Shown: in pieces, positions 1 through 64,000 of the stretch | Numbering within the stretch: position 1 is the first letter of the stretch | Layout: every line of letters begins with the position of its first letter | Assembly (NCBI RefSeq): GCF_025399835.1 | Contig: NZ_JAODVR010000001.1 | Span: forward strand, 1,240,001-1,304,000 | Length of the DNA stretch: 64,000 nucleotides | Origin: Haloarchaeobius sp. HME9146 | GTDB lineage: Archaea; Halobacteriota; Halobacteria; Halobacteriales; Natrialbaceae | Reading direction: 5' to 3' | The notes under the pieces: generated by a model | Told to the model about the DNA's origin: nothing | The model's database searches: none | The model's input: the letters and a program-made list of their open reading frames with translations, nothing else | Program-made: the position numbers and the translations under genes

Positions 1-1
1 G

Positions 2-661
2 GTCGACGGGACCGTCTTCGTCGCCAGCTACCTCGCCAACGGCCTCGCCAGTTTCTTCCTCGCCGCGCTGGAGGGGACCGACGACCTGGAGCTGCCCGCG
101 CCCGACGTGACCGTCGAGACCACGGATGACGAGTACACGAGGTGCTCGTCGGTCGAGTTCCACGCGAACCTCGAGGACTTCGACCGCGACAACTACGACA
201 AGACGCTCGTGCGCTGGTTCGTCGACGACGAGTACGTCCTGACCTCGTTCGCCACCTACGAGGCGGCCGGGTCCGGGATGCCGCGGTTCGACCTCGAGGC
301 GGGCGAGCACACCGTGAAGGCCGTCGCCTACGACTGGTGGGACCGCCGGGACACCGACTCGATGACCATCACCGTCTCCGAGGACTGCGAGGACGACGAG
401 ACGGTCGGCGTCGGTATCGAGGTCGCCACCGAGGACCCGACCGTCGGCGAGGCGGTCCGGTTCGAGGCGACCGTCGACGGTGACGACGACGACCTGGCGT
501 ACGACTGGGAGTCCGCGTGTGCCGAGCAGATCGGCGACGACGGCGAGGTCGTCCGGTTCGAGTGGAGCGACCCCGGGGAGTACGACGTGTCCCTGATTGC
601 GACCGATACCGAGACCGACGAGGAGTACACTGCCAGCACGACGGTCGACGTGGACGGGTAA
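2..661 (+). CDS. PQQ-propeller/PKD surface protein, C-terminal part (5' end outside window)
   Basis: The frame is open from the first bases of the window to a TAA, giving 219 visible residues; the true start lies upstream. The first ~25 residues (VDGTVFVAS...) look like the last blade of a PQQ-type beta-propeller. They are followed by two immunoglobulin-like PKD-type domains: about residues 35-130, containing the WFVDDEYVL and GEHTVKAVAYD strands, and 135-219, ending GEYDVSLIATD. The composition is very acidic, as expected for a secreted haloarchaeal protein. The next gene has the same propeller-then-PKD architecture, so the two look like tandem paralogues. A role in extracellular ligand or polymer binding is inferred. 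A GTG at 107 is an internal codon, not the start. Confidence 0.75.
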   Translation, partial: VDGTVFVASYLANGLASFFLAALEGTDDLELPAPDVTVETTDDEYTRCSSVEFHANLEDFDRDNYDKTLVRWFVDDEYVLTSFATYEAAGSGMPRFDLEAGEHTVKAVAYDWWDRRDTDSMTITVSEDCEDDETVGVGIEVATEDPTVGEAVRFEATVDGDDDDLAYDWESACAEQIGDDGEVVRFEWSDPGEYDVSLIATDTETDEEYTASTTVDVDG

Positions 662-884
662 CCTGCACGTCGACAGCCCTGTTACGGGGCGTCGAAAGTA
701 TCCGTCCCTGTACAGAACTGTCGTGCGGTGTCTCCGTTGGATGACTCGATGGCTGGTCCGGGGAGGACCGGTCGTCTGAGCCGGTCTTCGACCGCCACTA
801 GCCCGTTCCCCCCAGTCTTAGTCGCGGGATAATACCGATTACCCACAATATAACGTTAGAACCCACTGGCGAGTGACTAGTCGT

Positions 885-2795
885 ATGGGTGACCATTACC
901 CGAGTACGATAACACGACGACGAGTCCTCTCCGCGACCGCAGCCGTCGGGGGGAGTGCATTGCTCGGAAGCACGCTCGCCGAGACGGCAGCCGGTGGTGG
1001 CGACGGGACACGGACGCTCGACACGTCCCGGGCCGAGGCTGACGGGAGCGCACTGGTACGCGACTGGAAACGACCAATCGGCGGCGACTGGGGGTCGCGC
1101 ATCTCCCCGACCGTCGCCGAACTCCCGGAGTCCGAGGTCGACGGCCCCATCGTCTACGACGCCCCCGCCCGGGTCGGCATCCGTGCGTTCTCGATGGCCG
1201 ACGGTACTCGACTCTGGGAGACGGAACTCGCCGGGCTCGTCGGCGCGGAACCGACCATCGCCGACGGCGTCTGCTACGTCGCCTCAGACGGCGGAACCTA
1301 CGCGCTCGACGCGGCGACGGGCGAGAAGCTGTGGTCGTACGAGAAGGGCGGGAGCCTCGGCGTCGTGGTCGGTGACGACGCCATCTACGTCCCGACCGGC
1401 GACGCGTCTCCACGGGGCAGCAACTCCTGGACGCCCGATGGCGTCGAGCGGACGATGACCGCGTTCGACCGCGAGGACGGCTCGGTGCTGTGGCAGCAGT
1501 CCTACGGTGGCGAATACGGTACCGAAGCCGACCAGTTCTACGCCCGCCCGCAGCTCGTCGACGGGACCCTCCTCGCCGGCGGGTCGATGGGGCTGGTCGC
1601 GATGGACCCGGCGACCGGCGAGACGCTGTGGCAGGCGTTCGACCTGGCCGGCTCGATGACCGTCGCGGACGGCGTCGCCTACGTGACGGTGAAGGACGAC
1701 GGCGGGCTGGTCGCGTTCGACCTCGAGTCGAGAGAGCAGCTGTGGCGGGCCGACGTACTGGGGTCCGACCCACTGGTTCACGACGGCAGTGTCTACGTCA
1801 CCCAGCAGGAGCACCGCCACCCCGACCTCGTGGAAGATGGTGTCACCGCGCTCGACGCCGAGACCGGCGAACTGCAGTGGTCCCGGAACACGTGGGCCGA
1901 TGCGGTCGACGCGGACCAGACCGCTCTCGTCCCGACGACCCCACCGGTGCTGGCGAACGACCAGGTCGTCTTCGGCGGTGTTCGGCCGGACGACGGATAC
2001 CCCCCGAAGGGCGCGGTGTTCGGACTCGACCCCGACACCGGCGAGGTGACGACCCTCTGGTGGCCAGCGATTCCCGACGACCTCGACGCCGACGGCGGGT
2101 GGATAACCAGACTGATCCGGGGCGAACCGACGGCGTACCGTGACCACCTCCTCGTGTCGAGCTACGACTGGGGACGGAACGCACCGCGCGCACAGGGACT
2201 CTACGCGCTGTCGTGGAGCGACTCCCCGCCGGGCGAGGGGCCGGCCGAGCCCGACGTGGTCCAGTCCGGCGGGTGCGAGGTGTCCGACGGCCGGAGTCGA
2301 ATCGGGATGGAGGCGTACGACGACCAGCCCGACGAGTACGGCGACCAGTTCCTCTACCGCTGGGACGTCCTCGACGACGGTGTTCTGGACGGGGTCACCG
2401 GCCGGTCCGAGTACCTGGTCCCGCTCCCCGAGGACGCGAACGGGACGGTGACCACCACCGTCACCGTGCTCGACCGGTACGGGCGCTCGGCGACGGGGAC
2501 GGTCGAGTTCACCCCCGAGGCCGTCTGTGCGTCGTTCTCGCTGTCGGTCGAGCCGAAGCGACCGGAGACCGGCGAGGAGTTCACGATGAGCGTCGACGTC
2601 CAGAACGCCGACCCGAGCGAATTCGAGTACTACTGGGAGGTACCCGGTGACTACGAGACGACCGCGGAGCCGTCCTACACGGCGAGCTTCGACGATGCCG
2701 GGGACTACACCGTCGGCGTCGAGGTCCGCTCCGACGCCGGCCTCCGCGCCCAGCTCGAGACGGACCTGACGGTCGTCTGTCCGGACGACGCCTGA
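885..2795 (+). CDS. Tat-exported PQQ-like beta-propeller protein with C-terminal PKD-type domains
   Basis: 636 residues from ATG 885; a GTG at 873 is in frame but lies close to the expected transcription start after the TATA-like box CAATATAAC (846-854). The N-terminus carries a twin-arginine signal (TRRRVLSATAAVGG) and an Ala-rich hydrophobic stretch. Residues ~60-450 hold repeated PQQ-propeller blades with typical W/DG signatures such as YALDAATGEKLW, VAMDPATGETLW and TALDAETGELQW. The last ~170 residues form two PKD-like folds (FLYRWDVLDDG, FEYYWEVPGDYETT). The family binds ligands outside the membrane and is often not enzymatic. It lies directly downstream of a paralogue. The exact substrate cannot be told from sequence. 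Confidence 0.85.
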   Translation: MGDHYPSTITRRRVLSATAAVGGSALLGSTLAETAAGGGDGTRTLDTSRAEADGSALVRDWKRPIGGDWGSRISPTVAELPESEVDGPIVYDAPARVGIRAFSMADGTRLWETELAGLVGAEPTIADGVCYVASDGGTYALDAATGEKLWSYEKGGSLGVVVGDDAIYVPTGDASPRGSNSWTPDGVERTMTAFDREDGSVLWQQSYGGEYGTEADQFYARPQLVDGTLLAGGSMGLVAMDPATGETLWQAFDLAGSMTVADGVAYVTVKDDGGLVAFDLESREQLWRADVLGSDPLVHDGSVYVTQQEHRHPDLVEDGVTALDAETGELQWSRNTWADAVDADQTALVPTTPPVLANDQVVFGGVRPDDGYPPKGAVFGLDPDTGEVTTLWWPAIPDDLDADGGWITRLIRGEPTAYRDHLLVSSYDWGRNAPRAQGLYALSWSDSPPGEGPAEPDVVQSGGCEVSDGRSRIGMEAYDDQPDEYGDQFLYRWDVLDDGVLDGVTGRSEYLVPLPEDANGTVTTTVTVLDRYGRSATGTVEFTPEAVCASFSLSVEPKRPETGEEFTMSVDVQNADPSEFEYYWEVPGDYETTAEPSYTASFDDAGDYTVGVEVRSDAGLRAQLETDLTVVCPDDA

Positions 2796-2866
2796 CGCCC
2801 ATCTCAATTTCTTTCACCGGGAAGAATACGAATACTTATTGCGATGCTCGCGGCTACATCCAGCAA

Positions 2867-3640
2867 ATGGTCGAAGCCATCGCCGTCGCCAGCGGGAAGG
2901 GTGGGACTGGCAAGACGACGGCGACCCTCGCGCTGGGGATGGCTCTCGCCGAGGCGCAGGACGTGACCGTCGTGGACACCGACACCGGCCTCGCGAACCT
3001 CCTCTTTCACACCGGGCTCGAGGCGGCCGACGTGACCCTCCACGACCTCCTGCTCGGCGACGCCGACGTCTCGGTCGCCGACGCGACCTACGACCGGTTC
3101 GGGCTGCGGGTCGTCCCCTGTGGCACCTCGCTCGGGGACTTCCGGCAGGCCGACCCCACCCGACTCCGGGAGGTGGTCGCCGACCTCGCCGCGGACACCG
3201 ACGTGCTCTTGCTCGACTCGCCGGCCGCCATCGGGAGCGTCAGCGCCGTCCTCCCCGTGGTGCTCGCGGACCGGATGGTCGTCGTCCTCCAGCCGACCAT
3301 CCCGGCGCTCTCTGACGGGTTGAAGGTCCAGGAGTACGCTCGCTCGTACGGGACCGGCGGCGCGGGCGTGCTGTTCAACCGCGTCCACGACCCCGAGGCG
3401 GTCGACCGGATCACCGACCAGACGGAGCGCTACTTCGACGGACCTGTCCTCGCGAGCGTTCCCGACTCGGACGCCGCCAGGGCTGCACGGAGCGCGGGCG
3501 AACCACTGCTCGCACACGCCCCCGACTGTCCCGCCGCCACGGCGTTCCGCGACGCCGCCGCCGGTATCGAGATACGGGACCAGGAACCGGAAGCCGTGGC
3601 CGACCGCTTCCGCAGCGCCGTCATCCCGCAGCAACCGTGA
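2867..3640 (+). CDS. MinD/ParA-family P-loop ATPase
   Basis: 257 residues. A deviant Walker A motif, GKGGTGKT (residues 10-17), has the signature lysine of the MinD/ParA class. It is followed by the switch-I-like VVDTDTGLANL, and LLLDSPAA (Walker B/switch II region) occurs near residue 115. Such ATPases dimerise on ATP and position other proteins at the membrane or on DNA. There is no obvious C-terminal amphipathic MinD membrane helix: the tail is EAVADRFRSAVIPQQP. The ATG follows a TATA-like TACTTATT (2832-2839). The stop overlaps the start of the next gene (GTGA), so the two are translationally coupled and probably work together. Whether it acts in positioning, division or surface-structure placement is unknown. 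Confidence 0.88.
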   Translation: MVEAIAVASGKGGTGKTTATLALGMALAEAQDVTVVDTDTGLANLLFHTGLEAADVTLHDLLLGDADVSVADATYDRFGLRVVPCGTSLGDFRQADPTRLREVVADLAADTDVLLLDSPAAIGSVSAVLPVVLADRMVVVLQPTIPALSDGLKVQEYARSYGTGGAGVLFNRVHDPEAVDRITDQTERYFDGPVLASVPDSDAARAARSAGEPLLAHAPDCPAATAFRDAAAGIEIRDQEPEAVADRFRSAVIPQQP

Positions 3641-4179
3641 GACTGCCGCGTGGGACCATCGTCCGGTCGCGCGTCGTCCAGTCACCAGCGACCGCGCTCG
3701 CGGCCGCGCTCGACGACGCCGTCACTGGCTACCTCGTCCTCGAGCCGCAGGACGCGCTGTTGCTCGGCGACGACGGGAGCGGCGTCATCACCCTCGCGTC
3801 GGGGGTCCCGGTGCTGGCGTACCACGTCGGGACCGACCGCGGCGGGGCCGAAGCGCTCGCCGACCTCGCCGCGCCCGGACCCTACAGCGTCGAACTGTAC
3901 GCCGTCGACGACGGTGCCCTCGATGCGGCCCACGAGGCCACCAGCCTGCGGGTGCCACCGGGATTGCCCGCGGACCGCCTCGCGGCCGACCCGGACCTCG
4001 CGACCCGAACGCGCGAGGCAGCGCCTGCTGACCGTCGCGAGGAACGGGTCGAGGAGGACGAGGACCCGCTGGCGGCGTTCCTCGCCGACGAGGAGCGCAT
4101 CGCCGCGATTCAGGAAGAAGCGGAGAAGGAGGCGGCCCGGCGGGCCGAGGAGTGGGGACTGGCGGACGCACTCGAGTAG
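3637..4179 (+). CDS. Conserved haloarchaeal protein coupled to MinD-like ATPase
   Basis: 180 residues starting at a GTG whose bases overlap the stop of the upstream MinD-like gene. The first ~110 residues predict a compact alpha/beta domain (RGTIVRSRVV, GYLVLEPQDALLL, SVELYAVDDGAL). The C-terminal ~55 residues are highly charged and helical (DPLAAFLADEERIAAIQEEAEKEAARR), probably a coiled coil. I do not recognise a named family. The overlap and fixed neighbourhood suggest it is the partner or adaptor of the ATPase. No signal peptide or membrane segment is visible, so it is cytoplasmic. Confidence 0.8.
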   Translation: MRLPRGTIVRSRVVQSPATALAAALDDAVTGYLVLEPQDALLLGDDGSGVITLASGVPVLAYHVGTDRGGAEALADLAAPGPYSVELYAVDDGALDAAHEATSLRVPPGLPADRLAADPDLATRTREAAPADRREERVEEDEDPLAAFLADEERIAAIQEEAEKEAARRAEEWGLADALE

Positions 4180-4222
4180 GGGGAGGAGTGGCGCTGTTGC
4201 CGCGACGGTGGGCAGCGCCCGG

Positions 4223-5602
4223 TCAGGCGGGCGTGAGTCGAAGCAACCGGTCGTCGTTGCCGGTCGGGAACGGCCCGCTCGCCCGACCGTCGCGGTTCGA
4301 CGTGACGAGGTACAGTGCGCCGTCCGGGCCCTGTTCGACGTGGCGGATTCTGCCGACCTCGTCGACGAGCAGGTCGTGGGTGGTCGCGACCCAGGAGCCG
4401 TCGGTCCAGTCGCCGTCGTGGCGCACGCCGGTCTCGCCGAGTGGTGGCAGGTCGGTCGTGGGGTCGCCGTCGTCGGCCGGGGTCAACGTCGCGACCTTCA
4501 GCCGCTGGCTGCCGAGGCCCCCGAACACCAGCCGGTTGCGAAACGCCGGGACGACATCGGCGGTGTAGAAGACGCCGCCAGCCGGTGCCCAGGTGTTCCC
4601 GAGGCTGCTGGCGACGGGCGGCGTTACCCCGTCGGTGGTCCGGTAGGCGGGCGGGTCCCGGGCGTCTGCCCACCCGTAGTCGCTGCCGGGGGCGAGGACG
4701 CTCACCTCGTCCGGGCCAGGGCCGTGTTCGGTGATGACCGGTGTCCCATCGGGCTGCCACGTGATGCACTGCGGGTTCCGGTGTCCGACGGTGAACACTC
4801 GCGGGTCGCCGCCGTGGTCGGGGTTCCCCGGGGCGGGTTCGCCTTCCGGCGTCAGGCGAAGGACCTTTCCACCGAGGAACGACGGGTCGCGAGCTCGTGC
4901 TTTCTGGCCGGCGTCGCCGACCGTCACCCAGAGGTAGTTCTCCGGTCCGAAGGCGATGCGACCCCCGTTGTGGAACCGGTTCGCGGGAATCTCGTCGACG
5001 AGCGTCTTCACGTGGCTGGCAGGGTCGTCCGCCGAGACGTCGACGTAGACGAGTTTGTTGTACCACTCCCGGTCGTGCCTGTACGTGTAGTAGACGTACA
5101 CCAGCGGGACATCCGGGTACGAGGGGTGGACGGTCGTGCCCATGGTCCCACCCTCGCCACCGTCGAGGAACCAGCTCCGCTCGCGGCTGCCCTGGTCGAC
5201 CGCTTCGGCGTCGATCGCGTCCTCGGGGCTGGCGACCGATTCCAGCTCGCCAGCGGCGAACCGGTTCACTCGCCCGACGCGCTCGGTGATGAACAGGTCA
5301 CCGTTCGGGGCGAACGAGAGGTCCCAGGGGATCTCGAGGCCGGTGACGAGGGTCTCCAGTTCGACCTCGATCTCCGGTGACTCGGTCGGGGCGCGCCAGG
5401 CTGGGTCGTACCGCGACCACGATTCGACGTCGTGGCCGAGACTGGTGTCGTAGTCGGGCTCGACCATCGGGGGCTCGGTCGTCTTCGTTGGCGGCTCGGT
5501 CGACGTGCTCGGGTCGCCCGTGGTTTCGCCACCGAGACACCCCGAGACCATCGTGGCGGCAGCAAGCGACAGGAGGGTTCGGCGACGATACCGGTCGGTC
5601 AT
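4223..5602 (-). CDS. PQQ-dependent sugar dehydrogenase (glucose/sorbosone dehydrogenase family) lipoprotein
   Basis: 459 residues. The N-terminus RYRRRTLLSLAAATMVSGC combines a twin-arginine motif with a lipobox, so the product should be exported folded and lipid-anchored. A Thr/Pro/Glu-rich linker follows. From ~residue 85 the six-bladed soluble quinoprotein dehydrogenase fold is recognisable: LEIPWDLSFAPNGDLFITER, HNGGRIAFGPENYLWVTVGD, GHRNPQCITWQPDG and EHGPGPDEV. The conserved GHRNPQG-type stretch and the EHGP..DE stretch match the cofactor-binding face of the family. It would oxidise a sugar or an unknown substrate outside the cell. The gene is monocistronic and convergent with the MinD pair. 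Confidence 0.88.
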   Translation of the reverse strand: MTDRYRRRTLLSLAAATMVSGCLGGETTGDPSTSTEPPTKTTEPPMVEPDYDTSLGHDVESWSRYDPAWRAPTESPEIEVELETLVTGLEIPWDLSFAPNGDLFITERVGRVNRFAAGELESVASPEDAIDAEAVDQGSRERSWFLDGGEGGTMGTTVHPSYPDVPLVYVYYTYRHDREWYNKLVYVDVSADDPASHVKTLVDEIPANRFHNGGRIAFGPENYLWVTVGDAGQKARARDPSFLGGKVLRLTPEGEPAPGNPDHGGDPRVFTVGHRNPQCITWQPDGTPVITEHGPGPDEVSVLAPGSDYGWADARDPPAYRTTDGVTPPVASSLGNTWAPAGGVFYTADVVPAFRNRLVFGGLGSQRLKVATLTPADDGDPTTDLPPLGETGVRHDGDWTDGSWVATTHDLLVDEVGRIRHVEQGPDGALYLVTSNRDGRASGPFPTGNDDRLLRLTPA

Positions 5603-5773
5603 GGGTGTTCACCCGGGTCCGTGGACGAGAGGAGGTCGTGCGTCGACAGCATGTGTGGAGAGGGTCCGACGGACGGCTCGGTCCGAGCGACGCCGTCGGA
5701 GCGTACCGACGCCTTAGAAAATTGAAGCCAAGTATCTTGTGATGCGTTCTCTCCCAGGGGCGTCAGCGGGCCG

Positions 5774-7165
5774 CTACGGCCGGATGTCGTCGAGGTCGTC
5801 GACCGTCGGCCCGTTGACGATGGTGACGGTCGTCCCCGTCTGGTGGATGCGGAAGGCGTCCGCGAACCCGCCGTCGGGGATGACCCAGATGCCGGGTGAC
5901 TGCTCGCTGCCGCCGTGGCCAGCGAGGATGGTCTGGTAGGCTTGCCGGAACTCGGTCGCGTCGGCGGGCGTGGCCCATTCGGTCACGAAGACGTGGCCGT
6001 ACTCGCCGTCGCTGTTCTGGTAGGGCAAGACGGCGTCGCCGACCCAGCCAGCAGAGGGCGGGCTCCGGTAGTCGAACCGGTCGTAGATGCCCGACGGGGT
6101 CGAGAACGTCGAGGTGTTGATGGTCGAGATGTTGTACTGGCGGGACTGGTACCAGAACATCGAGTAGATGGACGCTTCACCGACGGTGTCCGTGCCGTGC
6201 TCGAACGTCTGCCAGCCGTTGCGTGCCTGGTCCTCGATGGTCACCTCCACGGGGGTGAACTCGCGGTCCGGGTGGATGAGCGCGCTGGAGGTCTGGGGCG
6301 GGTTCACCCACAGGTTGTTCACGCGCTCCCAGCCACCGTCCTGCACCAGCTGGTGGACGTACCACGGGCCATCGGAGTACGGCTGGAAGATGGTGACGAG
6401 GATGCCGAGGTTCATGTCGCTGCTGCCGCCGCTGGACTCGGTGCCCGGGGTCTTCACGCAGGACCACTCACCGCTCGTACAGCGTTCGAGGTACAGCGCC
6501 TCGATGTAGTCGGCTTCGCCCTCGATGAGGCCGTTGGCGGCGAGTTGCTGGTCCTGGGTCTTCGCCTGGTTCTGGACGCGCTTGATGTCGAAGTGCTGGT
6601 CCTGCAGCGCGTGGGTGAGCTCGTGGACGAACGTCGCGTTGTTGATGACCAGCCGGTCGGGGTCGTCGCTGACCATGACGACCTTGTTCGTGCCGGCGGC
6701 GTAGTAGCCGAGGACGGCCGAGCCGGTCACCGAGCCGAACTCGTCCTCGATGTTCTTCTGCTCGTCGGAGATGAACAGTGCCTCCCACACCTGGTCGTTC
6801 CAGCGGTTCTTGCTCTCACTGTCGGTGCTCCCGTTGGCCGAGTTCGCGCGCTGTTGCTCCCGGGTGATGACCGAGACGGTCACCGGTTCTTTGAACTCCA
6901 GGTTGCGCAAGACCTCGACGCGGGCCATCGAGCGGGCGAGGAACGCCTCCTGTTCCGCCTCGCTGATGCCGTCGCTCTGGTCGACGTCTATCGATTCGTT
7001 GTACCAGTAGCCGTTCTCCCAGCCGATGCGGTCGGTCGCGGGGTCGGCGAACGGCCCGGTGTCGTCGCCCACGCCGGTCCCGTCGTCGGACCCGAAGAAT
7101 CCGAAACAGCCGGCGAGGAGGACGAGGGTAACGACCGTGACTGTCTGTATCGCCTTCGCCTTCAC
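5774..7165 (-). CDS. Hvo_1808-type surface lipoprotein with HExxH metallopeptidase-like motif
   Basis: 463 residues from GTG 7165, with a TATA-like GTTTTAG about 25 nt upstream, consistent with a leaderless mRNA. A lipobox LLAGC places the lipidated cysteine at residue 20. The mature part has HELTH at residues 181-185 followed by LIEGEADYIEAL at ~211. This His-Glu-x-x-His plus downstream Glu arrangement is that of gluzincin-type zinc peptidases. The pattern resembles the family annotated in haloarchaea as Hvo_1808 surface protein. It is probably an extracellular, membrane-anchored protease or protease-like protein. Peptidase activity is inferred from the motif only. Confidence 0.82.
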   Translation of the reverse strand: MKAKAIQTVTVVTLVLLAGCFGFFGSDDGTGVGDDTGPFADPATDRIGWENGYWYNESIDVDQSDGISEAEQEAFLARSMARVEVLRNLEFKEPVTVSVITREQQRANSANGSTDSESKNRWNDQVWEALFISDEQKNIEDEFGSVTGSAVLGYYAAGTNKVVMVSDDPDRLVINNATFVHELTHALQDQHFDIKRVQNQAKTQDQQLAANGLIEGEADYIEALYLERCTSGEWSCVKTPGTESSGGSSDMNLGILVTIFQPYSDGPWYVHQLVQDGGWERVNNLWVNPPQTSSALIHPDREFTPVEVTIEDQARNGWQTFEHGTDTVGEASIYSMFWYQSRQYNISTINTSTFSTPSGIYDRFDYRSPPSAGWVGDAVLPYQNSDGEYGHVFVTEWATPADATEFRQAYQTILAGHGGSEQSPGIWVIPDGGFADAFRIHQTGTTVTIVNGPTVDDLDDIRP

Positions 7166-7260
7166 GCGGAGTGTAGGGGGGCGAGCGCTAAAACGGTTAT
7201 CTGCGCGATAGGTAACCGGTTATCCACGAGAGAGGTACCCGCGGGCCCGACCACGTCTCG

Positions 7261-7276
7261 AGGGCTCGGGAGCCCT
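7261..7276. repeat. Operator-like inverted repeat in divergent promoter region
   Basis: AGGGCTCGGGAGCCCT has 7-base arms (AGGGCTC/GAGCCCT) around two G residues. It lies between the divergent starts of the surface lipoprotein (7165) and the bacterio-opsin-activator-type gene (7354). The loop is too short for a good RNA hairpin, so a protein-binding site is the more natural reading. The assignment is tentative. Confidence 0.35.
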
Positions 7277-7353
7277 CCAGTAGTGAGCGACCGCGTGACA
7301 GCTTCGTCACCTGTTTTGGGAGTAGACTTATAGGGCTTTCAACGTTAAATCGC

Positions 7354-9042
7354 ATGACCTTCGATTGCACGGGCTCGCCACGGCTCGTGCCTGCCCTACC
7401 AATGAGCGATACCAACACGACAGACGGGAACACCACCATCGGCCCCACGCCGGGGGATGACGACCATGGTGGCTCCTTCGGTGCTGCCACGCTGGACGCG
7501 ATTCCGACGCAGTTCGCGGTGCTGGCTACCGACGGTTCCATCGTCTACACCAACGACGCCTGGCGAGAGTTCGCGCGAGACAACGGCTTCGAGGACGACC
7601 CGAGCATGGTCGGCACCAACTACCTCACGGTGTGTGACCGCAGTTCGACGGACGATGCGACGGACGCGGCGGCCGGCATCGAGGCGGTGCTGCGGGACGA
7701 GCGGGACGTCTACTCGCTCGAGTATCCGTGTCACAGCCCGACGACGAAGCGGTGGTTCGTCATGCGAGCCAGTCGGTTCGACCACGCGGGCGAGACGTTC
7801 GTGCTGGTGTTACACCTCGACATCACCGGGCGCAAGCAGTCCGAGGCGGCGGTCGAACACCGGAACCGACAGCTCGAACAGGTCAATCGCGTCGGCCGGC
7901 TCGTCCGGGAGGTCATCGCGTCGCTCCTGGACGTCTCGCGTCGTGAAGACCTCGAGAGCATCGTCTGTCGGGAGCTCGCGAACGCGAGGTTCTGCCGCCT
8001 CGCGTGGGTCGTCGACCGCAGTGTCGACGGGAGCATCCGGCCCCGGGACGGCGCGGGCGACGACGACCTGCTCGACGAGATGGCGGCCCTCGGACCGTCG
8101 ATGATCGAGCGCACGACGGTCGGCGAGGCGCTCGACGGGCAGGGCCCGCTGGTCGAGCGCGTCGCGTCCGACCCGGTACAGGAACTGGCGATGGGTGCGG
8201 GCTGTACGGCCTACACGGCGGTACCGCTCACGTACCGGGGTGCCCGGTACGGGGCTCTCGTCGTCCACACCGACCAGCCCGACGCCTTCGGCGGCCTCGA
8301 ACGCGACGCGTTCGCGGTGCTCGGGAACACACTCGGCTACGCGATGAACGCCGTCGAGTCCCGGGAGCTCCTCCACGGCGAGTTCGCGACCGAGGTTCGC
8401 GTCCACGTCGACGCGAAGCACGCACCCCTCGCTGCGGTTTCGCGGGCGGCCGACGAGCCACTCGTCCTCACCGCGAGCACCGTCGCCGCCGACGGGCTCC
8501 GCCTGTACGCCGAAGGGAAAGACGTGTCGCCCGAGACGGTCGTCGCCACCCTGGAGACCCACCCGGACGTGACACACGCCTCGGTGCTGGGCGAACACGA
8601 CGGACGCTGCCGGTTCTGCTGCGTGGTGACGGGCGGGTCGCCGCTGCTCAGGGTCGCCCAGCGCGGCGCGGGGAACCGGGCCGCGACGGTCACCGGCGAC
8701 CGGTACGACCTGACCGTCGAGACCGCCTCGACCGCGGACATCGGCGACCTCGTCGCGCAGCTCCAGACCGAGTTCGACCGGGTCGACCTGCGCGCGAAGA
8801 AGCGGGTGGAGCGCGAGTCAGACAGCGCGCTCGCGTACTGGGAACGGCTGGAAGCCCGGCTCACCGACCGCCAGCTCGCCATCCTCGAGGCGTCGTTCAA
8901 CGCGGGGTACTTCGAGTGGCCGCGGAACGCCGACGGCGGGGACATCGCCGCCACGTTCGACATCTCCCCGCCGACGTTCCACGAGCATCTGCGTGGGGGG
9001 CTCAGCAAGGTGATGAGCGAACTGTTCGAGGAACAGTCCTGA
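7354..9042 (+). CDS. PAS-GAF bacterio-opsin-activator-type transcriptional regulator
   Basis: 562 residues. A PAS domain (~45-155, from IPTQFAVLATDGSIVYTN to VLVLHLDITGRK) is followed by a short coiled linker, a GAF domain (~175-335), a BAT-type domain (~345-475) and a C-terminal HTH_10 (LTDRQLAILEASFNAGYFEWPR...). The last segment is the hallmark of Bat-like regulators. The protein probably senses a small ligand or redox/light-related cue and regulates transcription directly. The ATG at 7354 lies about 20-27 nt after the TATA-like CTTATAGG (7328-7335), which favours this leaderless start. An in-frame ATG at 7402 would give a 546-residue product. Confidence 0.87.
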   Translation: MTFDCTGSPRLVPALPMSDTNTTDGNTTIGPTPGDDDHGGSFGAATLDAIPTQFAVLATDGSIVYTNDAWREFARDNGFEDDPSMVGTNYLTVCDRSSTDDATDAAAGIEAVLRDERDVYSLEYPCHSPTTKRWFVMRASRFDHAGETFVLVLHLDITGRKQSEAAVEHRNRQLEQVNRVGRLVREVIASLLDVSRREDLESIVCRELANARFCRLAWVVDRSVDGSIRPRDGAGDDDLLDEMAALGPSMIERTTVGEALDGQGPLVERVASDPVQELAMGAGCTAYTAVPLTYRGARYGALVVHTDQPDAFGGLERDAFAVLGNTLGYAMNAVESRELLHGEFATEVRVHVDAKHAPLAAVSRAADEPLVLTASTVAADGLRLYAEGKDVSPETVVATLETHPDVTHASVLGEHDGRCRFCCVVTGGSPLLRVAQRGAGNRAATVTGDRYDLTVETASTADIGDLVAQLQTEFDRVDLRAKKRVERESDSALAYWERLEARLTDRQLAILEASFNAGYFEWPRNADGGDIAATFDISPPTFHEHLRGGLSKVMSELFEEQS

Positions 9043-9067
9043 CCGGCCGGTTCTGGCGCTGCGCCGT

Positions 9068-9250
9068 TCAGTCCGCCGTCGCCCCGGCCGTCTCGGTCAC
9101 GTGCTCGCGGCGTCCCCGGCGCGCGAGGCTGAGCAGTCTGAGGCTGGCACGTTCGACACCGTCGTAGTCCGCGGCCTCGATGGCGCGCTCGGCGGCCGAG
9201 AGGGCGTTGCGAATCTCTTCGTCCGTCGGCGTCTCGTGCGTCTGTGACAT
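9068..9250 (-). CDS. Small conserved-looking haloarchaeal protein (60 aa)
   Basis: 60 residues, acidic at the N-terminus (TPTDEEIRNALSAAERAIEAADYDGVERA) and predicted to be two helices, ending in a short polar tail. It has the composition and codon bias of a real gene. It is convergent with the regulator upstream, its stop being 26 nt from that gene's stop. No family is recognised. The alternating helix pattern would suit a small adaptor. Confidence 0.6.
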   Translation of the reverse strand: MSQTHETPTDEEIRNALSAAERAIEAADYDGVERASLRLLSLARRGRREHVTETAGATAD

Positions 9251-9343
9251 ACCTGGCTGGTCACACCCCCACGTAAAAGGGGTGAGCCAAGGGCGGAGTG
9301 AAAGTGAAAGTGAACGAGACAGTGCCGACGACGGGCGTCTCGG

Positions 9344-9922
9344 TCACCCCAGGGGTGGCGTCGCGAACTCGTCCCCACACGTCTCGCAGACCGCAATCGC
9401 CTCCTCGTCCGGGCCCAGCCGGGCGACCAGTTCGCCGTCCCCGCACGTGGGACACGGCTCCGGGACGTGCGCTGCGTCGCAGTCGGGACAGACCAGAGCA
9501 GGGGTATCGCGGGCGACCTCGAGGCGCAGGTCGCCGTGGCCACAGTCCGGGCACGCGATCGGTATCCGCGTGTCCTCGGTGTCCCGCGGGGCCCCCAGCG
9601 CGAGGGCGACGCAGTCGGTGTCGCCGCGGTTCCACCCGGTCTGGAACTCGCCGGGGCCGAACCGGATGGCCTCCCCCGCCGACACGGTGACCTCGCCGCC
9701 GGGCGCTTCGGGCGTCTCGAACGTCGCGACCCCGGCGAGGACGACGAACACCTCCGCCTGGTCGGTGTGGGCGTGGAGCCCCCCCGGGAACCCGTCGCCG
9801 GGGGCGAGACGGTAGTGGCTGAGCGCGAGGTCGGTCGTCCCGAGTGGTCCGGTGAGGCGACGTCGCTCGCTCCCGTCGCCGATGCGGTCGTCGGTCACAG
9901 CCTCGAGCGCGACGTGGTTCAT
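9344..9922 (-). CDS. Cupin-domain protein with C-terminal zinc ribbons
   Basis: 192 residues from ATG 9922. The first ~110 residues are a cupin barrel: LSHYRLAPGDGFPGGLHAHTDQAEVFVVLAG contains the His-x-His...Glu metal ligands of motif 1, and motif 2 is weaker (GEAIRFGPGEFQTG). The last ~75 residues contain four CxxC pairs (CPDCGHGD, CPDCDAAH, CPTCGDGE, CETCGDEF), enough for two zinc ribbons. Fusing a metal-binding barrel with zinc ribbons suggests a small-molecule sensor or a metalloprotein with a protein-binding tail rather than a classical enzyme. It sits divergently from the next regulator across a 400-nt AT-richer gap. Confidence 0.82.
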   Translation of the reverse strand: MNHVALEAVTDDRIGDGSERRRLTGPLGTTDLALSHYRLAPGDGFPGGLHAHTDQAEVFVVLAGVATFETPEAPGGEVTVSAGEAIRFGPGEFQTGWNRGDTDCVALALGAPRDTEDTRIPIACPDCGHGDLRLEVARDTPALVCPDCDAAHVPEPCPTCGDGELVARLGPDEEAIAVCETCGDEFATPPLG

Positions 9923-10325
9923 GTGCGTTTCAGCTCCTCGACCGTCTTGAACTCGGTCCCGAGTACGGACGGTCCGACGCCCCGCGGCGACGCACCCACG
10001 CCGGTACACCTCTTGAACCGGACACTGGCATGTGCTGGATGGGTCCCCCATGTGGGTGTCTCCCGTCCGCACCATCTCGGCTCCTGTCCTGTCTCCTTTG
10101 TTGATAGTGCTCGCATTCCGAATACATTCTTGCTTGCTCGTGTCGAATATTCAATGTCCGGTGCCGACAATCACCATCGCCGTTCTCTGGTCAGAACGGC
10201 CCGTATCGTGTCTCGGACTGTGTTCAGAGAATTTGAACGAGTGGCGACGGCTCCTTGAAAATAAAAGGCCATCGAGACTAGATGTTGGGAAGATTTTACA
10301 ACTCTCTGCATATATCTGTCTTACA
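9923..10325. other. 403-nt divergent intergenic region, AT-richer than surroundings
   Basis: No convincing gene is seen. The stretch from about 10080 to 10325 is clearly poorer in GC than the flanking genes and contains several TATA-like runs (AAAATAAAAG near 10257, TTTTACAA near 10294, ATATATC near 10309). An 83-codon minus-strand frame ends in an ATGA overlap with the cupin start, but its Arg/Thr-rich product is unlike neighbouring proteins. The region probably holds both divergent promoters. Confidence 0.5.
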
Positions 10326-11030
10326 ATGAGTGTCTTTGTCGAATTCACCGTCAAATCACCGATGCTACGGGAAGCCCGAAGCCGTGCGCCGGGGATGACC
10401 TTCCAGATTCACGACCTCCGGCTCAAGGACGGCCTGACCGTCATCCTCGTCTTCTCGGCGTACGGCGACGAGTACGAGGCGTTCGAGGCGGGCATGGCGG
10501 ACGACGAGACGCTCAGCGAGTTCAGCATCCTCTCGGACTCCGAGGACCGCCGCCTGTACCGTGCGACGATGGCCAAAGAGAGCGCGGAACAGGCACTCTA
10601 CCCCTTCGTCGTCGACCACGACATCTTCTTCCAGGCACACACGGCGACGGCGGAGGAGTCCCAGATTCGAGCGACCGTCGCCAACGAGGAGACGTTCCAG
10701 GAGTTCATCGCGTACTGCGACCGCCACGACATCTCCCTGACCGTCCAGCGAATCCTCCGCGAGCATCAGGAGAACAGGAGCCGAGAGAAGGAGGCCGACC
10801 TCCCGGAACTCACCCCGGCACAGCGGGAGGCGCTCGAAGCGAGCGTCAAAGCGGGCTACTACGAGGTCCCGCGACAGAGCACGCTCGAAGACGTCGCCGA
10901 CGAGCTCGGCGTCTCCAGCCAGGCGACCTCCGAGCGACTCCGGCGCGGGATGCGGACGGTGCTCCGGGAGACCCTCCTCTCCGACGAGTTCGAGGACGAC
11001 CAGGACGAGCGTCCGGTCGAGATTCGGTGA
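10326..11030 (+). CDS. Bacterio-opsin-activator-type HTH_10 regulator
   Basis: 234 residues from ATG 10326. A ~170-residue N-terminal alpha/beta domain of the BAT type (MSVFVEFTVKSP... to ...QRILREHQ) precedes HTH_10 (LTPAQREALEASVKAGYYEVPRQSTLEDVADELGVSS). The frame stays open upstream to 10032, but that part encodes hydrophobic, Cys-rich, un-halophilic sequence in an AT-rich region. TTTTACAA (10294-10301) sits about 28 nt before 10326, which decides the start. It is a one-component regulator without PAS or GAF, so its input probably binds the N-terminal domain directly. Confidence 0.85.
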   Translation: MSVFVEFTVKSPMLREARSRAPGMTFQIHDLRLKDGLTVILVFSAYGDEYEAFEAGMADDETLSEFSILSDSEDRRLYRATMAKESAEQALYPFVVDHDIFFQAHTATAEESQIRATVANEETFQEFIAYCDRHDISLTVQRILREHQENRSREKEADLPELTPAQREALEASVKAGYYEVPRQSTLEDVADELGVSSQATSERLRRGMRTVLRETLLSDEFEDDQDERPVEIR

Positions 11031-11134
11031 AGGCTGACGGTGGAACGACCGAACCCACGTTCCACTCAAGATACTTATAGGTGTCATGAGTACTCCTACC
11101 AGAGTCGCGCACGTCGCGCCTCGGAGCATCTGAC

Positions 11135-11797
11135 ATGGATCTCGAACAATTCACCAGGGAGAACGCACCGAAGACGGGCGGAGACGGATTCCAGCTCGAG
11201 AACTCGAAACTGCTCGACGTGGCCCTCGACGGGACCGTCATGGCGAAAGCCGGCTCGATGGTCGCCTACGAGGGCGACATCTCGTTCGAGCGGAAGTCTG
11301 CTGGCGGGCTGACAGGGATGCTGAAGAAGGCTGCGACGGGGGAGGGCTCGGTCATGATGGAGGCGACGGGCCGGGGCAACCTCTACCTCGCCGACCAGGG
11401 CAAGAAGGTCCAGATACTCAGCCTCGACCCCGGCGAGGAGATCAGCGTGAACGGCAACGACGTGCTCGCGTTCGACAGCAGCGTCGAGTGGGACATCCGG
11501 ACCATCGACAGCATCGCCGGCGTGACCACCGGCGGGCTGTTCAACGTCTACCTCGAGGGGCCGGGCAACGTCGCAATCACGACCCACGGCGAGCCGCTGG
11601 TGCTGGAGACGCCGGTCTCGACGGACCCGGACGCGACGGTCGCCTGGAGCAGCGCCGTCTCTCCGGGGGTCAAGACGGACCGCAACATCAAGGGCTTCCT
11701 CGGGAAGTCCTCGGGTGAGACGTACCAGCTCGACTTCAGCGAACCCGGCGGTTTCGTCATCGTCCAGCCGTACGAGGAAACCGGGCCGGCACAGTAA
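11135..11797 (+). CDS. AIM24 family protein
   Basis: 220 residues matching the AIM24/TIGR00266 beta-sandwich family: VALDGTVMAKAGSMVAYEGDISFERK, a Gly-rich GLTGMLKKAATGEG, NLYLADQGKKVQILSLDPGE and the conserved FNVYLEGPGNVAITTHG. Members are soluble proteins of unclear function; the mitochondrial relative affects inner-membrane organisation. ACTTATAGG (~11073-11081) is the likely TATA box, leaving a ~30-nt leader with a GGAG before the ATG. There is no signal peptide. Confidence 0.88.
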   Translation: MDLEQFTRENAPKTGGDGFQLENSKLLDVALDGTVMAKAGSMVAYEGDISFERKSAGGLTGMLKKAATGEGSVMMEATGRGNLYLADQGKKVQILSLDPGEEISVNGNDVLAFDSSVEWDIRTIDSIAGVTTGGLFNVYLEGPGNVAITTHGEPLVLETPVSTDPDATVAWSSAVSPGVKTDRNIKGFLGKSSGETYQLDFSEPGGFVIVQPYEETGPAQ

Positions 11798-11819
11798 GCA
11801 AGCCGAGGATTCCAGACGA

Positions 11820-12653
11820 CTACGATTCTTTTCGGACGGTTATCACGGGCACCGACACCGACCGGACGGCCTTCTCGGCGACGCTCCCCATGAGGACGCG
11901 GTCGACCCCGCGTCGTCCGGTCGTCCCCATCACGACGGCGTCCACGTCGTGGGCGTCGGCGACCAACTCGATGAGTTCGTCCGGGTTGCCGTGCTCGACG
12001 TGCCGGTGGAGGGCTGTGACGCCACGTTCCTCGGCCGCCGAGACGACGGCGTCGATGGCCTCGGTCGCCGCCTGCTCGGGGCCGCGTTCGTCCTCGACGA
12101 CCGAGAGCACGTGAACCTGTGCGTCGACGGCGGCCGCGAGGTCGAGGCCGTGCTCGGCGGCGTAGAGTGCCGTATCGCTCCCGTCGGTCGGGAGCAGGAT
12201 GGACTCGTACGGGAACTGGAGTTCGTCCCCTTCGAGCATCCGGGCGGTGAGGACCGGCACGGACGAGAGCCGGACGACCTTCTCGGTGACGCTCCCGAGC
12301 AGGTAGCGCGAGAGGCTTTGCCGGGCGTGCGTCGGCATCACGACGAGGTCGTACTCGTAGCGTTCGGCGTACTCGACGATGGTCGGAGCCGGGTCGCCCT
12401 GGACCACGTCGGTCGTGTACTCGACCCCGAGGGTATCGAGGGTCGACCCGACCTCGGCGACGACAGTGTCGCCTTCCCGGACCAGCGTGTCGACGACATC
12501 GGCCTCGACGACGGTGACGCTGTCGCGGCCGGTGTCGGCCACGTTCAACACCCGGACCGTCGCGTCGGCCCAGTGGGCGATCTCGGCCGCGTGGTGAACG
12601 ACTGCGGTGGACTCGGTGCTCTCGTCGACGGGGAGGAGGATATCGTCGTACAT
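11820..12653 (-). CDS. Universal stress protein with two UspA domains
   Basis: 277 residues made of two tandem UspA folds (~1-140 and ~148-277), each opening with a DDILLPVDES / ESILLPTDGS strand. The second domain keeps the ATP-binding signature GTTGRRGVDRVLMGSVAEK, with a G-2x-G-9x-G-S-like spacing and the closing VPVITVR. The first has the weaker PTHARQSLSRYLLGSVTEK, so one site may bind nucleotide better than the other. It is cytoplasmic and expected to take part in stress or energy-state responses. It is convergent with the AIM24 gene. Confidence 0.9.
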   Translation of the reverse strand: MYDDILLPVDESTESTAVVHHAAEIAHWADATVRVLNVADTGRDSVTVVEADVVDTLVREGDTVVAEVGSTLDTLGVEYTTDVVQGDPAPTIVEYAERYEYDLVVMPTHARQSLSRYLLGSVTEKVVRLSSVPVLTARMLEGDELQFPYESILLPTDGSDTALYAAEHGLDLAAAVDAQVHVLSVVEDERGPEQAATEAIDAVVSAAEERGVTALHRHVEHGNPDELIELVADAHDVDAVVMGTTGRRGVDRVLMGSVAEKAVRSVSVPVITVRKES

Positions 12654-12846
12654 GTGTGAATGCGTACACTACGTCGGGGGGCTACCTAAGGGCTTTCCAC
12701 GAGCGTCCGGGCGATGTCCCCCGCTGGACTCCCCAGCACGACATAATGCCTCGTTATCACTTCTCCCCCGAACGGTTCTGGTGGAACCGTCCCACCCCCT
12801 TCCCCACGGGCGATTAGTCAAATATACTCTCGGTGATAGTATCACT

Positions 12847-13740
12847 ATGTTCGTTCCACTGCAAGCGGATGGGTTCCCGACGACGCCGGGCGCGTTCGTC
12901 GACCAGTACGGTCCGGGAATCGTCGACGTCGCGACGACCGTCGCCATCTTCCTCGTGTCGTTCGCGGTGCTCTACGTCGTCGGCAAGTACGTCCTCGTCC
13001 GACTGACCGAGCGGTCGCTCGAATCACGCGGGTTCAAACCCGGCATCGTCGGTCTCGGGGTCAGTATCGCCGGTATCATCGCACTCGTCGGCGCGCTCGC
13101 CCTCGGCGCGACCGTCGCCGGGTTCGGGACCGTCCTCGTCGCCTTCGCGACCCTCACGGGTGCACTCGTGCTCGCCATCGGGTTCGCCACCCAGGACCTC
13201 GTCTCGAACTTCGTCGCCGGGGTGTTCATCCTGAAGGACGAACCCTTCAAGACCGGTGACTGGATCACCTGGGACGGCAACGAGGGCGTCGTCCGCGAGA
13301 TCAGCCTCCGGGTGACCACGCTCGACACCTTCGCCAACGAGATGGTGACCGTCCCGAACGGCCAGCTCGCCAACGCGGTGCTGGTCAACCCCGTCGGCAA
13401 CGACACGCTGCGGGTCTCCTACGACTTCGGCATCAGCTACGACGACGACATCGAACAGGCCCAGCGCATCATCACGGAGGTCGCCCGCACCATCGACGGT
13501 GTGCTCCTCGACCCCGAACCGTCGGCCCCGGTCGCCGACCTCGGCGATTCGGCCGTCGTCCTCTCCGGACGCGTCTGGGTGAACCCGCGCGAGACGAGCG
13601 CTGCGGGCGTCCGGTCCCAGCTCGTCCAGGCGGTGAAAGAGCGCTTCGATATGGACGGTATCAGCATGCCGTACCCGCACTCGGAGCTCACCGGTTCGGT
13701 CGGCATCACTTCGACCGCGCCCGACGTAGAGGCACTCTGA
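12847..13740 (+). CDS. MscS-family mechanosensitive channel
   Basis: 297 residues from ATG 12847, about 22-27 nt after AAATATACT, so probably leaderless. Three membrane segments lie at ~25-50, ~70-95 and ~98-125; the third is the Gly/Ala-rich pore helix (GALVLAIGFATQDLVSNFVAGVFIL). The MscS beta domain follows (FKTGDWITWDGNEGVVREISLRVTTLDTF, MVTVPNGQLANAVLVNP), then an alpha/beta C-terminal vestibule. It would open on hypo-osmotic shock. The gene stands alone. Confidence 0.92.
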   Translation: MFVPLQADGFPTTPGAFVDQYGPGIVDVATTVAIFLVSFAVLYVVGKYVLVRLTERSLESRGFKPGIVGLGVSIAGIIALVGALALGATVAGFGTVLVAFATLTGALVLAIGFATQDLVSNFVAGVFILKDEPFKTGDWITWDGNEGVVREISLRVTTLDTFANEMVTVPNGQLANAVLVNPVGNDTLRVSYDFGISYDDDIEQAQRIITEVARTIDGVLLDPEPSAPVADLGDSAVVLSGRVWVNPRETSAAGVRSQLVQAVKERFDMDGISMPYPHSELTGSVGITSTAPDVEAL

Positions 13741-13820
13741 GCGGACAGAGACGGGGCGTCCCACCCCGCCCGACCATGGGCTGGTGTATCTATTAGCACC
13801 CCTCAACATACGGTACGTTC

Positions 13821-13940
13821 ATGTCCAACACACAACTTTCGACGCAACCGTGTCCGCACTGCACCGCCCCGACGAAACTCGTAAACGGCATCGAGCACTG
13901 CCCCGAATGCGACTGGTGGCCGACGCAAGGCAGCGATTAA
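13821..13940 (+). CDS. Zinc-finger microprotein (39 aa, two CPxC motifs)
   Basis: A 39-codon ORF from ATG 13821 to TAA 13940. The product has CPHC at residues 11-14 and CPEC at 28-31, separated by a 13-residue loop, and ends DWWPTQGSD. This is the four-cysteine zinc-knuckle pattern seen in many haloarchaeal microproteins of 60 residues or less. A TATA-like CTATTAG (13789-13795) is ~28 nt upstream, consistent with a leaderless mRNA. The function is unknown; the family is usually thought to mediate protein or nucleic-acid contacts. Confidence 0.72.
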   Translation: MSNTQLSTQPCPHCTAPTKLVNGIEHCPECDWWPTQGSD

Positions 13941-14063
13941 GCCGGGCGTAAACGCCGGACGCTCGGGAGATTGTCCGGGTCGTGGGTCACCGGGCGACGT
14001 TCGTGTCGACCACCCAATGACTTGGCTGATGGTTTTTGAGAATACATGATCTTCTGATGAACA

Positions 14064-14660
14064 ATGTCTTCACAGAGCAGTGGCACAGCAGCGCTCGAAG
14101 CCACAGACGGTGATGGAGCGTCGACCGACCGGGCTGAACTCACGCCCGACGAGATATTCCAGCTGTTGACCAACACGAGACGTCGCAGAGCACTCCATGT
14201 GCTGTACGACCTCGAAGAGACGACCGACCTCGGGACGCTCTCGGACGAGGTCGCGGCGATGGAGATGGAGACGCCGGTCGCCGAGGTCTCGTCCGACGAA
14301 CGGCAGCGAGTGTACATCTCGCTCTACCAGTCGCATCTGCCAGCGCTCGCCGAGGCCGACGTCGTGGACTACGACAGCGAGAGCGGGCGGATCGAGCTCG
14401 GTCCCAACTTCGACCAGCTGGTGTCGTACCTGCAACTCGGCGAGTCACCGGACTCGTCGTCGTCGCGGGGCTGGCTCGGATACTACCTCCTCGCGGGCTG
14501 TCTCGGCGTCGTGTTCTGGTCGGTCCACTTCTTCCAGCTGCTACGCATCTCGCCACTGTTCTTGCACGCGGGCTCTATCGTGTCGACCGTCACGGTCGCC
14601 GTCGGCCACCTCGTCTCCCGCGTCCGGGACCTCCTCTCCCAGCAGTCCCAGACCCACTGA
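14064..14660 (+). CDS. DUF7344-type winged-helix regulator with C-terminal membrane helix
   Basis: 198 residues. Residues ~25-130 form the haloarchaeal HTH domain now called DUF7344: LTPDEIFQLLTNTRRRRALHVLYDL, then SDERQRVYISLYQSHLPALAEADVVDYD. Hydrophobic stretches follow at ~150-165 and 168-190 (LGYYLLAGCLGVVFWSVHFF, SIVSTVTVAVGHLV), so the protein is likely membrane-tethered. A paralogue of almost the same length lies at 44191-44790 beside the calcium-repeat regulator. The target genes are unknown. Confidence 0.83.
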   Translation: MSSQSSGTAALEATDGDGASTDRAELTPDEIFQLLTNTRRRRALHVLYDLEETTDLGTLSDEVAAMEMETPVAEVSSDERQRVYISLYQSHLPALAEADVVDYDSESGRIELGPNFDQLVSYLQLGESPDSSSSRGWLGYYLLAGCLGVVFWSVHFFQLLRISPLFLHAGSIVSTVTVAVGHLVSRVRDLLSQQSQTH

Positions 14661-14725
14661 GCCGGACCCGGCCCTAAGATGGTTGGGTTCACGTACTTTG
14701 CATTCGGCCAATAGAGTTATCATCA

Positions 14726-15202
14726 ATGAGCCAGTCCCCGCCCCGCGAAGGTGCAACGCTCGTCGACTGTGCCATCCTCTGGACACACGCGATGCTGGTC
14801 GGCGTCAAAGACCGGTCGACGAACACCGTGGCCCGTCTCCGGTCGGTCGTCGGCACGAGTTCCGACCCCGAATCCGGAGCGACCCCGACGATGGAGCCGT
14901 CGTCGGACGACTGTCCCGATAGCGAGGTCGTCACGACCGACGCCGAACCGCCCATGTGTACGAGCGAGGAGATCCTCGTCGCCATCGACCGCGAGGGCGG
15001 ACGGATGTGGCAGACCGACATCGTCGAGGCGGTGGGCTGTTCGTCCTCGACGGTCAGCCGGCACCTGTCGGCGCTGGAGTCCAAGGGCGAGATCCAGCGC
15101 GTCACGGTCGGCCGCGAGAAGATCGTCGCCCTGCCGGACTACGAGTTCGAGGCGACGAGGACCATGCAGGGCGAGTACGACACCCAGACGCAGGCGGTGT
15201 AG
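14726..15202 (+). CDS. Winged-helix (MarR/HTH-like) transcriptional regulator
   Basis: 158 residues. The N-terminal ~85 are polar and disordered-looking. The C-terminal ~65 form a winged helix: TSEEILVAIDREGGRMWQTDIVEAVGCSSSTVSRHLSALESKGEIQRVTVGREKIVALP. The same domain, with the matching tail SVGRENLITLP, is the cytoplasmic part of the calcium-repeat membrane regulator at 42649-44124. The two are therefore paralogous DNA-binding modules, one soluble and one membrane-anchored. It precedes the beta-helix gene cluster by about 230 nt. Confidence 0.8.
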   Translation: MSQSPPREGATLVDCAILWTHAMLVGVKDRSTNTVARLRSVVGTSSDPESGATPTMEPSSDDCPDSEVVTTDAEPPMCTSEEILVAIDREGGRMWQTDIVEAVGCSSSTVSRHLSALESKGEIQRVTVGREKIVALPDYEFEATRTMQGEYDTQTQAV

Positions 15203-15434
15203 CGACGGTCGGGGGTCTGTTTCCGGTCCAGGTGCCTCCCGGGAGCGCGTTTCGGCTGTGCGATTCTGCCAGGCACCCGTTCTCTTTCCGCCGTATTCGG
15301 CGTGTCGCAGGTCCGATAGAGAGCGTTCTCCATCAGGACGAGCCGTGACACGGGGTGTCCCGGTCTGTAATAAAGACTGCATCTCTGAAGCTGTCAACGG
15401 TTCACTGCGGCACACCTATTTATTATGACACGAA

Positions 15435-17468
15435 ATGCCAGCTCACCGACCGAACGTCAGTCGCAGAACCTATCTCAGAAACGCCGCAGCCGCCGGACTC
15501 GGCGGTGTGACATTCGCAGCCCCGGCCGCTGCCAGGCGAACGTCTGTCTCTCCGACCGTGACTGAACAGACCGTCTACAACGTCGTGGACGAAGGTGCGG
15601 ACCCGACCGGAACCGAACCGGTCGACGACGTCCTGAACCGACTCAAGGGCAACAACGTCACGCTCGAGTTCCCCTCGGGTCGCTACGCCCTGTACCGGCT
15701 GAAGCTCAGCTACCTGGAGAACTTCACCATGCGCGGGCTGAGCGACGACGTCGTCCTCGTCCCGACCGACGATTACTACCGGGAGTGGTGGATCGCCGGC
15801 CACTCGATGCGCAACATCACCTTCGAGAACTTCGTCCTCGACCACACCGCCGAGAACGTCGGTCCCGAGCTCTCCTTCGGCTGCTACGACGGGCTCGTCG
15901 TCAGGAACGTCACGAAACTCGGCTACCACGACACCGACAGCACCGCGTTCGGCTGTCGCATCTACGACGCAGCAGGCTCCGGTCTCGTCGAGAACCTGGT
16001 GATGAACGACGGGAGCATCCCGGTCAAACCCGTGGGGTTCTACACGGACACGACCGGGAAGCTGACCGTCCGAAACTGCCAGATAGCGGGGTTCGGGAAC
16101 AACGGGCTGTACGCCTCGACCGGGCCGGGACCCGTCTGCGTCGAAGGCGGCGTGTTCAAGAACAACGACCGGACGCAGGTCCGGCTCGGCGGGCCCGGGA
16201 GCTACGTCAAGGACGCCGAGATCATCGTCGACACCGACCCTAATAGTTCGGTCGACGGGTGGACACACAACTACCGGGGAATCCGCGTCTCCGACAACCC
16301 GGGGCCGGTCACCGTCGAGAACTGCGACATCAAGCTGTTCCGTGGCCGCGGTTTCGGTGCCATCGTCAACGCGTTCGACGGCGGCTCGCTCACCGTTCGG
16401 GACACCCGCGTCTACCTCTCCGACGAGTACCTGATGTACTGGAGCGACCACACCGCACCCGCCGTCTTCGTCGACTATCCCTCGGACTGGGAGCAGTCCG
16501 GCCAGGGCGGCGAGCGGTTGTTCGACAACCTCTCCATCACCGGGGACGGGCAGGCCGACGGCGAGTACCCAGTCGTCCTGCTGTTCCGGGGCAACAGCAC
16601 CTTCCAGAACTGCTGTCTCCACCAGACGGGGACCGACCGCTCGGGCTTCGAGACGTGGGACCACGAGACCCTGGAGCTCGCCACCCTCCCGGACCCGACC
16701 GACGTCGTGGATTCGACGGTCGACGTGCCCGGCGAGGTCGCACGCGGGAGCGTCACGCTCTCGAACATCACGACCGAGGGCACCTGTCCGCTCCCCACCG
16801 GGCTCGGGGACAGCGCGGGGCCGACGTTCGATGCTGGACCGACCGCGACGGACACGGTCGACGACGACGGCACGACCGGGGATTCGGCGGTCGATGCTGG
16901 TGATACGGTCCGGGTCGAAGCGACAGTTTCGGACGCCAGTGGAGTGGCGTCGGTCGTGGCCGACGCGAGTTCCTTCGGCGGGCCGGGCTCTCTCGACATG
17001 GTCGATGACGGGAGCGGGACCTACGCCGGGGAGTTCGTCGTCGGCGCGACGACTTCGGTCACGGTCGCGGTCGGCGAGAGCGCGACCATCCCCGTGACGG
17101 CGACCGACGCGTCGACGGGTTCGAACACGATGACGGCACAGACCAACGCGTTGACCGTCGAGGACAACAGCGGTGGCACCGTCGACCCCACCGTCAGCAT
17201 CGGTCGAGTCTGGAACGAGAACACGAAGAACCCCCACGCGCAACTGCGCGTCGAGTACTACTCGGAGAACGCGGCGTTCGTCGAACTGACCGTGACGCGG
17301 GATGATACGGGCGAGACGAAGAGTTGGACCGACACGACCCCCGGAAGCGGCCAGACCGAGACGAGTCCGTCCGGCGTCTTCGACTTCCACAAGGGCCAGG
17401 GCAGCGCGTACACGGTGACGGCCAGCACCGACGGCAGTGGCAGCGACACCGTCACCTTCCAGTCGTAG
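15435..17468 (+). CDS. Tat-exported right-handed beta-helix surface protein with Ig-like C-terminal domains
   Basis: 677 residues. The twin-arginine signal (SRRTYLRNAAAAGLGGV) is followed by a parallel beta-helix (~45-460). It has characteristic coils such as MRNITFENFVLDHT, LVVRNVTKLGYHDTDSTAFG, GFGNNGLYASTGPG and GVFKNNDRTQVRLG, resembling pectate-lyase-like carbohydrate-active folds. Residues ~465-677 are two beta-sandwich domains. This differs from its two paralogues (17613 and 23684), which end in a thioredoxin-like domain instead. A polysaccharide ligand or substrate is inferred from fold and locus. ATG 15435 is close to a TTTATTATG run. A second TATA-like TAATAAAG (15369-15376) fits better with a short leader. 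Confidence 0.86.
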   Translation: MPAHRPNVSRRTYLRNAAAAGLGGVTFAAPAAARRTSVSPTVTEQTVYNVVDEGADPTGTEPVDDVLNRLKGNNVTLEFPSGRYALYRLKLSYLENFTMRGLSDDVVLVPTDDYYREWWIAGHSMRNITFENFVLDHTAENVGPELSFGCYDGLVVRNVTKLGYHDTDSTAFGCRIYDAAGSGLVENLVMNDGSIPVKPVGFYTDTTGKLTVRNCQIAGFGNNGLYASTGPGPVCVEGGVFKNNDRTQVRLGGPGSYVKDAEIIVDTDPNSSVDGWTHNYRGIRVSDNPGPVTVENCDIKLFRGRGFGAIVNAFDGGSLTVRDTRVYLSDEYLMYWSDHTAPAVFVDYPSDWEQSGQGGERLFDNLSITGDGQADGEYPVVLLFRGNSTFQNCCLHQTGTDRSGFETWDHETLELATLPDPTDVVDSTVDVPGEVARGSVTLSNITTEGTCPLPTGLGDSAGPTFDAGPTATDTVDDDGTTGDSAVDAGDTVRVEATVSDASGVASVVADASSFGGPGSLDMVDDGSGTYAGEFVVGATTSVTVAVGESATIPVTATDASTGSNTMTAQTNALTVEDNSGGTVDPTVSIGRVWNENTKNPHAQLRVEYYSENAAFVELTVTRDDTGETKSWTDTTPGSGQTETSPSGVFDFHKGQGSAYTVTASTDGSGSDTVTFQS

Positions 17469-17540
17469 CCCTCGTCACGCAATGGCCACGGTGAACCCAC
17501 CCCCGAAACCGGTCGCGGGCGGTGTGGGTGGCTGTGGCAC

Positions 17541-17550
17541 GTATATATAA
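17541..17550 (+). promoter_or_regulatory. Strong TATA box of second beta-helix gene
   Basis: GTATATATAA is one of the most canonical TATA boxes in the window. It is followed by AGGGTGTCCGTTTGAAG, a stretch also found in similar form downstream of the boxes of the genes at 19860 (ACGGTGTCCTGCTGAAG) and 25835 (ACGGGTGTCAG). Transcription should start near 17573, leaving a short leader before ATG 17613. Confidence 0.6.
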
Positions 17551-17612
17551 AGGGTGTCCGTTTGAAGCCATCGAGGTTTGCTCCCGGTGACCGTACTGTT
17601 CTTCGAGACGAC

Positions 17613-19616
17613 ATGACAGATTCTTCCCCCACTTCCGACCGACCGACTGCGATGAGCCGCCGCGACTATCTCCGTGCCGCGGCCGTCACCGGCATCGCTA
17701 GCGTTACCTTCACGGGTACAGGCGCAGGTGCAGAGTCCGGTACCAGCGCGACCGCGACGGAGCCGACCGTCTACAACGTGGTCGAGGAGGGTGCCGACCC
17801 GACCGGCCAGGAACCCATCGACCCGGTCCTCGGCCGCCTCGAACACGACGACGCCATCCTCGAGTTCCCCGATGGACGGTACCAGATCCAGGACTTCAAC
17901 ATGTACGGGCGCGAGAACTTCACACTGCGCGGCATCGGCGAGAACGTCGTGCTGGTGCCGAGTCCGGACTACAACCGCGACTACTGGCTCACCGGCTGGC
18001 ACATGCGGAACTTCACCTTCGAGAACTTCACCATCGACAACTCCGCGACAGACTGCGGCCCCAGTATCTCCTTCGGCTGCTACGACGGGCTCCTCGTCCG
18101 GAACGTCACGAAGGTCGGCTACCACGACACCGACAGCACCGCGTTCGGCTTCTACATCCACGACGCCACCGGCTCCGGCCTCGTCGAGAACCTCGTCATG
18201 CGCGACGGTTCCATCCCGGTCGCCCCCGTCGGTGTCTACACCGCCTCCACCGGCAAGCTCGTCTTCCGGAACTGCGAGATAGAAGGCTTCGGGAACAACG
18301 GGCTGTACGCCTCGACCGGAACCGGCCCCATCGGCGTCGAAGGCGGCGTGTTCAAGAACAACGACCGGACCCAGGTCCGGCTCGGTGCACCCGGCAGCTA
18401 CGTCAAGGACGCCGAGATCGTCGTCGACACCAGCCCGGACAGCCCCCGGACGGGCTGGACGCCCAACTACCGCGGTATCCGCATCTCGGACAACCCGGGA
18501 CCGGTGACCGTCGAGAACTGTGACATCACGATGCGCCGGGGCCGGGGCTTCGGCGGCATCGTCACCGCGTTCGACGGCGGCTCCGTCACGGTCCGTGACA
18601 CCCGCATCCACGTCGGCGAGGACTACTGGATGTACTGGAGCGACCACACGGCCCCCGCCGTGTTCGCCGACGAAGCGACCGACATAACGCAGTCGGGTGG
18701 CGGCGGTGAGCGCCTCTTCGAGAACGTCTCCATCACCGGTAGCGGCGAGGCCGACGGCGAGTATCCCGTCGTCCTCCTGAAGCGTGGCAACAACACCTTC
18801 CGGAACTGCTGTCTCCAGCAGACGGGGACCGACCGCTCGGGCTTCGAGACCTGGAACAGCGATCACCTCCCCGCCGACCTCGGCGACCCGACCACCGTCA
18901 CGGACTCGACGGTCAACGTCCCCGGCGAGCTGTCCCGGGGGAACGTCACCCTCGACAACATCGCGACGGGCGGCACCTGCCCGGTCCCCGCCGGCGTCGA
19001 GCCGATTCCGGACTCCAGCATCGACGCGCACGTCCCCCTCGCCGAGGTGCCGCTCCCGTCGAACGCGAGCCGCCTGACGTACCCGACGATGGGCACCTCG
19101 TCCGAGAACCCGACCCTGCGAGTGTACGGGAACTTCGTCTACCCGAACACGCGGGAGTTCGTCTTCGGCAACCTCCGGCACGTCATCGACGAGTTCGTCG
19201 TCACCGGTCGCCTGAACGTCGAGTTCCGGTCCGTCGCCTACCCCGACGGCCACTACCTCAACAGCGTCGAGGGTGAGGAGCGACTCGCCAAGCTGGCGGT
19301 CGGCGTCTGGGACGTCAACAACTGGGAGAACTACTGGGGCGTCTTCGAGTACCTGTTCGCGAACCAGGGCCAGCTCTCCTGGCAGACCTGGGACGAGGCG
19401 TCCTCGATGCTCCAGGACGCGGGTGTCGAGCGCGTCTACGGCTGGATTCCCTCGCTCGTCACCGACGGCGAGTACGACGACGAGGTGTACGCGTCACGGG
19501 TACAGGCCGCCGAGGACGGCATCATGTACGTCCCACAGCTCGTCCTGAACGGCGAACTGGCCGGGGCGAACTGGGACACCGACAAGCTGCTGGGCTGGCT
19601 GGACCGGCGCGTCTGA
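17613..19616 (+). CDS. Tat-exported beta-helix protein fused to a cysteine-less thioredoxin-like domain
   Basis: 667 residues from ATG 17613. An upstream in-frame TTG at 17562 lies only ~12 nt after the TATA box and cannot be the start. The order is twin-arginine signal (SRRDYLRAAAVTG), beta-helix (~45-455) closely matching the gene upstream, linker, then a ~175-residue DsbA/thioredoxin-like domain (from PTMGTSSENPTLRVYGNF). Where DsbA-like proteins have the redox CxxC after the first strand, this one reads NFVYPNTREF, so both cysteines are absent. The later helix and cis-Pro strand (MYVPQLVLNGEL) are kept. The fold is thus likely used for binding, not disulfide exchange. A tandem repeat derived from the stop region follows. 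Confidence 0.87.
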   Translation: MTDSSPTSDRPTAMSRRDYLRAAAVTGIASVTFTGTGAGAESGTSATATEPTVYNVVEEGADPTGQEPIDPVLGRLEHDDAILEFPDGRYQIQDFNMYGRENFTLRGIGENVVLVPSPDYNRDYWLTGWHMRNFTFENFTIDNSATDCGPSISFGCYDGLLVRNVTKVGYHDTDSTAFGFYIHDATGSGLVENLVMRDGSIPVAPVGVYTASTGKLVFRNCEIEGFGNNGLYASTGTGPIGVEGGVFKNNDRTQVRLGAPGSYVKDAEIVVDTSPDSPRTGWTPNYRGIRISDNPGPVTVENCDITMRRGRGFGGIVTAFDGGSVTVRDTRIHVGEDYWMYWSDHTAPAVFADEATDITQSGGGGERLFENVSITGSGEADGEYPVVLLKRGNNTFRNCCLQQTGTDRSGFETWNSDHLPADLGDPTTVTDSTVNVPGELSRGNVTLDNIATGGTCPVPAGVEPIPDSSIDAHVPLAEVPLPSNASRLTYPTMGTSSENPTLRVYGNFVYPNTREFVFGNLRHVIDEFVVTGRLNVEFRSVAYPDGHYLNSVEGEERLAKLAVGVWDVNNWENYWGVFEYLFANQGQLSWQTWDEASSMLQDAGVERVYGWIPSLVTDGEYDDEVYASRVQAAEDGIMYVPQLVLNGELAGANWDTDKLLGWLDRRV

Positions 19617-19627
19617 GCGGGTGTCGA

Positions 19628-19702
19628 AACGGCACGTCTGAGCAGAGGGAGAAACGACGCGTCTGAGCCGAGGCAGAAACGGCGCGTCTGAACCGAGGCC
19701 GA
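19628..19702. repeat. 3 x 25-bp tandem repeat just after a stop codon
   Basis: Three imperfect 25-bp copies start at 19628, 19653 and 19678, each built around CGCGTCTGAGC with AACGGC at the start and GAGG..GA at the end. A partial fourth copy includes the last codons and stop of the upstream gene (GGCGCGTCTGAGC). The array looks like slippage duplication of the 3' end of that gene. It has no spacers, so it is not CRISPR. Confidence 0.85.
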
Positions 19703-19859
19703 AACGAGCCTCGCCGCCGTGAGCACGGTGACGGGGTTCGTCTCGGGTAGCGTGCAGTGGGCTGTGTTATCATCTTTCTTCCTCCCGTCTCCGGGACTAC
19801 TTAAACGGTGTCCTGCTGAAGTATCGAATCGATGGGAGTCCCCGGCGTAGCTATAGTCG

Positions 19860-21464
19860 ATGAAACAGACGAACTCCACCTCCCCCGGTCTCCTCTCGCG
19901 GCGGAACTTCCTGCGTGGCACAGCAGCGCTCGGCATCGGTGCGGCTCTTCTCGGTACCTCGGCGGCCTCGGCAAGCGCATCGGCTGGTCCCACCCGAACG
20001 TCCTACGAGATTCTCGAGGGCACGTACTACGAGACGACCGTCTACGTGTACGACTCCGGCGTCGCCGGCCCGACCACGATGGTCGTCGGTGGCATCCACG
20101 GCGACGAGAAGTCCGGCTACCTCGCGGCCGACCAGATCGCCGAGTGGTCCGTCACGACGGGCAAGCTCGTCGTCATGCCCCGCGCGAACGTCGACGCCAT
20201 CGCCCGGGACGTCCGCCCGTACGACCCCGACCTTAACCGGCAGTTCCCGCCGACCGGCGGTACCTGCCTCTCGTCGCTCGCCCGTAACATCTGGAACGTC
20301 GTCGAGGCCGTCGACCCCGACTGGGTGTTCGACCTCCACAGCTCGCGTGGCATCTACAAGTCCGGCGACGGCGGCGTCGGCCAGGCGCTGTTCCCGACCT
20401 GGACCGACCCGGCGCGGTCGTACGGTGAGCAGACCGTCGCCGCCCTCAACGACCGATTCGGGCTCTCGGGCGACGTGGCCTACCGGATGGGCAACACGCT
20501 CGACGCCGACCGCCCGATGCTCATGCACCGGGTCGCGGGCATGCTCGACCGCCCCGGCTTCATCTGCGAGACGACCGAGAAGATGCCCCTCGACGAGCAG
20601 ACCCAGTGGCACCTGTTCACCGTCGAGCACGTGATGGCCCAGTACGGCCACGTCCGCGGAACCCCGGAGACGACCACGCGCTCGACGGTCGACTTCCACG
20701 CTGGAACCCACACCTTCGACGACTACTGGCAGTCGTTCGAGTTCGACCATTCGCTGTCGTACCCCGCCATCGTCGCTCCGTCGCTCTCGTACGCCGGGCC
20801 GGACCCCGCACACCCGCGCATCACCGACGACGACAGCAACGGCGCGACGGCCCGCGTCGAGGAGTGGGCCTACCTGAACGACCGCCACTACCAGGAGTCC
20901 GCGGGCGTGCTGGCGTTCCCCGCGAACACCGTCACCCGGTCCGACGACGGGAAGCGCATCCAGGCGAGCCGCCAGAACGTCGGCACGTCCTGGGAATATA
21001 TCGAGTTCGAAGAACCGTTCGAGGCGACGCCCGTCGTCCTGGCCGCACCCCAGAGTGACTGGCACGACACCCCGGTCATCGCTCGCGTCCGCAACGTCAC
21101 CCGCTACGGCTTCGACGTGCGACTCCACACCGAGGAAGGTGGCCGTGACCTCTCGTGGTCCGAGCAAGAGCGCGTGGGCTGGGTGGCGCTCGAAGAGGGT
21201 CGTGGGACCCTGAACGGCCGCAACTACGAGGTCGGCACGAGACGCATGGACGAGGAATGGCGATGGATCGACTTCGCCGGCTCCTACGAGAACCCGGTGT
21301 TCCTCGCCGCGCCGACGACCTACGCGGGCTGGAACCCCGTCACCGTCCGATACGAGGACCTCTCGGGGTCGCGTGTGAAGGCGTTCCTGCAGGAGGAGAC
21401 GAGCGCCGACGCCGAGACCGGCCACCCGGCCGAGACGGTCGGCTACTTCGTCATCGACGGGTGA
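19860..21464 (+). CDS. Tat-exported M14/aspartoacylase-type zinc hydrolase with C-terminal lectin-like domain
   Basis: 534 residues with a twin-arginine signal (SRRNFLRGTAALG). Residues ~55-290 match the succinylglutamate desuccinylase/aspartoacylase branch of M14: GGIHGDEKSG supplies H80 and E83, DLHSSRG supplies H160, and ICETTEK offers a catalytic Glu. The C-terminal ~150 residues contain two repeats of the type WEYIEFEEPFEATPVVLAAPQ / WRWIDFAGSYENPVFLAAPT, an H-type-lectin-like beta-sandwich. This suggests an extracellular amidase or deacylase targeted to glycans. The promoter (CTTAAACGGTGTCC near 19801) resembles those of the genes at 17613 and 25835. An ATG at 19832, at leaderless distance, is out of frame. 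Confidence 0.85.
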   Translation: MKQTNSTSPGLLSRRNFLRGTAALGIGAALLGTSAASASASAGPTRTSYEILEGTYYETTVYVYDSGVAGPTTMVVGGIHGDEKSGYLAADQIAEWSVTTGKLVVMPRANVDAIARDVRPYDPDLNRQFPPTGGTCLSSLARNIWNVVEAVDPDWVFDLHSSRGIYKSGDGGVGQALFPTWTDPARSYGEQTVAALNDRFGLSGDVAYRMGNTLDADRPMLMHRVAGMLDRPGFICETTEKMPLDEQTQWHLFTVEHVMAQYGHVRGTPETTTRSTVDFHAGTHTFDDYWQSFEFDHSLSYPAIVAPSLSYAGPDPAHPRITDDDSNGATARVEEWAYLNDRHYQESAGVLAFPANTVTRSDDGKRIQASRQNVGTSWEYIEFEEPFEATPVVLAAPQSDWHDTPVIARVRNVTRYGFDVRLHTEEGGRDLSWSEQERVGWVALEEGRGTLNGRNYEVGTRRMDEEWRWIDFAGSYENPVFLAAPTTYAGWNPVTVRYEDLSGSRVKAFLQEETSADAETGHPAETVGYFVIDG

Positions 21465-21471
21465 GGCGGAC

Positions 21472-23505
21472 CTACGCGGTCGACGACGGCACGTCGATGC
21501 TGTTCTGATTCTCGTCGCCACCGTCGTCGGCGTCGGGGTCCTCCCCGACGCACATCGTCACCTCGCCGTTCGCGTACAGCATGCTTCGCTCCGGGCCACA
21601 GACGTCGTGCTTCTGGACGGGTATCAGCCCGGACTGGTCGCCGACGCGGAAGATGGGCGCACCCTCGGTGTGGTAGTCGCGGTACACCACCACGTCGTTG
21701 ACCGTCTCGCTCGTGTTCGGGTTCACGAACAGCATCGTCGCCCGGTCGTTCACCTCCGTTCTGCGGTACACCTCGGTGTAGGGCGAGTCGGTATACACCG
21801 GCTGGTCACCCGAGACCATGTTGCCGGTGCTCCGCATCCCCGTGAGTTCGGCCTGGTTGTACCCGAAGCGGGGCTGGTCGCTGTCGAACACCGGCGCGTC
21901 GAGCGTCGCGTCGGTCGAGACGAACATCGCGCCCGGGTAGCCCACCGCGAGCAACAGGAACACCATCGTGGCGACCTTCGGGTTCAGGTTCTTCGCGGCG
22001 TAGCCGAGCCCGAGTGCGCCGAGGATGGCCATCGGGAGGTACATGAACGCGAACCAGCGCCCGGGCAGGAACAGCCCGACACCCATGATGGGCAGGAACA
22101 GCGCGAACAGGATCATCACCGTCACGACGAAGATGAGCAACAGTCGCGCCAGCGAGGTCCGGTCGCTCTTGAGCGCGTACAGACAGCCGAGGACGGTGAT
22201 GCCGAGCAGGAGCATGAACCCGAGCACGTCGATGTACGGGATGAACTGGTCGACGATGGAGGGCGTCTGCTCGCCGATGCCCCCACCACCCGACCCGGGC
22301 GTCGACTGCAGGTTGAACAGCCCGGCGGACTCCACCAGCGTCGAGCGGAGCTTCGCGATCATCACCTCGGTGAACGTCTCGCCGCGGTACGGCGTCAGGC
22401 TCCAGACGAGGGTGAGCAGCCCGGTCTGGAACACGAGGAGCCCCGAGAGGTCGCGGGTGCTCACGTCGGGATAGAGCAGGTCGCTGGTGACGAAGTACTG
22501 GACCACGGTCGCGGTGCCGATGGTCACCAGCATGATGAACGCCGACACCTGGTGGGACAGGCTCAGGCCGACGATGAAGAACACCAGCAGGCCGATGTCC
22601 CGCGGGTCGCGGTCGTTCAACACCCGGACGAAGTAGTAGAACCCGGCGACGAACAGGATGACCCCGAGACTCGTCGGGACGAGGTGGATGCTCCACTTGA
22701 TGACGTGGTCGCTGAAGGCGAACAGTGCCGTGGCGGCGAGCGCCCAGCGGACGGGGACGAACGACCGTCCGGCCACGTAGACCAGTGGCAGCGTCAACAC
22801 CATCGCCGCGCCCATCGAGAGGTAGAGCGCGGACTCGAGCGCCGTCCCGGCCATGAGCGAGGTCGCGACCACCAGCAGGTGGTACAGGGGTGACGCGTAG
22901 TACTTCGCGCCGCGGGACGCGTGCTCGCGCATGACCGAGAGGCTGCCCGTCTCTCGGAGGTCGACCGCGAGCTTGGTGATGTGCGTCCAGATGTCGATGC
23001 CGATGAACCCGGCACTCGTGAAGTGGGCGGTGAACCGGATCGCGGCCGCGAGCGCGAGAATCTGGACGAGCACCAGCCCCGGCACGAGGTCTTCGTCGGC
23101 CGCGAAGAAGACCTGGAGGAACACCGAGAGCGCGGTGAGTGCGGTGACGGCGTGGAACACCGGTGAGCGCTCGCCGGACAGCGTGGCGACGACGAGCGCC
23201 ACGGCGATACCGAGGAAGGTCACGGCTGGTGTGAGTCTGGCGACCGGTGTCGGGAGCGTCGCCAGACTGTGGCCGAGCCCGCTCCTGCGGCCGTGGGTGT
23301 TCTTCGACGCTCGCCACGCGAAGAGGTAGAGGATGCAGGCCGTCGCCAGCACCAGCGGGAGCGTCTCGGCGAACAGGTGCGAGAGGACGAAGCGGAGCGG
23401 GAACAGCAAGACCGCGAGCAGCAACCCGATGATCGCGACGTCGCGGTCGAACGGGCGGTCGTGTATCCAATCGACGACTCGACTCCCCACAGACGGCGTA
23501 CTCAT
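21472..23505 (-). CDS. Polytopic membrane protein of the surface-glycan locus (GT-C-like)
   Basis: 677 residues from ATG 23505. The start is fixed by a promoter element 29 nt upstream; a TTG at 23517 would extend it by four residues. About 12-14 membrane helices run from residue ~25 to ~545. A polar C-terminal domain (~545-677) follows, with sequence such as YTDSPYTEVYRRTEVNDRATMLFVNPN. A large multi-pass N-terminal part with an extracellular soluble tail is the architecture of GT-C glycosyltransferases and polymerases. A DIWTH motif near residue 175 lies in the position of an acidic catalytic loop. No family name can be assigned with certainty. It is convergent with the zinc hydrolase (8 nt apart). 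Confidence 0.75.
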   Translation of the reverse strand: MSTPSVGSRVVDWIHDRPFDRDVAIIGLLLAVLLFPLRFVLSHLFAETLPLVLATACILYLFAWRASKNTHGRRSGLGHSLATLPTPVARLTPAVTFLGIAVALVVATLSGERSPVFHAVTALTALSVFLQVFFAADEDLVPGLVLVQILALAAAIRFTAHFTSAGFIGIDIWTHITKLAVDLRETGSLSVMREHASRGAKYYASPLYHLLVVATSLMAGTALESALYLSMGAAMVLTLPLVYVAGRSFVPVRWALAATALFAFSDHVIKWSIHLVPTSLGVILFVAGFYYFVRVLNDRDPRDIGLLVFFIVGLSLSHQVSAFIMLVTIGTATVVQYFVTSDLLYPDVSTRDLSGLLVFQTGLLTLVWSLTPYRGETFTEVMIAKLRSTLVESAGLFNLQSTPGSGGGGIGEQTPSIVDQFIPYIDVLGFMLLLGITVLGCLYALKSDRTSLARLLLIFVVTVMILFALFLPIMGVGLFLPGRWFAFMYLPMAILGALGLGYAAKNLNPKVATMVFLLLAVGYPGAMFVSTDATLDAPVFDSDQPRFGYNQAELTGMRSTGNMVSGDQPVYTDSPYTEVYRRTEVNDRATMLFVNPNTSETVNDVVVYRDYHTEGAPIFRVGDQSGLIPVQKHDVCGPERSMLYANGEVTMCVGEDPDADDGGDENQNSIDVPSSTA

Positions 23506-23533
23506 TGTCTGGCCCAACAGGACGTGCCCTCAT

Positions 23534-23553
23534 TGTTATCAGCCGGTTAAGCC
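23534..23553 (-). promoter_or_regulatory. Surface-locus promoter element (minus-strand copy)
   Basis: Reads GGCTTAACCGGCTGATAACA on the minus strand. Its TATA-like end GATAACA lies 29 nt before ATG 23505. It differs from the copy before the glycosyltransferase at 54335 in only two positions. Confidence 0.7.
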
Positions 23554-23561
23554 CGGAGACC

Positions 23562-23581
23562 GGCTGAACCGGTGGTTTACG
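23562..23581 (+). promoter_or_regulatory. Surface-locus promoter element (plus-strand copy, inverted to previous)
   Basis: Reads GGCTGAACCGGTGGTTTACG on the plus strand. Together with the minus-strand copy it forms an inverted repeat (CCGGTTAAGCC ... GGCTGAACCGG, 10 of 11 positions paired) over 23544-23572. It would serve the third beta-helix gene. Its TATA-like half is weak. Confidence 0.5.
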
Positions 23582-23683
23582 CCCTCCGAAACAGTGTCGA
23601 ACGGTCGGCAAACGGTGCAAATGCCGCAACGAACGGCAACGGCCTCGCGGATTGAAGTGCGATACCCGAGGTGTGTTGGGGTG

Positions 23684-25591
23684 ATGTCTAAGCGGATGAC
23701 GAACCATGGGAGCGTGGATCGACGAACGGTTCTAACACTTCTCGGTGGGGTCGCTGGCGGGACCGCGATCTCTGGCACTGTCGCTGCCGACGATGGCGAC
23801 TACGGGAACGTGGTCGACATCGTCGAGGCAGGGGCGGACCCGACGGGAGCGGAACCGATAGACGACGTGTTCGGGGCGGTCGAGGACGACGATACCCTCA
23901 TCGAGTTCCCGGACGGTCGGTACAAGATAAACCAGCTCAACCTCTACGGTCGCGCCAACCTCGCGCTGCGTGGTGTCGGCGACGACGTGACGCTCGTGGC
24001 CGACGAGAACCACGGTGACGACTACTGGATCGCCGGGTCCAGTACGCGCGACCTCGTCTTCGAGAACTTCACCCTGGACCACACCGCAGACGGAATCGAC
24101 CCGTCGGTCGAGTTCGGCAGCCACGACGGACTCGTCGTCAGGGACGTGGTGAAGAAGGGGTCACAGGACGGCGACAATACGGCCTTCGGCTTCCGGACGT
24201 ACCACGACTGGAGCGAGACGGTCGTCGAGAACCTCCAGCTCCCGGACGGGAGCGACTCCGTCGGCCCCGTCGGTATCTGGGTGGATGGCGACGGGACGAC
24301 CACGTTCCGTGACTGTCGCGTGGAGGACTACGGGAACAACGGGCTGTACGCGTCGTGGTCGAACGGCGCGGTACAGGTCGAAGGTGGCGTGTTCAAGAAC
24401 AACGACCGGGCACAGGTCCGACTCGGGAGTGCGGGGAGCTACGTCAACGAGGCGGACGTCGTGGTCGACGACCCCTCGGGTGACGACCCCTGCACCGGCG
24501 TGCGTATCTCTGACGGGCTCGGCCCCGTCACCGTCTCGAACTGTGACATCTCGATGACCAGCGGTCGCGGAAGCGGTGGTGTGGTCTGTGCCGAAGACGG
24601 CGGCCACTTCGTGGTGAAGGACTCGCGAATCCACATCGGTTCGGACTACACGGCCAACAAGTCCGGCGGCACGCGAACGTCACCGGGCGTGTTCGTCGAC
24701 GACGCGCCGGACGCCCCGGACCTCGACCACGACATCGTCGGGACCGCCATCACCGGCGGCGGCGACTACTACCCGGCCGTCCTCGGCAAGCGAGACGACG
24801 TCAACGTGAAACAGTGCTGTATCGACTGGGAGGGCCCGGACGGCATCTGGTTCCAGGACACGACGGCGAACGACATCCGGGACACGAACATCACGGTCAG
24901 CGGGGAGGAGTTCGTCGGCGACGCGGAGGTCTCCGGTCTCACGACCGGTGACTCGTGCCCGCTCCCCGACTTCGGTGACGGTGGTGGCAGCAGCGGTGAC
25001 GACCGGCCCAGCGCCGTCGCGGACGCCCCGATTCCGCCGAACGCCAGCCGGCTGCCGTACCCGACGATGGGGACCGACGCCGACAACCCGACGCTGACCG
25101 TCTACGGGAACTTCGTCTACCCGAACACGCGAGAGTTCGCGCTCGACAACCTCCCCGCCATCCTCGAGGAGTTCGTCGAACCCGGCCACCTCAACGTGGA
25201 GTTCCGGTCCATCGCCTATCCCGACGACCACTACCTCAACTCCGTCGAGGGCGAGGAACACCTCGGACAGCTCGCCCTCGGTGCCTGGGACAAGGACTGG
25301 CAGAACTACTGGGAGGCGTTCGAGTACCTCTTCGAGCACCAGGGGGAGTTCGACTGGCAGTCCTGGTCCGCGGCCAGCAACCTCCTGCAGAACGCCGGGG
25401 TCGAGGACGTCTACGGCTGGATTCCGGTTCTCGCCGCCGACGACGAGTACGCCGACGAACTCGTCGAGTCGCGGGTCGACGCTGCCGACGCCGACCTCGA
25501 GTACGTCCCACAGATAGAGTTCGAGGGCGACCTCGCGGGTGCGAACTGGGACACCGGCCACCTGCTCCGCTGGATCAGCAACCGCATCTGA
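23684..25591 (+). CDS. Tat-exported beta-helix protein with cysteine-less thioredoxin-like domain (third paralogue)
   Basis: 635 residues from ATG 23684 (MSKRMTNHG). In-frame ATGs at 23621 and 23696 are alternatives; the former would put a long basic N-region before the signal. A twin-arginine-like VDRRTVLTLLGGVAGG leads into the beta-helix (~45-400). This shares coils with the other two paralogues (GRANLALRGVGDDV, NNGLYASWSNGAVQVEGGVFKNNDR). The C-terminal ~175 residues repeat the DsbA-like fold with NFVYPNTREF where the CxxC should be. The Gly/Ser linker GDGGGSSGDDR separates the parts. It is more divergent than the 15435/17613 pair. Confidence 0.85.
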   Translation: MSKRMTNHGSVDRRTVLTLLGGVAGGTAISGTVAADDGDYGNVVDIVEAGADPTGAEPIDDVFGAVEDDDTLIEFPDGRYKINQLNLYGRANLALRGVGDDVTLVADENHGDDYWIAGSSTRDLVFENFTLDHTADGIDPSVEFGSHDGLVVRDVVKKGSQDGDNTAFGFRTYHDWSETVVENLQLPDGSDSVGPVGIWVDGDGTTTFRDCRVEDYGNNGLYASWSNGAVQVEGGVFKNNDRAQVRLGSAGSYVNEADVVVDDPSGDDPCTGVRISDGLGPVTVSNCDISMTSGRGSGGVVCAEDGGHFVVKDSRIHIGSDYTANKSGGTRTSPGVFVDDAPDAPDLDHDIVGTAITGGGDYYPAVLGKRDDVNVKQCCIDWEGPDGIWFQDTTANDIRDTNITVSGEEFVGDAEVSGLTTGDSCPLPDFGDGGGSSGDDRPSAVADAPIPPNASRLPYPTMGTDADNPTLTVYGNFVYPNTREFALDNLPAILEEFVEPGHLNVEFRSIAYPDDHYLNSVEGEEHLGQLALGAWDKDWQNYWEAFEYLFEHQGEFDWQSWSAASNLLQNAGVEDVYGWIPVLAADDEYADELVESRVDAADADLEYVPQIEFEGDLAGANWDTGHLLRWISNRI

Positions 25592-25834
25592 GGCCTCGTT
25601 TCGCGACTATCCCGCGATTAATTCACCTGTAAGGACCGTTTCGAACGGCGGGCTGGGCGTTCACCGAACCGGACGGTCCGGCCGATTTGACGGGTTTCGA
25701 TACCGTCTCGCAACCGTTCACGTCTCGGGCTCGAACCGCCCCATGTGTCGTGTTGACGCTCCAGACGCCGAGAAACCGTCCCTCACCCCTTATCTTGACT
25801 ATAATATTACGGGTGTCAGGTCTACACCGAATCG

Positions 25835-27136
25835 ATGGTCGAAGACAGAACGAGACGCCGAACCCTGAAGGCCCTCGGTTTGAGTGCAGTGACCGGACTC
25901 GCAGGGTGTATGAACACTGGCGAACAGAACACGACAGGAACGACCACCACGACCCGGTCCACGTCGGGCACGCCGACCGGGACCGCCACCGCCCGCGAGC
26001 AGACGGACACGACCGATTCCGGCGAGCAACGTGAGAAACCCGAAGACGTCGTCGACGACTTCGAGGACCTCTCCACGTGGACCGTCAAGAACGGGAAGCT
26101 CACCGCGATGACGGAGGGCTCCTACAAGGGGAGCCAGTCGGCCGTCATCACGCGCCAGGACGGCGAGCCCGTCATCGAGCGCGAGATCGAGACCGGCGTC
26201 GGCGGGTCGAACCTCTCCGTGGCGATTAACCTCGACGCCAGCAAGCACGCCGTCTTGCAGGTGACCCTCCTCAACGGCAACAACCAGAACTCGGTGCAGT
26301 ACGCCGAGTCCGTCCGCTCGTCCACGAGCGGGTTCTGGCAGCGGCTCGACCTCGGCGCGACCGGGGTCACGGGGCTGCCCAACCTGAAGAACATCACCAA
26401 GATCCGCATCCGCGTCAAGGGTGCCGGGAGCGGCGGGAAGGTCCGCATCGACGACCTCCGAAAGGTCCCCTCCCCCGACAAGGGCTACGTCGCGCTTGTG
26501 TTCGACGACGCACAGCGCTCTGACTACACGAAGGCCTTCCAGACGCTGAAGCAGTACGACATCCCGGCGACCTCCGCCCTCGTCACGAACCACGTCGGCG
26601 ACGACGGGTTCCTCAACATGAAGCAGATCGAGGAGATGAAGGCGGCGGGCTGGGAGTTCGCCTCGCAGACGGCGAGCCACGCCAACATGCTCAACGCCTC
26701 GCGGCTGCAGGCCGAACGGGAGGTCGTCGGCTCGAAGGAGTGGCTCCTCGACCACGGGTTCGAGAAGGGTGCCAAGAGCTTCACCTACCCGTACGGTCTC
26801 TACAACGAGCAGATCACGAACTTCGTCAGCAAGCACTACGAGATGGGCTTCGGGTTCTTCAGCACCCGGAACGCGGCCTCCGGGTACATCACCGACCCGA
26901 TGACCATCTCGCGGGGTGACGGCCGACACATCGAGCAGGCGAAGTCGATGGTCGACCTGGCGCACCTCTACAACGACCTCGAGGTCATCACCTTCCACGG
27001 TATCGACCGCAAGGGCGAACTGGACGTCACCGGCGACCAGTTCGAGGACTTCGTCTCCTACCTCGACAACAGCAACGTCGAACCGATCACCCTCTCACAG
27101 ATCCCCAACAAGTTCAAGCCAGAAGACGGCTGGTAA
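25835..27136 (+). CDS. Polysaccharide-deacetylase-family (NodB-like) Tat lipoprotein with altered metal site
   Basis: 433 residues. A twin-arginine signal with lipobox (RRRTLKALGLSAVTGLAGC, Cys25) is followed by a Thr-rich linker, a beta-sandwich module (~70-212, DDFEDLSTWTVKNGKL...) and the NodB-like barrel (~215-433). Motif 1 is FDDA at 223-226. Motif 2, normally (S/T)HxxxH, is SQTASH at 277-282, so the first metal-binding His is replaced by Gln278. Motif 3 is FTYPYG and the last motif is ITFHGI. It probably acts on surface polysaccharide outside the cell, but activity is uncertain. The ATG is ~27 nt after CTATAATATTAC, so the mRNA is leaderless. Confidence 0.87.
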   Translation: MVEDRTRRRTLKALGLSAVTGLAGCMNTGEQNTTGTTTTTRSTSGTPTGTATAREQTDTTDSGEQREKPEDVVDDFEDLSTWTVKNGKLTAMTEGSYKGSQSAVITRQDGEPVIEREIETGVGGSNLSVAINLDASKHAVLQVTLLNGNNQNSVQYAESVRSSTSGFWQRLDLGATGVTGLPNLKNITKIRIRVKGAGSGGKVRIDDLRKVPSPDKGYVALVFDDAQRSDYTKAFQTLKQYDIPATSALVTNHVGDDGFLNMKQIEEMKAAGWEFASQTASHANMLNASRLQAEREVVGSKEWLLDHGFEKGAKSFTYPYGLYNEQITNFVSKHYEMGFGFFSTRNAASGYITDPMTISRGDGRHIEQAKSMVDLAHLYNDLEVITFHGIDRKGELDVTGDQFEDFVSYLDNSNVEPITLSQIPNKFKPEDGW

Positions 27137-27202
27137 CCCGCAGGTCGGTTGTCGGTTCGTTTCGGCGCGGCTCTCTCACGCGTGTTTCAGTTGCGGTGTC
27201 GT

Positions 27203-27210
27203 CTCTTTTC
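27203..27210 (+). terminator. Possible T-rich transcription terminator
   Basis: CTCTTTTC lies about 70 nt after the deacetylase stop in an otherwise GC-rich gap. Archaeal termination needs only T-rich tracts, so this is plausible but weak. Confidence 0.25.
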
Positions 27211-27299
27211 GTGGTACTTCGTCGACAGCAACAGTCGCCCGCATCGACAGCGACGCACCGGGGGGCGGTCCCGGCACCGAGCGTGTCACCTGTGTGCCG

Positions 27300-27878
27300 T
27301 CAGTCGCGACGACGACCGGCCACGGCGCGGTAGAGCCCGGTCGCGACCGGGAAGCCATCGACGACCCACAGGAGGCCCACGGCGGCCACCAGGGTCAGCT
27401 CGAACAGCAGGATACCTGAGAGCCCGCCGGTGAGCAGCTCGTGGAGGAAGCGCAGGAAGTAGCGCGAGGCGTTGGCGACGATGCCGCTGGTGGGTGCCGC
27501 CTCGCGCTCGAGGACGGGCCAGAGCACGGCGTGGACCCAGAACCCGTCACCCCGGATGGCCGGGTAGACGATGTCGCCGAGGAGGTGCGAGCCGTAGCCG
27601 ACGGCGAACGCCCCGAACAGGTGGGGTCGGTCGACCCGGCGGGAGAGGAGCGACGCAGCGGCGAGCAAGACGGGGGCGGCGAAGACGGAGTGGGCGACCG
27701 AGTAGCCGGTCGCGGTGATGTCGAACGTCCACGAGAGCGGCTTGTCGACGAGGTCGGGCAGGAGCGTCGCGAATCCGGCCACGGCGACCGCGTCACCACG
27801 TGGTGCAGCCCCCGTCGTGAAACGGACGGAGAGCGAGTACAGTACGTATCCGAACGCGAGGTGTTCCCATGGCCACAT
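27300..27878 (-). CDS. YdjM/DUF457-type membrane metal-dependent hydrolase
   Basis: 192 residues. The N-terminal MWPWEHLAFGYVLYS and then FATLLPDLVDKPLSW, GYSVAHSVF and GYGSHLLGDIVYP carry the His/Asp pattern of the membrane-bound metal-dependent hydrolase family (YdjM/DUF457). There are about four hydrophobic segments. The substrate is unknown. It is divergent in function from its glycan neighbours but common in haloarchaeal surface loci. It ends 163 nt from the deacetylase stop, convergently. Confidence 0.75.
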   Translation of the reverse strand: MWPWEHLAFGYVLYSLSVRFTTGAAPRGDAVAVAGFATLLPDLVDKPLSWTFDITATGYSVAHSVFAAPVLLAAASLLSRRVDRPHLFGAFAVGYGSHLLGDIVYPAIRGDGFWVHAVLWPVLEREAAPTSGIVANASRYFLRFLHELLTGGLSGILLFELTLVAAVGLLWVVDGFPVATGLYRAVAGRRRD

Positions 27879-27971
27879 CGATAGATGGTCTCTTGGTCTG
27901 CTGTCGGCAGCCGGGTCGTCGATGACCGTCCCCGGGCGACGGTGCTGGTGTGTCGGTCGAACGCGACCGTC

Positions 27972-28895
27972 TCACGTGGTCCGGAGGGTGACCACCCGGT
28001 ACGCGGTTTCCCGGGACGGGTCGTCGGGCGCGTCGCCCCTGTAGAGCATGACGACGACGCGAACGTCGTCACCGCTCGGCGGCGAGACGCTCACCGTCTC
28101 GCTGACCCGCTCGCCGTCCGCGGCGGTGAGGGTCGTGCGGCCGAGTTCACGCTGGGCCTCGACGACGGTGGCTCCGTCGGCGTTCTCGCTGACCCGCTGG
28201 ACGGTGGTGACCATCGTGTACTCCTGCTCGCTCCCCTCGTGGTTCTCGACGAGGAGGGTCGGGTTCTCGCCACTCTGGAGCACCGCGGCCTCCTGGACGC
28301 TCTGGCCCTCCGTGTCCACGGCGAACTCGGTGAACCCGCTGTCGGTGGGGCCGTAGGCGACCGCGAAGCCGACGCTGCCCAGCGCCAGGAGCACGCTCAC
28401 CACGAGCGCCACGTTGTAGACCGTGGTCGGGGAGCCCCCGTCGCGGAACGCGCTCTCCGTCTTCGTGAACAGGACCGACCTGATGGGGACCGACGGCGCG
28501 TAGCGGTCGGCGGCTGGCACTCGCCAGCGTCGGAAGAGGCTGAGGACGGCGAAGAAGCCGGTGATTCCGGCCACTCCGACGAGGATGGGAAGGAGCGTGA
28601 TTCCCCAGGGGGTGAAGTTCGCCACGAGGGCGACCAGTGCGACGATGGAGATGCTCAATGCGACCGTGAGCCCGAAGCGTTCCGCCCCGAGCAGCCCGCC
28701 ACCGTCCGGCGGTCGGTCCGTCCGCCCCCGGGGGAACAGCACGACCGAGATGGTGTATCCGGGCAGGAAGAGGACGAACAGGGCGGTCGCGAGGAGCCGG
28801 GCGACCGGGACGTTCAGGAAGATCGAGAACGCCCCGAGCGCGGCCAGCGCGAGGACGACGAAGGCATCCAGGAACCACAGTTTCGTGCGACTCAT
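27972..28895 (-). CDS. DUF1616-type membrane protein
   Basis: 307 residues. Membrane helices lie at ~9-27, 32-55, 75-95, 100-120 and ~162-182. The extracellular C-terminal beta-domain (~190-307) contains VENHEGSEQEYTMVTTVQ and VRVVVMLYRGDAPDD. The N-terminal LATALFVLFLPGYTISVVLFPR is the signature stretch of DUF1616, a family of haloarchaeal/methanogen surface-polymer loci of unknown function. A promoter element lies 27 nt before the ATG, so it is probably co-regulated with the glycan genes. Confidence 0.82.
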   Translation of the reverse strand: MSRTKLWFLDAFVVLALAALGAFSIFLNVPVARLLATALFVLFLPGYTISVVLFPRGRTDRPPDGGGLLGAERFGLTVALSISIVALVALVANFTPWGITLLPILVGVAGITGFFAVLSLFRRWRVPAADRYAPSVPIRSVLFTKTESAFRDGGSPTTVYNVALVVSVLLALGSVGFAVAYGPTDSGFTEFAVDTEGQSVQEAAVLQSGENPTLLVENHEGSEQEYTMVTTVQRVSENADGATVVEAQRELGRTTLTAADGERVSETVSVSPPSGDDVRVVVMLYRGDAPDDPSRETAYRVVTLRTT

Positions 28896-28921
28896 CGTGT
28901 GTGCGTACCGGCTCGGGCGTG

Positions 28922-28941
28922 TTTATTACCGGTCGAGTAAG
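28922..28941 (-). promoter_or_regulatory. Surface-locus promoter element before DUF1616 gene
   Basis: CTTACTCGACCGGTAATAAA on the minus strand, 27 nt before ATG 28895. It shares CTTA and the ATAA half with the other copies, with one extra base between the halves. Confidence 0.5.
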
Positions 28942-29072
28942 GGGAGCCGACGTGGGATGGTCGGGTGCGAGGCGGGGCATCCCGGGGCTTAATCGGGGTG
29001 TAAACCGTTTTCTGCGGGCAACGTTTGGAACGGAGTGACACACTTACAAGGCGGGAGCCGGGACAGCCAGAC

Positions 29073-29282
29073 ATGGCAGAGCACGATATCGTCTCGGCGG
29101 CGCTCGCCGGAACCACGACCAGGGACGACCTGCGCGTCTCGCTGGTCAGGATACTCGACGCTGCCGCCGAGAACGGTGTCGACCTCGACCAGGTGTTCGA
29201 CGCGGTCGGTGCGGACGAGCTCGGGTCGATGGCCCCGTTCGAGCACGTCCCGGACGCGTCCGCGACAGAACTCGACGAGTAG
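29073..29282 (+). CDS. Small acidic haloarchaeal protein (69 aa)
   Basis: 69 residues from ATG 29073, ~30 nt after a TATA-like ACTTACAAG; an in-frame GTG upstream (29025) is ahead of the expected transcript start. The sequence is acidic and helical (VRILDAAAENGVDLDQVFDAVGADELGS). No domain is recognised. It stands alone, convergent with the PadR gene. Confidence 0.62.
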   Translation: MAEHDIVSAALAGTTTRDDLRVSLVRILDAAAENGVDLDQVFDAVGADELGSMAPFEHVPDASATELDE

Positions 29283-29446
29283 GCGAGTCGGCGTCACGCA
29301 CCATGTCGTCGGTCACTGTCCGAGTGCGACGCGCGAGACGCGACGCTCTGTCGTCTGTGAGAAAACCGGGTCGTTCGTCCAGTCGCCGGGGACCAGTCCG
29401 GCCCACCCATCGTCCTACTGCTCGTCAGCTTCGGGCACCGGGGCCC

Positions 29447-29737
29447 TCACGACGTCAGCTCGGGTTCGATGTGTTCGCGTTCCCATCGGTAGCGTTCGCG
29501 AATCGCCTCTGCACCCTCTTCGGATATCTCGTAGAAGTTGGTCCGACCGTCGATGCAGCCCTTCTCGACCAGTCCTTTCTCGACGAGCGTGTCCAGATTC
29601 CGGTAGAGACGGCCGTGTGGGAGCGACGTGTCGAGGGAGTCCTCGATCTCTTGTTTCAGGTCTCGACCACTCGGCTCGTCCATCTTGGTGAGCACGACGA
29701 GCAGGTTGTGTTGGAATCCGGTCAGGTCTGTCCTCAT
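29447..29737 (-). CDS. PadR-family winged-helix regulator
   Basis: 96 residues from ATG 29737. The fold is DLTGFQHNLLVVLTKMDEPSGRDLKQEIEDSL then LPHGRLYRNLDTLVEKGLVEKGCIDGRTNFYEISEEG. It shows the PadR pattern: recognition helix with LYRNLDTL, a wing with YEISEEG, and an ending helix for dimerisation. It is a likely local regulator, divergently oriented to GlmM with ~215 nt between starts. Confidence 0.85.
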   Translation of the reverse strand: MRTDLTGFQHNLLVVLTKMDEPSGRDLKQEIEDSLDTSLPHGRLYRNLDTLVEKGLVEKGCIDGRTNFYEISEEGAEAIRERYRWEREHIEPELTS

Positions 29738-29954
29738 GTCTCTACCACACTGTTCCGACCACCTACACAAATACCCGCTCGGCCGTTGCCGAACCTACAC
29801 CATCGATAATCCGCGCAACTGTCCACCATGTCGTGTTTTGACACTGTATAATTCTGGTATGCTGGGGCGCGAATCCGGTGTTCGAGCGGCGATTCGTACT
29901 GTCTCGTCGCTTATGGCTCCTATATTTATCACGGGCCCGTCCGTCCCCTCCGGC

Positions 29955-31298
29955 ATGTTCGGTACCAGCGGGATTCGCGGTGAGTTCGGGACGGAAGTGA
30001 CGTGTGACCTCGCGCTCTCTGTCGGGCGCGCAGTCGCCTCTGCTGGCTACGAACGTGTGGTCGTCGGCCGTGACGCCCGCGAGAGCGGTGAACCGCTCCA
30101 GCAGGCGGTCGTCGCGGGCCTCCGCGAGTGCGGGGCGAACGTCGTCGACGTCGGACTCGCGGCGACACCGACGGTCGCACGGTCCATCGCTCGTCACGAC
30201 GCGGACGCGGGCGTGGTCATCACCGCGTCCCACAACCCACCGCAGGACAACGGCATCAAACTCTGGAACCCGTCGGGGCAGGCGTTCGACACCGACCAGC
30301 GCGAGGAGATAACCCGGCGGGTCCGCGAGGACGACGTCGACGTGGCCGACTGGGCGGGCGTGGGCGACAGCGAACGGGACGAGACGGCTGTCGCTGCACA
30401 CGAGCGCGCCCTCCGCGACGCCGTCAGCATCGACCGCGAGCTCTCGGTCGTCGTCGACGCCGGGAACGGCCCCGGTGGGCTCACCGCGTCGGTCCTCCAC
30501 GACCTCGGCTGTGACGTCCAGACGCTCAACGGGCAGCCCGACGGCCGGTTCCCCGGCCGACCCAGCGAGCCGACGGCGGAGAACTGCGAGAGCCTGACGC
30601 GACTCGTCGCGGAGACGGGAGCCGACCTCGGCATCGCCCACGACGGCGACGCCGACCGGATGATGGCCGTCACCGAGGACGGCGAGTTCCTCGCGGGCGA
30701 CGTCCTCCTGGCGCTGTTTGCCCGGGAGGCCGTCGGCGAGGGCGACCGGATCGCCGCCCCACTCGACACCAGCCTCGCCGTCGACGATGCGCTCTCCCCC
30801 CTGGGTGCGACGGTCGAACACACGAAGGTCGGGGACGTGTTCGTCGCCGAAGCCGCCACCGACCCCGCCGTCACCTTCGGCGGCGAACCCAGCGGGGCGT
30901 GGATCTGGCCCGACGAGACCCTGTGTCCCGATGGCCCACTGGCCGCGTGCAAACTCGTCGAACTCGTCGCCCGGAACGACTCGCTCGGCGCGCTCGTCGA
31001 CTCGGTGGACACCTACCCCATCCGCCGCGACAGCATCGAGACGCCAGAGAAGGAGGCCGCCATGCGTGAGGTCGAGTCGGCCATCCGCGCGGAGTACGAG
31101 ACGGTGAACGACCTCGACGGGATCCGCGTCGACACCGACGACGGCTGGTTCCTCGTCCGCCCCAGCGGCACCCAGCCCCTCGTCCGCATCACGGCCGAGG
31201 CGCGGAGCGACGAGCGCGCCGACGACCTGTTCGAGTACGCCCGCCAGCTGGTCACGGACGCGACGAGCGCGACGGCCGCGACGACGAGCCAGGACTGA
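29955..31298 (+). CDS. glmM: Phosphoglucosamine mutase (alpha-D-phosphohexomutase family)
   Basis: 447 residues. The phosphoserine loop is TASHNPP with Ser92, and the Mg2+ loop is DGDADR at 230-235. The sugar-binding GGEPSG and the C-terminal phosphate loop RPSGTQPLVRI are all in place. It converts glucosamine-6-P to glucosamine-1-P, between GlmS and GlmU, both encoded in this window. The ATG at 29955 follows CTATATTTATCAC by ~27 nt, so it is leaderless. A longer in-frame extension upstream to 29628 crosses that promoter and is rejected. Phosphomannomutase activity cannot be excluded by sequence; the neighbours favour GlmM. Confidence 0.9.
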   Translation: MFGTSGIRGEFGTEVTCDLALSVGRAVASAGYERVVVGRDARESGEPLQQAVVAGLRECGANVVDVGLAATPTVARSIARHDADAGVVITASHNPPQDNGIKLWNPSGQAFDTDQREEITRRVREDDVDVADWAGVGDSERDETAVAAHERALRDAVSIDRELSVVVDAGNGPGGLTASVLHDLGCDVQTLNGQPDGRFPGRPSEPTAENCESLTRLVAETGADLGIAHDGDADRMMAVTEDGEFLAGDVLLALFAREAVGEGDRIAAPLDTSLAVDDALSPLGATVEHTKVGDVFVAEAATDPAVTFGGEPSGAWIWPDETLCPDGPLAACKLVELVARNDSLGALVDSVDTYPIRRDSIETPEKEAAMREVESAIRAEYETVNDLDGIRVDTDDGWFLVRPSGTQPLVRITAEARSDERADDLFEYARQLVTDATSATAATTSQD

Positions 31299-31372
31299 TT
31301 CTTCGGCCTGACACCCGTCGGGTCACGTTTACCGTATCGCTAGTAAACTGGGGCCCCCGCGTAGGTCGGCGT

Positions 31373-32173
31373 ATGACCGGCGACCAGCACAGACGACGCT
31401 TCCTCACCACGCTCGGGGCGGTCACCGCGACCAGCCTCGCGGGCTGCTCCAGCGGGAGTTCGACGGACGACCAGCCAGCCACGACCGACGCCACCGACAC
31501 TGCGACCCCCGACGACACGACGGGGCAGAGCGGCACGGACACGCCAGGGACCGGCGAGCGACAGAAAGACGGGGGCGAGACGGCGACGACGACGGAACCC
31601 CACACTGTCGAGTTCGAGTCGCCGGCGGGAACGACGGTGACCGGGACGCTCGCGGGCCGCGGGGACTGCGGCGTCGTCTTCGTTCCACAGATCGACCTGG
31701 ACCGCGAGAGCTGGCGGCCACAGCTAGAGCGATTCGCGGCTGCCGGCCACCACGTGCTCGCCATCGACGAGGGCGAGCGAAAGACGGCGGCGGTCAGGGG
31801 GGCGGTCCAGTACCTCCAGTCGGCCCACGGTATCCAGCAGCTCGTGCTCGTGGGCGCGAGCTCCGGCGGCGAAGCGGTCGTCGAGGCCGCTGCAGCCGAG
31901 CTGGCGGTCGATGCGGTCGCAGCGCTCTCGCCCGCTGGCGGCAGCGACGCGGCGGGGTCTCTCGACGCGCGCCTGCTCGTGGTCGTCAGCGACGGCGACG
32001 AGGACCGGTTCGTCCGGACCGCGACGGACATCTACGAGGGCGCGGCGGAACCGAAGGAACTCGTGACCTACGACGGGGCGACCCATGGACAGGGTCTCTT
32101 CGAGAGCGAGCACCGTGACCGGCTGCGCCAGACCCTCGACGAGTTCGTCACGACGGCCTGCGGCGACGCCTGA
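31373..32173 (+). CDS. Tat lipoprotein with alpha/beta-hydrolase fold
   Basis: 266 residues. RRRFLTTLGAVTATSLAGC gives a twin-arginine signal with lipobox, followed by a ~45-residue Thr/Asp-rich linker. The hydrolase core has nucleophile elbow GASSGG, a possible acid in SDGDED and the His in GATHGQGLF. This is a complete catalytic triad of small alpha/beta hydrolases. It is probably an extracellular esterase, perhaps acting on acyl groups of the polymer. TAGTAAACTG (~31341) is the likely TATA box, 27 nt upstream. Confidence 0.82.
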   Translation: MTGDQHRRRFLTTLGAVTATSLAGCSSGSSTDDQPATTDATDTATPDDTTGQSGTDTPGTGERQKDGGETATTTEPHTVEFESPAGTTVTGTLAGRGDCGVVFVPQIDLDRESWRPQLERFAAAGHHVLAIDEGERKTAAVRGAVQYLQSAHGIQQLVLVGASSGGEAVVEAAAAELAVDAVAALSPAGGSDAAGSLDARLLVVVSDGDEDRFVRTATDIYEGAAEPKELVTYDGATHGQGLFESEHRDRLRQTLDEFVTTACGDA

Positions 32174-32492
32174 TGCGCTACCCACCGTTCGGCGCTTACG
32201 GTGGAGTTAATCTCGACTGGGGCGCGGGACGGTCGCGTTATGCGGCTCGTAGTAATACGATACCAGGCCCTTCACACAACTGCCGGTGGCAGACACTGGC
32301 GAGGTGAAAGCCCTCACTAGTCGTCGCCCATCACACCACATCGCCCCTCGTGACCCGGGAGTTGCCCACCTCCCGACGTGCACGCGTCCATTCCCCCACC
32401 GGACGACCGATCCGTGATGTGGCGGGCACCCCAACCATCCATCTTCTCGTTACCGCATTTTTTGGCGTCTCGTCCCAGCAGGGCGTGGCCAT
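32174..32492. other. 319-nt intergenic region before glmU
   Basis: No coding or RNA gene can be supported. It contains a T6 run at 32458-32463, a possible terminator, and a GAGGTGAAAGCCCTCACTAG stretch near 32311. No transposase is next to that stretch. The promoter element of glmU begins at 32493. Confidence 0.4.
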
Positions 32493-32512
32493 CGCTTAAC
32501 GCATCGATAACA
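32493..32512 (+). promoter_or_regulatory. Surface-locus promoter element before glmU
   Basis: CGCTTAACGCATCGATAACA; its end is exactly 29 nt before ATG 32541. The same spacing is found before the genes at 23505 and 54335. Confidence 0.7.
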
Positions 32513-32540
32513 AAAGGGTACTCTTGCGAATGCGTGAACG

Positions 32541-33722
32541 ATGCAAGCAGTCATTCTCGCAGCTGGCAAAGGAACGCGGATTCGCCCGCTCTCTGACAAC
32601 GTGCCCAAGCCGATGGTCCCCACGGCCGACGGGCCACTCGTCGAGCGAACCGTCGAGGCAGCGGTCGACGCCGGCGCGGACGAGCTCCTCATCGTCGTCG
32701 GGTACGAGGGCGAGGCGGTCCGGGAGTACTTCGGCGAGGCGTACGACGGGACACCGATTCGCTACGCGGTCCAGGAGGAACAGCGCGGGACTGCACACGC
32801 GGTCGCCGCCGCCGCAGAGCACATCGACGGGCCCTTCGCCGTCCTGAACGGCGACAACTGTTTCGACACGGAGAGCATCGCCGAGCTGTTCGAGCGACGG
32901 CCGAGCGTGCTCTCGTACCGGGCCGACGACCCGTCGGCCTACGGCGTCCTCGAGACCGAGGACGGGACCGTGACAGGGGTCGTCGAGAAACCGGACGACC
33001 CACCCGGCAACCTCGTCAACGCGGGCGCGTACGTCTTCCCCGAGGCCGCCCGCGACTGGCTCGACGTCGGCGAGAGCGAGCGCGGCGAACACGAGATCAC
33101 CGACGTGCTCGAACGCGTCGTCGAGCAGTTCTCGGTCACGCCCGTCGAGGTCGACCGCTGGCTCGACGTGGGCCGGCCGTGGGAGTTGCTCGAAGCGAAC
33201 GAGACGTACCTCGCAGAGCTGGACTCGCGCATCGAGGGAGAGGTCAGCGACGACGCCCACCTCGAGGGTACCGTCGTCGTCGAGGAGGGTGCGATCATCA
33301 AGCCCGGGGTCGTCATCGAGGGGCCGGTCCTCGTGCGCTCCGGGGCGACGGTCGGGCCCAACGCCTACGTCCGCGGTGCCACGCTCATCGACGAAGGTGC
33401 GAAGGTCGGCAACGCCGTCGAAGTGAAGAACAGCGTCGTCGGGAAGCGCTCCAGTGTTGCCCACCTCTCCTACGTCGGTGACAGCGTTCTCGGGCGCGAC
33501 GTGAACTTCGGCGCGGGGACGACCGTCGCCAACCTGCGCCACGACGACGAACCCGTCCGGCACACGGTCAAGGGCGACCGCGTCTCGACCGGCCGGCGGA
33601 AGTTCGGTGTCGTGGTCGGCGACGGCGTGAAGACCGCCATCGACACGAGCCTGAACGCCGGCGTCACGCTCTCGACCGGGGCGACGACCGAACCAGGCGA
33701 GACCGTCACGCGCGACCGGTAA
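32541..33722 (+). CDS. glmU: Bifunctional sugar-1-phosphate nucleotidylyltransferase/acetyltransferase
   Basis: 393 residues. The N-terminal nucleotidyltransferase (1-225) has LAAGKGTRIRPLSDNVPKPM, the metal site FAVLNGDN and VVEKPDDP. The C-terminal left-handed beta-helix (~235-390) shows hexapeptide turns (VVVEEGAIIKPGVVIEGPVLVRSGATVGPNAYVRG). The length and order match the archaeal GlcN-1-P acetyltransferase/GlcNAc-1-P uridyltransferase. With GlmS and GlmM it completes UDP-GlcNAc synthesis; glucose-1-P thymidylyltransferase activity is possible in this family. It is leaderless. Confidence 0.88.
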   Translation: MQAVILAAGKGTRIRPLSDNVPKPMVPTADGPLVERTVEAAVDAGADELLIVVGYEGEAVREYFGEAYDGTPIRYAVQEEQRGTAHAVAAAAEHIDGPFAVLNGDNCFDTESIAELFERRPSVLSYRADDPSAYGVLETEDGTVTGVVEKPDDPPGNLVNAGAYVFPEAARDWLDVGESERGEHEITDVLERVVEQFSVTPVEVDRWLDVGRPWELLEANETYLAELDSRIEGEVSDDAHLEGTVVVEEGAIIKPGVVIEGPVLVRSGATVGPNAYVRGATLIDEGAKVGNAVEVKNSVVGKRSSVAHLSYVGDSVLGRDVNFGAGTTVANLRHDDEPVRHTVKGDRVSTGRRKFGVVVGDGVKTAIDTSLNAGVTLSTGATTEPGETVTRDR

Positions 33723-33725
33723 GTG

Positions 33726-33824
33726 ATGTCCCGGCCCTCCATCACGAACCGGCCCCCCACCGGGAACCAGCCCAGCAGCCCGACCCCGGGCACCGACACC
33801 GGAACTCCAACACATGAGTCGTAA
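33726..33824 (+). CDS. Possible 32-codon linker ORF between glmU and flippase
   Basis: ATG 33726 begins 4 nt after the glmU stop and ends with TAA 33824, overlapping the flippase start (33814) by 11 nt. The product is Pro/Thr/Ser-rich (SRPSITNRPPTGNQPSSPTP). It could carry ribosomes from glmU to the flippase start. Coding is uncertain, since open frames of this length are common at this GC content. Confidence 0.25.
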   Translation: MSRPSITNRPPTGNQPSSPTPGTDTGTPTHES

Positions 33825-35448
33825 CATCGTCACCGCGTTCCTGTCCACTATCGGGAGCCGACTCGTCGGCCTCCTCGTGACCGCCGCAGTGACACCGCTA
33901 CTCATCCACTTCCTCGGCGTCGGCACCTACGGCGAGTACGCGACCATCATGTCCGTGTTCGCCCTGCTCACCATCTTCATGAGCTCGGGGACGAACAGCG
34001 GCGTGAAGAAGTACATCGCCGAGGAACGCTCGATGCATCGCTGGAAGGACCACGTCTTCGGCTACTACTTCCGACTCGCGACGCTGCTGGCGGTGCTCGC
34101 CGCCATCGGGTTCGCGGTCGCCTCCTACACCGGCATCGTCGCGATGGTCTGGGGCGAGACGTTCGAGCCGTACTTCTACCTCCTCGGCGCGATGGCGCTG
34201 GCGGTCCAGTACCGGGAGTACATCCGGCGGACGCTGATGGGGCTCAAGCTCGAACACGTCTCCGAGCCGTTGACGGTCCTCTACCGGGTCGTGTTCGGCA
34301 TCGTCGGCGTGACGCTCGCCGCGCTGGAGTTCGGGGTCCCCGGCCTCATCGTCGCCCAGATACTCGCCAGCCTCGTGGCGGTCGGTGTCGGGCTGGCCGT
34401 GGTGCGGAGTCGGCTGTCGCTCGACACCATCGTGGACACGACGCCCTCGCAGTTCCCCAGCTCGGACCTGTTCAACTTCAACCACCTCACCATCGCGTAC
34501 GTCTTCTTGCTCACCTCGCTGTACCACATCGACGTGCTGATGCTGGGGTCGTTCAAGAACAGCGAGCTGGTCGGCTACTACAAGGCGGCGCTCGTGCTGG
34601 TGCAGTTCCTCTGGATACTCCCCCGGTCGGTCCAGGGCGTGATGATACAGTCCACCTCCGACCTGTGGGAGCAGGGCAAGACCGACCGCATCACCGACCT
34701 CGCCTCGCGGACCACCCGGTACGTCCTGCTGTTGACCCTGTTGCTGGCCCTCGGGATGGCCGCACTGGCCTCCTCGTTCGTCCCGCTGTACCTCGGCGAG
34801 GAGATGACGCCCGCGGTCACCCCGCTCCTGTTGCTGTTGCCCGGGACCGTCGCGTTCGCGGTCGCCCGGCCGCTACTGGCGATCAGTCACGCGAAGGGCG
34901 ACGTGAAGGCGCTCATCGCGGCGACCTGGGCGTCCGCGACGCTGAACTTCGCGCTGAACCTGAACCTCATCCCGGCGTACGGGATGGTCGGCGCGGCCGT
35001 CGCCACGACCATCGGCTACGGCTCGCTGCCGCTGTTCAACGCGGTCGCCGCCCGCGAACTCGGCTACGACCCGCTCGAGGACCTTCGACTGCTTCGGGTC
35101 GGCCTGACCGCGGGCATCGCAGCGGTACCCATCTACTTCCTCCCGGGGCTGATTCCCAACGACATTCTGGCTCTCGTGGTCGTCCCCGTCGTCGGGTTCG
35201 TCGTCTACGCCGTGGCCGCGGTGGTGACCGGGGCGGTCGATATCGACGAGGTGCTCGACTTCCTCTCGTCGCTGCCGGGGCCCATCGGTGAGGCGGCGGG
35301 CAACCTCGCGGGCCGGCTGAACGCGAACTCACCGATCAAGCAGAAGGCTCCGGACGTGAGCGACCGGATCGAGCAGATACTCGTCCTCGCGGGTATCGCA
35401 CTCATCGCGTCCGCGGCGGCGGTGCTCTCCGGTGCTGCAGGGGTCTGA
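33814..35448 (+). CDS. Wzx-type polysaccharide flippase (MOP superfamily)
   Basis: 544 residues with about 14 membrane helices. The N-terminal MSRNIVTAFLSTIGSRLVGLLVTAAVTPLLIHFLGVGTYGEYATIM is typical of polysaccharide-biosynthesis/oligosaccharide flippases. Helices continue to ~490, and a soluble tail with a final hydrophobic segment closes the protein. It would move lipid-linked repeat units across the membrane. It lies 92 nt after glmU on the same strand, probably in one transcript. Confidence 0.88.
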   Translation: MSRNIVTAFLSTIGSRLVGLLVTAAVTPLLIHFLGVGTYGEYATIMSVFALLTIFMSSGTNSGVKKYIAEERSMHRWKDHVFGYYFRLATLLAVLAAIGFAVASYTGIVAMVWGETFEPYFYLLGAMALAVQYREYIRRTLMGLKLEHVSEPLTVLYRVVFGIVGVTLAALEFGVPGLIVAQILASLVAVGVGLAVVRSRLSLDTIVDTTPSQFPSSDLFNFNHLTIAYVFLLTSLYHIDVLMLGSFKNSELVGYYKAALVLVQFLWILPRSVQGVMIQSTSDLWEQGKTDRITDLASRTTRYVLLLTLLLALGMAALASSFVPLYLGEEMTPAVTPLLLLLPGTVAFAVARPLLAISHAKGDVKALIAATWASATLNFALNLNLIPAYGMVGAAVATTIGYGSLPLFNAVAARELGYDPLEDLRLLRVGLTAGIAAVPIYFLPGLIPNDILALVVVPVVGFVVYAVAAVVTGAVDIDEVLDFLSSLPGPIGEAAGNLAGRLNANSPIKQKAPDVSDRIEQILVLAGIALIASAAAVLSGAAGV

Positions 35449-35465
35449 ACGACGCGGGAAAACGG

Positions 35466-36815
35466 TCAGCTCGTCACGCGCTCGATGAGCGCAGAAAGGG
35501 TCTCCTGGACCGGCGACCGCCGGTCGTATATCGGCTCGTCCTCCGTCTCCTCGAGCAGTTGCGGGACGTGCTCGCGGACAGACTCGGTTCGGTGGTCTTC
35601 GCGCTTGTCCGTCTCGACCTCGATCGCCGTCTGCATCAGTGACCGGTGGGACCGGTTGCGCAGGAGGTTCAACAGCGCGAGCATCTGCGACTCGCGTTCG
35701 TCGGGCTCCCAGATGCCGTCGGCGCTGAAGTGCTGCTCCGGTCGACGGATCTGCGAGACGAGGTCGCCGGCCAGGGCCGTCCGCAGCCAGCGGGTGTAGC
35801 GCTGGCGGAAGACCGCCACGCAGACCTCCTGCCAGTGCGCACGAAGCGTCTCCCGGTCCGCGGTCAGGTCGGCGACGTGGTTCAGGTACGCGAGCCGGTC
35901 GTCCGGGTCGACGCGTGTCCCTGCCTGGTCGACCGTCTCGTCGACCGTCTCCGTGGGGATGAGGTCGATACCGACGGGTTCGTCGCCGGCGAACTCGACC
36001 TCGATGGCGAGCCCCCACTGGGTCTTCGGGCGCTCGGGCATCGGGAACAGGAAGTTACCGAGGCTGTAGAATATCGGCACGTCGTCGTACACCTCCCAGC
36101 CCTGGGGCACGTGTGGATGGTGACCGACGACCAGGTCCGCGCCGGCGTCGACGAACTCGCGGAGGCGCTCCTGCCGGTGCAGCGGCGGGAGTGGCACGTA
36201 CTCCACGCCACCGTGGGCCGCGACGATGGTCACGTCGGCTTCGGCGGCAGCGACACGGTCGAGTGCCCCGTCGTCGCCGAGCCAGGCGGTGCCGGGCTCG
36301 TCGGCGTCGGCGATACCGAACTCGCGCTCGCAGAGACTGAACACGGCGACCGAGGTCCCGTCGACGTCGAACCGGGCAGGCATCATCGCCGCCGACTCGC
36401 TCTCGCCAGCGCCACAGGTCTCCAGCCCGACCCTGTCACACGTGTCCATCGTGGCCCGGAGCCCGTCCTCGCCGTAGTCCATCAGGTGGTTGTTCGCCAG
36501 CGTCGCCACGTCGAAGCCAGCCGCCCGGAGCACGTCCGGGACGTCCGGATCGACAGTCAGGGTCGGGCCCGACTTCGAGAGCGGTTCGCCGGCACCGGCG
36601 ACCGGTGCTTCGAGGTTGACCATCGAGAGGTCGGCAGCACGGATCTGGGAACTGAGCGGCTGGGCGACGGGTGCGTCCCTCGCCGACCGGTCGCGGTACT
36701 TCACGTCGCCGGCGGCAAAGAGCGACCACGTCTCCGCCGCCGATGCCTCTGCGAGCTCGATACGGTCCCGCGGCGGCGACTCGTCGGTAGCGTCTCGCCA
36801 GTCCCGAGTCTTCAT
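35466..36815 (-). CDS. CapA-family metallophosphatase-fold protein
   Basis: 449 residues. The CapA/poly-gamma-glutamate-synthesis fold is visible from ~30 to 300: FAAGDVKYRD, SMVNLEAPV, ATLANNHLMDYGEDGL, VTIVAAHGGVEY, DLVVGHHPHVPQGWEVYDD and IFYSLGNFLFPMP. The conserved D, E, NNH, H and HxH residues are those of the calcineurin-like metal site. A ~140-residue helical C-terminal extension is unusual. No signal peptide or membrane helix is seen, unlike many CapA proteins, so it may act in the cytoplasm. Its role in polymer synthesis or release is inferred. Confidence 0.85.
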   Translation of the reverse strand: MKTRDWRDATDESPPRDRIELAEASAAETWSLFAAGDVKYRDRSARDAPVAQPLSSQIRAADLSMVNLEAPVAGAGEPLSKSGPTLTVDPDVPDVLRAAGFDVATLANNHLMDYGEDGLRATMDTCDRVGLETCGAGESESAAMMPARFDVDGTSVAVFSLCEREFGIADADEPGTAWLGDDGALDRVAAAEADVTIVAAHGGVEYVPLPPLHRQERLREFVDAGADLVVGHHPHVPQGWEVYDDVPIFYSLGNFLFPMPERPKTQWGLAIEVEFAGDEPVGIDLIPTETVDETVDQAGTRVDPDDRLAYLNHVADLTADRETLRAHWQEVCVAVFRQRYTRWLRTALAGDLVSQIRRPEQHFSADGIWEPDERESQMLALLNLLRNRSHRSLMQTAIEVETDKREDHRTESVREHVPQLLEETEDEPIYDRRSPVQETLSALIERVTS

Positions 36816-36863
36816 GCTAGAACGGTGTGTTTCGGGCGAAAAAACACCCGACGACCGTCCCGG

Positions 36864-36883
36864 TCCTTAGCGTGTCGATAACA
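36864..36883 (+). promoter_or_regulatory. Surface-locus promoter element upstream of Thr-rich stalk gene
   Basis: TCCTTAGCGTGTCGATAACA shares the last nine bases, TCGATAACA, with the glmU copy. A GTG lies 37 nt further on. Confidence 0.55.
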
Positions 36884-36919
36884 ATGTTCCGGGCGTACGG
36901 AGGCTGAGTCGAGACATCT

Positions 36920-37018
36920 GTGTGCCGACATAGTCCGCCCAGACGAGACGTACCGCCCACGACCACGCCACGGATCCACGGGCCGCGACCGCCCGGTTGC
37001 GGAGGTGTGTACGGATGA
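36920..37018 (+). CDS. Possible 32-codon leader ORF before Thr-rich protein
   Basis: GTG 36920 opens a frame that ends in a TGA overlapping ATG 37015 (ATGA). The product is Pro/Arg-rich (RHSPPRRDVPPTTTPR) and not typical of a halophile protein. It is supported only by position after the promoter element and by the coupled stop/start. Confidence 0.25.
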   Translation: MCRHSPPRRDVPPTTTPRIHGPRPPGCGGVYG

Positions 37019-37719
37019 CATCGTCCCAGCGCAGCCTCGCCCTCCTCGGTATCCTGTTCCTCTTCGTCGGCGTCGCCGTCGCGGCCGTCCCGTCCGGCCC
37101 GCTCGGGGTCATGGACGGCGATAGCGGCGCAGGGACCGACGCGCCGACCAGCCAGCCAGAGACGAGTTCGGAGTCGACTGCGACGAGCACGCAGACGGCG
37201 ACGGCTGGCGAGACGGACTCTGAGACCGCGACGCAGTCCTCGACGCAGACGACCACCTCGGAGGGGACGACCACGACCACGTCGGAATCGACGGCGACAC
37301 GGACGACCACGACTACGTCAGAGCCGACGACGACGCAGACGACTACGACCACGTCAGAGCCGACGACGACGCAGACGACTACGACCACGTCAGAGCCGAC
37401 GACGACGCAGACGACCACGACCACGTCGGAGCCGACGGCGACGCAGACAACTACCACCACGTCGGAACCGACGACGACGACGCAGACGACCACGTCGGAA
37501 CCGACGACGACGCAGACGACTACGTCGACCTCAACCTCCACGTCGACATCGACGTCGACCACCACGCCCACATCGACCACCACGCAGACGACTACGACCA
37601 CCTCGACATCCACGTCGACGTCGACTTCAACGTCGACCACGACCGCCACCTCGACCACCACGACGGACGATTCGACGTCGCTCGTCTCGACGGTAATCGA
37701 CGTCGGCTGGTTCTTCTGA
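37015..37719 (+). CDS. Secreted Thr-rich mucin-like stalk protein
   Basis: 234 residues. A hydrophobic N-terminus (SLALLGILFLFVGVAVAAV) acts as signal peptide or anchor. Nearly the whole mature chain is Thr/Ser with repeats of TTTTTSEPTTTQ (12 residues), passing into Thr-Ser alternation and closing with SLVSTVIDVGWFF. Such chains are typical targets of O-glycosylation and form extended stalks. The hydrophobic last ten residues could be a short anchor or protein contact. The repetitive DNA makes length variation likely. Confidence 0.75.
   Translation: MTSSQRSLALLGILFLFVGVAVAAVPSGPLGVMDGDSGAGTDAPTSQPETSSESTATSTQTATAGETDSETATQSSTQTTTSEGTTTTTSESTATRTTTTTSEPTTTQTTTTTSEPTTTQTTTTTSEPTTTQTTTTTSEPTATQTTTTTSEPTTTTQTTTSEPTTTQTTTSTSTSTSTSTSTTTPTSTTTQTTTTTSTSTSTSTSTSTTTATSTTTTDDSTSLVSTVIDVGWFF
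37300..37525 (+). repeat. 36-bp coding tandem repeats
   Basis: About five copies of a 36-bp unit encode TTTTTSEPTTTQ within the Thr-rich gene, with small silent and size differences. They then give way to a Thr/Ser-codon microsatellite up to ~37660. The array is likely to expand and contract by slippage. Confidence 0.8.
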
Positions 37720-38223
37720 CACGCTGCTGCCTTTCTCCGTCGCCGTCGAATCCCCGTAGCGCGAACATGAGCCTGCGACACGTCTCGAGATGCGTGCAGT
37801 GCAACGCTTCTCGGTCTTCCGGACGGTAGTTTAGGCGATTCCACCGTGACGGTGAGGACCGAGAGCGGGCGGGTGGTCGTCGACGAATCGCGGCGCGTCA
37901 GCCTGGGGGAGCGCTGGGTGGCGACGACGCTCCCAGAATCGGCACACGGTGACCAGTAGGACGAACTCACGGGTACGCCGGCAGAAGATGGCCAACTGGG
38001 TACGACGCTCGACACGACTCCACAGCACGACGGTAGCTACAGCTCTGGAGCAACGGTGTCCCGGTTCGGGACTGGGGGAACCGACCTCTACGTCTGTGGT
38101 TGGACCGTGGCCTGTCACGAGCAGACGGAGGATTGCGGGACCGGTGAACGAGGGTGCGAGAACAGAACGCCGCCAGGATGGGTGCGGTAGCTTCGCGAGC
38201 GGACTCTCAGTGACGCCTGCCAG
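37720..38223. other. 504-nt region without a supported intact gene; possible gene remnant
   Basis: Plus-strand frame 37771-37959 is open without a good start. It reads like the tail of a beta-rich protein (LPDGSLGDSTVTVRTESGR, then RRVSLGERWVATTLPESAHG) before a TAG. The rest contains several stops in all frames and no RNA-like pairing that I can see. I read it as a degraded gene end, with low certainty. Confidence 0.35.
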
Positions 38224-39852
38224 TCACTCCAGGTAGCCGAGGTCGCTCAGGCGGTTCTCGACCGCCGCCTCGGGCGAGTCCCGGTCGTCCTGCGTCTCTG
38301 CGGAGCGGTACGCACGCCCGCCGACGTCCTCGACGACCGGCAACACGTCGCCGTCCATGCGTTCGTTGTACGGGACGCCGAGCGCCGACAGGATGGTCGG
38401 CGCGACGTCGAACAGGTGGGCGGCAGAGAGGTCGGCATCGGCGTCGATGCCCTCGCCCCAGGCGGTGACGATGCCGTCGAGTTTGTGGTTGAACGTCTCC
38501 GTCGGGTCGGCGAAGTACTCGCCGCGGACCTGGTCCGAGAGGAAGTAGTCGAAGTTCCGCGGGATGGTGACGATGTCGACGGCGTCCTCGGTGTACTCGC
38601 CGTCGAAGTACTGCTCCCGTGGCGCGACCTCGTCGAAGACGGGGTTGCCGTCGGGGTCGGTCACCGACCGGAGCGACTCGATGACCTCGGCGCGCACGTC
38701 GTCGTATTCGTCTGGGGGCACGATGCCCTCCGGCTCGCGCCCCTCGACGTTGAGGCGGACGCCGAGTTCGGTTCGCGAGCGAAGGTACGCGACGGAGTTG
38801 GGGAAGTCGACCTGCTTGTTCCCCGTCCGGGCCACGTCCTCGGGAGCGTATCGCATCGCGACCTCGTCGAGGTTGACCGTCTCGAGCGCCTGCCGGATGC
38901 GGCTCGCGGTGAGACCCATCTTGGCCGCGCCGGAGGCCATCTTCTCGATGAGGCCGGGCTCCCAGGAGTCGACGTCCTTGCCCTCTCGGAGCTCGTTCCG
39001 GATGGGGTTCCACGACGGCATGCCCTTGCCACCGTTCGTGACCTCGACGAAGCCCTCGTCGTCGAGGTAGTCGTTGACGCGGAACTCGTAGCCCTCGTAC
39101 TTGCCCATACCGTGGTCGCTCGCCACGAACACGGTGTCCGGGTCGTGTTCTTCGATGATCTTCCGGACCTGCCTGTCCGTCTCGTCGTACACCGTCCGGA
39201 TCTTCTCCCAGTCGCCTCCGAACTCGTGGAACACGGTGTCGGTCTTCTGGAACTGGACGAAGCCGAAGTCGGGCTCGTGCTCGTCGGCGAGATAACGGAA
39301 CGCCTCGCCGCGCATCCGGACCAGACTGCGGTACTCCTCCATCTTCTCGGCCTCCGTGTAGTCGGTGTCGCCGCGAGAGTAGTTGGGATACACGCGGTAC
39401 TCACCGAGCTCGTCGCGGACCTCCTCGAGGGTCCCCCGGGGGTGGCAGGTCGGGTCCTCCGGCCCGATGAAGCCGGGCACGATGGCACCGTCGATATCGG
39501 CCGGCGGGTGCGTGACCGGCGCGTTCACCACGACGCTGCTCATGCCGTGCTCGTCGAGGATCTCCCAGAGGGTGAGCTCGTCGACGTGGTCGGCACTACT
39601 GACGTGCCAGTCGTAGCCGTCGTAGGAGACGAAGCCGAAGACCCCGTGCTTCCCGGGGTTGACGCCGGAGTACATCGAGGGCCAGGCGCTGGGGGTCCAC
39701 GGCGGAATCTGGGACTCGAGGGGGCCCACCGCACCGTCCTCGTTCAATCGCTCCAGCGTCGGAATCGTGTCCGTCTCCGCGAGCCGGTCGAACACCGGGA
39801 GACAGCCCGCGTCGATACCGATCAGCAGAACGTCGAGGCCATCATCGCTCAT
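38224..39852 (-). CDS. Alkaline-phosphatase-superfamily phosphodiesterase/sulfatase-like protein
   Basis: 542 residues. The metal site begins at VLLIGIDAG. The nucleophile region is PPWTPSAWPSMYSGVNPGKHGVFGF. FVQFQKTDTVFHEF and VFVASDHGMG give the second set of metal-binding Asp/His residues. This is the type I phosphodiesterase/nucleotide pyrophosphatase pattern common in haloarchaeal surface-glycan loci. No signal peptide is present. The substrate could be a nucleotide sugar or a phosphate-linked glycan. A possible leader ORF overlaps its start. Confidence 0.87.
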   Translation of the reverse strand: MSDDGLDVLLIGIDAGCLPVFDRLAETDTIPTLERLNEDGAVGPLESQIPPWTPSAWPSMYSGVNPGKHGVFGFVSYDGYDWHVSSADHVDELTLWEILDEHGMSSVVVNAPVTHPPADIDGAIVPGFIGPEDPTCHPRGTLEEVRDELGEYRVYPNYSRGDTDYTEAEKMEEYRSLVRMRGEAFRYLADEHEPDFGFVQFQKTDTVFHEFGGDWEKIRTVYDETDRQVRKIIEEHDPDTVFVASDHGMGKYEGYEFRVNDYLDDEGFVEVTNGGKGMPSWNPIRNELREGKDVDSWEPGLIEKMASGAAKMGLTASRIRQALETVNLDEVAMRYAPEDVARTGNKQVDFPNSVAYLRSRTELGVRLNVEGREPEGIVPPDEYDDVRAEVIESLRSVTDPDGNPVFDEVAPREQYFDGEYTEDAVDIVTIPRNFDYFLSDQVRGEYFADPTETFNHKLDGIVTAWGEGIDADADLSAAHLFDVAPTILSALGVPYNERMDGDVLPVVEDVGGRAYRSAETQDDRDSPEAAVENRLSDLGYLE

Positions 39853-39937
39853 CGCTGCCCTCCGCGGTTCCTGTCATCGGTTCGCCGACTACTCGTGCGC
39901 CGTCGTCTCTTCGTGTCGGTACTCGTCGTCGGTTCAT
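39842..39937 (-). CDS. Possible 31-codon leader ORF of the phosphodiesterase gene
   Basis: ATG 39937 lies 27 nt after a promoter element, where a leaderless start is expected. The ORF ends with TGA at 39842, overlapping the phosphodiesterase start by 11 nt. The product is mixed charged (MNRRRVPTRRDDGARVVGEP). It is the first start codon on the predicted mRNA, so ribosomes would meet it first. Confidence 0.4.
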   Translation of the reverse strand: MNRRRVPTRRDDGARVVGEPMTGTAEGSDER

Positions 39938-39963
39938 GTGGGTGCCTTCGGGAGAAATCCATT

Positions 39964-39983
39964 TTATTATCGGATACGTAAGC
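39964..39983 (-). promoter_or_regulatory. Surface-locus promoter element before phosphodiesterase gene
   Basis: GCTTACGTATCCGATAATAA on the minus strand, ending 27 nt before ATG 39937 of the leader ORF and 112 nt before the enzyme start. Confidence 0.6.
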
Positions 39984-40137
39984 GACCGTCCCGGTATCGA
40001 TACAATCGGCCTAAGCGCCGAAATCGGCGGAACTGGTGGGGTCTTGCCGGAACGACCATCATCGACCATCGGTGGGTAGTCGCCCCGTGCCCTGGGGGGC
40101 GTCGAAACCGGCGACCGGCCGAGCCCGTCCGGGTCGA

Positions 40138-41958
40138 TTACTCGACGGTGACGCTCTTCGCGAGGTTGCGCGGCTTGTCGATGGGGCGGCTCAGGTCCTC
40201 GGCCGCGTAGTACGAGAGGAGCTGGAGCTGGACGTTGGCGAGCAGCCCGATCCACTCCGGCTCCGAGGACGGCACCTGCAGGTGCGCGTCGGCGAACTCC
40301 AGGGACGGGTGGTCCGCCGGTGCGACCGAGACGATGGGTGCGCCGCGGGTCTGGGCCTCCTTCGCGTTGTTGAGCGTCTTGCGGTCCTGTTCCTCGTCGC
40401 CGGTGAACACCGCGAAGACGGGCGTCCGGTCGGTGATGAGTGCGAGTGGCCCGTGTTTCAGTTCGCCCGCCGCGAACCCCTCCGCGTGCTCGTAGGTGAT
40501 CTCCTTGAACTTCAACGCGCCCTCCATCGCGACCGCGTTCGCGATACTGCGCCCGATGAAGAAGTACGCGTTGTGGTCGCTGTAGCGCTTGGCCAGCCGC
40601 TTGGCGGCCGAGAAGTCGAGCACCTGCTCGATGTGCTTGGGGAGGTCCTGCAGCGACGCGAGGAACTCGTCCATGTTGTCGCGGGGGGACGCCTCAGGAA
40701 CGTCCTCGAGGATACGCTGACTCAGCAGGGCGAGCGAGACGACCTGCGAGGAGAAGGTCTTCGTCGCCGCGACGCCGATCTCGGGGCCGGCTCGAATGAA
40801 CATCGTCTCGTCGGACTCGCGGGCCGCCGTCGAGCCGACGACGTTCGTCACGGTGAGGACGGACGCGCCCTTCTCCTGTGCCTGGCGGAGCGCGCTGAGG
40901 GTGTCGGCCGTCTCACCGCTCTGTGTGACCGCGATGACGAGCGTGTCCTCGTCGACGATGTCCGTCTGGAGCCCGTACTCGCTGGCGCGATAGGCGTTGG
41001 CCGTGATGCCACCGTTGCTCAGCATCGTGGCACCGTACATCGCCGCGTGGTAGGAGGTCCCGCAGGCGACGAAGTGGACGTCGCCGATGTCGGTGAACGT
41101 CCCCGGCGGGAAGTCCTCGAGGACGACCTCTTCGCTCTCGGGGTCGGCCCGGCCCTGGATGGTGTTCGACAGGGCCGTCGGCTGGTGGTTGATCTCCTTG
41201 AGCATGTAGTGGTCGTAGACGCCCTTTCCGGTCTCGCTGGGGTCCCAGTCGACGGTCTGGACCTCGCGGGTGACGGGCGAGCCGCCGACGTCCGTCAGCG
41301 ACAGGTCGCCGTCCTCGACGACGACGACGTCGCCGTCTTCGAGGTACATCACGTCGTCCGTGTAGTCAAGGAACGCCGGGACGTCGCTCGCGAGGTAGTA
41401 GGCGTCGTCGTCGACGCCGACGACCAGCGGCGACCCCTGCCGGGCCGCGAAGATGGAATCGTGCCCGTCGAAGATGGCGGCGATGGCGTAGCTTCCCTCG
41501 AGCTGCTGGACGCTCTTCCGGAACGCGACCTCGGGGTCGTCGGTCTTCTCGAGGTGCTCGTCGACGAGGTGGGGGATGACCTCGGTGTCGGTGTCGCTCG
41601 TGAACTCGTGGCCCCTGGCTTCGAGGTCGGCGCGAAGTTCGCTGTAGTTCTCGATGATGCCGTTGTGGACCACCGCGACGTTCTCATCCGCGGGGGTATG
41701 CGGATGTGCGTTCTCGTCGGTCGGCGGCCCATGCGTGCTCCAGCGGGTGTGTCCGATACCCATGTCTGCGCGCTTCTGCAGCGGGACCTCCTCTTTCAGC
41801 TCGGAGACGCGACCCGAGCGCTTGTGGACCTCCACACCGGACCCGTTCTGGATGGCGACGCCGGCCGAGTCGTAGCCGCGGTATTCGAGGTTCTCGAGGC
41901 CGGTGATGAGTCGGTCCACGGACCGACTGGCACCGACACACGCGATGATGCCACACAT
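40138..41958 (-). CDS. glmS: Glutamine-fructose-6-phosphate aminotransferase (isomerising)
   Basis: 606 residues from ATG 41958, giving the N-terminal MCGII with catalytic Cys2. The glutaminase domain (~1-235) includes GHTRWSTHG and VVHNGIIENY. Two SIS isomerase domains follow (VACGTSYHAAMYGATML, VTQSGETADTLSALR; FFIGRSIANAVAMEGALKFKE, HAEGFAAGELKHGPLAL), and the closing PRNLAKSVTVE matches the family. It makes glucosamine-6-P from fructose-6-P and glutamine, feeding GlmM and GlmU. A 44-codon ORF ends in TGATG across its start. The frame stays open far upstream, but Cys2 fixes the start. Confidence 0.95.
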   Translation of the reverse strand: MCGIIACVGASRSVDRLITGLENLEYRGYDSAGVAIQNGSGVEVHKRSGRVSELKEEVPLQKRADMGIGHTRWSTHGPPTDENAHPHTPADENVAVVHNGIIENYSELRADLEARGHEFTSDTDTEVIPHLVDEHLEKTDDPEVAFRKSVQQLEGSYAIAAIFDGHDSIFAARQGSPLVVGVDDDAYYLASDVPAFLDYTDDVMYLEDGDVVVVEDGDLSLTDVGGSPVTREVQTVDWDPSETGKGVYDHYMLKEINHQPTALSNTIQGRADPESEEVVLEDFPPGTFTDIGDVHFVACGTSYHAAMYGATMLSNGGITANAYRASEYGLQTDIVDEDTLVIAVTQSGETADTLSALRQAQEKGASVLTVTNVVGSTAARESDETMFIRAGPEIGVAATKTFSSQVVSLALLSQRILEDVPEASPRDNMDEFLASLQDLPKHIEQVLDFSAAKRLAKRYSDHNAYFFIGRSIANAVAMEGALKFKEITYEHAEGFAAGELKHGPLALITDRTPVFAVFTGDEEQDRKTLNNAKEAQTRGAPIVSVAPADHPSLEFADAHLQVPSSEPEWIGLLANVQLQLLSYYAAEDLSRPIDKPRNLAKSVTVE

Positions 41959-42092
41959 CAGTGGCTCACCTCGGTCGGGTCGTCGACCAGTACGGGCTGG
42001 TACACCCGGCGGCTCCAGAGCGGTTCGGAACGGTTCGCGTCGGCCTCGCTGACGGTGCGAGTGGTCGGTTCGGTGTCTGTATTTTCGATCAT
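41958..42092 (-). CDS. 44-residue protein translationally coupled to glmS
   Basis: ATG 42092 opens a 44-codon ORF whose TGA shares its last base with the glmS ATG (TGATG). The product is acidic (IENTDTEPTTRTVSEADANR ... VLVDDPTEVSH), the composition expected of a haloarchaeal protein. It lies on the glmS mRNA between the promoter element (42166-42185) and glmS. It may be a regulatory leader or simply couple translation. No family is recognised. Confidence 0.5.
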   Translation of the reverse strand: MIENTDTEPTTRTVSEADANRSEPLWSRRVYQPVLVDDPTEVSH

Positions 42093-42165
42093 GGTTCGAG
42101 TGGTTTCCCGCCAGAGCCACGATAGGGTCGCGGGGACGATTCCAGCCTACACAACCCCGGAGGTT

Positions 42166-42185
42166 TACTATAGACCGGTTAAGCG
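42166..42185 (-). promoter_or_regulatory. Surface-locus promoter element before the glmS transcript (proximal copy)
   Basis: CGCTTAACCGGTCTATAGTA on the minus strand, 74 nt before ATG 42092 and 208 nt before glmS. This is the one clear case of a longer untranslated leader. Confidence 0.6.
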
Positions 42186-42188
42186 AGT

Positions 42189-42208
42189 TGTTAGTACGGC
42201 GGTAAGCG
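42189..42208 (-). promoter_or_regulatory. Surface-locus element, distal tandem copy
   Basis: CGCTTACCGCCGTACTAACA on the minus strand. It sits exactly 23 bp upstream of the proximal copy in the same orientation. Confidence 0.4.
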
Positions 42209-42648
42209 CCGGCCTGCCATTGCAGCGTCAGACGCCGGACTGACGCGGCGTCGTTCACATCGTTCACTCGATTCACGTGGCGGCTGACTTCGGCCGGGGT
42301 GGCGTCGGACCGAGAACCGACCGGCGTCCCGGCTCGCATGGTGCACAGCACGGATTCTACGTCACGGCAGGTCCGCCAGAGTGGTTGCCGCGGTCGTGAA
42401 ACAGTACGGGAGATACGGGGAGGGCGTCGACCGGGACAGTCGAGACAGCGAGAGTGTCGTGGCTGTCGGCCCCGAATGACGGGGCGGCGCTCTGACTACC
42501 TGGCTGTCGTCGCCGAGTGACCGGACAGCTCTCTGGCGACCAGCTGCCGCCGCCGCTGTCAGTACGTAGAAGACGCGACACTGTGACCGCGGTCGAAGAG
42601 ACTACCAGCGGTCTCGACCGGACTGCCACCCGGCGGGTGCCGGAGACG
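42209..42648. other. 440-nt gap between glmS promoter and regulator gene 3' end
   Basis: Frames of up to ~90 codons exist on both strands, but their Arg-rich products and lack of promoters make them unlikely genes. No RNA gene or repeat is recognised. Confidence 0.4.
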
Positions 42649-44124
42649 TCAGAAGAAGGGTTTGGAGCTCTCGGGCTGGTCTTCCGGGAGGGTGATGAGG
42701 TTCTCCCGGCCGACGCTTATCTTGCGGATCTCGTCCTCGCTCTCCATCTTGGAGAGGAGCCGACTCACCTTCGACTTGGACCAGTCGGTCTGTTCGATGA
42801 TCTCCTTCTGTTGGAGCCGCCCGCCGTTCTCGCGGAGGATCTGGCAGACCTTCTCCTCGTCCGTGAGAACGGGGGCCGAGGTGGGGTTCGGGCCGATGGT
42901 GTCAGGGTCGGGCGGGCCGGGCGTCCCCTCCTCGACCGCCGGGGTCTCGATACCGGGGTCGGGCGAGTCGTCGTCACGACCGACGTATCGTTCCAGCTGC
43001 CCGGGGACGGCTGCGGGTTCGATGCGCCCGGTGTAGACGAGCCGGCCGATCACGACCACCAGCACCAGGAGGCCGATGTACGCGAGTGGTGAGATGATGC
43101 TGGTCGGGTTCGACCCGATGTCGGCTTCGGTCTCGTCGCTCAGGAGGTCGCCGTCGGTGTCGGCGGCCGTCGGATCGGTGCCGAGTTCGTATTCGCGGGC
43201 GTCGCCGAGGCCGTCGCCGTCGGTGTCGGCCTCGGTGGGGTCGCTCTCCCACTTGAGTTCGTCGTAGTCGGAGATGCCGTCACCGTCGGTGTCCTTCTTC
43301 CGGGGGTTGGTCCCGAGGTTCCGTTCGGCGGCGTCCGTGAGCCCGTCACCGTCGGTGTCGGCTGCGGTCGGGTCGAGTCCGTGCTCGAGTTCGAAGCCGT
43401 CGGAGAGGTTGTCGCCGTCGGTGTCGACCGTCGTGGGGTCGGTGCCGGCCGATATCTCCTGTGCGTCACGCGCGCCGTCGTCGTCGGAGTCGGCCTCAAG
43501 GGGGTCGGTCCCGTACTCGTTGACCTCGGGGCCGTCCTCCAGGGTGTCGCCGTCGGTGTCGACCGCCGTGAGGTTCGTCCCGTGTTCCAGTTCGGCGGTG
43601 TTCGACAGCCCATCACCGTCGACGTCGCCGCTTTTCGAGAGGACGAACACCTGTACCGAACTCTCGTCGAGCACGGTCGTCTCGTTCGCGACGGTGACCG
43701 TGACGCGCTGTTTCCCGGTGCCGTTGAAGGGCCACTGGTCGGCAGAGAGCGTCACCGTCGAGCCGTTCTCGGTGACCGTCGTCTCCACACACGGTCCCGT
43801 GATGGGCTCGCCAGCGGCGGTGTCATCGGCCGTCGAACCGGAGGTGTTCGACCGGGCCTGTCTGAGACACACCTCCAGTGGCTGGTCGGCATCGTCCGTG
43901 GTGTCGGACTGTAGCTTGACCGTGACGGTCTGTTCGGCGTCCGTCCAGAGGAAGACCCGGTCGCCGCTGCCGTTGTAATCGACGACGGCGGGGCCGGACA
44001 GACCGACGTTCTGGATGCTCGTGTCGGCCGCGGGTGCGGTGCCAGCCTGTGCGGGGGAGACGGCGACGGCCCCGACGACCAGCAAGCACGCTACCAGCCG
44101 ACAGAGTGTCGTTCGTCTACTCAT
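42649..44124 (-). CDS. Membrane one-component regulator: thrombospondin type-3 calcium repeats, one membrane helix, winged helix
   Basis: 491 residues. A Sec-type signal (CRLVACLLVVGAVAVSPAQA) leads an extracellular beta domain (~30-165). Eight thrombospondin-type-3 repeats follow, with DVDGDG, DTDGDT, DSDDDG, DTDGDN and further DTDGDG motifs (~170-365), each able to bind Ca2+. One membrane helix (LAYIGLLVLVVVIGRLVYTG, ~375-394) and a Pro/Asp linker lead to a cytoplasmic winged helix (~425-485, KEIIEQTDWSKSKVSRLLSKMESEDEI). The winged helix is paralogous to the soluble regulator at 14726. It probably senses calcium, osmotic or envelope state outside and regulates genes directly. Confidence 0.87.
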   Translation of the reverse strand: MSRRTTLCRLVACLLVVGAVAVSPAQAGTAPAADTSIQNVGLSGPAVVDYNGSGDRVFLWTDAEQTVTVKLQSDTTDDADQPLEVCLRQARSNTSGSTADDTAAGEPITGPCVETTVTENGSTVTLSADQWPFNGTGKQRVTVTVANETTVLDESSVQVFVLSKSGDVDGDGLSNTAELEHGTNLTAVDTDGDTLEDGPEVNEYGTDPLEADSDDDGARDAQEISAGTDPTTVDTDGDNLSDGFELEHGLDPTAADTDGDGLTDAAERNLGTNPRKKDTDGDGISDYDELKWESDPTEADTDGDGLGDAREYELGTDPTAADTDGDLLSDETEADIGSNPTSIISPLAYIGLLVLVVVIGRLVYTGRIEPAAVPGQLERYVGRDDDSPDPGIETPAVEEGTPGPPDPDTIGPNPTSAPVLTDEEKVCQILRENGGRLQQKEIIEQTDWSKSKVSRLLSKMESEDEIRKISVGRENLITLPEDQPESSKPFF

Positions 44125-44190
44125 CGCTCCAGTCGTCGCGTGAATATGTCAGGGCCATGGTCGTATACGTCTCCGTCGACAGGGGGCGAC

Positions 44191-44790
44191 TCAGTCACTT
44201 CCCGCGGTTGGCTTGCGTGCAGAGAACGCGTTCGCACCCGAGAGGGAGCCGAACAGCGCCAGCATCCCGACCGCCAGCAGCTCGCTCGACAGGCCGACGA
44301 GTTCGAGCTGGGTTCCGAGGAACAGCATCGCGGCGACCCCGGTCGCGGCCAGGTAGTAGGAGGTCCAGTCGCGGTCGGTGTCCGTCTCCGCCGTCTCCTC
44401 CTCCGTCCCGGTCGGGTCGTCGAGGTACGGCATCAGTTCCTCGGCGAGCGGCCGACGCTCGACGATGCCGCGGTCCTGGTTGTAGTCGATGACGCCTTCG
44501 TCGTCGAGCGCGGGGAGATGGGACTGATAGAGGGCGATGTAGACGCGCTGACGCTCTTTCGATGTGAGGCGCTGTACCGTCGTGTCGTGCTCCCACGCGG
44601 CGACCTGCTCTGCGATGTCACGCATGCGGACGGGGCCGTCGGTATCCTGCAGATAGCGGAGGACGCTCCGCCGCCGGCGGTTCTGGAGCAGATGGAACAT
44701 ATCGTCTTTGGTGAACTCGTCGGACTCGTCGCCGAGGAGCTCGTCGGGGACCTCGTCTTCGTGTTCGCTTTCGTTTACTGCTGCACTCAT
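44191..44790 (-). CDS. DUF7344-type winged-helix regulator with membrane tail
   Basis: 199 residues from ATG 44790, ~30 nt after TTTATTATC. The N-terminal acidic tail is followed by FTKDDMFHLLQNRRRRSVLRYLQD and SKERQRVYIALYQSHLPALDDEGVIDYN, the same DNA-binding domain as the gene at 14064. Two hydrophobic helices (~148-185) follow, so it is probably membrane-bound. It sits 66 nt downstream of the calcium-repeat regulator's start, transcribed separately in the same direction. The pair may form a local regulatory unit. Confidence 0.83.
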   Translation of the reverse strand: MSAAVNESEHEDEVPDELLGDESDEFTKDDMFHLLQNRRRRSVLRYLQDTDGPVRMRDIAEQVAAWEHDTTVQRLTSKERQRVYIALYQSHLPALDDEGVIDYNQDRGIVERRPLAEELMPYLDDPTGTEEETAETDTDRDWTSYYLAATGVAAMLFLGTQLELVGLSSELLAVGMLALFGSLSGANAFSARKPTAGSD

Positions 44791-45023
44791 TGTCTCGACC
44801 GATACATTCGGCACACCGATAATAAACGTAGAATTCTGTCCCAACAGTTCTCTTATGCTTATACTGTTTCGGACTGTTGTCAAGGGCCAAAACTGACTGA
44901 AATTGTTCGATATCGGGGGATAGAGGCGCTAAGAGCGAGGTTGATTCGGAACCCGACTAATGATAATAGTTCTGAGTTAACGGCGGAACGATTCAGCTTA
45001 AGACGGTACCAATCTGGACTGTT
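44791..45023. other. AT-rich 233-nt intergenic island
   Basis: The stretch 44815-45010 is strikingly AT-rich for this chromosome (e.g. AATAAACGTAGAATTCTG, TGATAATAGTTCTGAGTTAA). It contains the promoter of the regulator to its left and probably the terminator of the dehydrogenase to its right. No gene is seen. Confidence 0.4.
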
Positions 45024-46340
45024 CTACAGGTCTCGATATGTTACATCGACCGTAGTATCTTTGGCACGTGATAACACGCCAGGCACGTCGACCACGAAGC
45101 CATCGCCGGTGAGCGCCTCGGCCATCTCGTCGACGTCGATGTCCGCGAACTCGTCGTGGCCCGTCCCGACGAGGACGCCGTCGAACGCCTCGAACGACGG
45201 GTCGGTCGTGACGGGAACGTCGAAGTTCTCCCTGATCACGTCCGGGTCGGCGTGCGGGTCGTAGGCGACCATATCGACGCCGTACTCCTCGAGGTCGGCG
45301 ATGATGGCGTCCACCTCGGAGGTCCGGATGTCGCCGACGTTCGGCTTGTAGGCCACGCCGAGGACCAGCACCCGGCTCTCGCGCGGGACCGTCCCGGTGT
45401 CGTTCATCGCCCGGCGGACCAGCTCCGCGACGTGTGCGGGGACGTACTCGTTGATCTCGCGGGCCTGCATGATGAGTTCCGGGACGAACCCCTCGCGTTC
45501 GGACTGGTAGGAGAACAGGTGGGGGTCCACCGGGATGCAGTGACCGCCGACGAGGCCGGGGCGGTACTCGTCGTGGAAGTTCCACTTCGTCCCCGCGGCG
45601 TCGAGCACCGCCTGCGTGTCGAGGTCGAGGTGGTCACACGCGATGGCGAGCTCGTTCACCAGGGCGATGTTGATGTCGCGCTGGACGTTCTCGATGGCCT
45701 TCGCGGCCTCTGCGGTCTCGATGTCCGGCGCGCGATAGACGCCGGCGTCCACGATGGACTCGTACACGTCCGCGACCTGCTCGCAGACGGCCTCTGTCCG
45801 GCCGCTCACGATCTTCGTGACGTCTCGCAGGCCGCGCTTGCTGTTGCCCGGCGAGACGCGCTCGGGAGAGTAGCCGACCTCGAACTCCTCGCCCACGGTG
45901 AACCCGGAGGTCGACTCGAGTGCGGGCACGAGGACGCTCTCGGTCGCACCGGGATACACCGTGGATTCGAGCACGACGGTCGTGTCTTCGGACATGTGCT
46001 CGCCGACGGTCTCGCCGGCGCTCTCGATGTACGAGAGGTCCGGCGTTCCGACCTCGTCGACCGGGGTCGGGACGGTCAGGACGACCACGTCCGCGCGGGC
46101 GATGGACCCGGGGTCGTCGGTGAACGTTGCCTCGCTGTCGGCGATACGCTCGTCGCCGAGTTCGCCGGTCGGGTCGGTCCCGCTCGCGAGCGACTCGACC
46201 TTCTCCGTCTGGACGTCGTAGCCCACGACGGGCCGGCCTTCCTCGGCGAACGCCAGGGCCAGTGGCAGCCCGACGTAGCCCAGGCCGACGATACAGACCG
46301 ACTCGGTCCGTGCGTCCTGGGGCGCGACTGTCTGGCTCAC
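45024..46340 (-). CDS. Nucleotide-sugar dehydrogenase (UDP-GlcNAc/ManNAc 6-dehydrogenase type)
   Basis: 438 residues. The NAD site is VCIVGLGYVGLPLA (GxGxxG at 19-24). The middle dimerisation helix is EAAKAIENVQRDINIALVNELA, and the active-site cysteine is Cys268 in VGGHCIPVDPH. The C-terminal UDP-binding domain starts VLVLGVAYKPNVGDIRTS. Length and the GGHCIPVDPH form fit the WecC/TviB group that oxidises UDP-HexNAc to uronic acids better than UDP-glucose dehydrogenase. With GlmSMU nearby, UDP-GlcNAc or its 2-epimer is the likely substrate. The start is GTG 46340, overlapping the stop of a 25-codon leader ORF. Confidence 0.9.
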   Translation of the reverse strand: MSQTVAPQDARTESVCIVGLGYVGLPLALAFAEEGRPVVGYDVQTEKVESLASGTDPTGELGDERIADSEATFTDDPGSIARADVVVLTVPTPVDEVGTPDLSYIESAGETVGEHMSEDTTVVLESTVYPGATESVLVPALESTSGFTVGEEFEVGYSPERVSPGNSKRGLRDVTKIVSGRTEAVCEQVADVYESIVDAGVYRAPDIETAEAAKAIENVQRDINIALVNELAIACDHLDLDTQAVLDAAGTKWNFHDEYRPGLVGGHCIPVDPHLFSYQSEREGFVPELIMQAREINEYVPAHVAELVRRAMNDTGTVPRESRVLVLGVAYKPNVGDIRTSEVDAIIADLEEYGVDMVAYDPHADPDVIRENFDVPVTTDPSFEAFDGVLVGTGHDEFADIDVDEMAEALTGDGFVVDVPGVLSRAKDTTVDVTYRDL

Positions 46341-46414
46341 CGCTGGTCACCCCGTGCTGGCTGTGCCCGTCTCGCTACGTCCGTCGACTCGCTGTGATCG
46401 TATGCGACTCGCAT
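46337..46414 (-). CDS. Possible 25-codon leader ORF of the nucleotide-sugar dehydrogenase gene
   Basis: ATG 46414 lies 31 nt after a promoter element. The ORF (MRVAYDHSESTDVARR...) ends in a TGA that overlaps GTG 46340 (GTGA). It would be the first ORF on a leaderless mRNA and deliver ribosomes to the weak GTG start. Confidence 0.45.
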   Translation of the reverse strand: MRVAYDHSESTDVARRAQPARGDQR

Positions 46415-46444
46415 CTGTACGAAACCAACCGTACGGGGCCTCCT

Positions 46445-46464
46445 TCGTTATAGACCGCAATAGC
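46445..46464 (-). promoter_or_regulatory. Surface-locus promoter element before dehydrogenase transcript
   Basis: GCTATTGCGGTCTATAACGA on the minus strand, ending 31 nt before ATG 46414. Confidence 0.55.
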
Positions 46465-46466
46465 TC

Positions 46467-46486
46467 GGCTTAGCCGCGCGGTAATC
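46467..46486 (+). promoter_or_regulatory. Surface-locus element, inverted plus-strand partner
   Basis: GGCTTAGCCGCGCGGTAATC starts two bases beyond the minus-strand copy, giving the inverted core ATAGC-TC-GGCTTA. Confidence 0.45.
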
Positions 46487-46539
46487 GAGTCGCGAACCGT
46501 CCCATCGGTCGGAATTCGGCGTGAAACGGCCTGATTCGG

Positions 46540-46559
46540 CCTTATCCAGGCTATAATAA
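46540..46559 (+). promoter_or_regulatory. Surface-locus promoter element before the glycosyltransferase operon
   Basis: CCTTATCCAGGCTATAATAA has the best TATA half of the plus-strand copies here. It should start the 46640-50104 operon near 46586, leaving a leader of about 50 nt. Confidence 0.5.
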
Positions 46560-46639
46560 TGCGGGTAGTGCCCGGGTGTACGAACGAGACCAGTCCAGAA
46601 CTGGTGACCCCACCACACCCTCGCGGAGGTACCCAAGCT

Positions 46640-47113
46640 ATGATTCCAACTGTACGCGACGACTCCGTGTCGGAGGTCCCGAACGTCCCGACACGGTTCG
46701 ACGAATCGGCGAGTGACCATATCGTGTCGATGCTCCTCGACGCACTGGAGGACCGTCGGCGGATGGACGACCCACACGTCCTGGCCGTCGGCATCCAGCG
46801 TGATTCCAGCGAGCATCCCCAGGACGACGTCGCCCAGGAGACCGTCGTGAAGCTCCAGTCCCAGGACGTGGCGGTCATGGGGCTCTCGGCAGACGCCGCC
46901 GTGGACTCGCTGGGCGAACAACCCGGGTCCCCGACCGACTGTTACGACGCAATCGTCGTGTTCACACCGTTGAACGACATCGACGGGCTCTCGGTGGAGG
47001 ACCTGCTCTCCGAGGAGGTCTCGGACCAGCTCCTCGTCGACGTCACGGGCACCGTCGACCCGGCACTGGTCGTCGAACAGGGCGCGATCACCGTCACCTA
47101 CCGGGGGCTCTGA
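46640..47113 (+). CDS. Stand-alone domain resembling the C-terminal part of nucleotide-sugar dehydrogenases
   Basis: 157 residues from ATG 46640 (the frame is open from 46559, but that ATG lies on the promoter). The core DPHVLAVGIQRDSSEHPQDDVAQETVVKL, YDAIVVFTPLND and LLVDVTGTVDPALVVEQGAITVTYRGL can be laid over the C-terminal domain of the divergent dehydrogenase gene (RVLVLGVAYKPN...; FDGVLVGTGHDE; DVTYRDL). The NAD-binding and catalytic domains are missing. It may be a regulatory or accessory subunit; the similarity is by eye and distant. Its stop overlaps the next start (TGATG). Confidence 0.7.
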   Translation: MIPTVRDDSVSEVPNVPTRFDESASDHIVSMLLDALEDRRRMDDPHVLAVGIQRDSSEHPQDDVAQETVVKLQSQDVAVMGLSADAAVDSLGEQPGSPTDCYDAIVVFTPLNDIDGLSVEDLLSEEVSDQLLVDVTGTVDPALVVEQGAITVTYRGL

Positions 47114-48147
47114 TGTACCGGAACGCAACCATCGCGGTCGTCGTTCCGGCGTACAACGAGGAGGACCACGTCGCCGACGTTCTCACGTCCATCCCGCGGT
47201 TCGTCGACCGGGTGTACGCCATCGACGACCAGTCGACCGACGACACCTGGGACGAGATCTGCCGCGTCGTTTCCGAGACCGTCGACGCGGCGTCCGGGAG
47301 CGAGGATACCCCGGACGACGCGGAGGACACCCCGGACGGCGCGAGCGACTCCCGCGTCGAAAACGCCGTGCAGTCTGTCACCGACGGCGGGACCGTGCCG
47401 CCCGACATCGTCCCCATCCGGCACGAGGAGAACCAGGGGGCCGGCGGCGCGCTCAAGACCGGCTTCAAGCGCGCACGCGAGGAGCAGATGGACGTGACCG
47501 TGACCCTGGACGCTGACGGCCAGATGGACCCCGACCAGATGGACGCCCTCGTCGAACCGGTCGCGACCGGCGAGGCGGCCTACGCGAAGGGGAACCGGCT
47601 GGCCGATAGCGAGTACCGCGAGTCGATGCCGACGTTCCGGCTGGTCGGCAACTGGCTGCTCTCGGTCCTCACGAAGATCGCGAGCGGCTACTGGGGCGTC
47701 ATGGACTCACAGAACGGGTACACGGCGATTTCCCACGAGGCGCTGTGCGCGCTGGACATAGAGGCGCTCGGCGACGACCACCAGTACACCAACGACATCC
47801 TCGTCCACCTCAACGTCGAGGAACTCCGCGTCGTGGACGTGCCCATGGAAGCAGAGTACGGCGACGAGGAGAGCACCATCTCGCTGACGGGCTTCGTCCC
47901 ACAGACCTCGTTCGCGCTCTTGCACGGGTTCCTGTGGCGACTGAAGGAACGCTACCTGGCCCGGAACTTCCACCCGCTGTCGCTGTTCTACGGCCTCGGC
48001 GTGGTGGCGGTGCTGGCCGGGATCGCCCGGCAGCTGTTCCGGCGCGACGACGACGGTTCGCTGCTGTTGACGATGCAGGGGGCCTTCCTCGTGCTGATGG
48101 GCATGGTGCTCGACCGTCGCGAGAACCAGCGCGAGGGGGGTGAGTGA
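47113..48147 (+). CDS. Family 2 glycosyltransferase with C-terminal membrane helices
   Basis: 344 residues. GT-A motifs: VVVPAYNEEDHVADVL, YAIDDQSTDDT, HEENQGAGGALKTGF and the metal-binding VTLDADGQMDPDQM. Two membrane helices near the C-terminus (~285-305, 315-333) anchor it, as in dolichol-phosphate-sugar synthase relatives. An acidic ~35-residue insert (SGSEDTPDDAEDTPDGASDS) lies between the first strand pair and the substrate loop, absent from usual members. It is coupled to both neighbours by TGATG and GTGA overlaps. Confidence 0.87.
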   Translation: MYRNATIAVVVPAYNEEDHVADVLTSIPRFVDRVYAIDDQSTDDTWDEICRVVSETVDAASGSEDTPDDAEDTPDGASDSRVENAVQSVTDGGTVPPDIVPIRHEENQGAGGALKTGFKRAREEQMDVTVTLDADGQMDPDQMDALVEPVATGEAAYAKGNRLADSEYRESMPTFRLVGNWLLSVLTKIASGYWGVMDSQNGYTAISHEALCALDIEALGDDHQYTNDILVHLNVEELRVVDVPMEAEYGDEESTISLTGFVPQTSFALLHGFLWRLKERYLARNFHPLSLFYGLGVVAVLAGIARQLFRRDDDGSLLLTMQGAFLVLMGMVLDRRENQREGGE

Positions 48148-48149
48148 CG

Positions 48150-49193
48150 ATGCGAGTCATCGTCACCATCCAGCACCCTGGACACGTCCACTTCTTCAAG
48201 CACGCCATCCAGGAGCTGGAGGCCCAGGGCCACGAGGTCCACGTCTTCGCCCGCCGGATGGGCGTGAACCTGGAACTGCTCGACGCCTACGGTATCGACT
48301 ACGAGGTCCTCGCCGACGAATCGGAGGGACTCACGTCGCTCGCGTTCGTGCAGGCGACGTACGAGGCGAAGCTGCTCGCCCGCGCCCGGAAGATAGACCC
48401 GGACGTCATCACCGCCATCGGGGGCGTCGCGGCGTCGCACGTCGCGAAGCTCGTCGGCGCGCGCAGCGTCGTCTTCTACGACACCGAGCACGCAAAACTC
48501 ATCACGTCGCTCGCGTACCCGTTCGCGGACCAGCTCTGTCTGCCGGACTGCTACGACGGCGACCCGGGCGGGACACAGCGACGCTACCCCGGGTACCACG
48601 AACTGGCGTACCTCCACCCGGACCGGTTCGAACCCGACCCGTCGGTCCTCGACGAGGTGGGGCTCGACCCGGACGACACGTTCGTCGTCGGCCGGTTCAA
48701 CGGCTGGGGAGCCTCACACGACCTCGGCGAGGGCGGGTTCGACAACGTCACCGAGGTGTTCGACCGGCTGGAGGCGACCGGCGCGAAAGTGCTGTTCACC
48801 TCCGAGAAACCGCTCCCCGCTCACCTGGAGGACCGCCGGATGACGGTCCCGCCCGAGCGCATGCACGACCTGCTGTACTACGCCGACCTCTTCGTGGGCG
48901 AGGGTGCGACGACCGCGGCCGAGAGCGCGGTCCTCGGAACCCCTGCCGTGTACGTGAACACGCTCACCATGGGCTACACGCAGGAGCTCGAACGGGAGTA
49001 CGGCCTGCTCTACAACTTCGACACCAAGAACCGCCACAGCGAGGCGCTTCGCAAGGCGGAGTACATCCTCGAAGAGTACCAGCCCGCGCGCTGGCAGCGT
49101 CGTCGCCAGAACCTGCTCGCGGACAAGGTGGACGCGACCGACGTGATCGTGAACCAGGTGACCTCGCGCGAACCTGCCCCGGTCACGGCATGA
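48150..49193 (+). CDS. DUF354-type GT-B glycosyltransferase-like protein
   Basis: 347 residues from ATG 48150; an in-frame GTG at 48144 overlaps the upstream stop and could also start. The opening RVIVTIQHPGHVHFFKHAIQELEAQGHEVHVFAR and the later ERMHDLLYYADLFVGEGATTAAESAVLGTPAVYVN follow the DUF354 pattern of GT-B folds (UDP-GlcNAc 2-epimerase/MurG-like). It could be a transferase or an epimerase-like enzyme. The stop overlaps the next start (ATGA). Confidence 0.84.
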   Translation: MRVIVTIQHPGHVHFFKHAIQELEAQGHEVHVFARRMGVNLELLDAYGIDYEVLADESEGLTSLAFVQATYEAKLLARARKIDPDVITAIGGVAASHVAKLVGARSVVFYDTEHAKLITSLAYPFADQLCLPDCYDGDPGGTQRRYPGYHELAYLHPDRFEPDPSVLDEVGLDPDDTFVVGRFNGWGASHDLGEGGFDNVTEVFDRLEATGAKVLFTSEKPLPAHLEDRRMTVPPERMHDLLYYADLFVGEGATTAAESAVLGTPAVYVNTLTMGYTQELEREYGLLYNFDTKNRHSEALRKAEYILEEYQPARWQRRRQNLLADKVDATDVIVNQVTSREPAPVTA

Positions 49194-50104
49194 AGGTCCT
49201 CCAGCTCATCACCTCGACGCGGACGTTCTTCGAGACGCAGGTCGAGACGCTGGAAGACCGTGGTATCGAGTGTACGACCCTGGCGGTCCCGGGGACGTAC
49301 TCGGCGGACGAGCCGCGGTCGGTCTCGGACTACCTCAAGTACGCCCCGAAGGTGGTCCGGGAGTCCATCGACGACTACGACGTGGTCCACGCGAACTACG
49401 GACTGGTCGGGCCGTACGCGCTCGCCCAGCCGCGGCGGCCGGTCGTGCTCACGCTCTGGGGCACGGACCTCATGAGCGACATGACGTGGCTGCGGGCCCT
49501 GAGCCAGTACAGCGCACGCCTCGCCGACGAGGTCGTGCTGCCGAGCCGGGCCATGGCACCCCAGCTTCCCACCGACTACACCCACGTCCCGTTCGGGGTC
49601 GACACCGACCAGTTCCGGCCCATCCCACGGGCCGAGGCGCGCAAGCACGTGGGCTGGGACCAGGACGAGACGGTCGCACTGTTCCCGTACGATACCAGCC
49701 GGGCGGAGAAGGACTTCGACCGGGCCCGCCGCGTGGTCGAGCGGGCGGACGCGGACGTGACCCTGCGGCCGCTCTCCGGCGTGGACTACGCCGAGATGCC
49801 GTACTACATGAACGCCAGCGACCTGCTGTTGCTCACGTCGACCCGCGAGAGCGGGCCGATGACGGTGAAGGAGGCCGCGGCGTGCAACCTGCCGGTCGTC
49901 TCGACCGACGTCGGCTTCGTCCGTGACGTGGTCGGCGACGTCGAGCACTGCACCGTCTCGGACGCCGACCCGGACCTGACGGCGGCCGTCGAGGAGGTCG
50001 CGGCCACTGGTGCGCGCTCGGACGGCCGGCAGTCCGAGGAACTCGTGAGTCACGAGGAGATGGCCGACCGACTCGTCTCGGTGTACGAGTCAGCGCTCGC
50101 CTGA
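49190..50104 (+). CDS. Family 4-type glycosyltransferase
   Basis: 304 residues. It has a GT-B fold: N-terminal MKVLQLITSTRTFFETQVETL and VVHANYGLVGPYALAQPRRPVVLTLWGTDLM, and the C-terminal nucleotide-sugar site DLLLLTSTRESGPMTVKEAAACNLPVVSTDVGFVRDVV with the E-x7-E type motif. It is shorter than typical GT4 (350-400). It is the last gene of the 46640-50104 operon, joined by an ATGA overlap. A 38-bp tandem duplication follows its stop. Confidence 0.87.
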   Translation: MKVLQLITSTRTFFETQVETLEDRGIECTTLAVPGTYSADEPRSVSDYLKYAPKVVRESIDDYDVVHANYGLVGPYALAQPRRPVVLTLWGTDLMSDMTWLRALSQYSARLADEVVLPSRAMAPQLPTDYTHVPFGVDTDQFRPIPRAEARKHVGWDQDETVALFPYDTSRAEKDFDRARRVVERADADVTLRPLSGVDYAEMPYYMNASDLLLLTSTRESGPMTVKEAAACNLPVVSTDVGFVRDVVGDVEHCTVSDADPDLTAAVEEVAATGARSDGRQSEELVSHEEMADRLVSVYESALA

Positions 50105-50180
50105 GGACCTTTTCTGTCGCAGGTGTCTGTCGCTCGACCAGGGGACCCTTTCTGTCGCAGGTGTCTGTCGCTCGACCAGG
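50105..50180. repeat. 2 x 38-bp tandem repeat after glycosyltransferase stop
   Basis: Two copies (50105-50142 and 50143-50180) of a unit containing TTTCTGTCGCAGGTGTCTGT and CGCTCGACCAGG differ at one position. Each contains a pyrimidine-rich CCTTTTCT/CCCTTTCT that could act in transcription termination. The duplication looks recent. Confidence 0.85.
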
Positions 50181-50194
50181 GAACCATCCCATCT

Positions 50195-50214
50195 CGGTTA
50201 GCGTACAATTAAGC
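50195..50214 (+). promoter_or_regulatory. Weak surface-locus-like element before ATP-grasp gene
   Basis: CGGTTAGCGTACAATTAAGC keeps TTAGCGT as in the 36864 copy, followed by an AT-rich TATA-like half. The nearest possible start is ATG 50295, so the spacing does not support leaderless initiation. Confidence 0.3.
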
Positions 50215-50294
50215 GGCGTAAACGACCAACAACCGATAGACACGGCCGGGAGCGTCACCGCGTTTCATCTGTCACGCACCGGTACGGCACGACC

Positions 50295-50426
50295 ATGTCG
50301 TCCCCTCTCTCGCCGACCCGCGACCGGCCGTGGGTGACTGCGACCCGCCAGGAATCGACCACCAGCCGACACGCCGGCCGCTTGCGACGAACACGGAGCA
50401 CCCCGTCCGGGGGTGAGCCGCGGTGA
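50295..50426 (+). CDS. Possible 43-codon ORF coupled to ATP-grasp gene
   Basis: ATG 50295 to a TGA overlapping the GTG start of the ATP-grasp gene (GTGA). The product is Arg/Ser/Thr-rich and not acidic, so coding is doubtful. The coupling geometry matches the leader ORFs seen elsewhere in the locus. Confidence 0.22.
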   Translation: MSSPLSPTRDRPWVTATRQESTTSRHAGRLRRTRSTPSGGEPR

Positions 50427-51556
50427 ACGTCAGAGACGCCTACATCACGACGAACCAGATCACGTCGCTCGCCATGGACGAGCTGCGCGACGACGGCGAC
50501 CACGGGCTCTCGCCCGGCGAGAAGCTCGACCTCTGGCGCGACGGGTTCCAGAGCCAGGCGGCGACCCTCTACGACTTCGAGACGCACGGTCGGGACGCCT
50601 ACCTCGACGACTACAGCCGCTACGTCCAGACCAAGCGGATCAACGGGCGCTGGAGCCTCGCGCTCGACAACAAGCTCCTGTTCCACCGACTGCTGGAGCC
50701 GTTCGACGAGCATCGCCCGGAGCTGTACGGGCTGGTTCGTGACGGGGAGTTCCATCACGTCACGGAGACGGAACCCGAACCGGCGACTGCCCGGTTCGGC
50801 CGCAGCGACGGCGGCACCGATCAGGTGGAGACCCGCGGCGTCGACGGCCGGAACGCCGGGTCGGTCGTCCTCGAACGACTCCGGCGCGAGGGGAACCTCG
50901 TCCTGAAGTGGACCTCGGGTGGCGGGGGGAACAACGTCCTCCTCTGTCAGGCGATGGAAGAAGGGGTCCGCGTCGACGGCGACCCCGTCAGCCAACAGTC
51001 GTTCGAGCGACGCGTCGACTCGCTCTCGGAGTACCTCGTCACCGAACTCGTCGGGATGGACGACTACGCCTACACGCTCTATCCCGACTCGCCGAACACC
51101 ATCCGGGCGCTGACGATGTACGACCGGCAGGCCGGCGAGCCGTTCCTCGCGACCGCCGTCCACCGCATCGGGACCGACGAGTCCGCCCCCGTCGACAACT
51201 GGTCGGCGGGCGGGCTCTCCGCGCAGATCGACCCCGACACCGGCCAGTTGAGTCCCGCAGCCCGGGCCCCGAAGTTCGGCTGGGATGGCCGTCGGGAGGT
51301 CCACCCCGACACCGAGACACAGATCGCCGGCGTCACCGTCCCCGGCTGGGACGACATCCACGACGAGTTGCTGACGATGGCGGACGAACTCTCCTACATC
51401 CCCTACATCGCGTGGGACATCGTCGTCAGCGCGCCGGGCGAGTTCGCCGTCATCGAGGCGAACAACTACTCTGACGTGGACCTGTTGCAGGTCCACGAGC
51501 CGCTGCTGACCGACGAACGGGTCAGGCGGTTCTACGAGGCACACGGCGTCTGCTGA
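50423..51556 (+). CDS. Sugar-transfer-associated ATP-grasp protein
   Basis: 377 residues from GTG 50423. The ATP-grasp core shows GNLVLKWTSGGGGNNVLLC (lysine and glycine-rich loop), DSLSEYLVTELVGMDD, then IPYIAWDIVVSAPGEFAVIEANNYSDV with the metal-binding Glu and Asn. This resembles the ATP-grasp family found beside glycosyltransferases, thought to join an amino acid or acid group to a sugar by an acyl-phosphate. An N-terminal ~110-residue helical domain precedes it. The substrates are unknown. Confidence 0.82.
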   Translation: MNVRDAYITTNQITSLAMDELRDDGDHGLSPGEKLDLWRDGFQSQAATLYDFETHGRDAYLDDYSRYVQTKRINGRWSLALDNKLLFHRLLEPFDEHRPELYGLVRDGEFHHVTETEPEPATARFGRSDGGTDQVETRGVDGRNAGSVVLERLRREGNLVLKWTSGGGGNNVLLCQAMEEGVRVDGDPVSQQSFERRVDSLSEYLVTELVGMDDYAYTLYPDSPNTIRALTMYDRQAGEPFLATAVHRIGTDESAPVDNWSAGGLSAQIDPDTGQLSPAARAPKFGWDGRREVHPDTETQIAGVTVPGWDDIHDELLTMADELSYIPYIAWDIVVSAPGEFAVIEANNYSDVDLLQVHEPLLTDERVRRFYEAHGVC

Positions 51557-51583
51557 CCGCGACGGACGGGAGAACGGTGCTGC

Positions 51584-53335
51584 TCAGACGGTCTCTGGCC
51601 GGGCGAGCCAGTGCGGGCCGGCGTGGTCGGTCCCGGTCGCCATCGCGGTCCAGTCGACGACGTCGGAGACCCGGAGCTTGTGACGCACCGGCAGTTCGTG
51701 GAGGTGTGACGCGTTCGGGAACAGGTGCTGGTCCATGTCGTGTTTCTCGAAGATGTCGTGGCGGTCCGGCCACGCCGACTCGAAGGAGGTGACCAGCGGC
51801 AGCTGTCGCCGCAGGAACCCCTCGACCTCGTTGAACACGACGGAGTCGTGGGGCCGGTCCGGGGGGCGGGTGTCGAGGATGTTCGAATCGAGCTGGCGAC
51901 ACGCGTCGAGGAACGTCTGCGTGTTGCGGTGTTCCGGGGGAGCCGAGAGGTGCCAGTCGATGAGCTCGGTGTCGAGGACGAAGAAGGACTCGAGGTAGTT
52001 GTCGAACAGGTGGCGTCGGAACGGGATGGACGGCTGGTTGCTGATGCCGGCGACGTCGATGACGTTCTGGATGTCGTCGGCGCGGTCGGCGACCTTCTCG
52101 ACCTCGCGCTGGACGGCGTCGCGGACGAAGCGATGCGGGTCGTCGACGATGCCGGCGTGTTCGGCCAGGTCGTCGGAGCCAGCCTCCACGTAGCCGAACT
52201 TGTCGAGCAGGGCCTCGACCGGGTCGGGGTCCGGGTCGAGACGCGGGAGCGGGAGCCGTTTCCCGAACCCGTGGACGTAGTCCTGTTTCAGGAAGTGGCC
52301 GGTGAGGAAGGTGTCACACAGCAGGCCGTGGTACATCGTATCCACCTCGATCTCGTCGTCGTAGCCCGCGTGATGGATGTGGAGCGACTCCTTGACCCCC
52401 TGGGTGTACTGGACCTTCTCGTCGGTCGGTTCGAGGTAGCGCCGGGACGGCTCGAAGGCGACGTGCTCCGTGTCGTACTGGGCCGCGAGGGCACGCGCCC
52501 CCTGGGTCTCCTGTGCCTGTGGGTGGCCGACGGTGTAGGCGACCTCGATGTCGGGAATCTGGGAGAGCAGGAGCCGGGAGTCGTACCCGGCAGAGAGCAT
52601 CATCCCCTTGGTTCCGGGGTAGTGCGACCGGCGTTCCATCGCCCGTTCGAGCCGGTCGGCGAGTTCGTCGACGTAATCGAACTCCTCTGGGTCGTGGACG
52701 AACCGGTCGAGTGCTTCGACGTCCGTCGCGGTGACGTACGAGTCCACGGGGGCTCGCTGGAGGCCTTCGAGGGCGGTCTTCTCGCCGAGGGTCACCCCGA
52801 GGTGGAGGAACTCACCGATGGCCTGTCGGTTCCGGGTCGGGTCGACCATGGTCTGGGCGACCGCCGTCGCGTCGGTCCCGAACACCCGCGTCCCGGGGTC
52901 GTCGGTGTAGTAACAGGCCCACGACCGGACGGGGTCGGTCGCGACGATGGCCTCGTCGTCGTGCTCGACGACGGCGAGGTACGACCCGTTGAGGTCGCGG
53001 AGCGCGTCGACGCCGCGGTCGGCGTACGCTTCGAGGAGCCACGACGCGGCCGGCTGTGACCGCCCATCGGGGGTGAAGGCCTCGCCCCAGACGGCACAGA
53101 TTCCGTCCGCCGTGTCGGCGACCGAGGTGCGGTTCGGGATGCCGAGGCCGGGGCTTCTGACCCCGACGGTCACGCCCTCGCCGTCGAGTATCGCGTCGAA
53201 CCGCCGGTCGCCGGTGTTCGCGTCGAACTCGTCGCGGTCACCGAAGACGCCGAACAGCTCCTTGTCGTTCGAGTACGAGACGGTGCGTTCCGTGGGCTGG
53301 TCCATCGAACGGACCGGTTCGCCGTGGCCGAACAT
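51584..53335 (-). CDS. Asparagine-synthase-like protein lacking the glutaminase cysteine
   Basis: 583 residues from ATG 53335 (a GTG at 53356 would overlap the upstream gene). The N-terminal ~210 residues resemble an Ntn glutaminase fold (GICAVWGEAFTPDG, ALRDLNGSYLAVVEHDDEAIVATD) but do not begin with Met-Cys, so glutamine hydrolysis is unlikely. The synthase half has the ATP loop GMMLSAGYDSRLLLSQ in place of SGGxDS, then HIHHAGYDDEIEVDTMYHG. It may adenylate a carboxylate on the glycan, using another amine source. It is co-transcribed with the glycosyltransferase upstream, with 13 nt between them. Confidence 0.83.
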   Translation of the reverse strand: MFGHGEPVRSMDQPTERTVSYSNDKELFGVFGDRDEFDANTGDRRFDAILDGEGVTVGVRSPGLGIPNRTSVADTADGICAVWGEAFTPDGRSQPAASWLLEAYADRGVDALRDLNGSYLAVVEHDDEAIVATDPVRSWACYYTDDPGTRVFGTDATAVAQTMVDPTRNRQAIGEFLHLGVTLGEKTALEGLQRAPVDSYVTATDVEALDRFVHDPEEFDYVDELADRLERAMERRSHYPGTKGMMLSAGYDSRLLLSQIPDIEVAYTVGHPQAQETQGARALAAQYDTEHVAFEPSRRYLEPTDEKVQYTQGVKESLHIHHAGYDDEIEVDTMYHGLLCDTFLTGHFLKQDYVHGFGKRLPLPRLDPDPDPVEALLDKFGYVEAGSDDLAEHAGIVDDPHRFVRDAVQREVEKVADRADDIQNVIDVAGISNQPSIPFRRHLFDNYLESFFVLDTELIDWHLSAPPEHRNTQTFLDACRQLDSNILDTRPPDRPHDSVVFNEVEGFLRRQLPLVTSFESAWPDRHDIFEKHDMDQHLFPNASHLHELPVRHKLRVSDVVDWTAMATGTDHAGPHWLARPETV

Positions 53336-53348
53336 GGTGGGATTGGGT

Positions 53349-54335
53349 TCACGCACTGTCGGTGCCTCGCGTCAGTGTGTAGCCGAGCGTCACGGCCAGC
53401 ACCAGCGTCAGGGCGATGGCGACGCTCCGCTTGCGGCGGTTCAGGCCACGGGCCGCCGACGCGAGCACTCCGGGAACCTCGTGGCCGTCGACGGACGCCC
53501 GCCGGAGGTGGCGCAGGCTGCCGACCGGGCGGCCCTCCGCGAGGAAGTGCTTCGCGACGAAGAGGTTGCGCTGGCCGCGGATGTCGCGCCCGTCGGCCTC
53601 GATAGCGGCGACCTCCTCGTCGTACTTCGAGAGGAGCTCCTCGTTCGCGTCGCGGTAGGTTTCGGCGGAGGGACTCCCGGTGTCGTGGCGGATCATCAGG
53701 GGCTCGGCGACGTGTGCGAGCTTGCCCGCCTTCACGACCCGGAGGGCGAACTCGGTGTCCTGGAACCGGTCGAGGTCCTCGTCGAAGCCGCCGACGTCGC
53801 GGGCGACGGCCGTCTCGACGAGCAGCGTCGAGCCGGCCCCCGTGTGGAGGTTGTCCGCGAGGATCTCGCGGACCATGTCGTCGGCCCCGCCCTCGGTGGG
53901 GTAGTCCCGGTCGAACCGGTCGAGGAGGGCCGCGACCGTTCGCTTCCAGCTCTCGCCGGACTCGTCGAGGTCGTACTCCCAGTCGCAGTATGCGGCGACC
54001 CAGTCGTCGGACTCGGCGTCGAGCCTGTCGAGCTGGCGCTCGAGTTTCTCGGGTTTCCACTCGTCGTCCGAGTCGAGGAGGGCGACGTACTCCCCGTCGG
54101 CGTTCGCCAGCCCGGTGTTCCGGGCGGCGTTCCCACCCCGGTTCGTGTCGTGGCGGAACGTTCGGAGCCGGGAGTCGTCGTACTCGTCCAGCACAGCCTG
54201 TGTGTCGTCGGTCGACGCGTCGTCGACGACCAGACACTCCAGGTCGGACATCGTCTGTGCGAGGACGCTATCGATGGCCCGCCGGACGGTGTCGGCTCGG
54301 TTGTACGTGGGGATGATGACGCTGACTTTCGGCAT
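53349..54335 (-). CDS. Family 2 glycosyltransferase
   Basis: 328 residues. The GT-A fold is clear: KVSVIIPTYNRADTVRRAIDSVLAQT, LECLVVDDASTDDT, NRGGNAARNTGLANADGEYVALLDSDDEW (metal-binding DSDD) and GGFDEDLDRFQDTEFALRV (catalytic ED-type motif). A C-terminal membrane helix (VAIALTLVLAVTLGYTL) anchors it. A promoter element lies exactly 29 nt before the ATG, so it is leaderless. Confidence 0.9.
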   Translation of the reverse strand: MPKVSVIIPTYNRADTVRRAIDSVLAQTMSDLECLVVDDASTDDTQAVLDEYDDSRLRTFRHDTNRGGNAARNTGLANADGEYVALLDSDDEWKPEKLERQLDRLDAESDDWVAAYCDWEYDLDESGESWKRTVAALLDRFDRDYPTEGGADDMVREILADNLHTGAGSTLLVETAVARDVGGFDEDLDRFQDTEFALRVVKAGKLAHVAEPLMIRHDTGSPSAETYRDANEELLSKYDEEVAAIEADGRDIRGQRNLFVAKHFLAEGRPVGSLRHLRRASVDGHEVPGVLASAARGLNRRKRSVAIALTLVLAVTLGYTLTRGTDSA

Positions 54336-54363
54336 TCACTCGCCCTTCGTAACGGGGGCTGTT

Positions 54364-54383
54364 TGTTATCGACCGGTTAAGCC
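54364..54383 (-). promoter_or_regulatory. Surface-locus promoter element before glycosyltransferase (best copy)
   Basis: GGCTTAACCGGTCGATAACA on the minus strand, 29 nt before ATG 54335. It is closest to the consensus I derive from all copies. Confidence 0.7.
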
Positions 54384-54424
54384 AGCGGGACGTTCTCGCC
54401 GGTCCGTCCCGCCCCCGTGGCAGT

Positions 54425-55189
54425 TCAGTCGTCCTCCGCGACGGTGTGCTCGATGAGCTGGCTTAGGGCACTCCGAAGGCGCTGTGAGACGCCGGAGGTG
54501 GAGATACCGAGCAGGTCGGCGAGTTGCTGCTGGGAGATGCGCCGGGGCACGTCGAAGTACCCGGTGTCGAACGCGGTCCGGAGCGTGGTCAGCTGGGTCT
54601 CGGTCAGGCCGAGGAACGCGTCCTCGGCGAACGTATCGGTGTAGAGCCGGCGGATGGAGAAGTGGACGTCCTCGTCGTCACAGAAGTCCCGGAAGCGCAA
54701 GAGCGCCTCCCGGTTCGGAATCTCGAGCCGGACGAGCCAGCCGCCGTCGCTGCTCTTGGCGTCGACGACCCGGATGTCGAGCTTGGCCGTCGCGGGGGTT
54801 ATCGGCTGGGTGTCGGGGAGGAGCCGCACCCGGTACACCCGGTAGGTGTCCTTCTCGGAGACGAGTGTCGGGTCCGCGACGGTGTGGTCCTCGACCAGCG
54901 CCGCCTCGAAGTCGTCGTACGCGTCGCCGGTCACGGTGAAGAAGAATATCTTGACCTCGCTGTCGAGGACCGTCTGGTACTCCGGCCTGATGGTCACCCC
55001 GGGGACCGTGGCGATGCAGTGGCTCAACAGGAGGTCCGGGTTGACCAGGTGCACCTCGGCGATGAGGGGCGAGGAGTCGGTCTCGACCAGTCGTGGGACC
55101 GCTTCGGCGTCCTCCTCGGCCAGGTCGACGATGAACGGGCTCTCGCGCCATTCCCACGCCGGCTCTTCGGCGGTGTCCTCAGAGCTCAT
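54425..55189 (-). CDS. Bacterio-opsin-activator-type HTH_10 regulator
   Basis: 254 residues. The N-terminal BAT-type sensory domain (~15-185) is followed by HTH_10 (LTETQLTTLRTAFDTGYFDVPRRISQQQLADLLGISTSGVSQRL). It lies 37 nt after a second, larger regulator of the same class, almost certainly in one transcript. The two may act together. No PAS or GAF is visible. Confidence 0.86.
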   Translation of the reverse strand: MSSEDTAEEPAWEWRESPFIVDLAEEDAEAVPRLVETDSSPLIAEVHLVNPDLLLSHCIATVPGVTIRPEYQTVLDSEVKIFFFTVTGDAYDDFEAALVEDHTVADPTLVSEKDTYRVYRVRLLPDTQPITPATAKLDIRVVDAKSSDGGWLVRLEIPNREALLRFRDFCDDEDVHFSIRRLYTDTFAEDAFLGLTETQLTTLRTAFDTGYFDVPRRISQQQLADLLGISTSGVSQRLRSALSQLIEHTVAEDD

Positions 55190-55226
55190 GGGTCACTCCC
55201 GTGGCGCTCACGTCGGTTCGTCCCCG

Positions 55227-57332
55227 TCATCCGTCGAACAACTCGTCCATGACCGTCGCCTGTCCGGCGCGGATCTGTTTGCTGACCGTGGACTGGGAGC
55301 CACCCGCGAGGTCGGCGAGGTCGGCACTGCTGGTCTCGCGTGGCCAGTCGAAGTAGCCGGCCTCGTGGGCGAGCCGGAGGAGGTCGAGTTCGCGGTCCGA
55401 GAGCCGACGTTCGACGTCGGAGCGGGCCCCCTCGGCGGTTCGAACCGAGTCCGCGGTCCGGCGACGGGTCAGCAGTTCGACGTCGTCGCCACCCACGTCG
55501 AGCGAGGACAGGAGGTCGTCGACGTCGGTTTCGGCCGGCACCTCGACCGTGAACTGGACGGCATCGTCCCGGTCTTCCAGCCGGTGGACGCTCCCGTCCG
55601 CGGCAGCGACGGTCGCCAGTATCGGGTCCTCCACGACGAGGTGACACACTTCGGCCTCTCTGCCGATCCAGCTGAACGACGCCACGTCGGGGTCGTCAGC
55701 GAGGATGCGCTCGAAGGCGTCGACGTGCTCGTCGGGGACGTCGAAGAACGCGCGAGCCCTCTGCTGTGTGGCGAACAGGGACTCCAGCTCGAGGGCGGGC
55801 GGGAGCTCCCGGACCAGCCGCGGGAGGAGGGTCGTCGCGGACCTGGACAGGCAGTCGAGTCGCAGGCGGTGGTCGGTCAGCGGGCGCTCCCGGCCCACCA
55901 TCGCGTCGATGGCGTACGCCGCGGTCGTCGCGAGTTCGCGGACGAGCGTGCCCACGACGCCGTCGAACGTGTCGGCGTCGGTCCCGAAGACGGTCACCAC
56001 GCCGTACGCCATGCCGTCGAACGTCAGGGGAACGCTGAGGACGGAACCGTGGCCGCACTCCCGGGCGGCGGTCCGCCACGCGGCGTCCGCGTCGGCGGCA
56101 GCCTCGTCGAGGCCGGCGATCTCGGTGACGGTCCCGGAGGCGGCGGTCCGGGCGGCCGGTGTACCGGTCGCGGTCTCCTCGTCGAACCCGTCGATGGAGA
56201 CCGTCTCGATGTACTCGCTGTCGCCGGCCCACGACCGGGGCGCGATGGTGTCGGTCCGCGTCTCGGTCTCGCCGACCCACGCGAGGGTCACGTCGTCGAA
56301 CCCGTTCAGCCGTTCGCAGAGGGTCTGTTCGACGGCCTCCCGGGACTCGGTCCGGACGAGCTCGTGCTCGATGGACCGTACCCTGTCGGCGAGGTCTGTC
56401 AGGCCGTCGGCGTGACCGAGACGCCCCGCGGGTGGGCTCGACTCGGTCGACGGCGGGTCGGTGTGCCAGCCGAACGCGAGCTCCCCCAGCGAAGCCACCA
56501 GTCGCGCCGTCTCGATGGTCCGCACGTCGAACCCCTGCTCGGTCGCGACGAGGACACCGATACCGCAGGCCGGGACGACTACGCTCCGGCCGTCGCCGTC
56601 CTCGTCGGTGAACCCGTCGTCGGGGTCGCGGATGAGCGTCTCCTCCGTCAGGTAGGCCCTGGCGACGGCGGACCCCTCGCCGAGCGCGTACGAGGACGGC
56701 GGCTTCCCGGTCCGTGGTCCACTGGAGAAGGCGGTCAACTGGAGCGTCTCCGTCCGCTGGTCGTGGAGGTACAGTTCGACGGTCGCCTCTCCCAGCAGGT
56801 CGGTCGCGGTCTCGACGAGTCGGCGACTCACCTCGAGCGGCGTCCCGCCGTTCAACACGTCGCCGACGCTGCCCGCGGCGACGTGCTCGGGTGCCTGCCT
56901 GGTGGCGGAGCTGAAGCGGTGGGTCGCGTCCTCTTCGATGGCCCCGCGGAGCCGGGAGGCGAACACCTCGTACCCGGTCACGTCGTGCCAGGCCACGTCG
57001 GTCGCGCCGTGCGACAGCGCCTCCTCGACGGTCAACGGCCCTTCCTCGTCGAGGACGGCGTAGAGTAGCGTGTCGTCGAACTCCGAAGAGAGCGTCTCGA
57101 TGGCCGCGCCCGGCCGCGTCCCGCCGCTCTCGGCGTCGACGACGATGCAGTCGACGTCGAAGGCCACGTCGGACCAGTCCGACCCCGGGTCGACCGACGG
57201 GTGGGTCAGCAGGGTCGGGTCGTCGAAGTTCTCGGTGAGCGTCTGCAGCGCTGGTTCGAGGCGACCCTCGCTCCCGACGAGCAGGAAACACGGCGTGCTC
57301 GACCGGGACCTGACGGCGGCGTCCCGGCTCAC
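55227..57332 (-). CDS. Receiver-like/double-GAF bacterio-opsin-activator-type regulator
   Basis: 701 residues from GTG 57332. The N-terminal ~125 residues look like a degenerate response-receiver fold (DCIVVDAES in place of the phospho-Asp strand). A first GAF (~150-290), a second GAF (~305-470), a BAT domain (~480-640) and HTH_10 (LSDRELDLLRLAHEAGYFDWPRETSSADLADLAG) follow. It is a multi-input one-component regulator. It is the first large gene of its transcript; a 22-codon leader ORF overlaps its GTG start. Confidence 0.86.
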   Translation of the reverse strand: MSRDAAVRSRSSTPCFLLVGSEGRLEPALQTLTENFDDPTLLTHPSVDPGSDWSDVAFDVDCIVVDAESGGTRPGAAIETLSSEFDDTLLYAVLDEEGPLTVEEALSHGATDVAWHDVTGYEVFASRLRGAIEEDATHRFSSATRQAPEHVAAGSVGDVLNGGTPLEVSRRLVETATDLLGEATVELYLHDQRTETLQLTAFSSGPRTGKPPSSYALGEGSAVARAYLTEETLIRDPDDGFTDEDGDGRSVVVPACGIGVLVATEQGFDVRTIETARLVASLGELAFGWHTDPPSTESSPPAGRLGHADGLTDLADRVRSIEHELVRTESREAVEQTLCERLNGFDDVTLAWVGETETRTDTIAPRSWAGDSEYIETVSIDGFDEETATGTPAARTAASGTVTEIAGLDEAAADADAAWRTAARECGHGSVLSVPLTFDGMAYGVVTVFGTDADTFDGVVGTLVRELATTAAYAIDAMVGRERPLTDHRLRLDCLSRSATTLLPRLVRELPPALELESLFATQQRARAFFDVPDEHVDAFERILADDPDVASFSWIGREAEVCHLVVEDPILATVAAADGSVHRLEDRDDAVQFTVEVPAETDVDDLLSSLDVGGDDVELLTRRRTADSVRTAEGARSDVERRLSDRELDLLRLAHEAGYFDWPRETSSADLADLAGGSQSTVSKQIRAGQATVMDELFDG

Positions 57333-57397
57333 GGTCGGGTCACCCCGGTTACGGACCCGGTGTCGAGGTCGGCACAGGTGAAGCTTGTAGCGCCCAT
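57329..57397 (-). CDS. Possible 22-codon leader ORF of the double-GAF regulator
   Basis: ATG 57397 lies 31 nt after a promoter element. The ORF (MGATSFTCADLDTGSV...) stops in a TGA overlapping GTG 57332 (GTGA). The geometry is the same as for the dehydrogenase leader. Confidence 0.42.
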   Translation of the reverse strand: MGATSFTCADLDTGSVTGVTRP

Positions 57398-57427
57398 ATC
57401 GGTCGGTGGTTGGAGAGAAACTGTCCT

Positions 57428-57447
57428 TATTATCCGCCGGATATGGC
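57428..57447 (-). promoter_or_regulatory. Surface-locus promoter element before regulator pair
   Basis: GCCATATCCGGCGGATAATA on the minus strand, 31 nt before ATG 57397. It directly abuts an inverted plus-strand copy. Confidence 0.55.
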
Positions 57448-57467
57448 GGTTTACCCGTCCGATAAAC
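57448..57467 (+). promoter_or_regulatory. Surface-locus element, abutting plus-strand copy
   Basis: GGTTTACCCGTCCGATAAAC points toward the 3' end of the formyltransferase gene, where no plus-strand gene exists. It may be an operator half or drive antisense RNA. Confidence 0.4.
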
Positions 57468-57530
57468 GGTCGGTGTCGGCCGTCGCGGCGGCAGAACCGG
57501 GCGTCGAGTCGAGGGCGTCGGTGCGAGAAC

Positions 57531-58316
57531 TCAGAGGTACCCCTTCGCGGTCTTGACCGCGTAGGAGAGCACCGGTTTGCCCTTCGGGAGCGTGTAGAGG
57601 TCACCGAGTTCGTCCGGTTCGCGGGGGTCGTCGCCCCAGAGGAGTTTGCGCGTCGCCCGCGCGAGCATCGGCTCGGAGGTGGTGTAGAGTCGGCGTCGCA
57701 CGTCGCGCCAGGTGTCCGCGTCGTCGATGTCGACCTCCTCGTACGCGAATATCTCGCCCGCGTCCAGCTCGTCGGTGATGCGCTGGACGGTGATTCCCGC
57801 GGACGGCTCGTCGTGGACGAACTCCCAGAACCCGGCGGGCTGCCCGCGGTACTCGGTGAGGTCGCCGTGGTGGTAGCTGAGGACGCCCTTCGTGGGCGCG
57901 GTCAGCGCGTCGCCGACGAGGATGCCGAACCCGAACCGGATGGCGACGTCGAGCGGTTCGAGGTCGGCGACGGCACTTTCGGGGAGTTCCTGGCCGAACC
58001 CGGGGGTGTCCACCGGTTCGCAGTACGTCCGCTTCGCGTCGGTCAGCGCCGGAATCTCCTCGATGGGGATGGACTCCGCGAAGTACGGGTCCGACCGGAG
58101 CGAGATGGCGGCGGCGAACGGTGCCCACTCGCGGAGGTCGACGAGGCGCTGGACCGTGTCGACGGGACCGCGCTCGGTCGTGCTGTCGTCGATGACGAGT
58201 CGGCTGATGGTCGCGTTCGTCTCCACCTCCACGAGCTGGAGCGCGCGAGCCATCCAGCGCGGGACCGTCTCGCCGCTCAGCAAGACGCCGGCGCGGGGCT
58301 GCTCAGACGACGACAT
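57531..58316 (-). CDS. Formyltransferase-fold enzyme with variant catalytic motif
   Basis: 261 residues. The region GVLSYHHGDLTEYRGQPAGFWEFVHDEPSAGITVQRITDELDAGEI (~144-188) is the signature of the 10-formyl-THF-dependent formyltransferase family. The catalytic N-x-H...D triad appears as Ser147-x-His149...Asp185: His and Asp are kept and Asn is replaced by Ser. It would formylate an amino sugar, for example after the deacetylase encoded just upstream. Their genes overlap by 14 nt, so the two products are coupled. Confidence 0.8.
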   Translation of the reverse strand: MSSSEQPRAGVLLSGETVPRWMARALQLVEVETNATISRLVIDDSTTERGPVDTVQRLVDLREWAPFAAAISLRSDPYFAESIPIEEIPALTDAKRTYCEPVDTPGFGQELPESAVADLEPLDVAIRFGFGILVGDALTAPTKGVLSYHHGDLTEYRGQPAGFWEFVHDEPSAGITVQRITDELDAGEIFAYEEVDIDDADTWRDVRRRLYTTSEPMLARATRKLLWGDDPREPDELGDLYTLPKGKPVLSYAVKTAKGYL

Positions 58317-59262
58317 GGGCCCGTCGTTCCGCTCTGACGCGGTCGTTCAGTTCGGCCATCGTCAGGACCTCCAGGTCCGTCTGTGCCTCCAGTGCCGCGA
58401 GGTCGGTGAGGAAGTCCCGCAATGCGAGAAACTGCGCCTCGTTCGAGAGGTCGTACAGGTGCGCCCACAGGTGGACCGGCGTGTCCGTCTCCAGCGCCTG
58501 CTCGGCGGTCTGTCGGAGGTAGCGGCGGTGGAGCTGCTGGCGCTTGGCGGTGTCGAACGGGAGGTACTTGAACGCGGGGTGGGTGTCCCGGCGACCCGAG
58601 GGCAACAGCGCCGAGGTCAGCGATGGGTACTCCGTGCAGTAGGTGACGACGACGTCGTCCTCGATGGTGACGGGGGGCGAGAACTCCGGGTGCGGTCCCG
58701 TGACGAGCCGCTTGTACTTCCGTGGCTTCGAGACGCCATCGCTGCGGTGCATCCGGATGATCTCGATGCCGGCGTCGCGGAGCACGTGTGTCGGCGGCTG
58801 CTCGTGCTTCGGCGGGACGAACGAGACGGTCCGCTCGCCCAGGACGTGCTCGTGGACCTGCTGTGCCTCCTCCAGGTCCCAGCGGATTGCCTCGTCGCTC
58901 GCCTCGTCACAGGAGACGTGGGAGTAGGAGTGGGTGCAGATCTCGTGGTCGGTTTCGGCGTCGCGGATGTCCGCGACCAGGTCCGGGGCGTAGAACAGCG
59001 GGTCCGTCTGCCAGTCCGTCCCGGGGTCCTCGTCGAACCAGCCGTCCTCGTGGGGGCTGCGGTGTTCGCCACTGCAGGCGGCGTGGAACAGGTGTCCGAC
59101 GACGTCGAAGCTGAAGGGGATGTCGACGTCGTCGCAGTGTGAGAGCAGGCGACGGAGGTAGCGTGACTCGCACTGGCGGTCCTCGCTGATGCGCTCGTAC
59201 TCGTCGATGTCGTGGACGCCCCAGCCGAGTTCGACTTCGAGGCTCAGGGTGACGGTGCTCAT
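58303..59262 (-). CDS. Polysaccharide-deacetylase-like (NodB-fold) enzyme
   Basis: 319 residues from ATG 59262. The fold is recognised from LSLEVELGWGVHDID, in which the usual TFDD is replaced by EVE. ICTHSYSHVSCDEA (motif with HSYSH metal ligands), SFVPPKHEQPPTHVLRDAGI and HLWAHLYDLSN complete the pattern. There is no signal peptide, so it acts in the cytoplasm, perhaps on a nucleotide- or lipid-linked amino sugar. The gene overlaps the formyltransferase. Deacetylation followed by formylation is a natural reading. Confidence 0.83.
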   Translation of the reverse strand: MSTVTLSLEVELGWGVHDIDEYERISEDRQCESRYLRRLLSHCDDVDIPFSFDVVGHLFHAACSGEHRSPHEDGWFDEDPGTDWQTDPLFYAPDLVADIRDAETDHEICTHSYSHVSCDEASDEAIRWDLEEAQQVHEHVLGERTVSFVPPKHEQPPTHVLRDAGIEIIRMHRSDGVSKPRKYKRLVTGPHPEFSPPVTIEDDVVVTYCTEYPSLTSALLPSGRRDTHPAFKYLPFDTAKRQQLHRRYLRQTAEQALETDTPVHLWAHLYDLSNEAQFLALRDFLTDLAALEAQTDLEVLTMAELNDRVRAERRAHVVV

Positions 59263-59300
59263 CGCCAGCTCACCCGGCCGTGTCGATTCGTGTTGGTCAT
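59259..59300 (-). CDS. Possible 13-codon leader ORF of the deacetylase/formyltransferase operon
   Basis: ATG 59300 sits 28 nt after a promoter element. The ORF (MTNTNRHGRVSWR) ends in a TGA overlapping ATG 59262 (ATGA). Without it the enzyme start would be ~38 nt into an mRNA with no clear ribosome-binding site. Confidence 0.45.
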   Translation of the reverse strand: MTNTNRHGRVSWR

Positions 59301-59327
59301 CACTCGCTCCTTGGCGTCCCCGTGGTT

Positions 59328-59347
59328 TCGTTATCAGCCGCGTAGCC
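59328..59347 (-). promoter_or_regulatory. Surface-locus promoter element before deacetylase operon
   Basis: GGCTACGCGGCTGATAACGA on the minus strand, 28 nt before ATG 59300. Only two bases separate it from the inverted copy for the divergent operon. Confidence 0.6.
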
Positions 59348-59349
59348 TG

Positions 59350-59369
59350 GCTTACTCTGCCCATAATAA
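59350..59369 (+). promoter_or_regulatory. Surface-locus promoter element before DUF4129-like operon
   Basis: GCTTACTCTGCCCATAATAA, 35 nt before ATG 59404. With the opposite copy it forms GTAGCC-T-GGCTTAC, an inverted core. Confidence 0.55.
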
Positions 59370-59403
59370 TCCCCGCACGTGGCTTCGGATTGCAACGAAC
59401 CAC

Positions 59404-60303
59404 ATGAACTGGGAGTCACTCCTGACCATCGCCGTCGCGCTGTGCTGTGTCTTCGCCATCAGCACGGCGGCGACGTCGCTGGAGTCGTCGGTGACGACGG
59501 ACCCGGACGAGGTCATCGACCTCGACGAGACCGGGATTCCCATCGGCACCGACAGCGCAGTGAGCCTCAAGTCGCAGGTACAGTCTGAAGGGACACCGGA
59601 CACGTCGTCGTCGTCCGCGGAGCCGGGTGACGGACAGGTCGAGGAGTCGTCCGCGGAACCCGGCGACGGGGACCAGACGACCGCCGGCAGTGGCGACGGC
59701 GAGAGCACCGGGGCGGACAGCGGGGCCGGCGACCGGTCCGGTGGGTCCTCCTCGGCCGACCAGGGCCAGGACACCGGTCTGGGAGCCGGTGAGGAGCAGG
59801 CGGGTGGCCCCGGGACGCCACCCCCGAGTCTGCTCGACAAGCTGCTCGCGTTGCTGGCGGCACTGCTCGACCTGCTCCGGGCGCTCGTCCCGGCGATAGT
59901 CGCGCTCGGACTGGTCGCCCTCGGGATTCGACACCGCGACCGGCTCGGTGCCGTGCTCCGCGAGCGGCTGGAACGCTGGGGCCTCATCGACCCGGTGGCC
60001 GACGAGGAGCCGAGCGAGCCACCGACCCGGCCCGACCCGACGAACCAGGTCTCCGAGGCCTGGTACGAGTTCGTCGAAGCGCTCGGGCTGGGTGACGCCC
60101 GGGCCTGTGCACCTCGAGAATGCGCCGACGCCGCCCGGGACGAGGGGGTCGACGAGGAGACCATCGCGGCGCTCACCGAACCGTTCGAGGAGGTCCGCTA
60201 CGGCGAGGAGCCGGTGACGGAGGACCGCCGCCGCCGGGCCACGGACGGGCTGGAGCGCTTCCGTGCACGCCACGGCGGCCAGCACACCGGGGGCGACCGA
60301 TGA
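59404..60303 (+). CDS. DUF4129-like membrane protein
   Basis: 299 residues. An N-terminal signal/anchor (LLTIAVALCCVFAISTAAT) precedes a long Ser/Gly/Asp/Glu-rich disordered extracellular segment (~60-135). A membrane helix pair (~140-180, LLDLLRALVPAIVALGLVALGI) and a cytoplasmic domain with WYEFVEALGLGDARACAPRECADAARDEGVDEETIAALTEPFEEVRYG follow; this last part is the DUF4129 signature. It is the first gene of an operon of four overlapping genes. Such operons accompany MoxR/DUF58 systems. Confidence 0.82.
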   Translation: MNWESLLTIAVALCCVFAISTAATSLESSVTTDPDEVIDLDETGIPIGTDSAVSLKSQVQSEGTPDTSSSSAEPGDGQVEESSAEPGDGDQTTAGSGDGESTGADSGAGDRSGGSSSADQGQDTGLGAGEEQAGGPGTPPPSLLDKLLALLAALLDLLRALVPAIVALGLVALGIRHRDRLGAVLRERLERWGLIDPVADEEPSEPPTRPDPTNQVSEAWYEFVEALGLGDARACAPRECADAARDEGVDEETIAALTEPFEEVRYGEEPVTEDRRRRATDGLERFRARHGGQHTGGDR

Positions 60304-60908
60304 ACCGGCGTCGGCTGCTCGCCGGCGTGCTGGGCGTGCTGGCACTGGTCGCCGGAATCACCGCACTCGGGACCGACCTCGGCGCACCCGTCGCGGACGC
60401 CCTGCTCGAACTGCTCGGGAACGACTACCTCGTCGCGACCGCGGTCGCCGCGCTTGGGTTCCTCCTCGCCATCCCGGTGTTGCTCTCGGCACGGGCGAGC
60501 ACGCTCGACCAGGCGTCGATGCCGACCCCGGAGCGGTCGCTCGCGATGCCAGCGCCGGGGACGCGGTTCGACGAGACGCTCGAGGACCGGTTCCTCGTGG
60601 TCCCCTACGTCCCAGCTGACCGGCGCGAAGCGGTTCGCGAGGAACTCCGCGGGACCGCCGTCGACGTGGTCGCACACACGTCGGGGGCGAGCCGCCACGA
60701 GGCGGCCGAACAGGTCGACGATGGGTCGTGGACCGACGACGAGACGGTCGCCGACTTCCTCGCGATGGAGCGCGACGGGTCGCCCGACAGCGCCCTCACG
60801 GCCCGGCTGCGAGCCCTCGCGCGCGGTGACTCCCTCTTCCAGTCCCGCGCCAGACGGACCGCCCGGACCATCGTCGACCACGCCGACACCGGGGGACGGT
60901 CGCGATGA
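60300..60908 (+). CDS. DUF7269-like membrane protein
   Basis: 202 residues starting in an ATGA overlap. Two N-terminal membrane helices (~7-25 and ~45-65) are followed by a soluble domain with DETLEDRFLVVPYVPADRREAVREELRGTAVDVVAHTSG. I associate this with the haloarchaeal DUF7269 family found between DUF4129 and DUF58 genes; the name rests on context and memory, not a search. It is likely a scaffold of the MoxR/DUF58 complex. Confidence 0.75.
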   Translation: MNRRRLLAGVLGVLALVAGITALGTDLGAPVADALLELLGNDYLVATAVAALGFLLAIPVLLSARASTLDQASMPTPERSLAMPAPGTRFDETLEDRFLVVPYVPADRREAVREELRGTAVDVVAHTSGASRHEAAEQVDDGSWTDDETVADFLAMERDGSPDSALTARLRALARGDSLFQSRARRTARTIVDHADTGGRSR

Positions 60909-62179
60909 GCCGGACCCGGACCACCCGTCGGTGGCGCGGCGTCGTCTCCATCTCGCTCGTGGCGATGACGATAGGCGTCGTCGCGAACCGCCCCGACGTG
61001 CTCCTGGTGTCGCTCCTCGGCGTCGTCTACGCGGCGTACCCGCGACTCACGTCCCCACCAGAGCCATCCCTCGCCATCGAGCGGGCCCTGAGCGACGAGG
61101 ACCCGGACCACGGCGACCCGGTCGAGGTGACCGTCACGGTCACCAACACCGGGGACCGGCCACTGCCGGACCTCCGGCTGGTCGACGGCGTCCCGGAGAT
61201 GCTGACCGTGACCGACGGGATGGCCCGGCACGGTGCGAGCCTGCGTGCGGGCGGGTCGACGACGTTCTCCTACACCGTCGAAGCCAAGCGCGGGACATAC
61301 CCCTTCGACCCCGCGACGGTCGTCTCGCGCGACCTCAGCGGCGAACACGAGGTCGAGACGACGGTCGCCGCCTCGACCGAGATCGACTGTACGCAGGGAA
61401 TCGAGGGCGTGACCGCCCGGTCGCAGACGCTCGCGCGGAGCGGGCAGGTCGTCTCCGACACCGGTGGCAGCGGCGTCGAGTTCCATCGCACCCGGGAGTA
61501 CCAGCGCGGCGACCCCCTGAACCGCATCGACTGGAACCGGTACGCCCGGACGGGCGACCTCTCGACGACCGAGTTCCGGACCGAGCAGGCCGCGAGCGTC
61601 GTCTGTCTGGTCGACGCTCGCCCCGCCGCGTACCGGGCGCGTCCCGACCATCCCCACGCGGTCGCACTGTGTACGTCCGCGGCCGAACAGATCGTGGGGG
61701 CGTTCGCCGCCGACCGCAACCAGGTCGGCGTCGCCGCCTTCTACGACGACCTCGTCTGGCACCCGGTCGGGATGGGTCCGACCCACCGCGCCAGCATCCA
61801 GCGGCTGCTGACGACTCACGAGGCGTTCTCCTCGAAGGAACCCGACGAGACCCCAGATACGACCGAACTCCTTGCGGACCTGCGCCACCGGCTCACCGAG
61901 CGCACCCAGGTCGTGTTGCTCTCGCCGCTGTGTGACGACGACATCGTCGAGACGGCACGGCGACTCGAGGAGTACGGCCACGCGGTCACCGTCGTCACGC
62001 CCGACGTGACCGGTGACGAGACGGTCGGGCAACGACTCGCGAGCGTCCAGCGGGCGGCGCGGATCCGGACCCTCCGCGGTGCCGGCATCCCGACCAGCGA
62101 GTGGCGGAGCGACGAACCACTCGAGGCCGCGCTGGCGACACAGGGCGCACGCGCGCACTCCCGGGGTGTTCCAGCGTGA
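60905..62179 (+). CDS. DUF58 protein (vWA-like, MoxR partner)
   Basis: 424 residues, start in an ATGA overlap. Two N-terminal membrane helices are followed by a beta-domain (~60-170) and the DUF58 signature EFHRTREYQRGDPLNRIDWNRYARTGDL (~197-224). A von-Willebrand-A-like fold comes next, VVCLVDARPA at the metal-site position, though with DAR in place of DxSxS. The family works with MoxR ATPases in maturation of metal-dependent or envelope complexes. Confidence 0.9.
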   Translation: MSRTRTTRRWRGVVSISLVAMTIGVVANRPDVLLVSLLGVVYAAYPRLTSPPEPSLAIERALSDEDPDHGDPVEVTVTVTNTGDRPLPDLRLVDGVPEMLTVTDGMARHGASLRAGGSTTFSYTVEAKRGTYPFDPATVVSRDLSGEHEVETTVAASTEIDCTQGIEGVTARSQTLARSGQVVSDTGGSGVEFHRTREYQRGDPLNRIDWNRYARTGDLSTTEFRTEQAASVVCLVDARPAAYRARPDHPHAVALCTSAAEQIVGAFAADRNQVGVAAFYDDLVWHPVGMGPTHRASIQRLLTTHEAFSSKEPDETPDTTELLADLRHRLTERTQVVLLSPLCDDDIVETARRLEEYGHAVTVVTPDVTGDETVGQRLASVQRAARIRTLRGAGIPTSEWRSDEPLEAALATQGARAHSRGVPA

Positions 62180-62889
62180 GCACGGACACGACGACCGCGC
62201 CGCCGACACCCGTCTCGGTGACCTACCGCCCGACGATGCTGAGTACGGTCGTCGCGGTGGTCGCCGCGCTCGCCAGCCTCTCGTTGCTCGGCGTGGCCCG
62301 CGACTCGACGATGCTCCTCGGCGCTGCGGGCGTTGGGCTGTTCACCCTCGGGCTCTGGGTCGCCTGGCGCTGGACGCGACTCCTCGGCTTCGTCGTCTCC
62401 AGCCTCGGTGTCCCTCTCGTCGGGGCTGCAATCGTGTTCGCGTGGACGGGCGTCGGCCGGGCGACCGTATTCGCCACCGTCGCCCCCGCACTCCTCGGGG
62501 CACTCCTCGTCGCCATCGGGCTGGCACCCGGCCGGGGCAAGCGCACCCGGACGCTCCTCAAGCTCGGGAGCGGGTTCGTCTTCCTCGCCGTGCTGGTCGC
62601 GGGCGTCACCAAGCAGGCGTCGTTCGATTCACTGCTGGTCGCCGGGGTCGCCGCGGTCGTCGCCTGGGACGCGGGCGAGACCGCAGTCAACGTCGGCGAG
62701 CAGCTCGGCCAGGAACCGACGACGTGGCCGGTCGAGTCCGTCCACCTGTTCGGGACGCTCGTCGTCGGGGCCATCACGGTCGGTCTCGGCCGCGTCGCAC
62801 AGGGGCTCGGCACCCCCGGCCTGCCACTCACGCAGTTCGCGTTCCTGCTGGTCGCGGTCGTGGTGCTGACCGCGGCGCTGCACGAGTGA
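62176..62889 (+). CDS. DUF7519-like polytopic membrane protein
   Basis: 237 residues from GTG 62176 in a GTGA overlap. About seven membrane helices fill the chain, with a conserved-looking ALLGALLVAIGLAPGRGKRTRTLLKLGSGFV loop. I place it with the DUF7519 family that closes these haloarchaeal operons, on context. The function is unknown. Confidence 0.75.
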   Translation: MSTDTTTAPPTPVSVTYRPTMLSTVVAVVAALASLSLLGVARDSTMLLGAAGVGLFTLGLWVAWRWTRLLGFVVSSLGVPLVGAAIVFAWTGVGRATVFATVAPALLGALLVAIGLAPGRGKRTRTLLKLGSGFVFLAVLVAGVTKQASFDSLLVAGVAAVVAWDAGETAVNVGEQLGQEPTTWPVESVHLFGTLVVGAITVGLGRVAQGLGTPGLPLTQFAFLLVAVVVLTAALHE

Positions 62890-62963
62890 GGACCTGGGAG
62901 GACCCGGGGAGGACTCGGTGAGAACCCGGCGAAGACCGTTCGAAACGAGACGAAGAAGCAGAC

Positions 62964-63944
62964 TCAGGGTCGCGCAGACGGTGCTGGCTCACGGTTCACC
63001 CGCGGCACCGGCACCTCGTCGAGCACATCTTCGACGACCGCGCGTTTCGTCACGTCGTTCACCCGCGCGTCCGGCGTGAGCACGAGCCGGTGGTCGAGCA
63101 CCGGATGGGCGACGTCCTTCACGTCGTCCGGTATCACGTAGGACCGACCCGAGAGCGCCGCCCACGAGCGGGCCATCTCGTACAGCCGGACCGCCCCGCG
63201 CGGCGAGACGCCGACGGTCACCCGGCGGTCCTCCCGCGTCGCCTCGACGACCTCCGTGATGTAGCGGGCGAGGTCCTCGGTGACGTCGACGCGCTCCGGC
63301 ACCGCCTGCATCGCCTGGAGGTCCTCGGTAGCGACGGCCTGCTGGGCCTGTGGCTGCTGTTCGTCGCGTTCCCCCCGGCGCATGAGCATCTCGACGCCGC
63401 CCTCGGTCTCGGGGTAGCCGAGACTCGTCTTCACGAGGAAGCGGTCCTGCTGTGCCTCCGGGAGCGGGAACGTCCCCTCGCCCTGTTCGACGGGGTTCTG
63501 CGTCGCGATGACGAAGAACGGGTCCGGCAGCTGCCACGTCTCCCCGTCGACGGTCACCTGTTTCTCCTCCATCGCCTCCAGCAGCGCCGCCTGCGTCTTC
63601 GGCGACGCGCGGTTGATCTCGTCGGCGAGGACGATGTTCGCGAACAGCGGCCCCTCGTTGAAATCGAAGTCGCCCGTCCGCTCGTTGTACACGTAGGTTC
63701 CGGTCACGTCCGCCGGCAGGAGGTCGGGCGTGAACTGGACGCGAGAGAACGAGAGCCCGAGCGCGGCGGCGAAACTCCGCGCAGTCAGCGTCTTTCCGGT
63801 CCCCGGCACGTCCTCGAGAAGGACGTGGCCGCGCGAGACGATGCCGGTGAGAATCGTTTCGAGAACGGTCCGGTCGGCGATGACGGCACGCGACACCTCC
63901 GCGAGCACGTCCTCTGCGAGACGGCCTGTTTCGTCGACGTTCAT
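62964..63944 (-). CDS. MoxR-family AAA+ ATPase
   Basis: 326 residues. Walker A is VPGTGKT (46-52), Walker B is IVLADEINRASP (Asp-Glu 108-109), sensor 1 is FFVIATQNPVEQGEGTFPLPEAQQDRF, and the arginine-finger/sensor-2 region has VGVSPRGAVRLYEMAR. It is a chaperone-like ATPase that partners DUF58 proteins. It is encoded convergently to its likely partner operon (74 nt between stops) rather than within it. It is leaderless, with a promoter element 27 nt before the ATG. Confidence 0.93.
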   Translation of the reverse strand: MNVDETGRLAEDVLAEVSRAVIADRTVLETILTGIVSRGHVLLEDVPGTGKTLTARSFAAALGLSFSRVQFTPDLLPADVTGTYVYNERTGDFDFNEGPLFANIVLADEINRASPKTQAALLEAMEEKQVTVDGETWQLPDPFFVIATQNPVEQGEGTFPLPEAQQDRFLVKTSLGYPETEGGVEMLMRRGERDEQQPQAQQAVATEDLQAMQAVPERVDVTEDLARYITEVVEATREDRRVTVGVSPRGAVRLYEMARSWAALSGRSYVIPDDVKDVAHPVLDHRLVLTPDARVNDVTKRAVVEDVLDEVPVPRVNREPAPSARP

Positions 63945-63970
63945 ACCCGCCGGTTGCCCGCGACCCCTTC

Positions 63971-63990
63971 TTATTATGCGACGCCTATGG
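63971..63990 (-). promoter_or_regulatory. Promoter element before MoxR gene, related to the surface-locus element
   Basis: CCATAGGCGTCGCATAATAA on the minus strand, 27 nt before ATG 63944. It keeps the ATAA half but has CATA in place of CTTA. Confidence 0.4.
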
Positions 63991-64000
63991 CGGTCGCGGG

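Follow-up and report, generated by a model that had tools for sequence, protein, structure and literature searches.

Haloarchaeal beta-helix proteins with a cysteine-less DsbA-like domain suggest reuse of a disulfide enzyme as a binding part of cell-surface sugar machinery

Introduction

Thioredoxin folds without cysteines are already known as a class. Two genes of Haloarchaeobius sp. HME9146 raise the question of what such a fold may do at the end of a beta-helix protein. Both genes lie in the window analysed here, a stretch of 64,000 nucleotides, and all coordinates below are counted from its first letter. A sequence-only reading of this stretch had proposed that a redox fold was turned into an extracellular binding module and joined to a carbohydrate-type beta-helix, a combination that it regarded as unusual.

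Two fusion proteins with a DsbA-like domain without cysteines

The two genes, both on the forward strand, have the following parts.

17613..19616 (+): fusion protein 1, 667 aa, with a Tat-type signal (SRRDYLRAA), a beta-helix and a cysteine-less DsbA-like domain
17766..18990 (+): beta-helix domain of fusion 1 (PF13229 4.6e-10; AF2; Foldseek)
19026..19613 (+): DsbA-like domain of fusion 1, without cysteines (AF2, BdbD Z 20.9, profile)
19137..19151 (+): former CxxC site of fusion 1, reading VYPNT
19533..19535 (+): codon at the conserved cis-proline position (YVPQ) of fusion 1, invariant in 66/66 relatives
23684..25591 (+): fusion protein 2, 635 aa, with a twin-arginine signal, a beta-helix and a cysteine-less DsbA-like domain
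23798..24985 (+): beta-helix domain of fusion 2 (PF13229 1.2e-8)
25007..25588 (+): DsbA-like domain of fusion 2, without cysteines (62-63% identity to that of fusion 1 over the C-terminal ~190 residues)
25115..25129 (+): former CxxC site of fusion 2, reading VYPNT
25508..25510 (+): codon at the conserved cis-proline position (YVPQ) of fusion 2

Both products read GNFVYPNTREF at the position of the DsbA CxxC, and inspection of the sequence found no cysteine in either domain, confirming the earlier statement that the redox site had become VYPNTREF with its cysteines lost. The beta-helix part of each protein has seven cysteines; hence the lack in the DsbA-like domain is not plain cysteine avoidance. 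A sequencing or frame artefact was also ruled out, since VYPNT is present in both paralogues and both same-genus orthologues, and the frames are open throughout. Judged by their Tat-type signal motifs, both products are secreted proteins. Thiol-disulfide oxidase activity is not expected of the window domains, as they have no thiols.

The C-terminal domain has the fold and ancestry of DsbA/BdbD, as judged from structure prediction and profile comparison. The AlphaFold (AF2) model of the domain (pLDDT 85.9, pTM 0.86) includes the DsbA-type helical insert within the thioredoxin fold, and its comparison with BdbD gave Z 20.9 and rmsd 2.1 over 169 residues (VIA) and TM 0.80 (Foldseek). A profile of 66 relatives searched against the PDB matched BdbD of B. 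subtilis (E=4e-34) and DsbA of S. aureus (~3e-20). Pfam Thioredoxin_4 (PF13462) was matched by 63 of the 66 at E<=0.01, and relatives L013 and L014 exceed its cut-off. The window domain alone scored 17.7 bits against this family, under the gathering cut-off of 23.2, which makes the earlier call of a DsbA-like layout, made by eye, a good one. A single-sequence PDB search with the full-length protein returned no match. The best named family was NF041057 Rcas_1661 (1.2e-7 and 2.4e-5), a thioredoxin-like (seleno)lipoprotein family, at 31.5 bits against a curated cut-off of 190; the window domain has neither Cys nor Sec and, by sequence, is not a lipoprotein. Profile, fold and intermediates together rule out a chance resemblance to DsbA. 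The sequence-only reading held that a predicted structure unlike thioredoxin would speak against it; the prediction gave the DsbA/BdbD fold. BdbD (PDB 3eu3/3eu4), a DsbA-family thiol oxidase, shares fold, ancestry, export and cis-proline position with the window domain, but BdbD has the active, catalytic CxxC of the family, whereas the window domain has VYPNT and forms the C-terminal part of a beta-helix protein.

A proposed binding module within a surface polysaccharide cassette

We consider it probable, though by no means assured, that these are secreted proteins of a cell-surface polysaccharide cassette, in which the tail serves as a non-redox binding module built on the old DsbA substrate groove after stepwise thiol loss. 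The beta-helix would contact or process polymer made by the products of the GlmS/GlmM/GlmU, flippase and GT39-like genes nearby, and the groove around the cis-proline would grip a polypeptide segment without redox, candidates being a surface protein, a glycoprotein acceptor or a partner enzyme. The tail would thereby keep the beta-helix at its work site, and the thiols would have been lost, from CPYC through CPYT to none, in forms that carry other secreted modules as fusion partners. Of the extracellular binding module proposed earlier, the location fits the Tat-type signals, while binding is what we infer from the invariant cis-proline, the purifying selection and the module-swap pattern described below. 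Against the binding module stand a structural role that the cis-proline has as well, the patchiness of the fusion, a proximity statistic that comes mostly from monothiol members, and the faster change of the DsbA-like domains than of the beta-helices, which also fits relaxed constraint.

The surroundings of the two fusion genes are as follows.

14064..15202 (+): DUF7344 and DUF7343 (winged-helix) proteins, homologues of which adjoin monothiol family members elsewhere
21472..23517 (-): GT39/PMT_2-like membrane glycosyltransferase (PMT_2 5e-4, sub-threshold)
25835..27136 (+): polysaccharide deacetylase-like protein that carries a lipobox-like motif and whose metal-site motifs are altered (PF01522 4e-21)
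27300..28895 (-): membrane proteins of the YdjM and DUF1616 families, a conserved part of the cassette
29628..31298 (+): GlmM, phosphoglucosamine mutase (TIGR03990 3.5e-150, above cut-off)
32541..33722 (+): archaeal GlmU-type nucleotidylyltransferase/acetyltransferase (TIGR03992 1.3e-158)
33814..35448 (+): Wzx-type polysaccharide flippase (PF13440 1.3e-12)
40138..42351 (-): ORF containing GlmS (MCGIIACVG start inside the ORF)

The GT39-like gene reaches 20.7 of the 26.1 bits of the Pfam PMT_2 cut-off, and its homologue in Haloferax mediterranei, where the same cassette is found, is annotated GT39. A DsbA-like gene lies <=20 kb from a GT39-like gene in 23 of the 49 genomes holding both (0.9 expected), a count that spans the whole DsbA-like family, mostly monothiol members, and not the cysteine-less fusions alone. 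Family genes near the GT39-like gene lie within glycan clusters. The family supplies haloarchaeal surface polysaccharide clusters, whose secreted components mostly lack an assigned function, with named parts that can be tested.

A narrower version of the binding reading, which we regard as unlikely, is that the DsbA-like domain would present acceptors to the GT39-like glycosyltransferase, handing polypeptide to the membrane enzyme in the manner of Ost3/Ost6/TUSC3. The strong tendency of the family to lie near one membrane glycosyltransferase gene speaks for it, as does Halobacterium bonnevillei, where two fusion genes flank the GT39-like gene. In these oligosaccharyltransferase subunits, as here, an extracytoplasmic thioredoxin-fold domain is tied to a multi-pass glycosyltransferase, and TUSC3 carries a groove for peptides next to its active site and has functions that do not depend on oxidoreductase activity (PMC7563561). 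However, Ost3/Ost6/TUSC3 belong to a different thioredoxin branch, carry an active CXXC and are membrane-anchored, an analogy of working only, and the CXXC is required for TUSC3 function. Beta-helix genes without a DsbA-like domain adjoin the same glycosyltransferase too, so that the domain is not required for the pairing, and many family members, for example the Natronococcus group, lie far from it. Rather improbable, in our judgement, is the broader proposal that a haloarchaeal DsbA lineage became an accessory, partly fully non-redox domain of a GT39-like-centred surface glycan system, a prokaryotic counterpart of the oligosaccharyltransferase thioredoxin-fold subunits with a groove that would recognise without thiol chemistry.

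Stepwise thiol loss and signs of purifying selection

The 66 haloarchaeal relatives include CPYC, CPYT and thiol-free forms, and the first cysteine was lost at least four times among them. These sequences are best explained by an order in which the resolving cysteine probably went first (CPYC to CPYT) and the nucleophilic cysteine afterwards, repeatedly; by the same comparison, thiol loss in the two window genes is part of a repeated stepwise loss across the family and not a one-off. The next kin in the tree are monothiol CPYT secreted proteins annotated 'thioredoxin domain-containing protein', which belong to the same family but retain the first cysteine and mostly stand alone, one group having long acidic, cysteine-terminated tails. 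H. bonnevillei carries CPYT and thiol-free beta-helix fusions together. A living series of CPYC, CPYT and thiol-free forms in one family is useful in showing the order of loss, and makes a natural set for probing what the DsbA groove does without redox chemistry.

The position of the cis-proline, whose cis geometry is presumed, is the sole alignment column that never varies among the 66 relatives, the 14 lacking the first cysteine included. According to a published atlas, the cis-proline is more conserved than CxxC and is likely part of the polypeptide-binding site (PMC2757866). Against same-genus orthologues, dN/dS was 0.38 and 0.53 for the DsbA-like domains and 0.28 and 0.20 for the beta-helices, values that argue for retention of the DsbA-like domains under purifying selection. 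VYPNT is unchanged in the two paralogues and two orthologues, among which 94 of 196 positions are invariant; it is their longest invariant run, a length that shuffles attain in 11%.

A decaying relic, in which the thiols became useless after the fusion and the domain persists as a functionless spacer, would account for the repeated, independent loss of the first cysteine, the higher dN/dS of the DsbA-like domains, the patchy distribution and one very divergent H. bonnevillei copy (a long branch in the tree). We think this quite unlikely: dN/dS is well under 1, every copy carries an intact domain, the two paralogues and the two orthologues all retain VYPNT, and the cis-proline is invariant.

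The beta-helix and its exchangeable tails

The beta-helix had been named in the sequence-only reading, and PF13229 supports it with 39.8 bits for fusion 1 and 35.2 bits for fusion 2, above the gathering cut-off of 25.9, together with a right-handed beta-helix in the full-length AF2 model (pTM 0.61). Foldseek matched the beta-helix of fusion 1 to RbmB lyase, AlgE C5-epimerases, the PfbA adhesin and GH55/GH87; RbmB, AlgE and PfbA have the right-handed beta-helix in common with it at just 10-14% identity, a match at the level of fold alone. Conserved polar positions were seen in the beta-helix. A paralogue lies upstream:

15435..17468 (+): beta-helix paralogue whose tail is Ig-like (by inspection only) and replaces the DsbA-like domain

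At the position held by the DsbA-like domain in the window copies, related beta-helices have no tail, an Ig-like or H-lectin-like one, or beta-sandwich repeats, and lectin-like and sandwich tails are found on DsbA-like proteins too.

The domain might instead act as an intramolecular folding helper that chaperones its own beta-helix, whose cysteines are invariant in the window-type subfamily, and the chaperone activity of DsbA does extend to a cysteine-free substrate (PMC8386657). This is very unlikely, as close relatives of the beta-helix, the neighbour at 15435 among them, manage without the domain, and the reported chaperone activity is tied to an oxidation state impossible for the window domain. 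Least credible is a cryptic chemistry with Tyr or Thr of YPNT as nucleophile or a thiol borrowed from a partner: catalysis does occur in some thioredoxin-fold proteins without cysteines (PMC2757866) and VYPNT does not vary across four sequences, but other cysteine-less relatives read LSEAS, GSSYS, EDSED or GPYT there, unrelated letters that leave no common catalytic residue.

Distribution of the fusion

The fusion of beta-helix and DsbA-like domain was found in seven proteins from 4 of the 391 haloarchaeal genomes sampled, in line with the expectation that the combination is unusual, and is missing from three of the six sampled genomes of the genus. A contig profile search found no loci with a two-row alignment and 11 with a 13-row alignment. 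Viral contigs scanned with fusion 1 gave no match in a scan that reaches near relatives only, and a Natrononativus plasmid match (94% coverage) was rejected as a fusion, being an annotated 1443-base gene followed by an acetyltransferase. A literature search for the fusion returned nothing relevant, and the DsbA-like family, its beta-helix fusion and their setting look new within the known class of cysteine-less thioredoxin folds.

A second fusion partner, an AstE/AspA-type hydrolase

Between the two fusion genes sits a third gene for a protein with a Tat-type signal:

19860..21464 (+): AstE/AspA-type zinc hydrolase whose C-terminus is H-lectin-like (PF24827 3.8e-12; H_lectin sub-threshold)

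Its catalytic domain is 45% identical to a hydrolase domain that in other haloarchaea is itself joined to a cysteine-less DsbA-like domain. One such protein is Hfx. mediterranei E6P09_RS17210 ('Succinylglutamate desuccinylase/aspartoacylase family protein'), which is secreted like the window proteins and belongs to a glycan cluster that includes GlmU and a GT39-like gene, but has a zinc hydrolase as partner in place of the beta-helix and lost its first cysteine separately. This fused form makes the family testable in a species where gene deletion is routine. In the AspA-type fusions both active-site cysteines are gone from the DsbA-like domain, and the hydrolase motifs appear intact.

A DsbA-like domain without cysteines ends two beta-helix proteins

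The genes considered here are arranged in the window as follows.

14064-15202, DUF7344 and DUF7343 (winged-helix) genes
15435-17468, third beta-helix paralogue
17613-19616 (+), fusion 1, 667 aa
19860-21464 (+), AstE/AspA-type zinc hydrolase with an H-lectin-like C-terminus
21472-23517 (-), GT39-like membrane glycosyltransferase
23684-25591 (+), fusion 2, 635 aa
25835-27136, polysaccharide deacetylase-like protein

The sequence-only reading had described DsbA-like tails with VYPNTREF for a redox site, and its observation is real and correctly read in the main points: both ORFs (17613 and 23684), the motif and the absence of cysteines were confirmed. Behind a twin-arginine signal, each protein has a beta-helix (PF13229), followed by a C-terminal domain of ~190 residues; the two domains share 62-63% identity. 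GNFVYPNTREF occupies the CxxC position in both, and all seven cysteines of each protein sit in the beta-helix part. The paralogue directly upstream of fusion 1 has a different tail.

The C-terminal domain is DsbA-like. Alone, it matched Pfam Thioredoxin_4 weakly (17.7 bits, cut-off 23.2); a profile built from 66 haloarchaeal relatives detected BdbD (E=4e-34) and many DsbA structures. The AlphaFold model (13 sequences; pLDDT 85.9, pTM 0.86) had BdbD as its top Foldseek match (E=2.9e-9, TM 0.80 by target), with a VIA-align Z of 20.9 and an rmsd of 2.1 across 169 residues. The earlier interpretation, which hinged on a thioredoxin-like fold, thus agrees with the DsbA/BdbD fold predicted here.

Since the searches score limited candidates per genome, the genome counts are lower bounds. 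Beta-helix homologues are common (at least 221 of 391 genomes at E<=1e-30), and at least 94 of the 391 haloarchaeal genomes contain a relative of the domain (E<=1e-8). The combination, proposed to be unusual, was found in at least 4 genomes (7 proteins: those of the window, two congeners and H. bonnevillei), and 3 of 6 sampled genomes of the genus lack it. The domain is a pseudo-oxidoreductase thioredoxin fold of a kind already known; the fusion is unusual and its genomic setting coherent.

Loss of the cysteines

Both cysteines are present in 13 of 66 aligned relatives (CPYC type); another 39 retain the first alone (CPYT and similar), and in the remaining 14 the first is missing. These 14 comprise VYPNT in the window pair and their two same-genus orthologues, GPYT in a third congener, EDSED in one of two Halobacterium bonnevillei fusion copies, seven domains fused to AstE/AspA-type hydrolases and one other. 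Across the 66 rows, only the cis-proline column is invariant. When the motif columns are left out, the resulting tree splits the CPYC type from all others (support 88/99, not starred). If CPYC, the form present in BdbD, is the ancestral state, the sequences indicate a single loss of the second cysteine and at least four losses of the first, with three-state parsimony requiring five changes; the tree is midpoint-rooted, and the direction of loss depends on the outgroup argument.

Judged by NG86 dN/dS against same-genus (G234) orthologues, the two DsbA-like domains (0.38 and 0.53) are constrained, more weakly than the two beta-helices (0.28 and 0.20). The old active-site loop, YGNFVYPNT, is the longest invariant run among the four VYPNT copies; alone it is weak evidence, because 11% of shuffles contain a run as long.

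In the stand-alone monothiol group closest to the fusions, 19 proteins have long tails of 80-166 residues, often about half acidic. Of these 19, 16 end in a cysteine that lies 1-4 residues from the C-terminus, a feature not found on tailed monothiol proteins of other groups. This residue could be a resolving cysteine carried on a tether, or it could serve for attachment.

Secreted, CPYT-type tailed monothiol proteins with an end cysteine: L006, L008-L011, L015-L021, L031, L033, L060, L085

A natural before-and-after pair was observed in H. bonnevillei (L094, contig NZ_WUUU01000009.1), where a GT39-like gene lies between a beta-helix/DsbA-like fusion that has CPYT and a second one in which the site is erased. 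A DsbA-AspA fusion without active-site cysteines (L051, 12479-13924) ends in CC.

Proposed function and module swapping

The analysis establishes the fold, the thiol loss, the conserved proline, the constraint, the module swapping and the genomic setting. Beyond these, we reason that the DsbA-like domain would bind a polypeptide in its old groove without redox chemistry, and that it would place the beta-helix. Published findings support individual parts of this view. Thioredoxin folds without cysteine exist, and the cis-proline, conserved more than CxxC, probably belongs to the site that binds polypeptide (PMC2757866). The loop that carries this proline in DsbA sets the position of the substrate cysteine (PMC13269488); DsbA also chaperones a cysteine-free substrate, but redox-dependently (PMC8386657). 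TUSC3, next to a glycosyltransferase, has a peptide groove and functions independent of oxidoreductase activity (PMC7563561). The predicted model of the window beta-helix resembles polysaccharide lyases, epimerases and adhesins; structure-model matches and invariant positions across 38 homologues revealed no catalytic site in it. These positions include several arginines, which would suit an acidic polymer.

Some subfamily beta-helices without the DsbA-like tail stop at the helix; others end in an Ig-like (the 15435 copy), an H-lectin-like (L152) or a beta-sandwich-repeat tail (L151, L165, L167). The H-lectin-like tail shares 47% identity with that of L014, a monothiol DsbA-like protein, and 34% with the C-terminus of the window AstE/AspA-type protein. 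The sandwich tail is found again on three DsbA-like proteins, L013, L031 and L033. In Haloferax and others, a DsbA-like domain without cysteines is fused to the AspA-type domain; the AspA-type gene adjoins a monothiol DsbA-like gene in Haladaptatus, and in the window it lies between the fusion genes. The best reading of these combinations is a single set of secreted modules. The window hydrolase has apparently intact catalytic motifs (GGIHGDE, DLHSS), and an N-acyl group of the cluster polymer is a possible substrate.

The glycan cluster

The window contains a glycan cluster with GlmM, GlmU, GlmS, a flippase, a PGA_cap-type protein, a polysaccharide deacetylase and glycosyltransferases. A weak PMT_2 match and a homologue annotated GT39 mark the membrane protein at 21472-23517 as GT39-like. 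Among 49 genomes with both genes, which share kinship and hence are not independent events, a family gene and a GT39-like gene lie within 20 kb in 23 (0.94 expected) and within 5 kb in 13 (0.24 expected). Beta-helix genes without the DsbA-like domain also stand beside a GT39-like gene (for example in genomes G310, G279, G041, G059 and G114), and therefore beta-helix and GT39-like glycosyltransferase may be the core pair.

The same set is present on Hfx. mediterranei pHME505: a cysteine-less DsbA-AspA fusion, GlmU, GlmS and GT39, together with two nucleotide sugar dehydrogenases, DUF1616, YdjM and two beta-helix genes. Mannose and sulfated N-acetylglucosaminuronic acid are constituents of this species' exopolysaccharide (PMC5467301), and we infer that the pHME505 cluster produces the polymer.

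In the deacetylase-like protein, FDDA and SQTASH correspond to FDDG and SHTHSH in a distant relative (L038); a same-genus copy keeps FDDG and also has SQT. The activity of the window protein is doubtful, because one metal-binding histidine seems lost. The DUF7344 and DUF7343 genes lie upstream of the cassette; their homologues adjoin monothiol DsbA-like genes in two further genomes (G376 and G214), as does DUF7344 in Halobaculum halophilum, and the proteins are possibly dedicated regulators.
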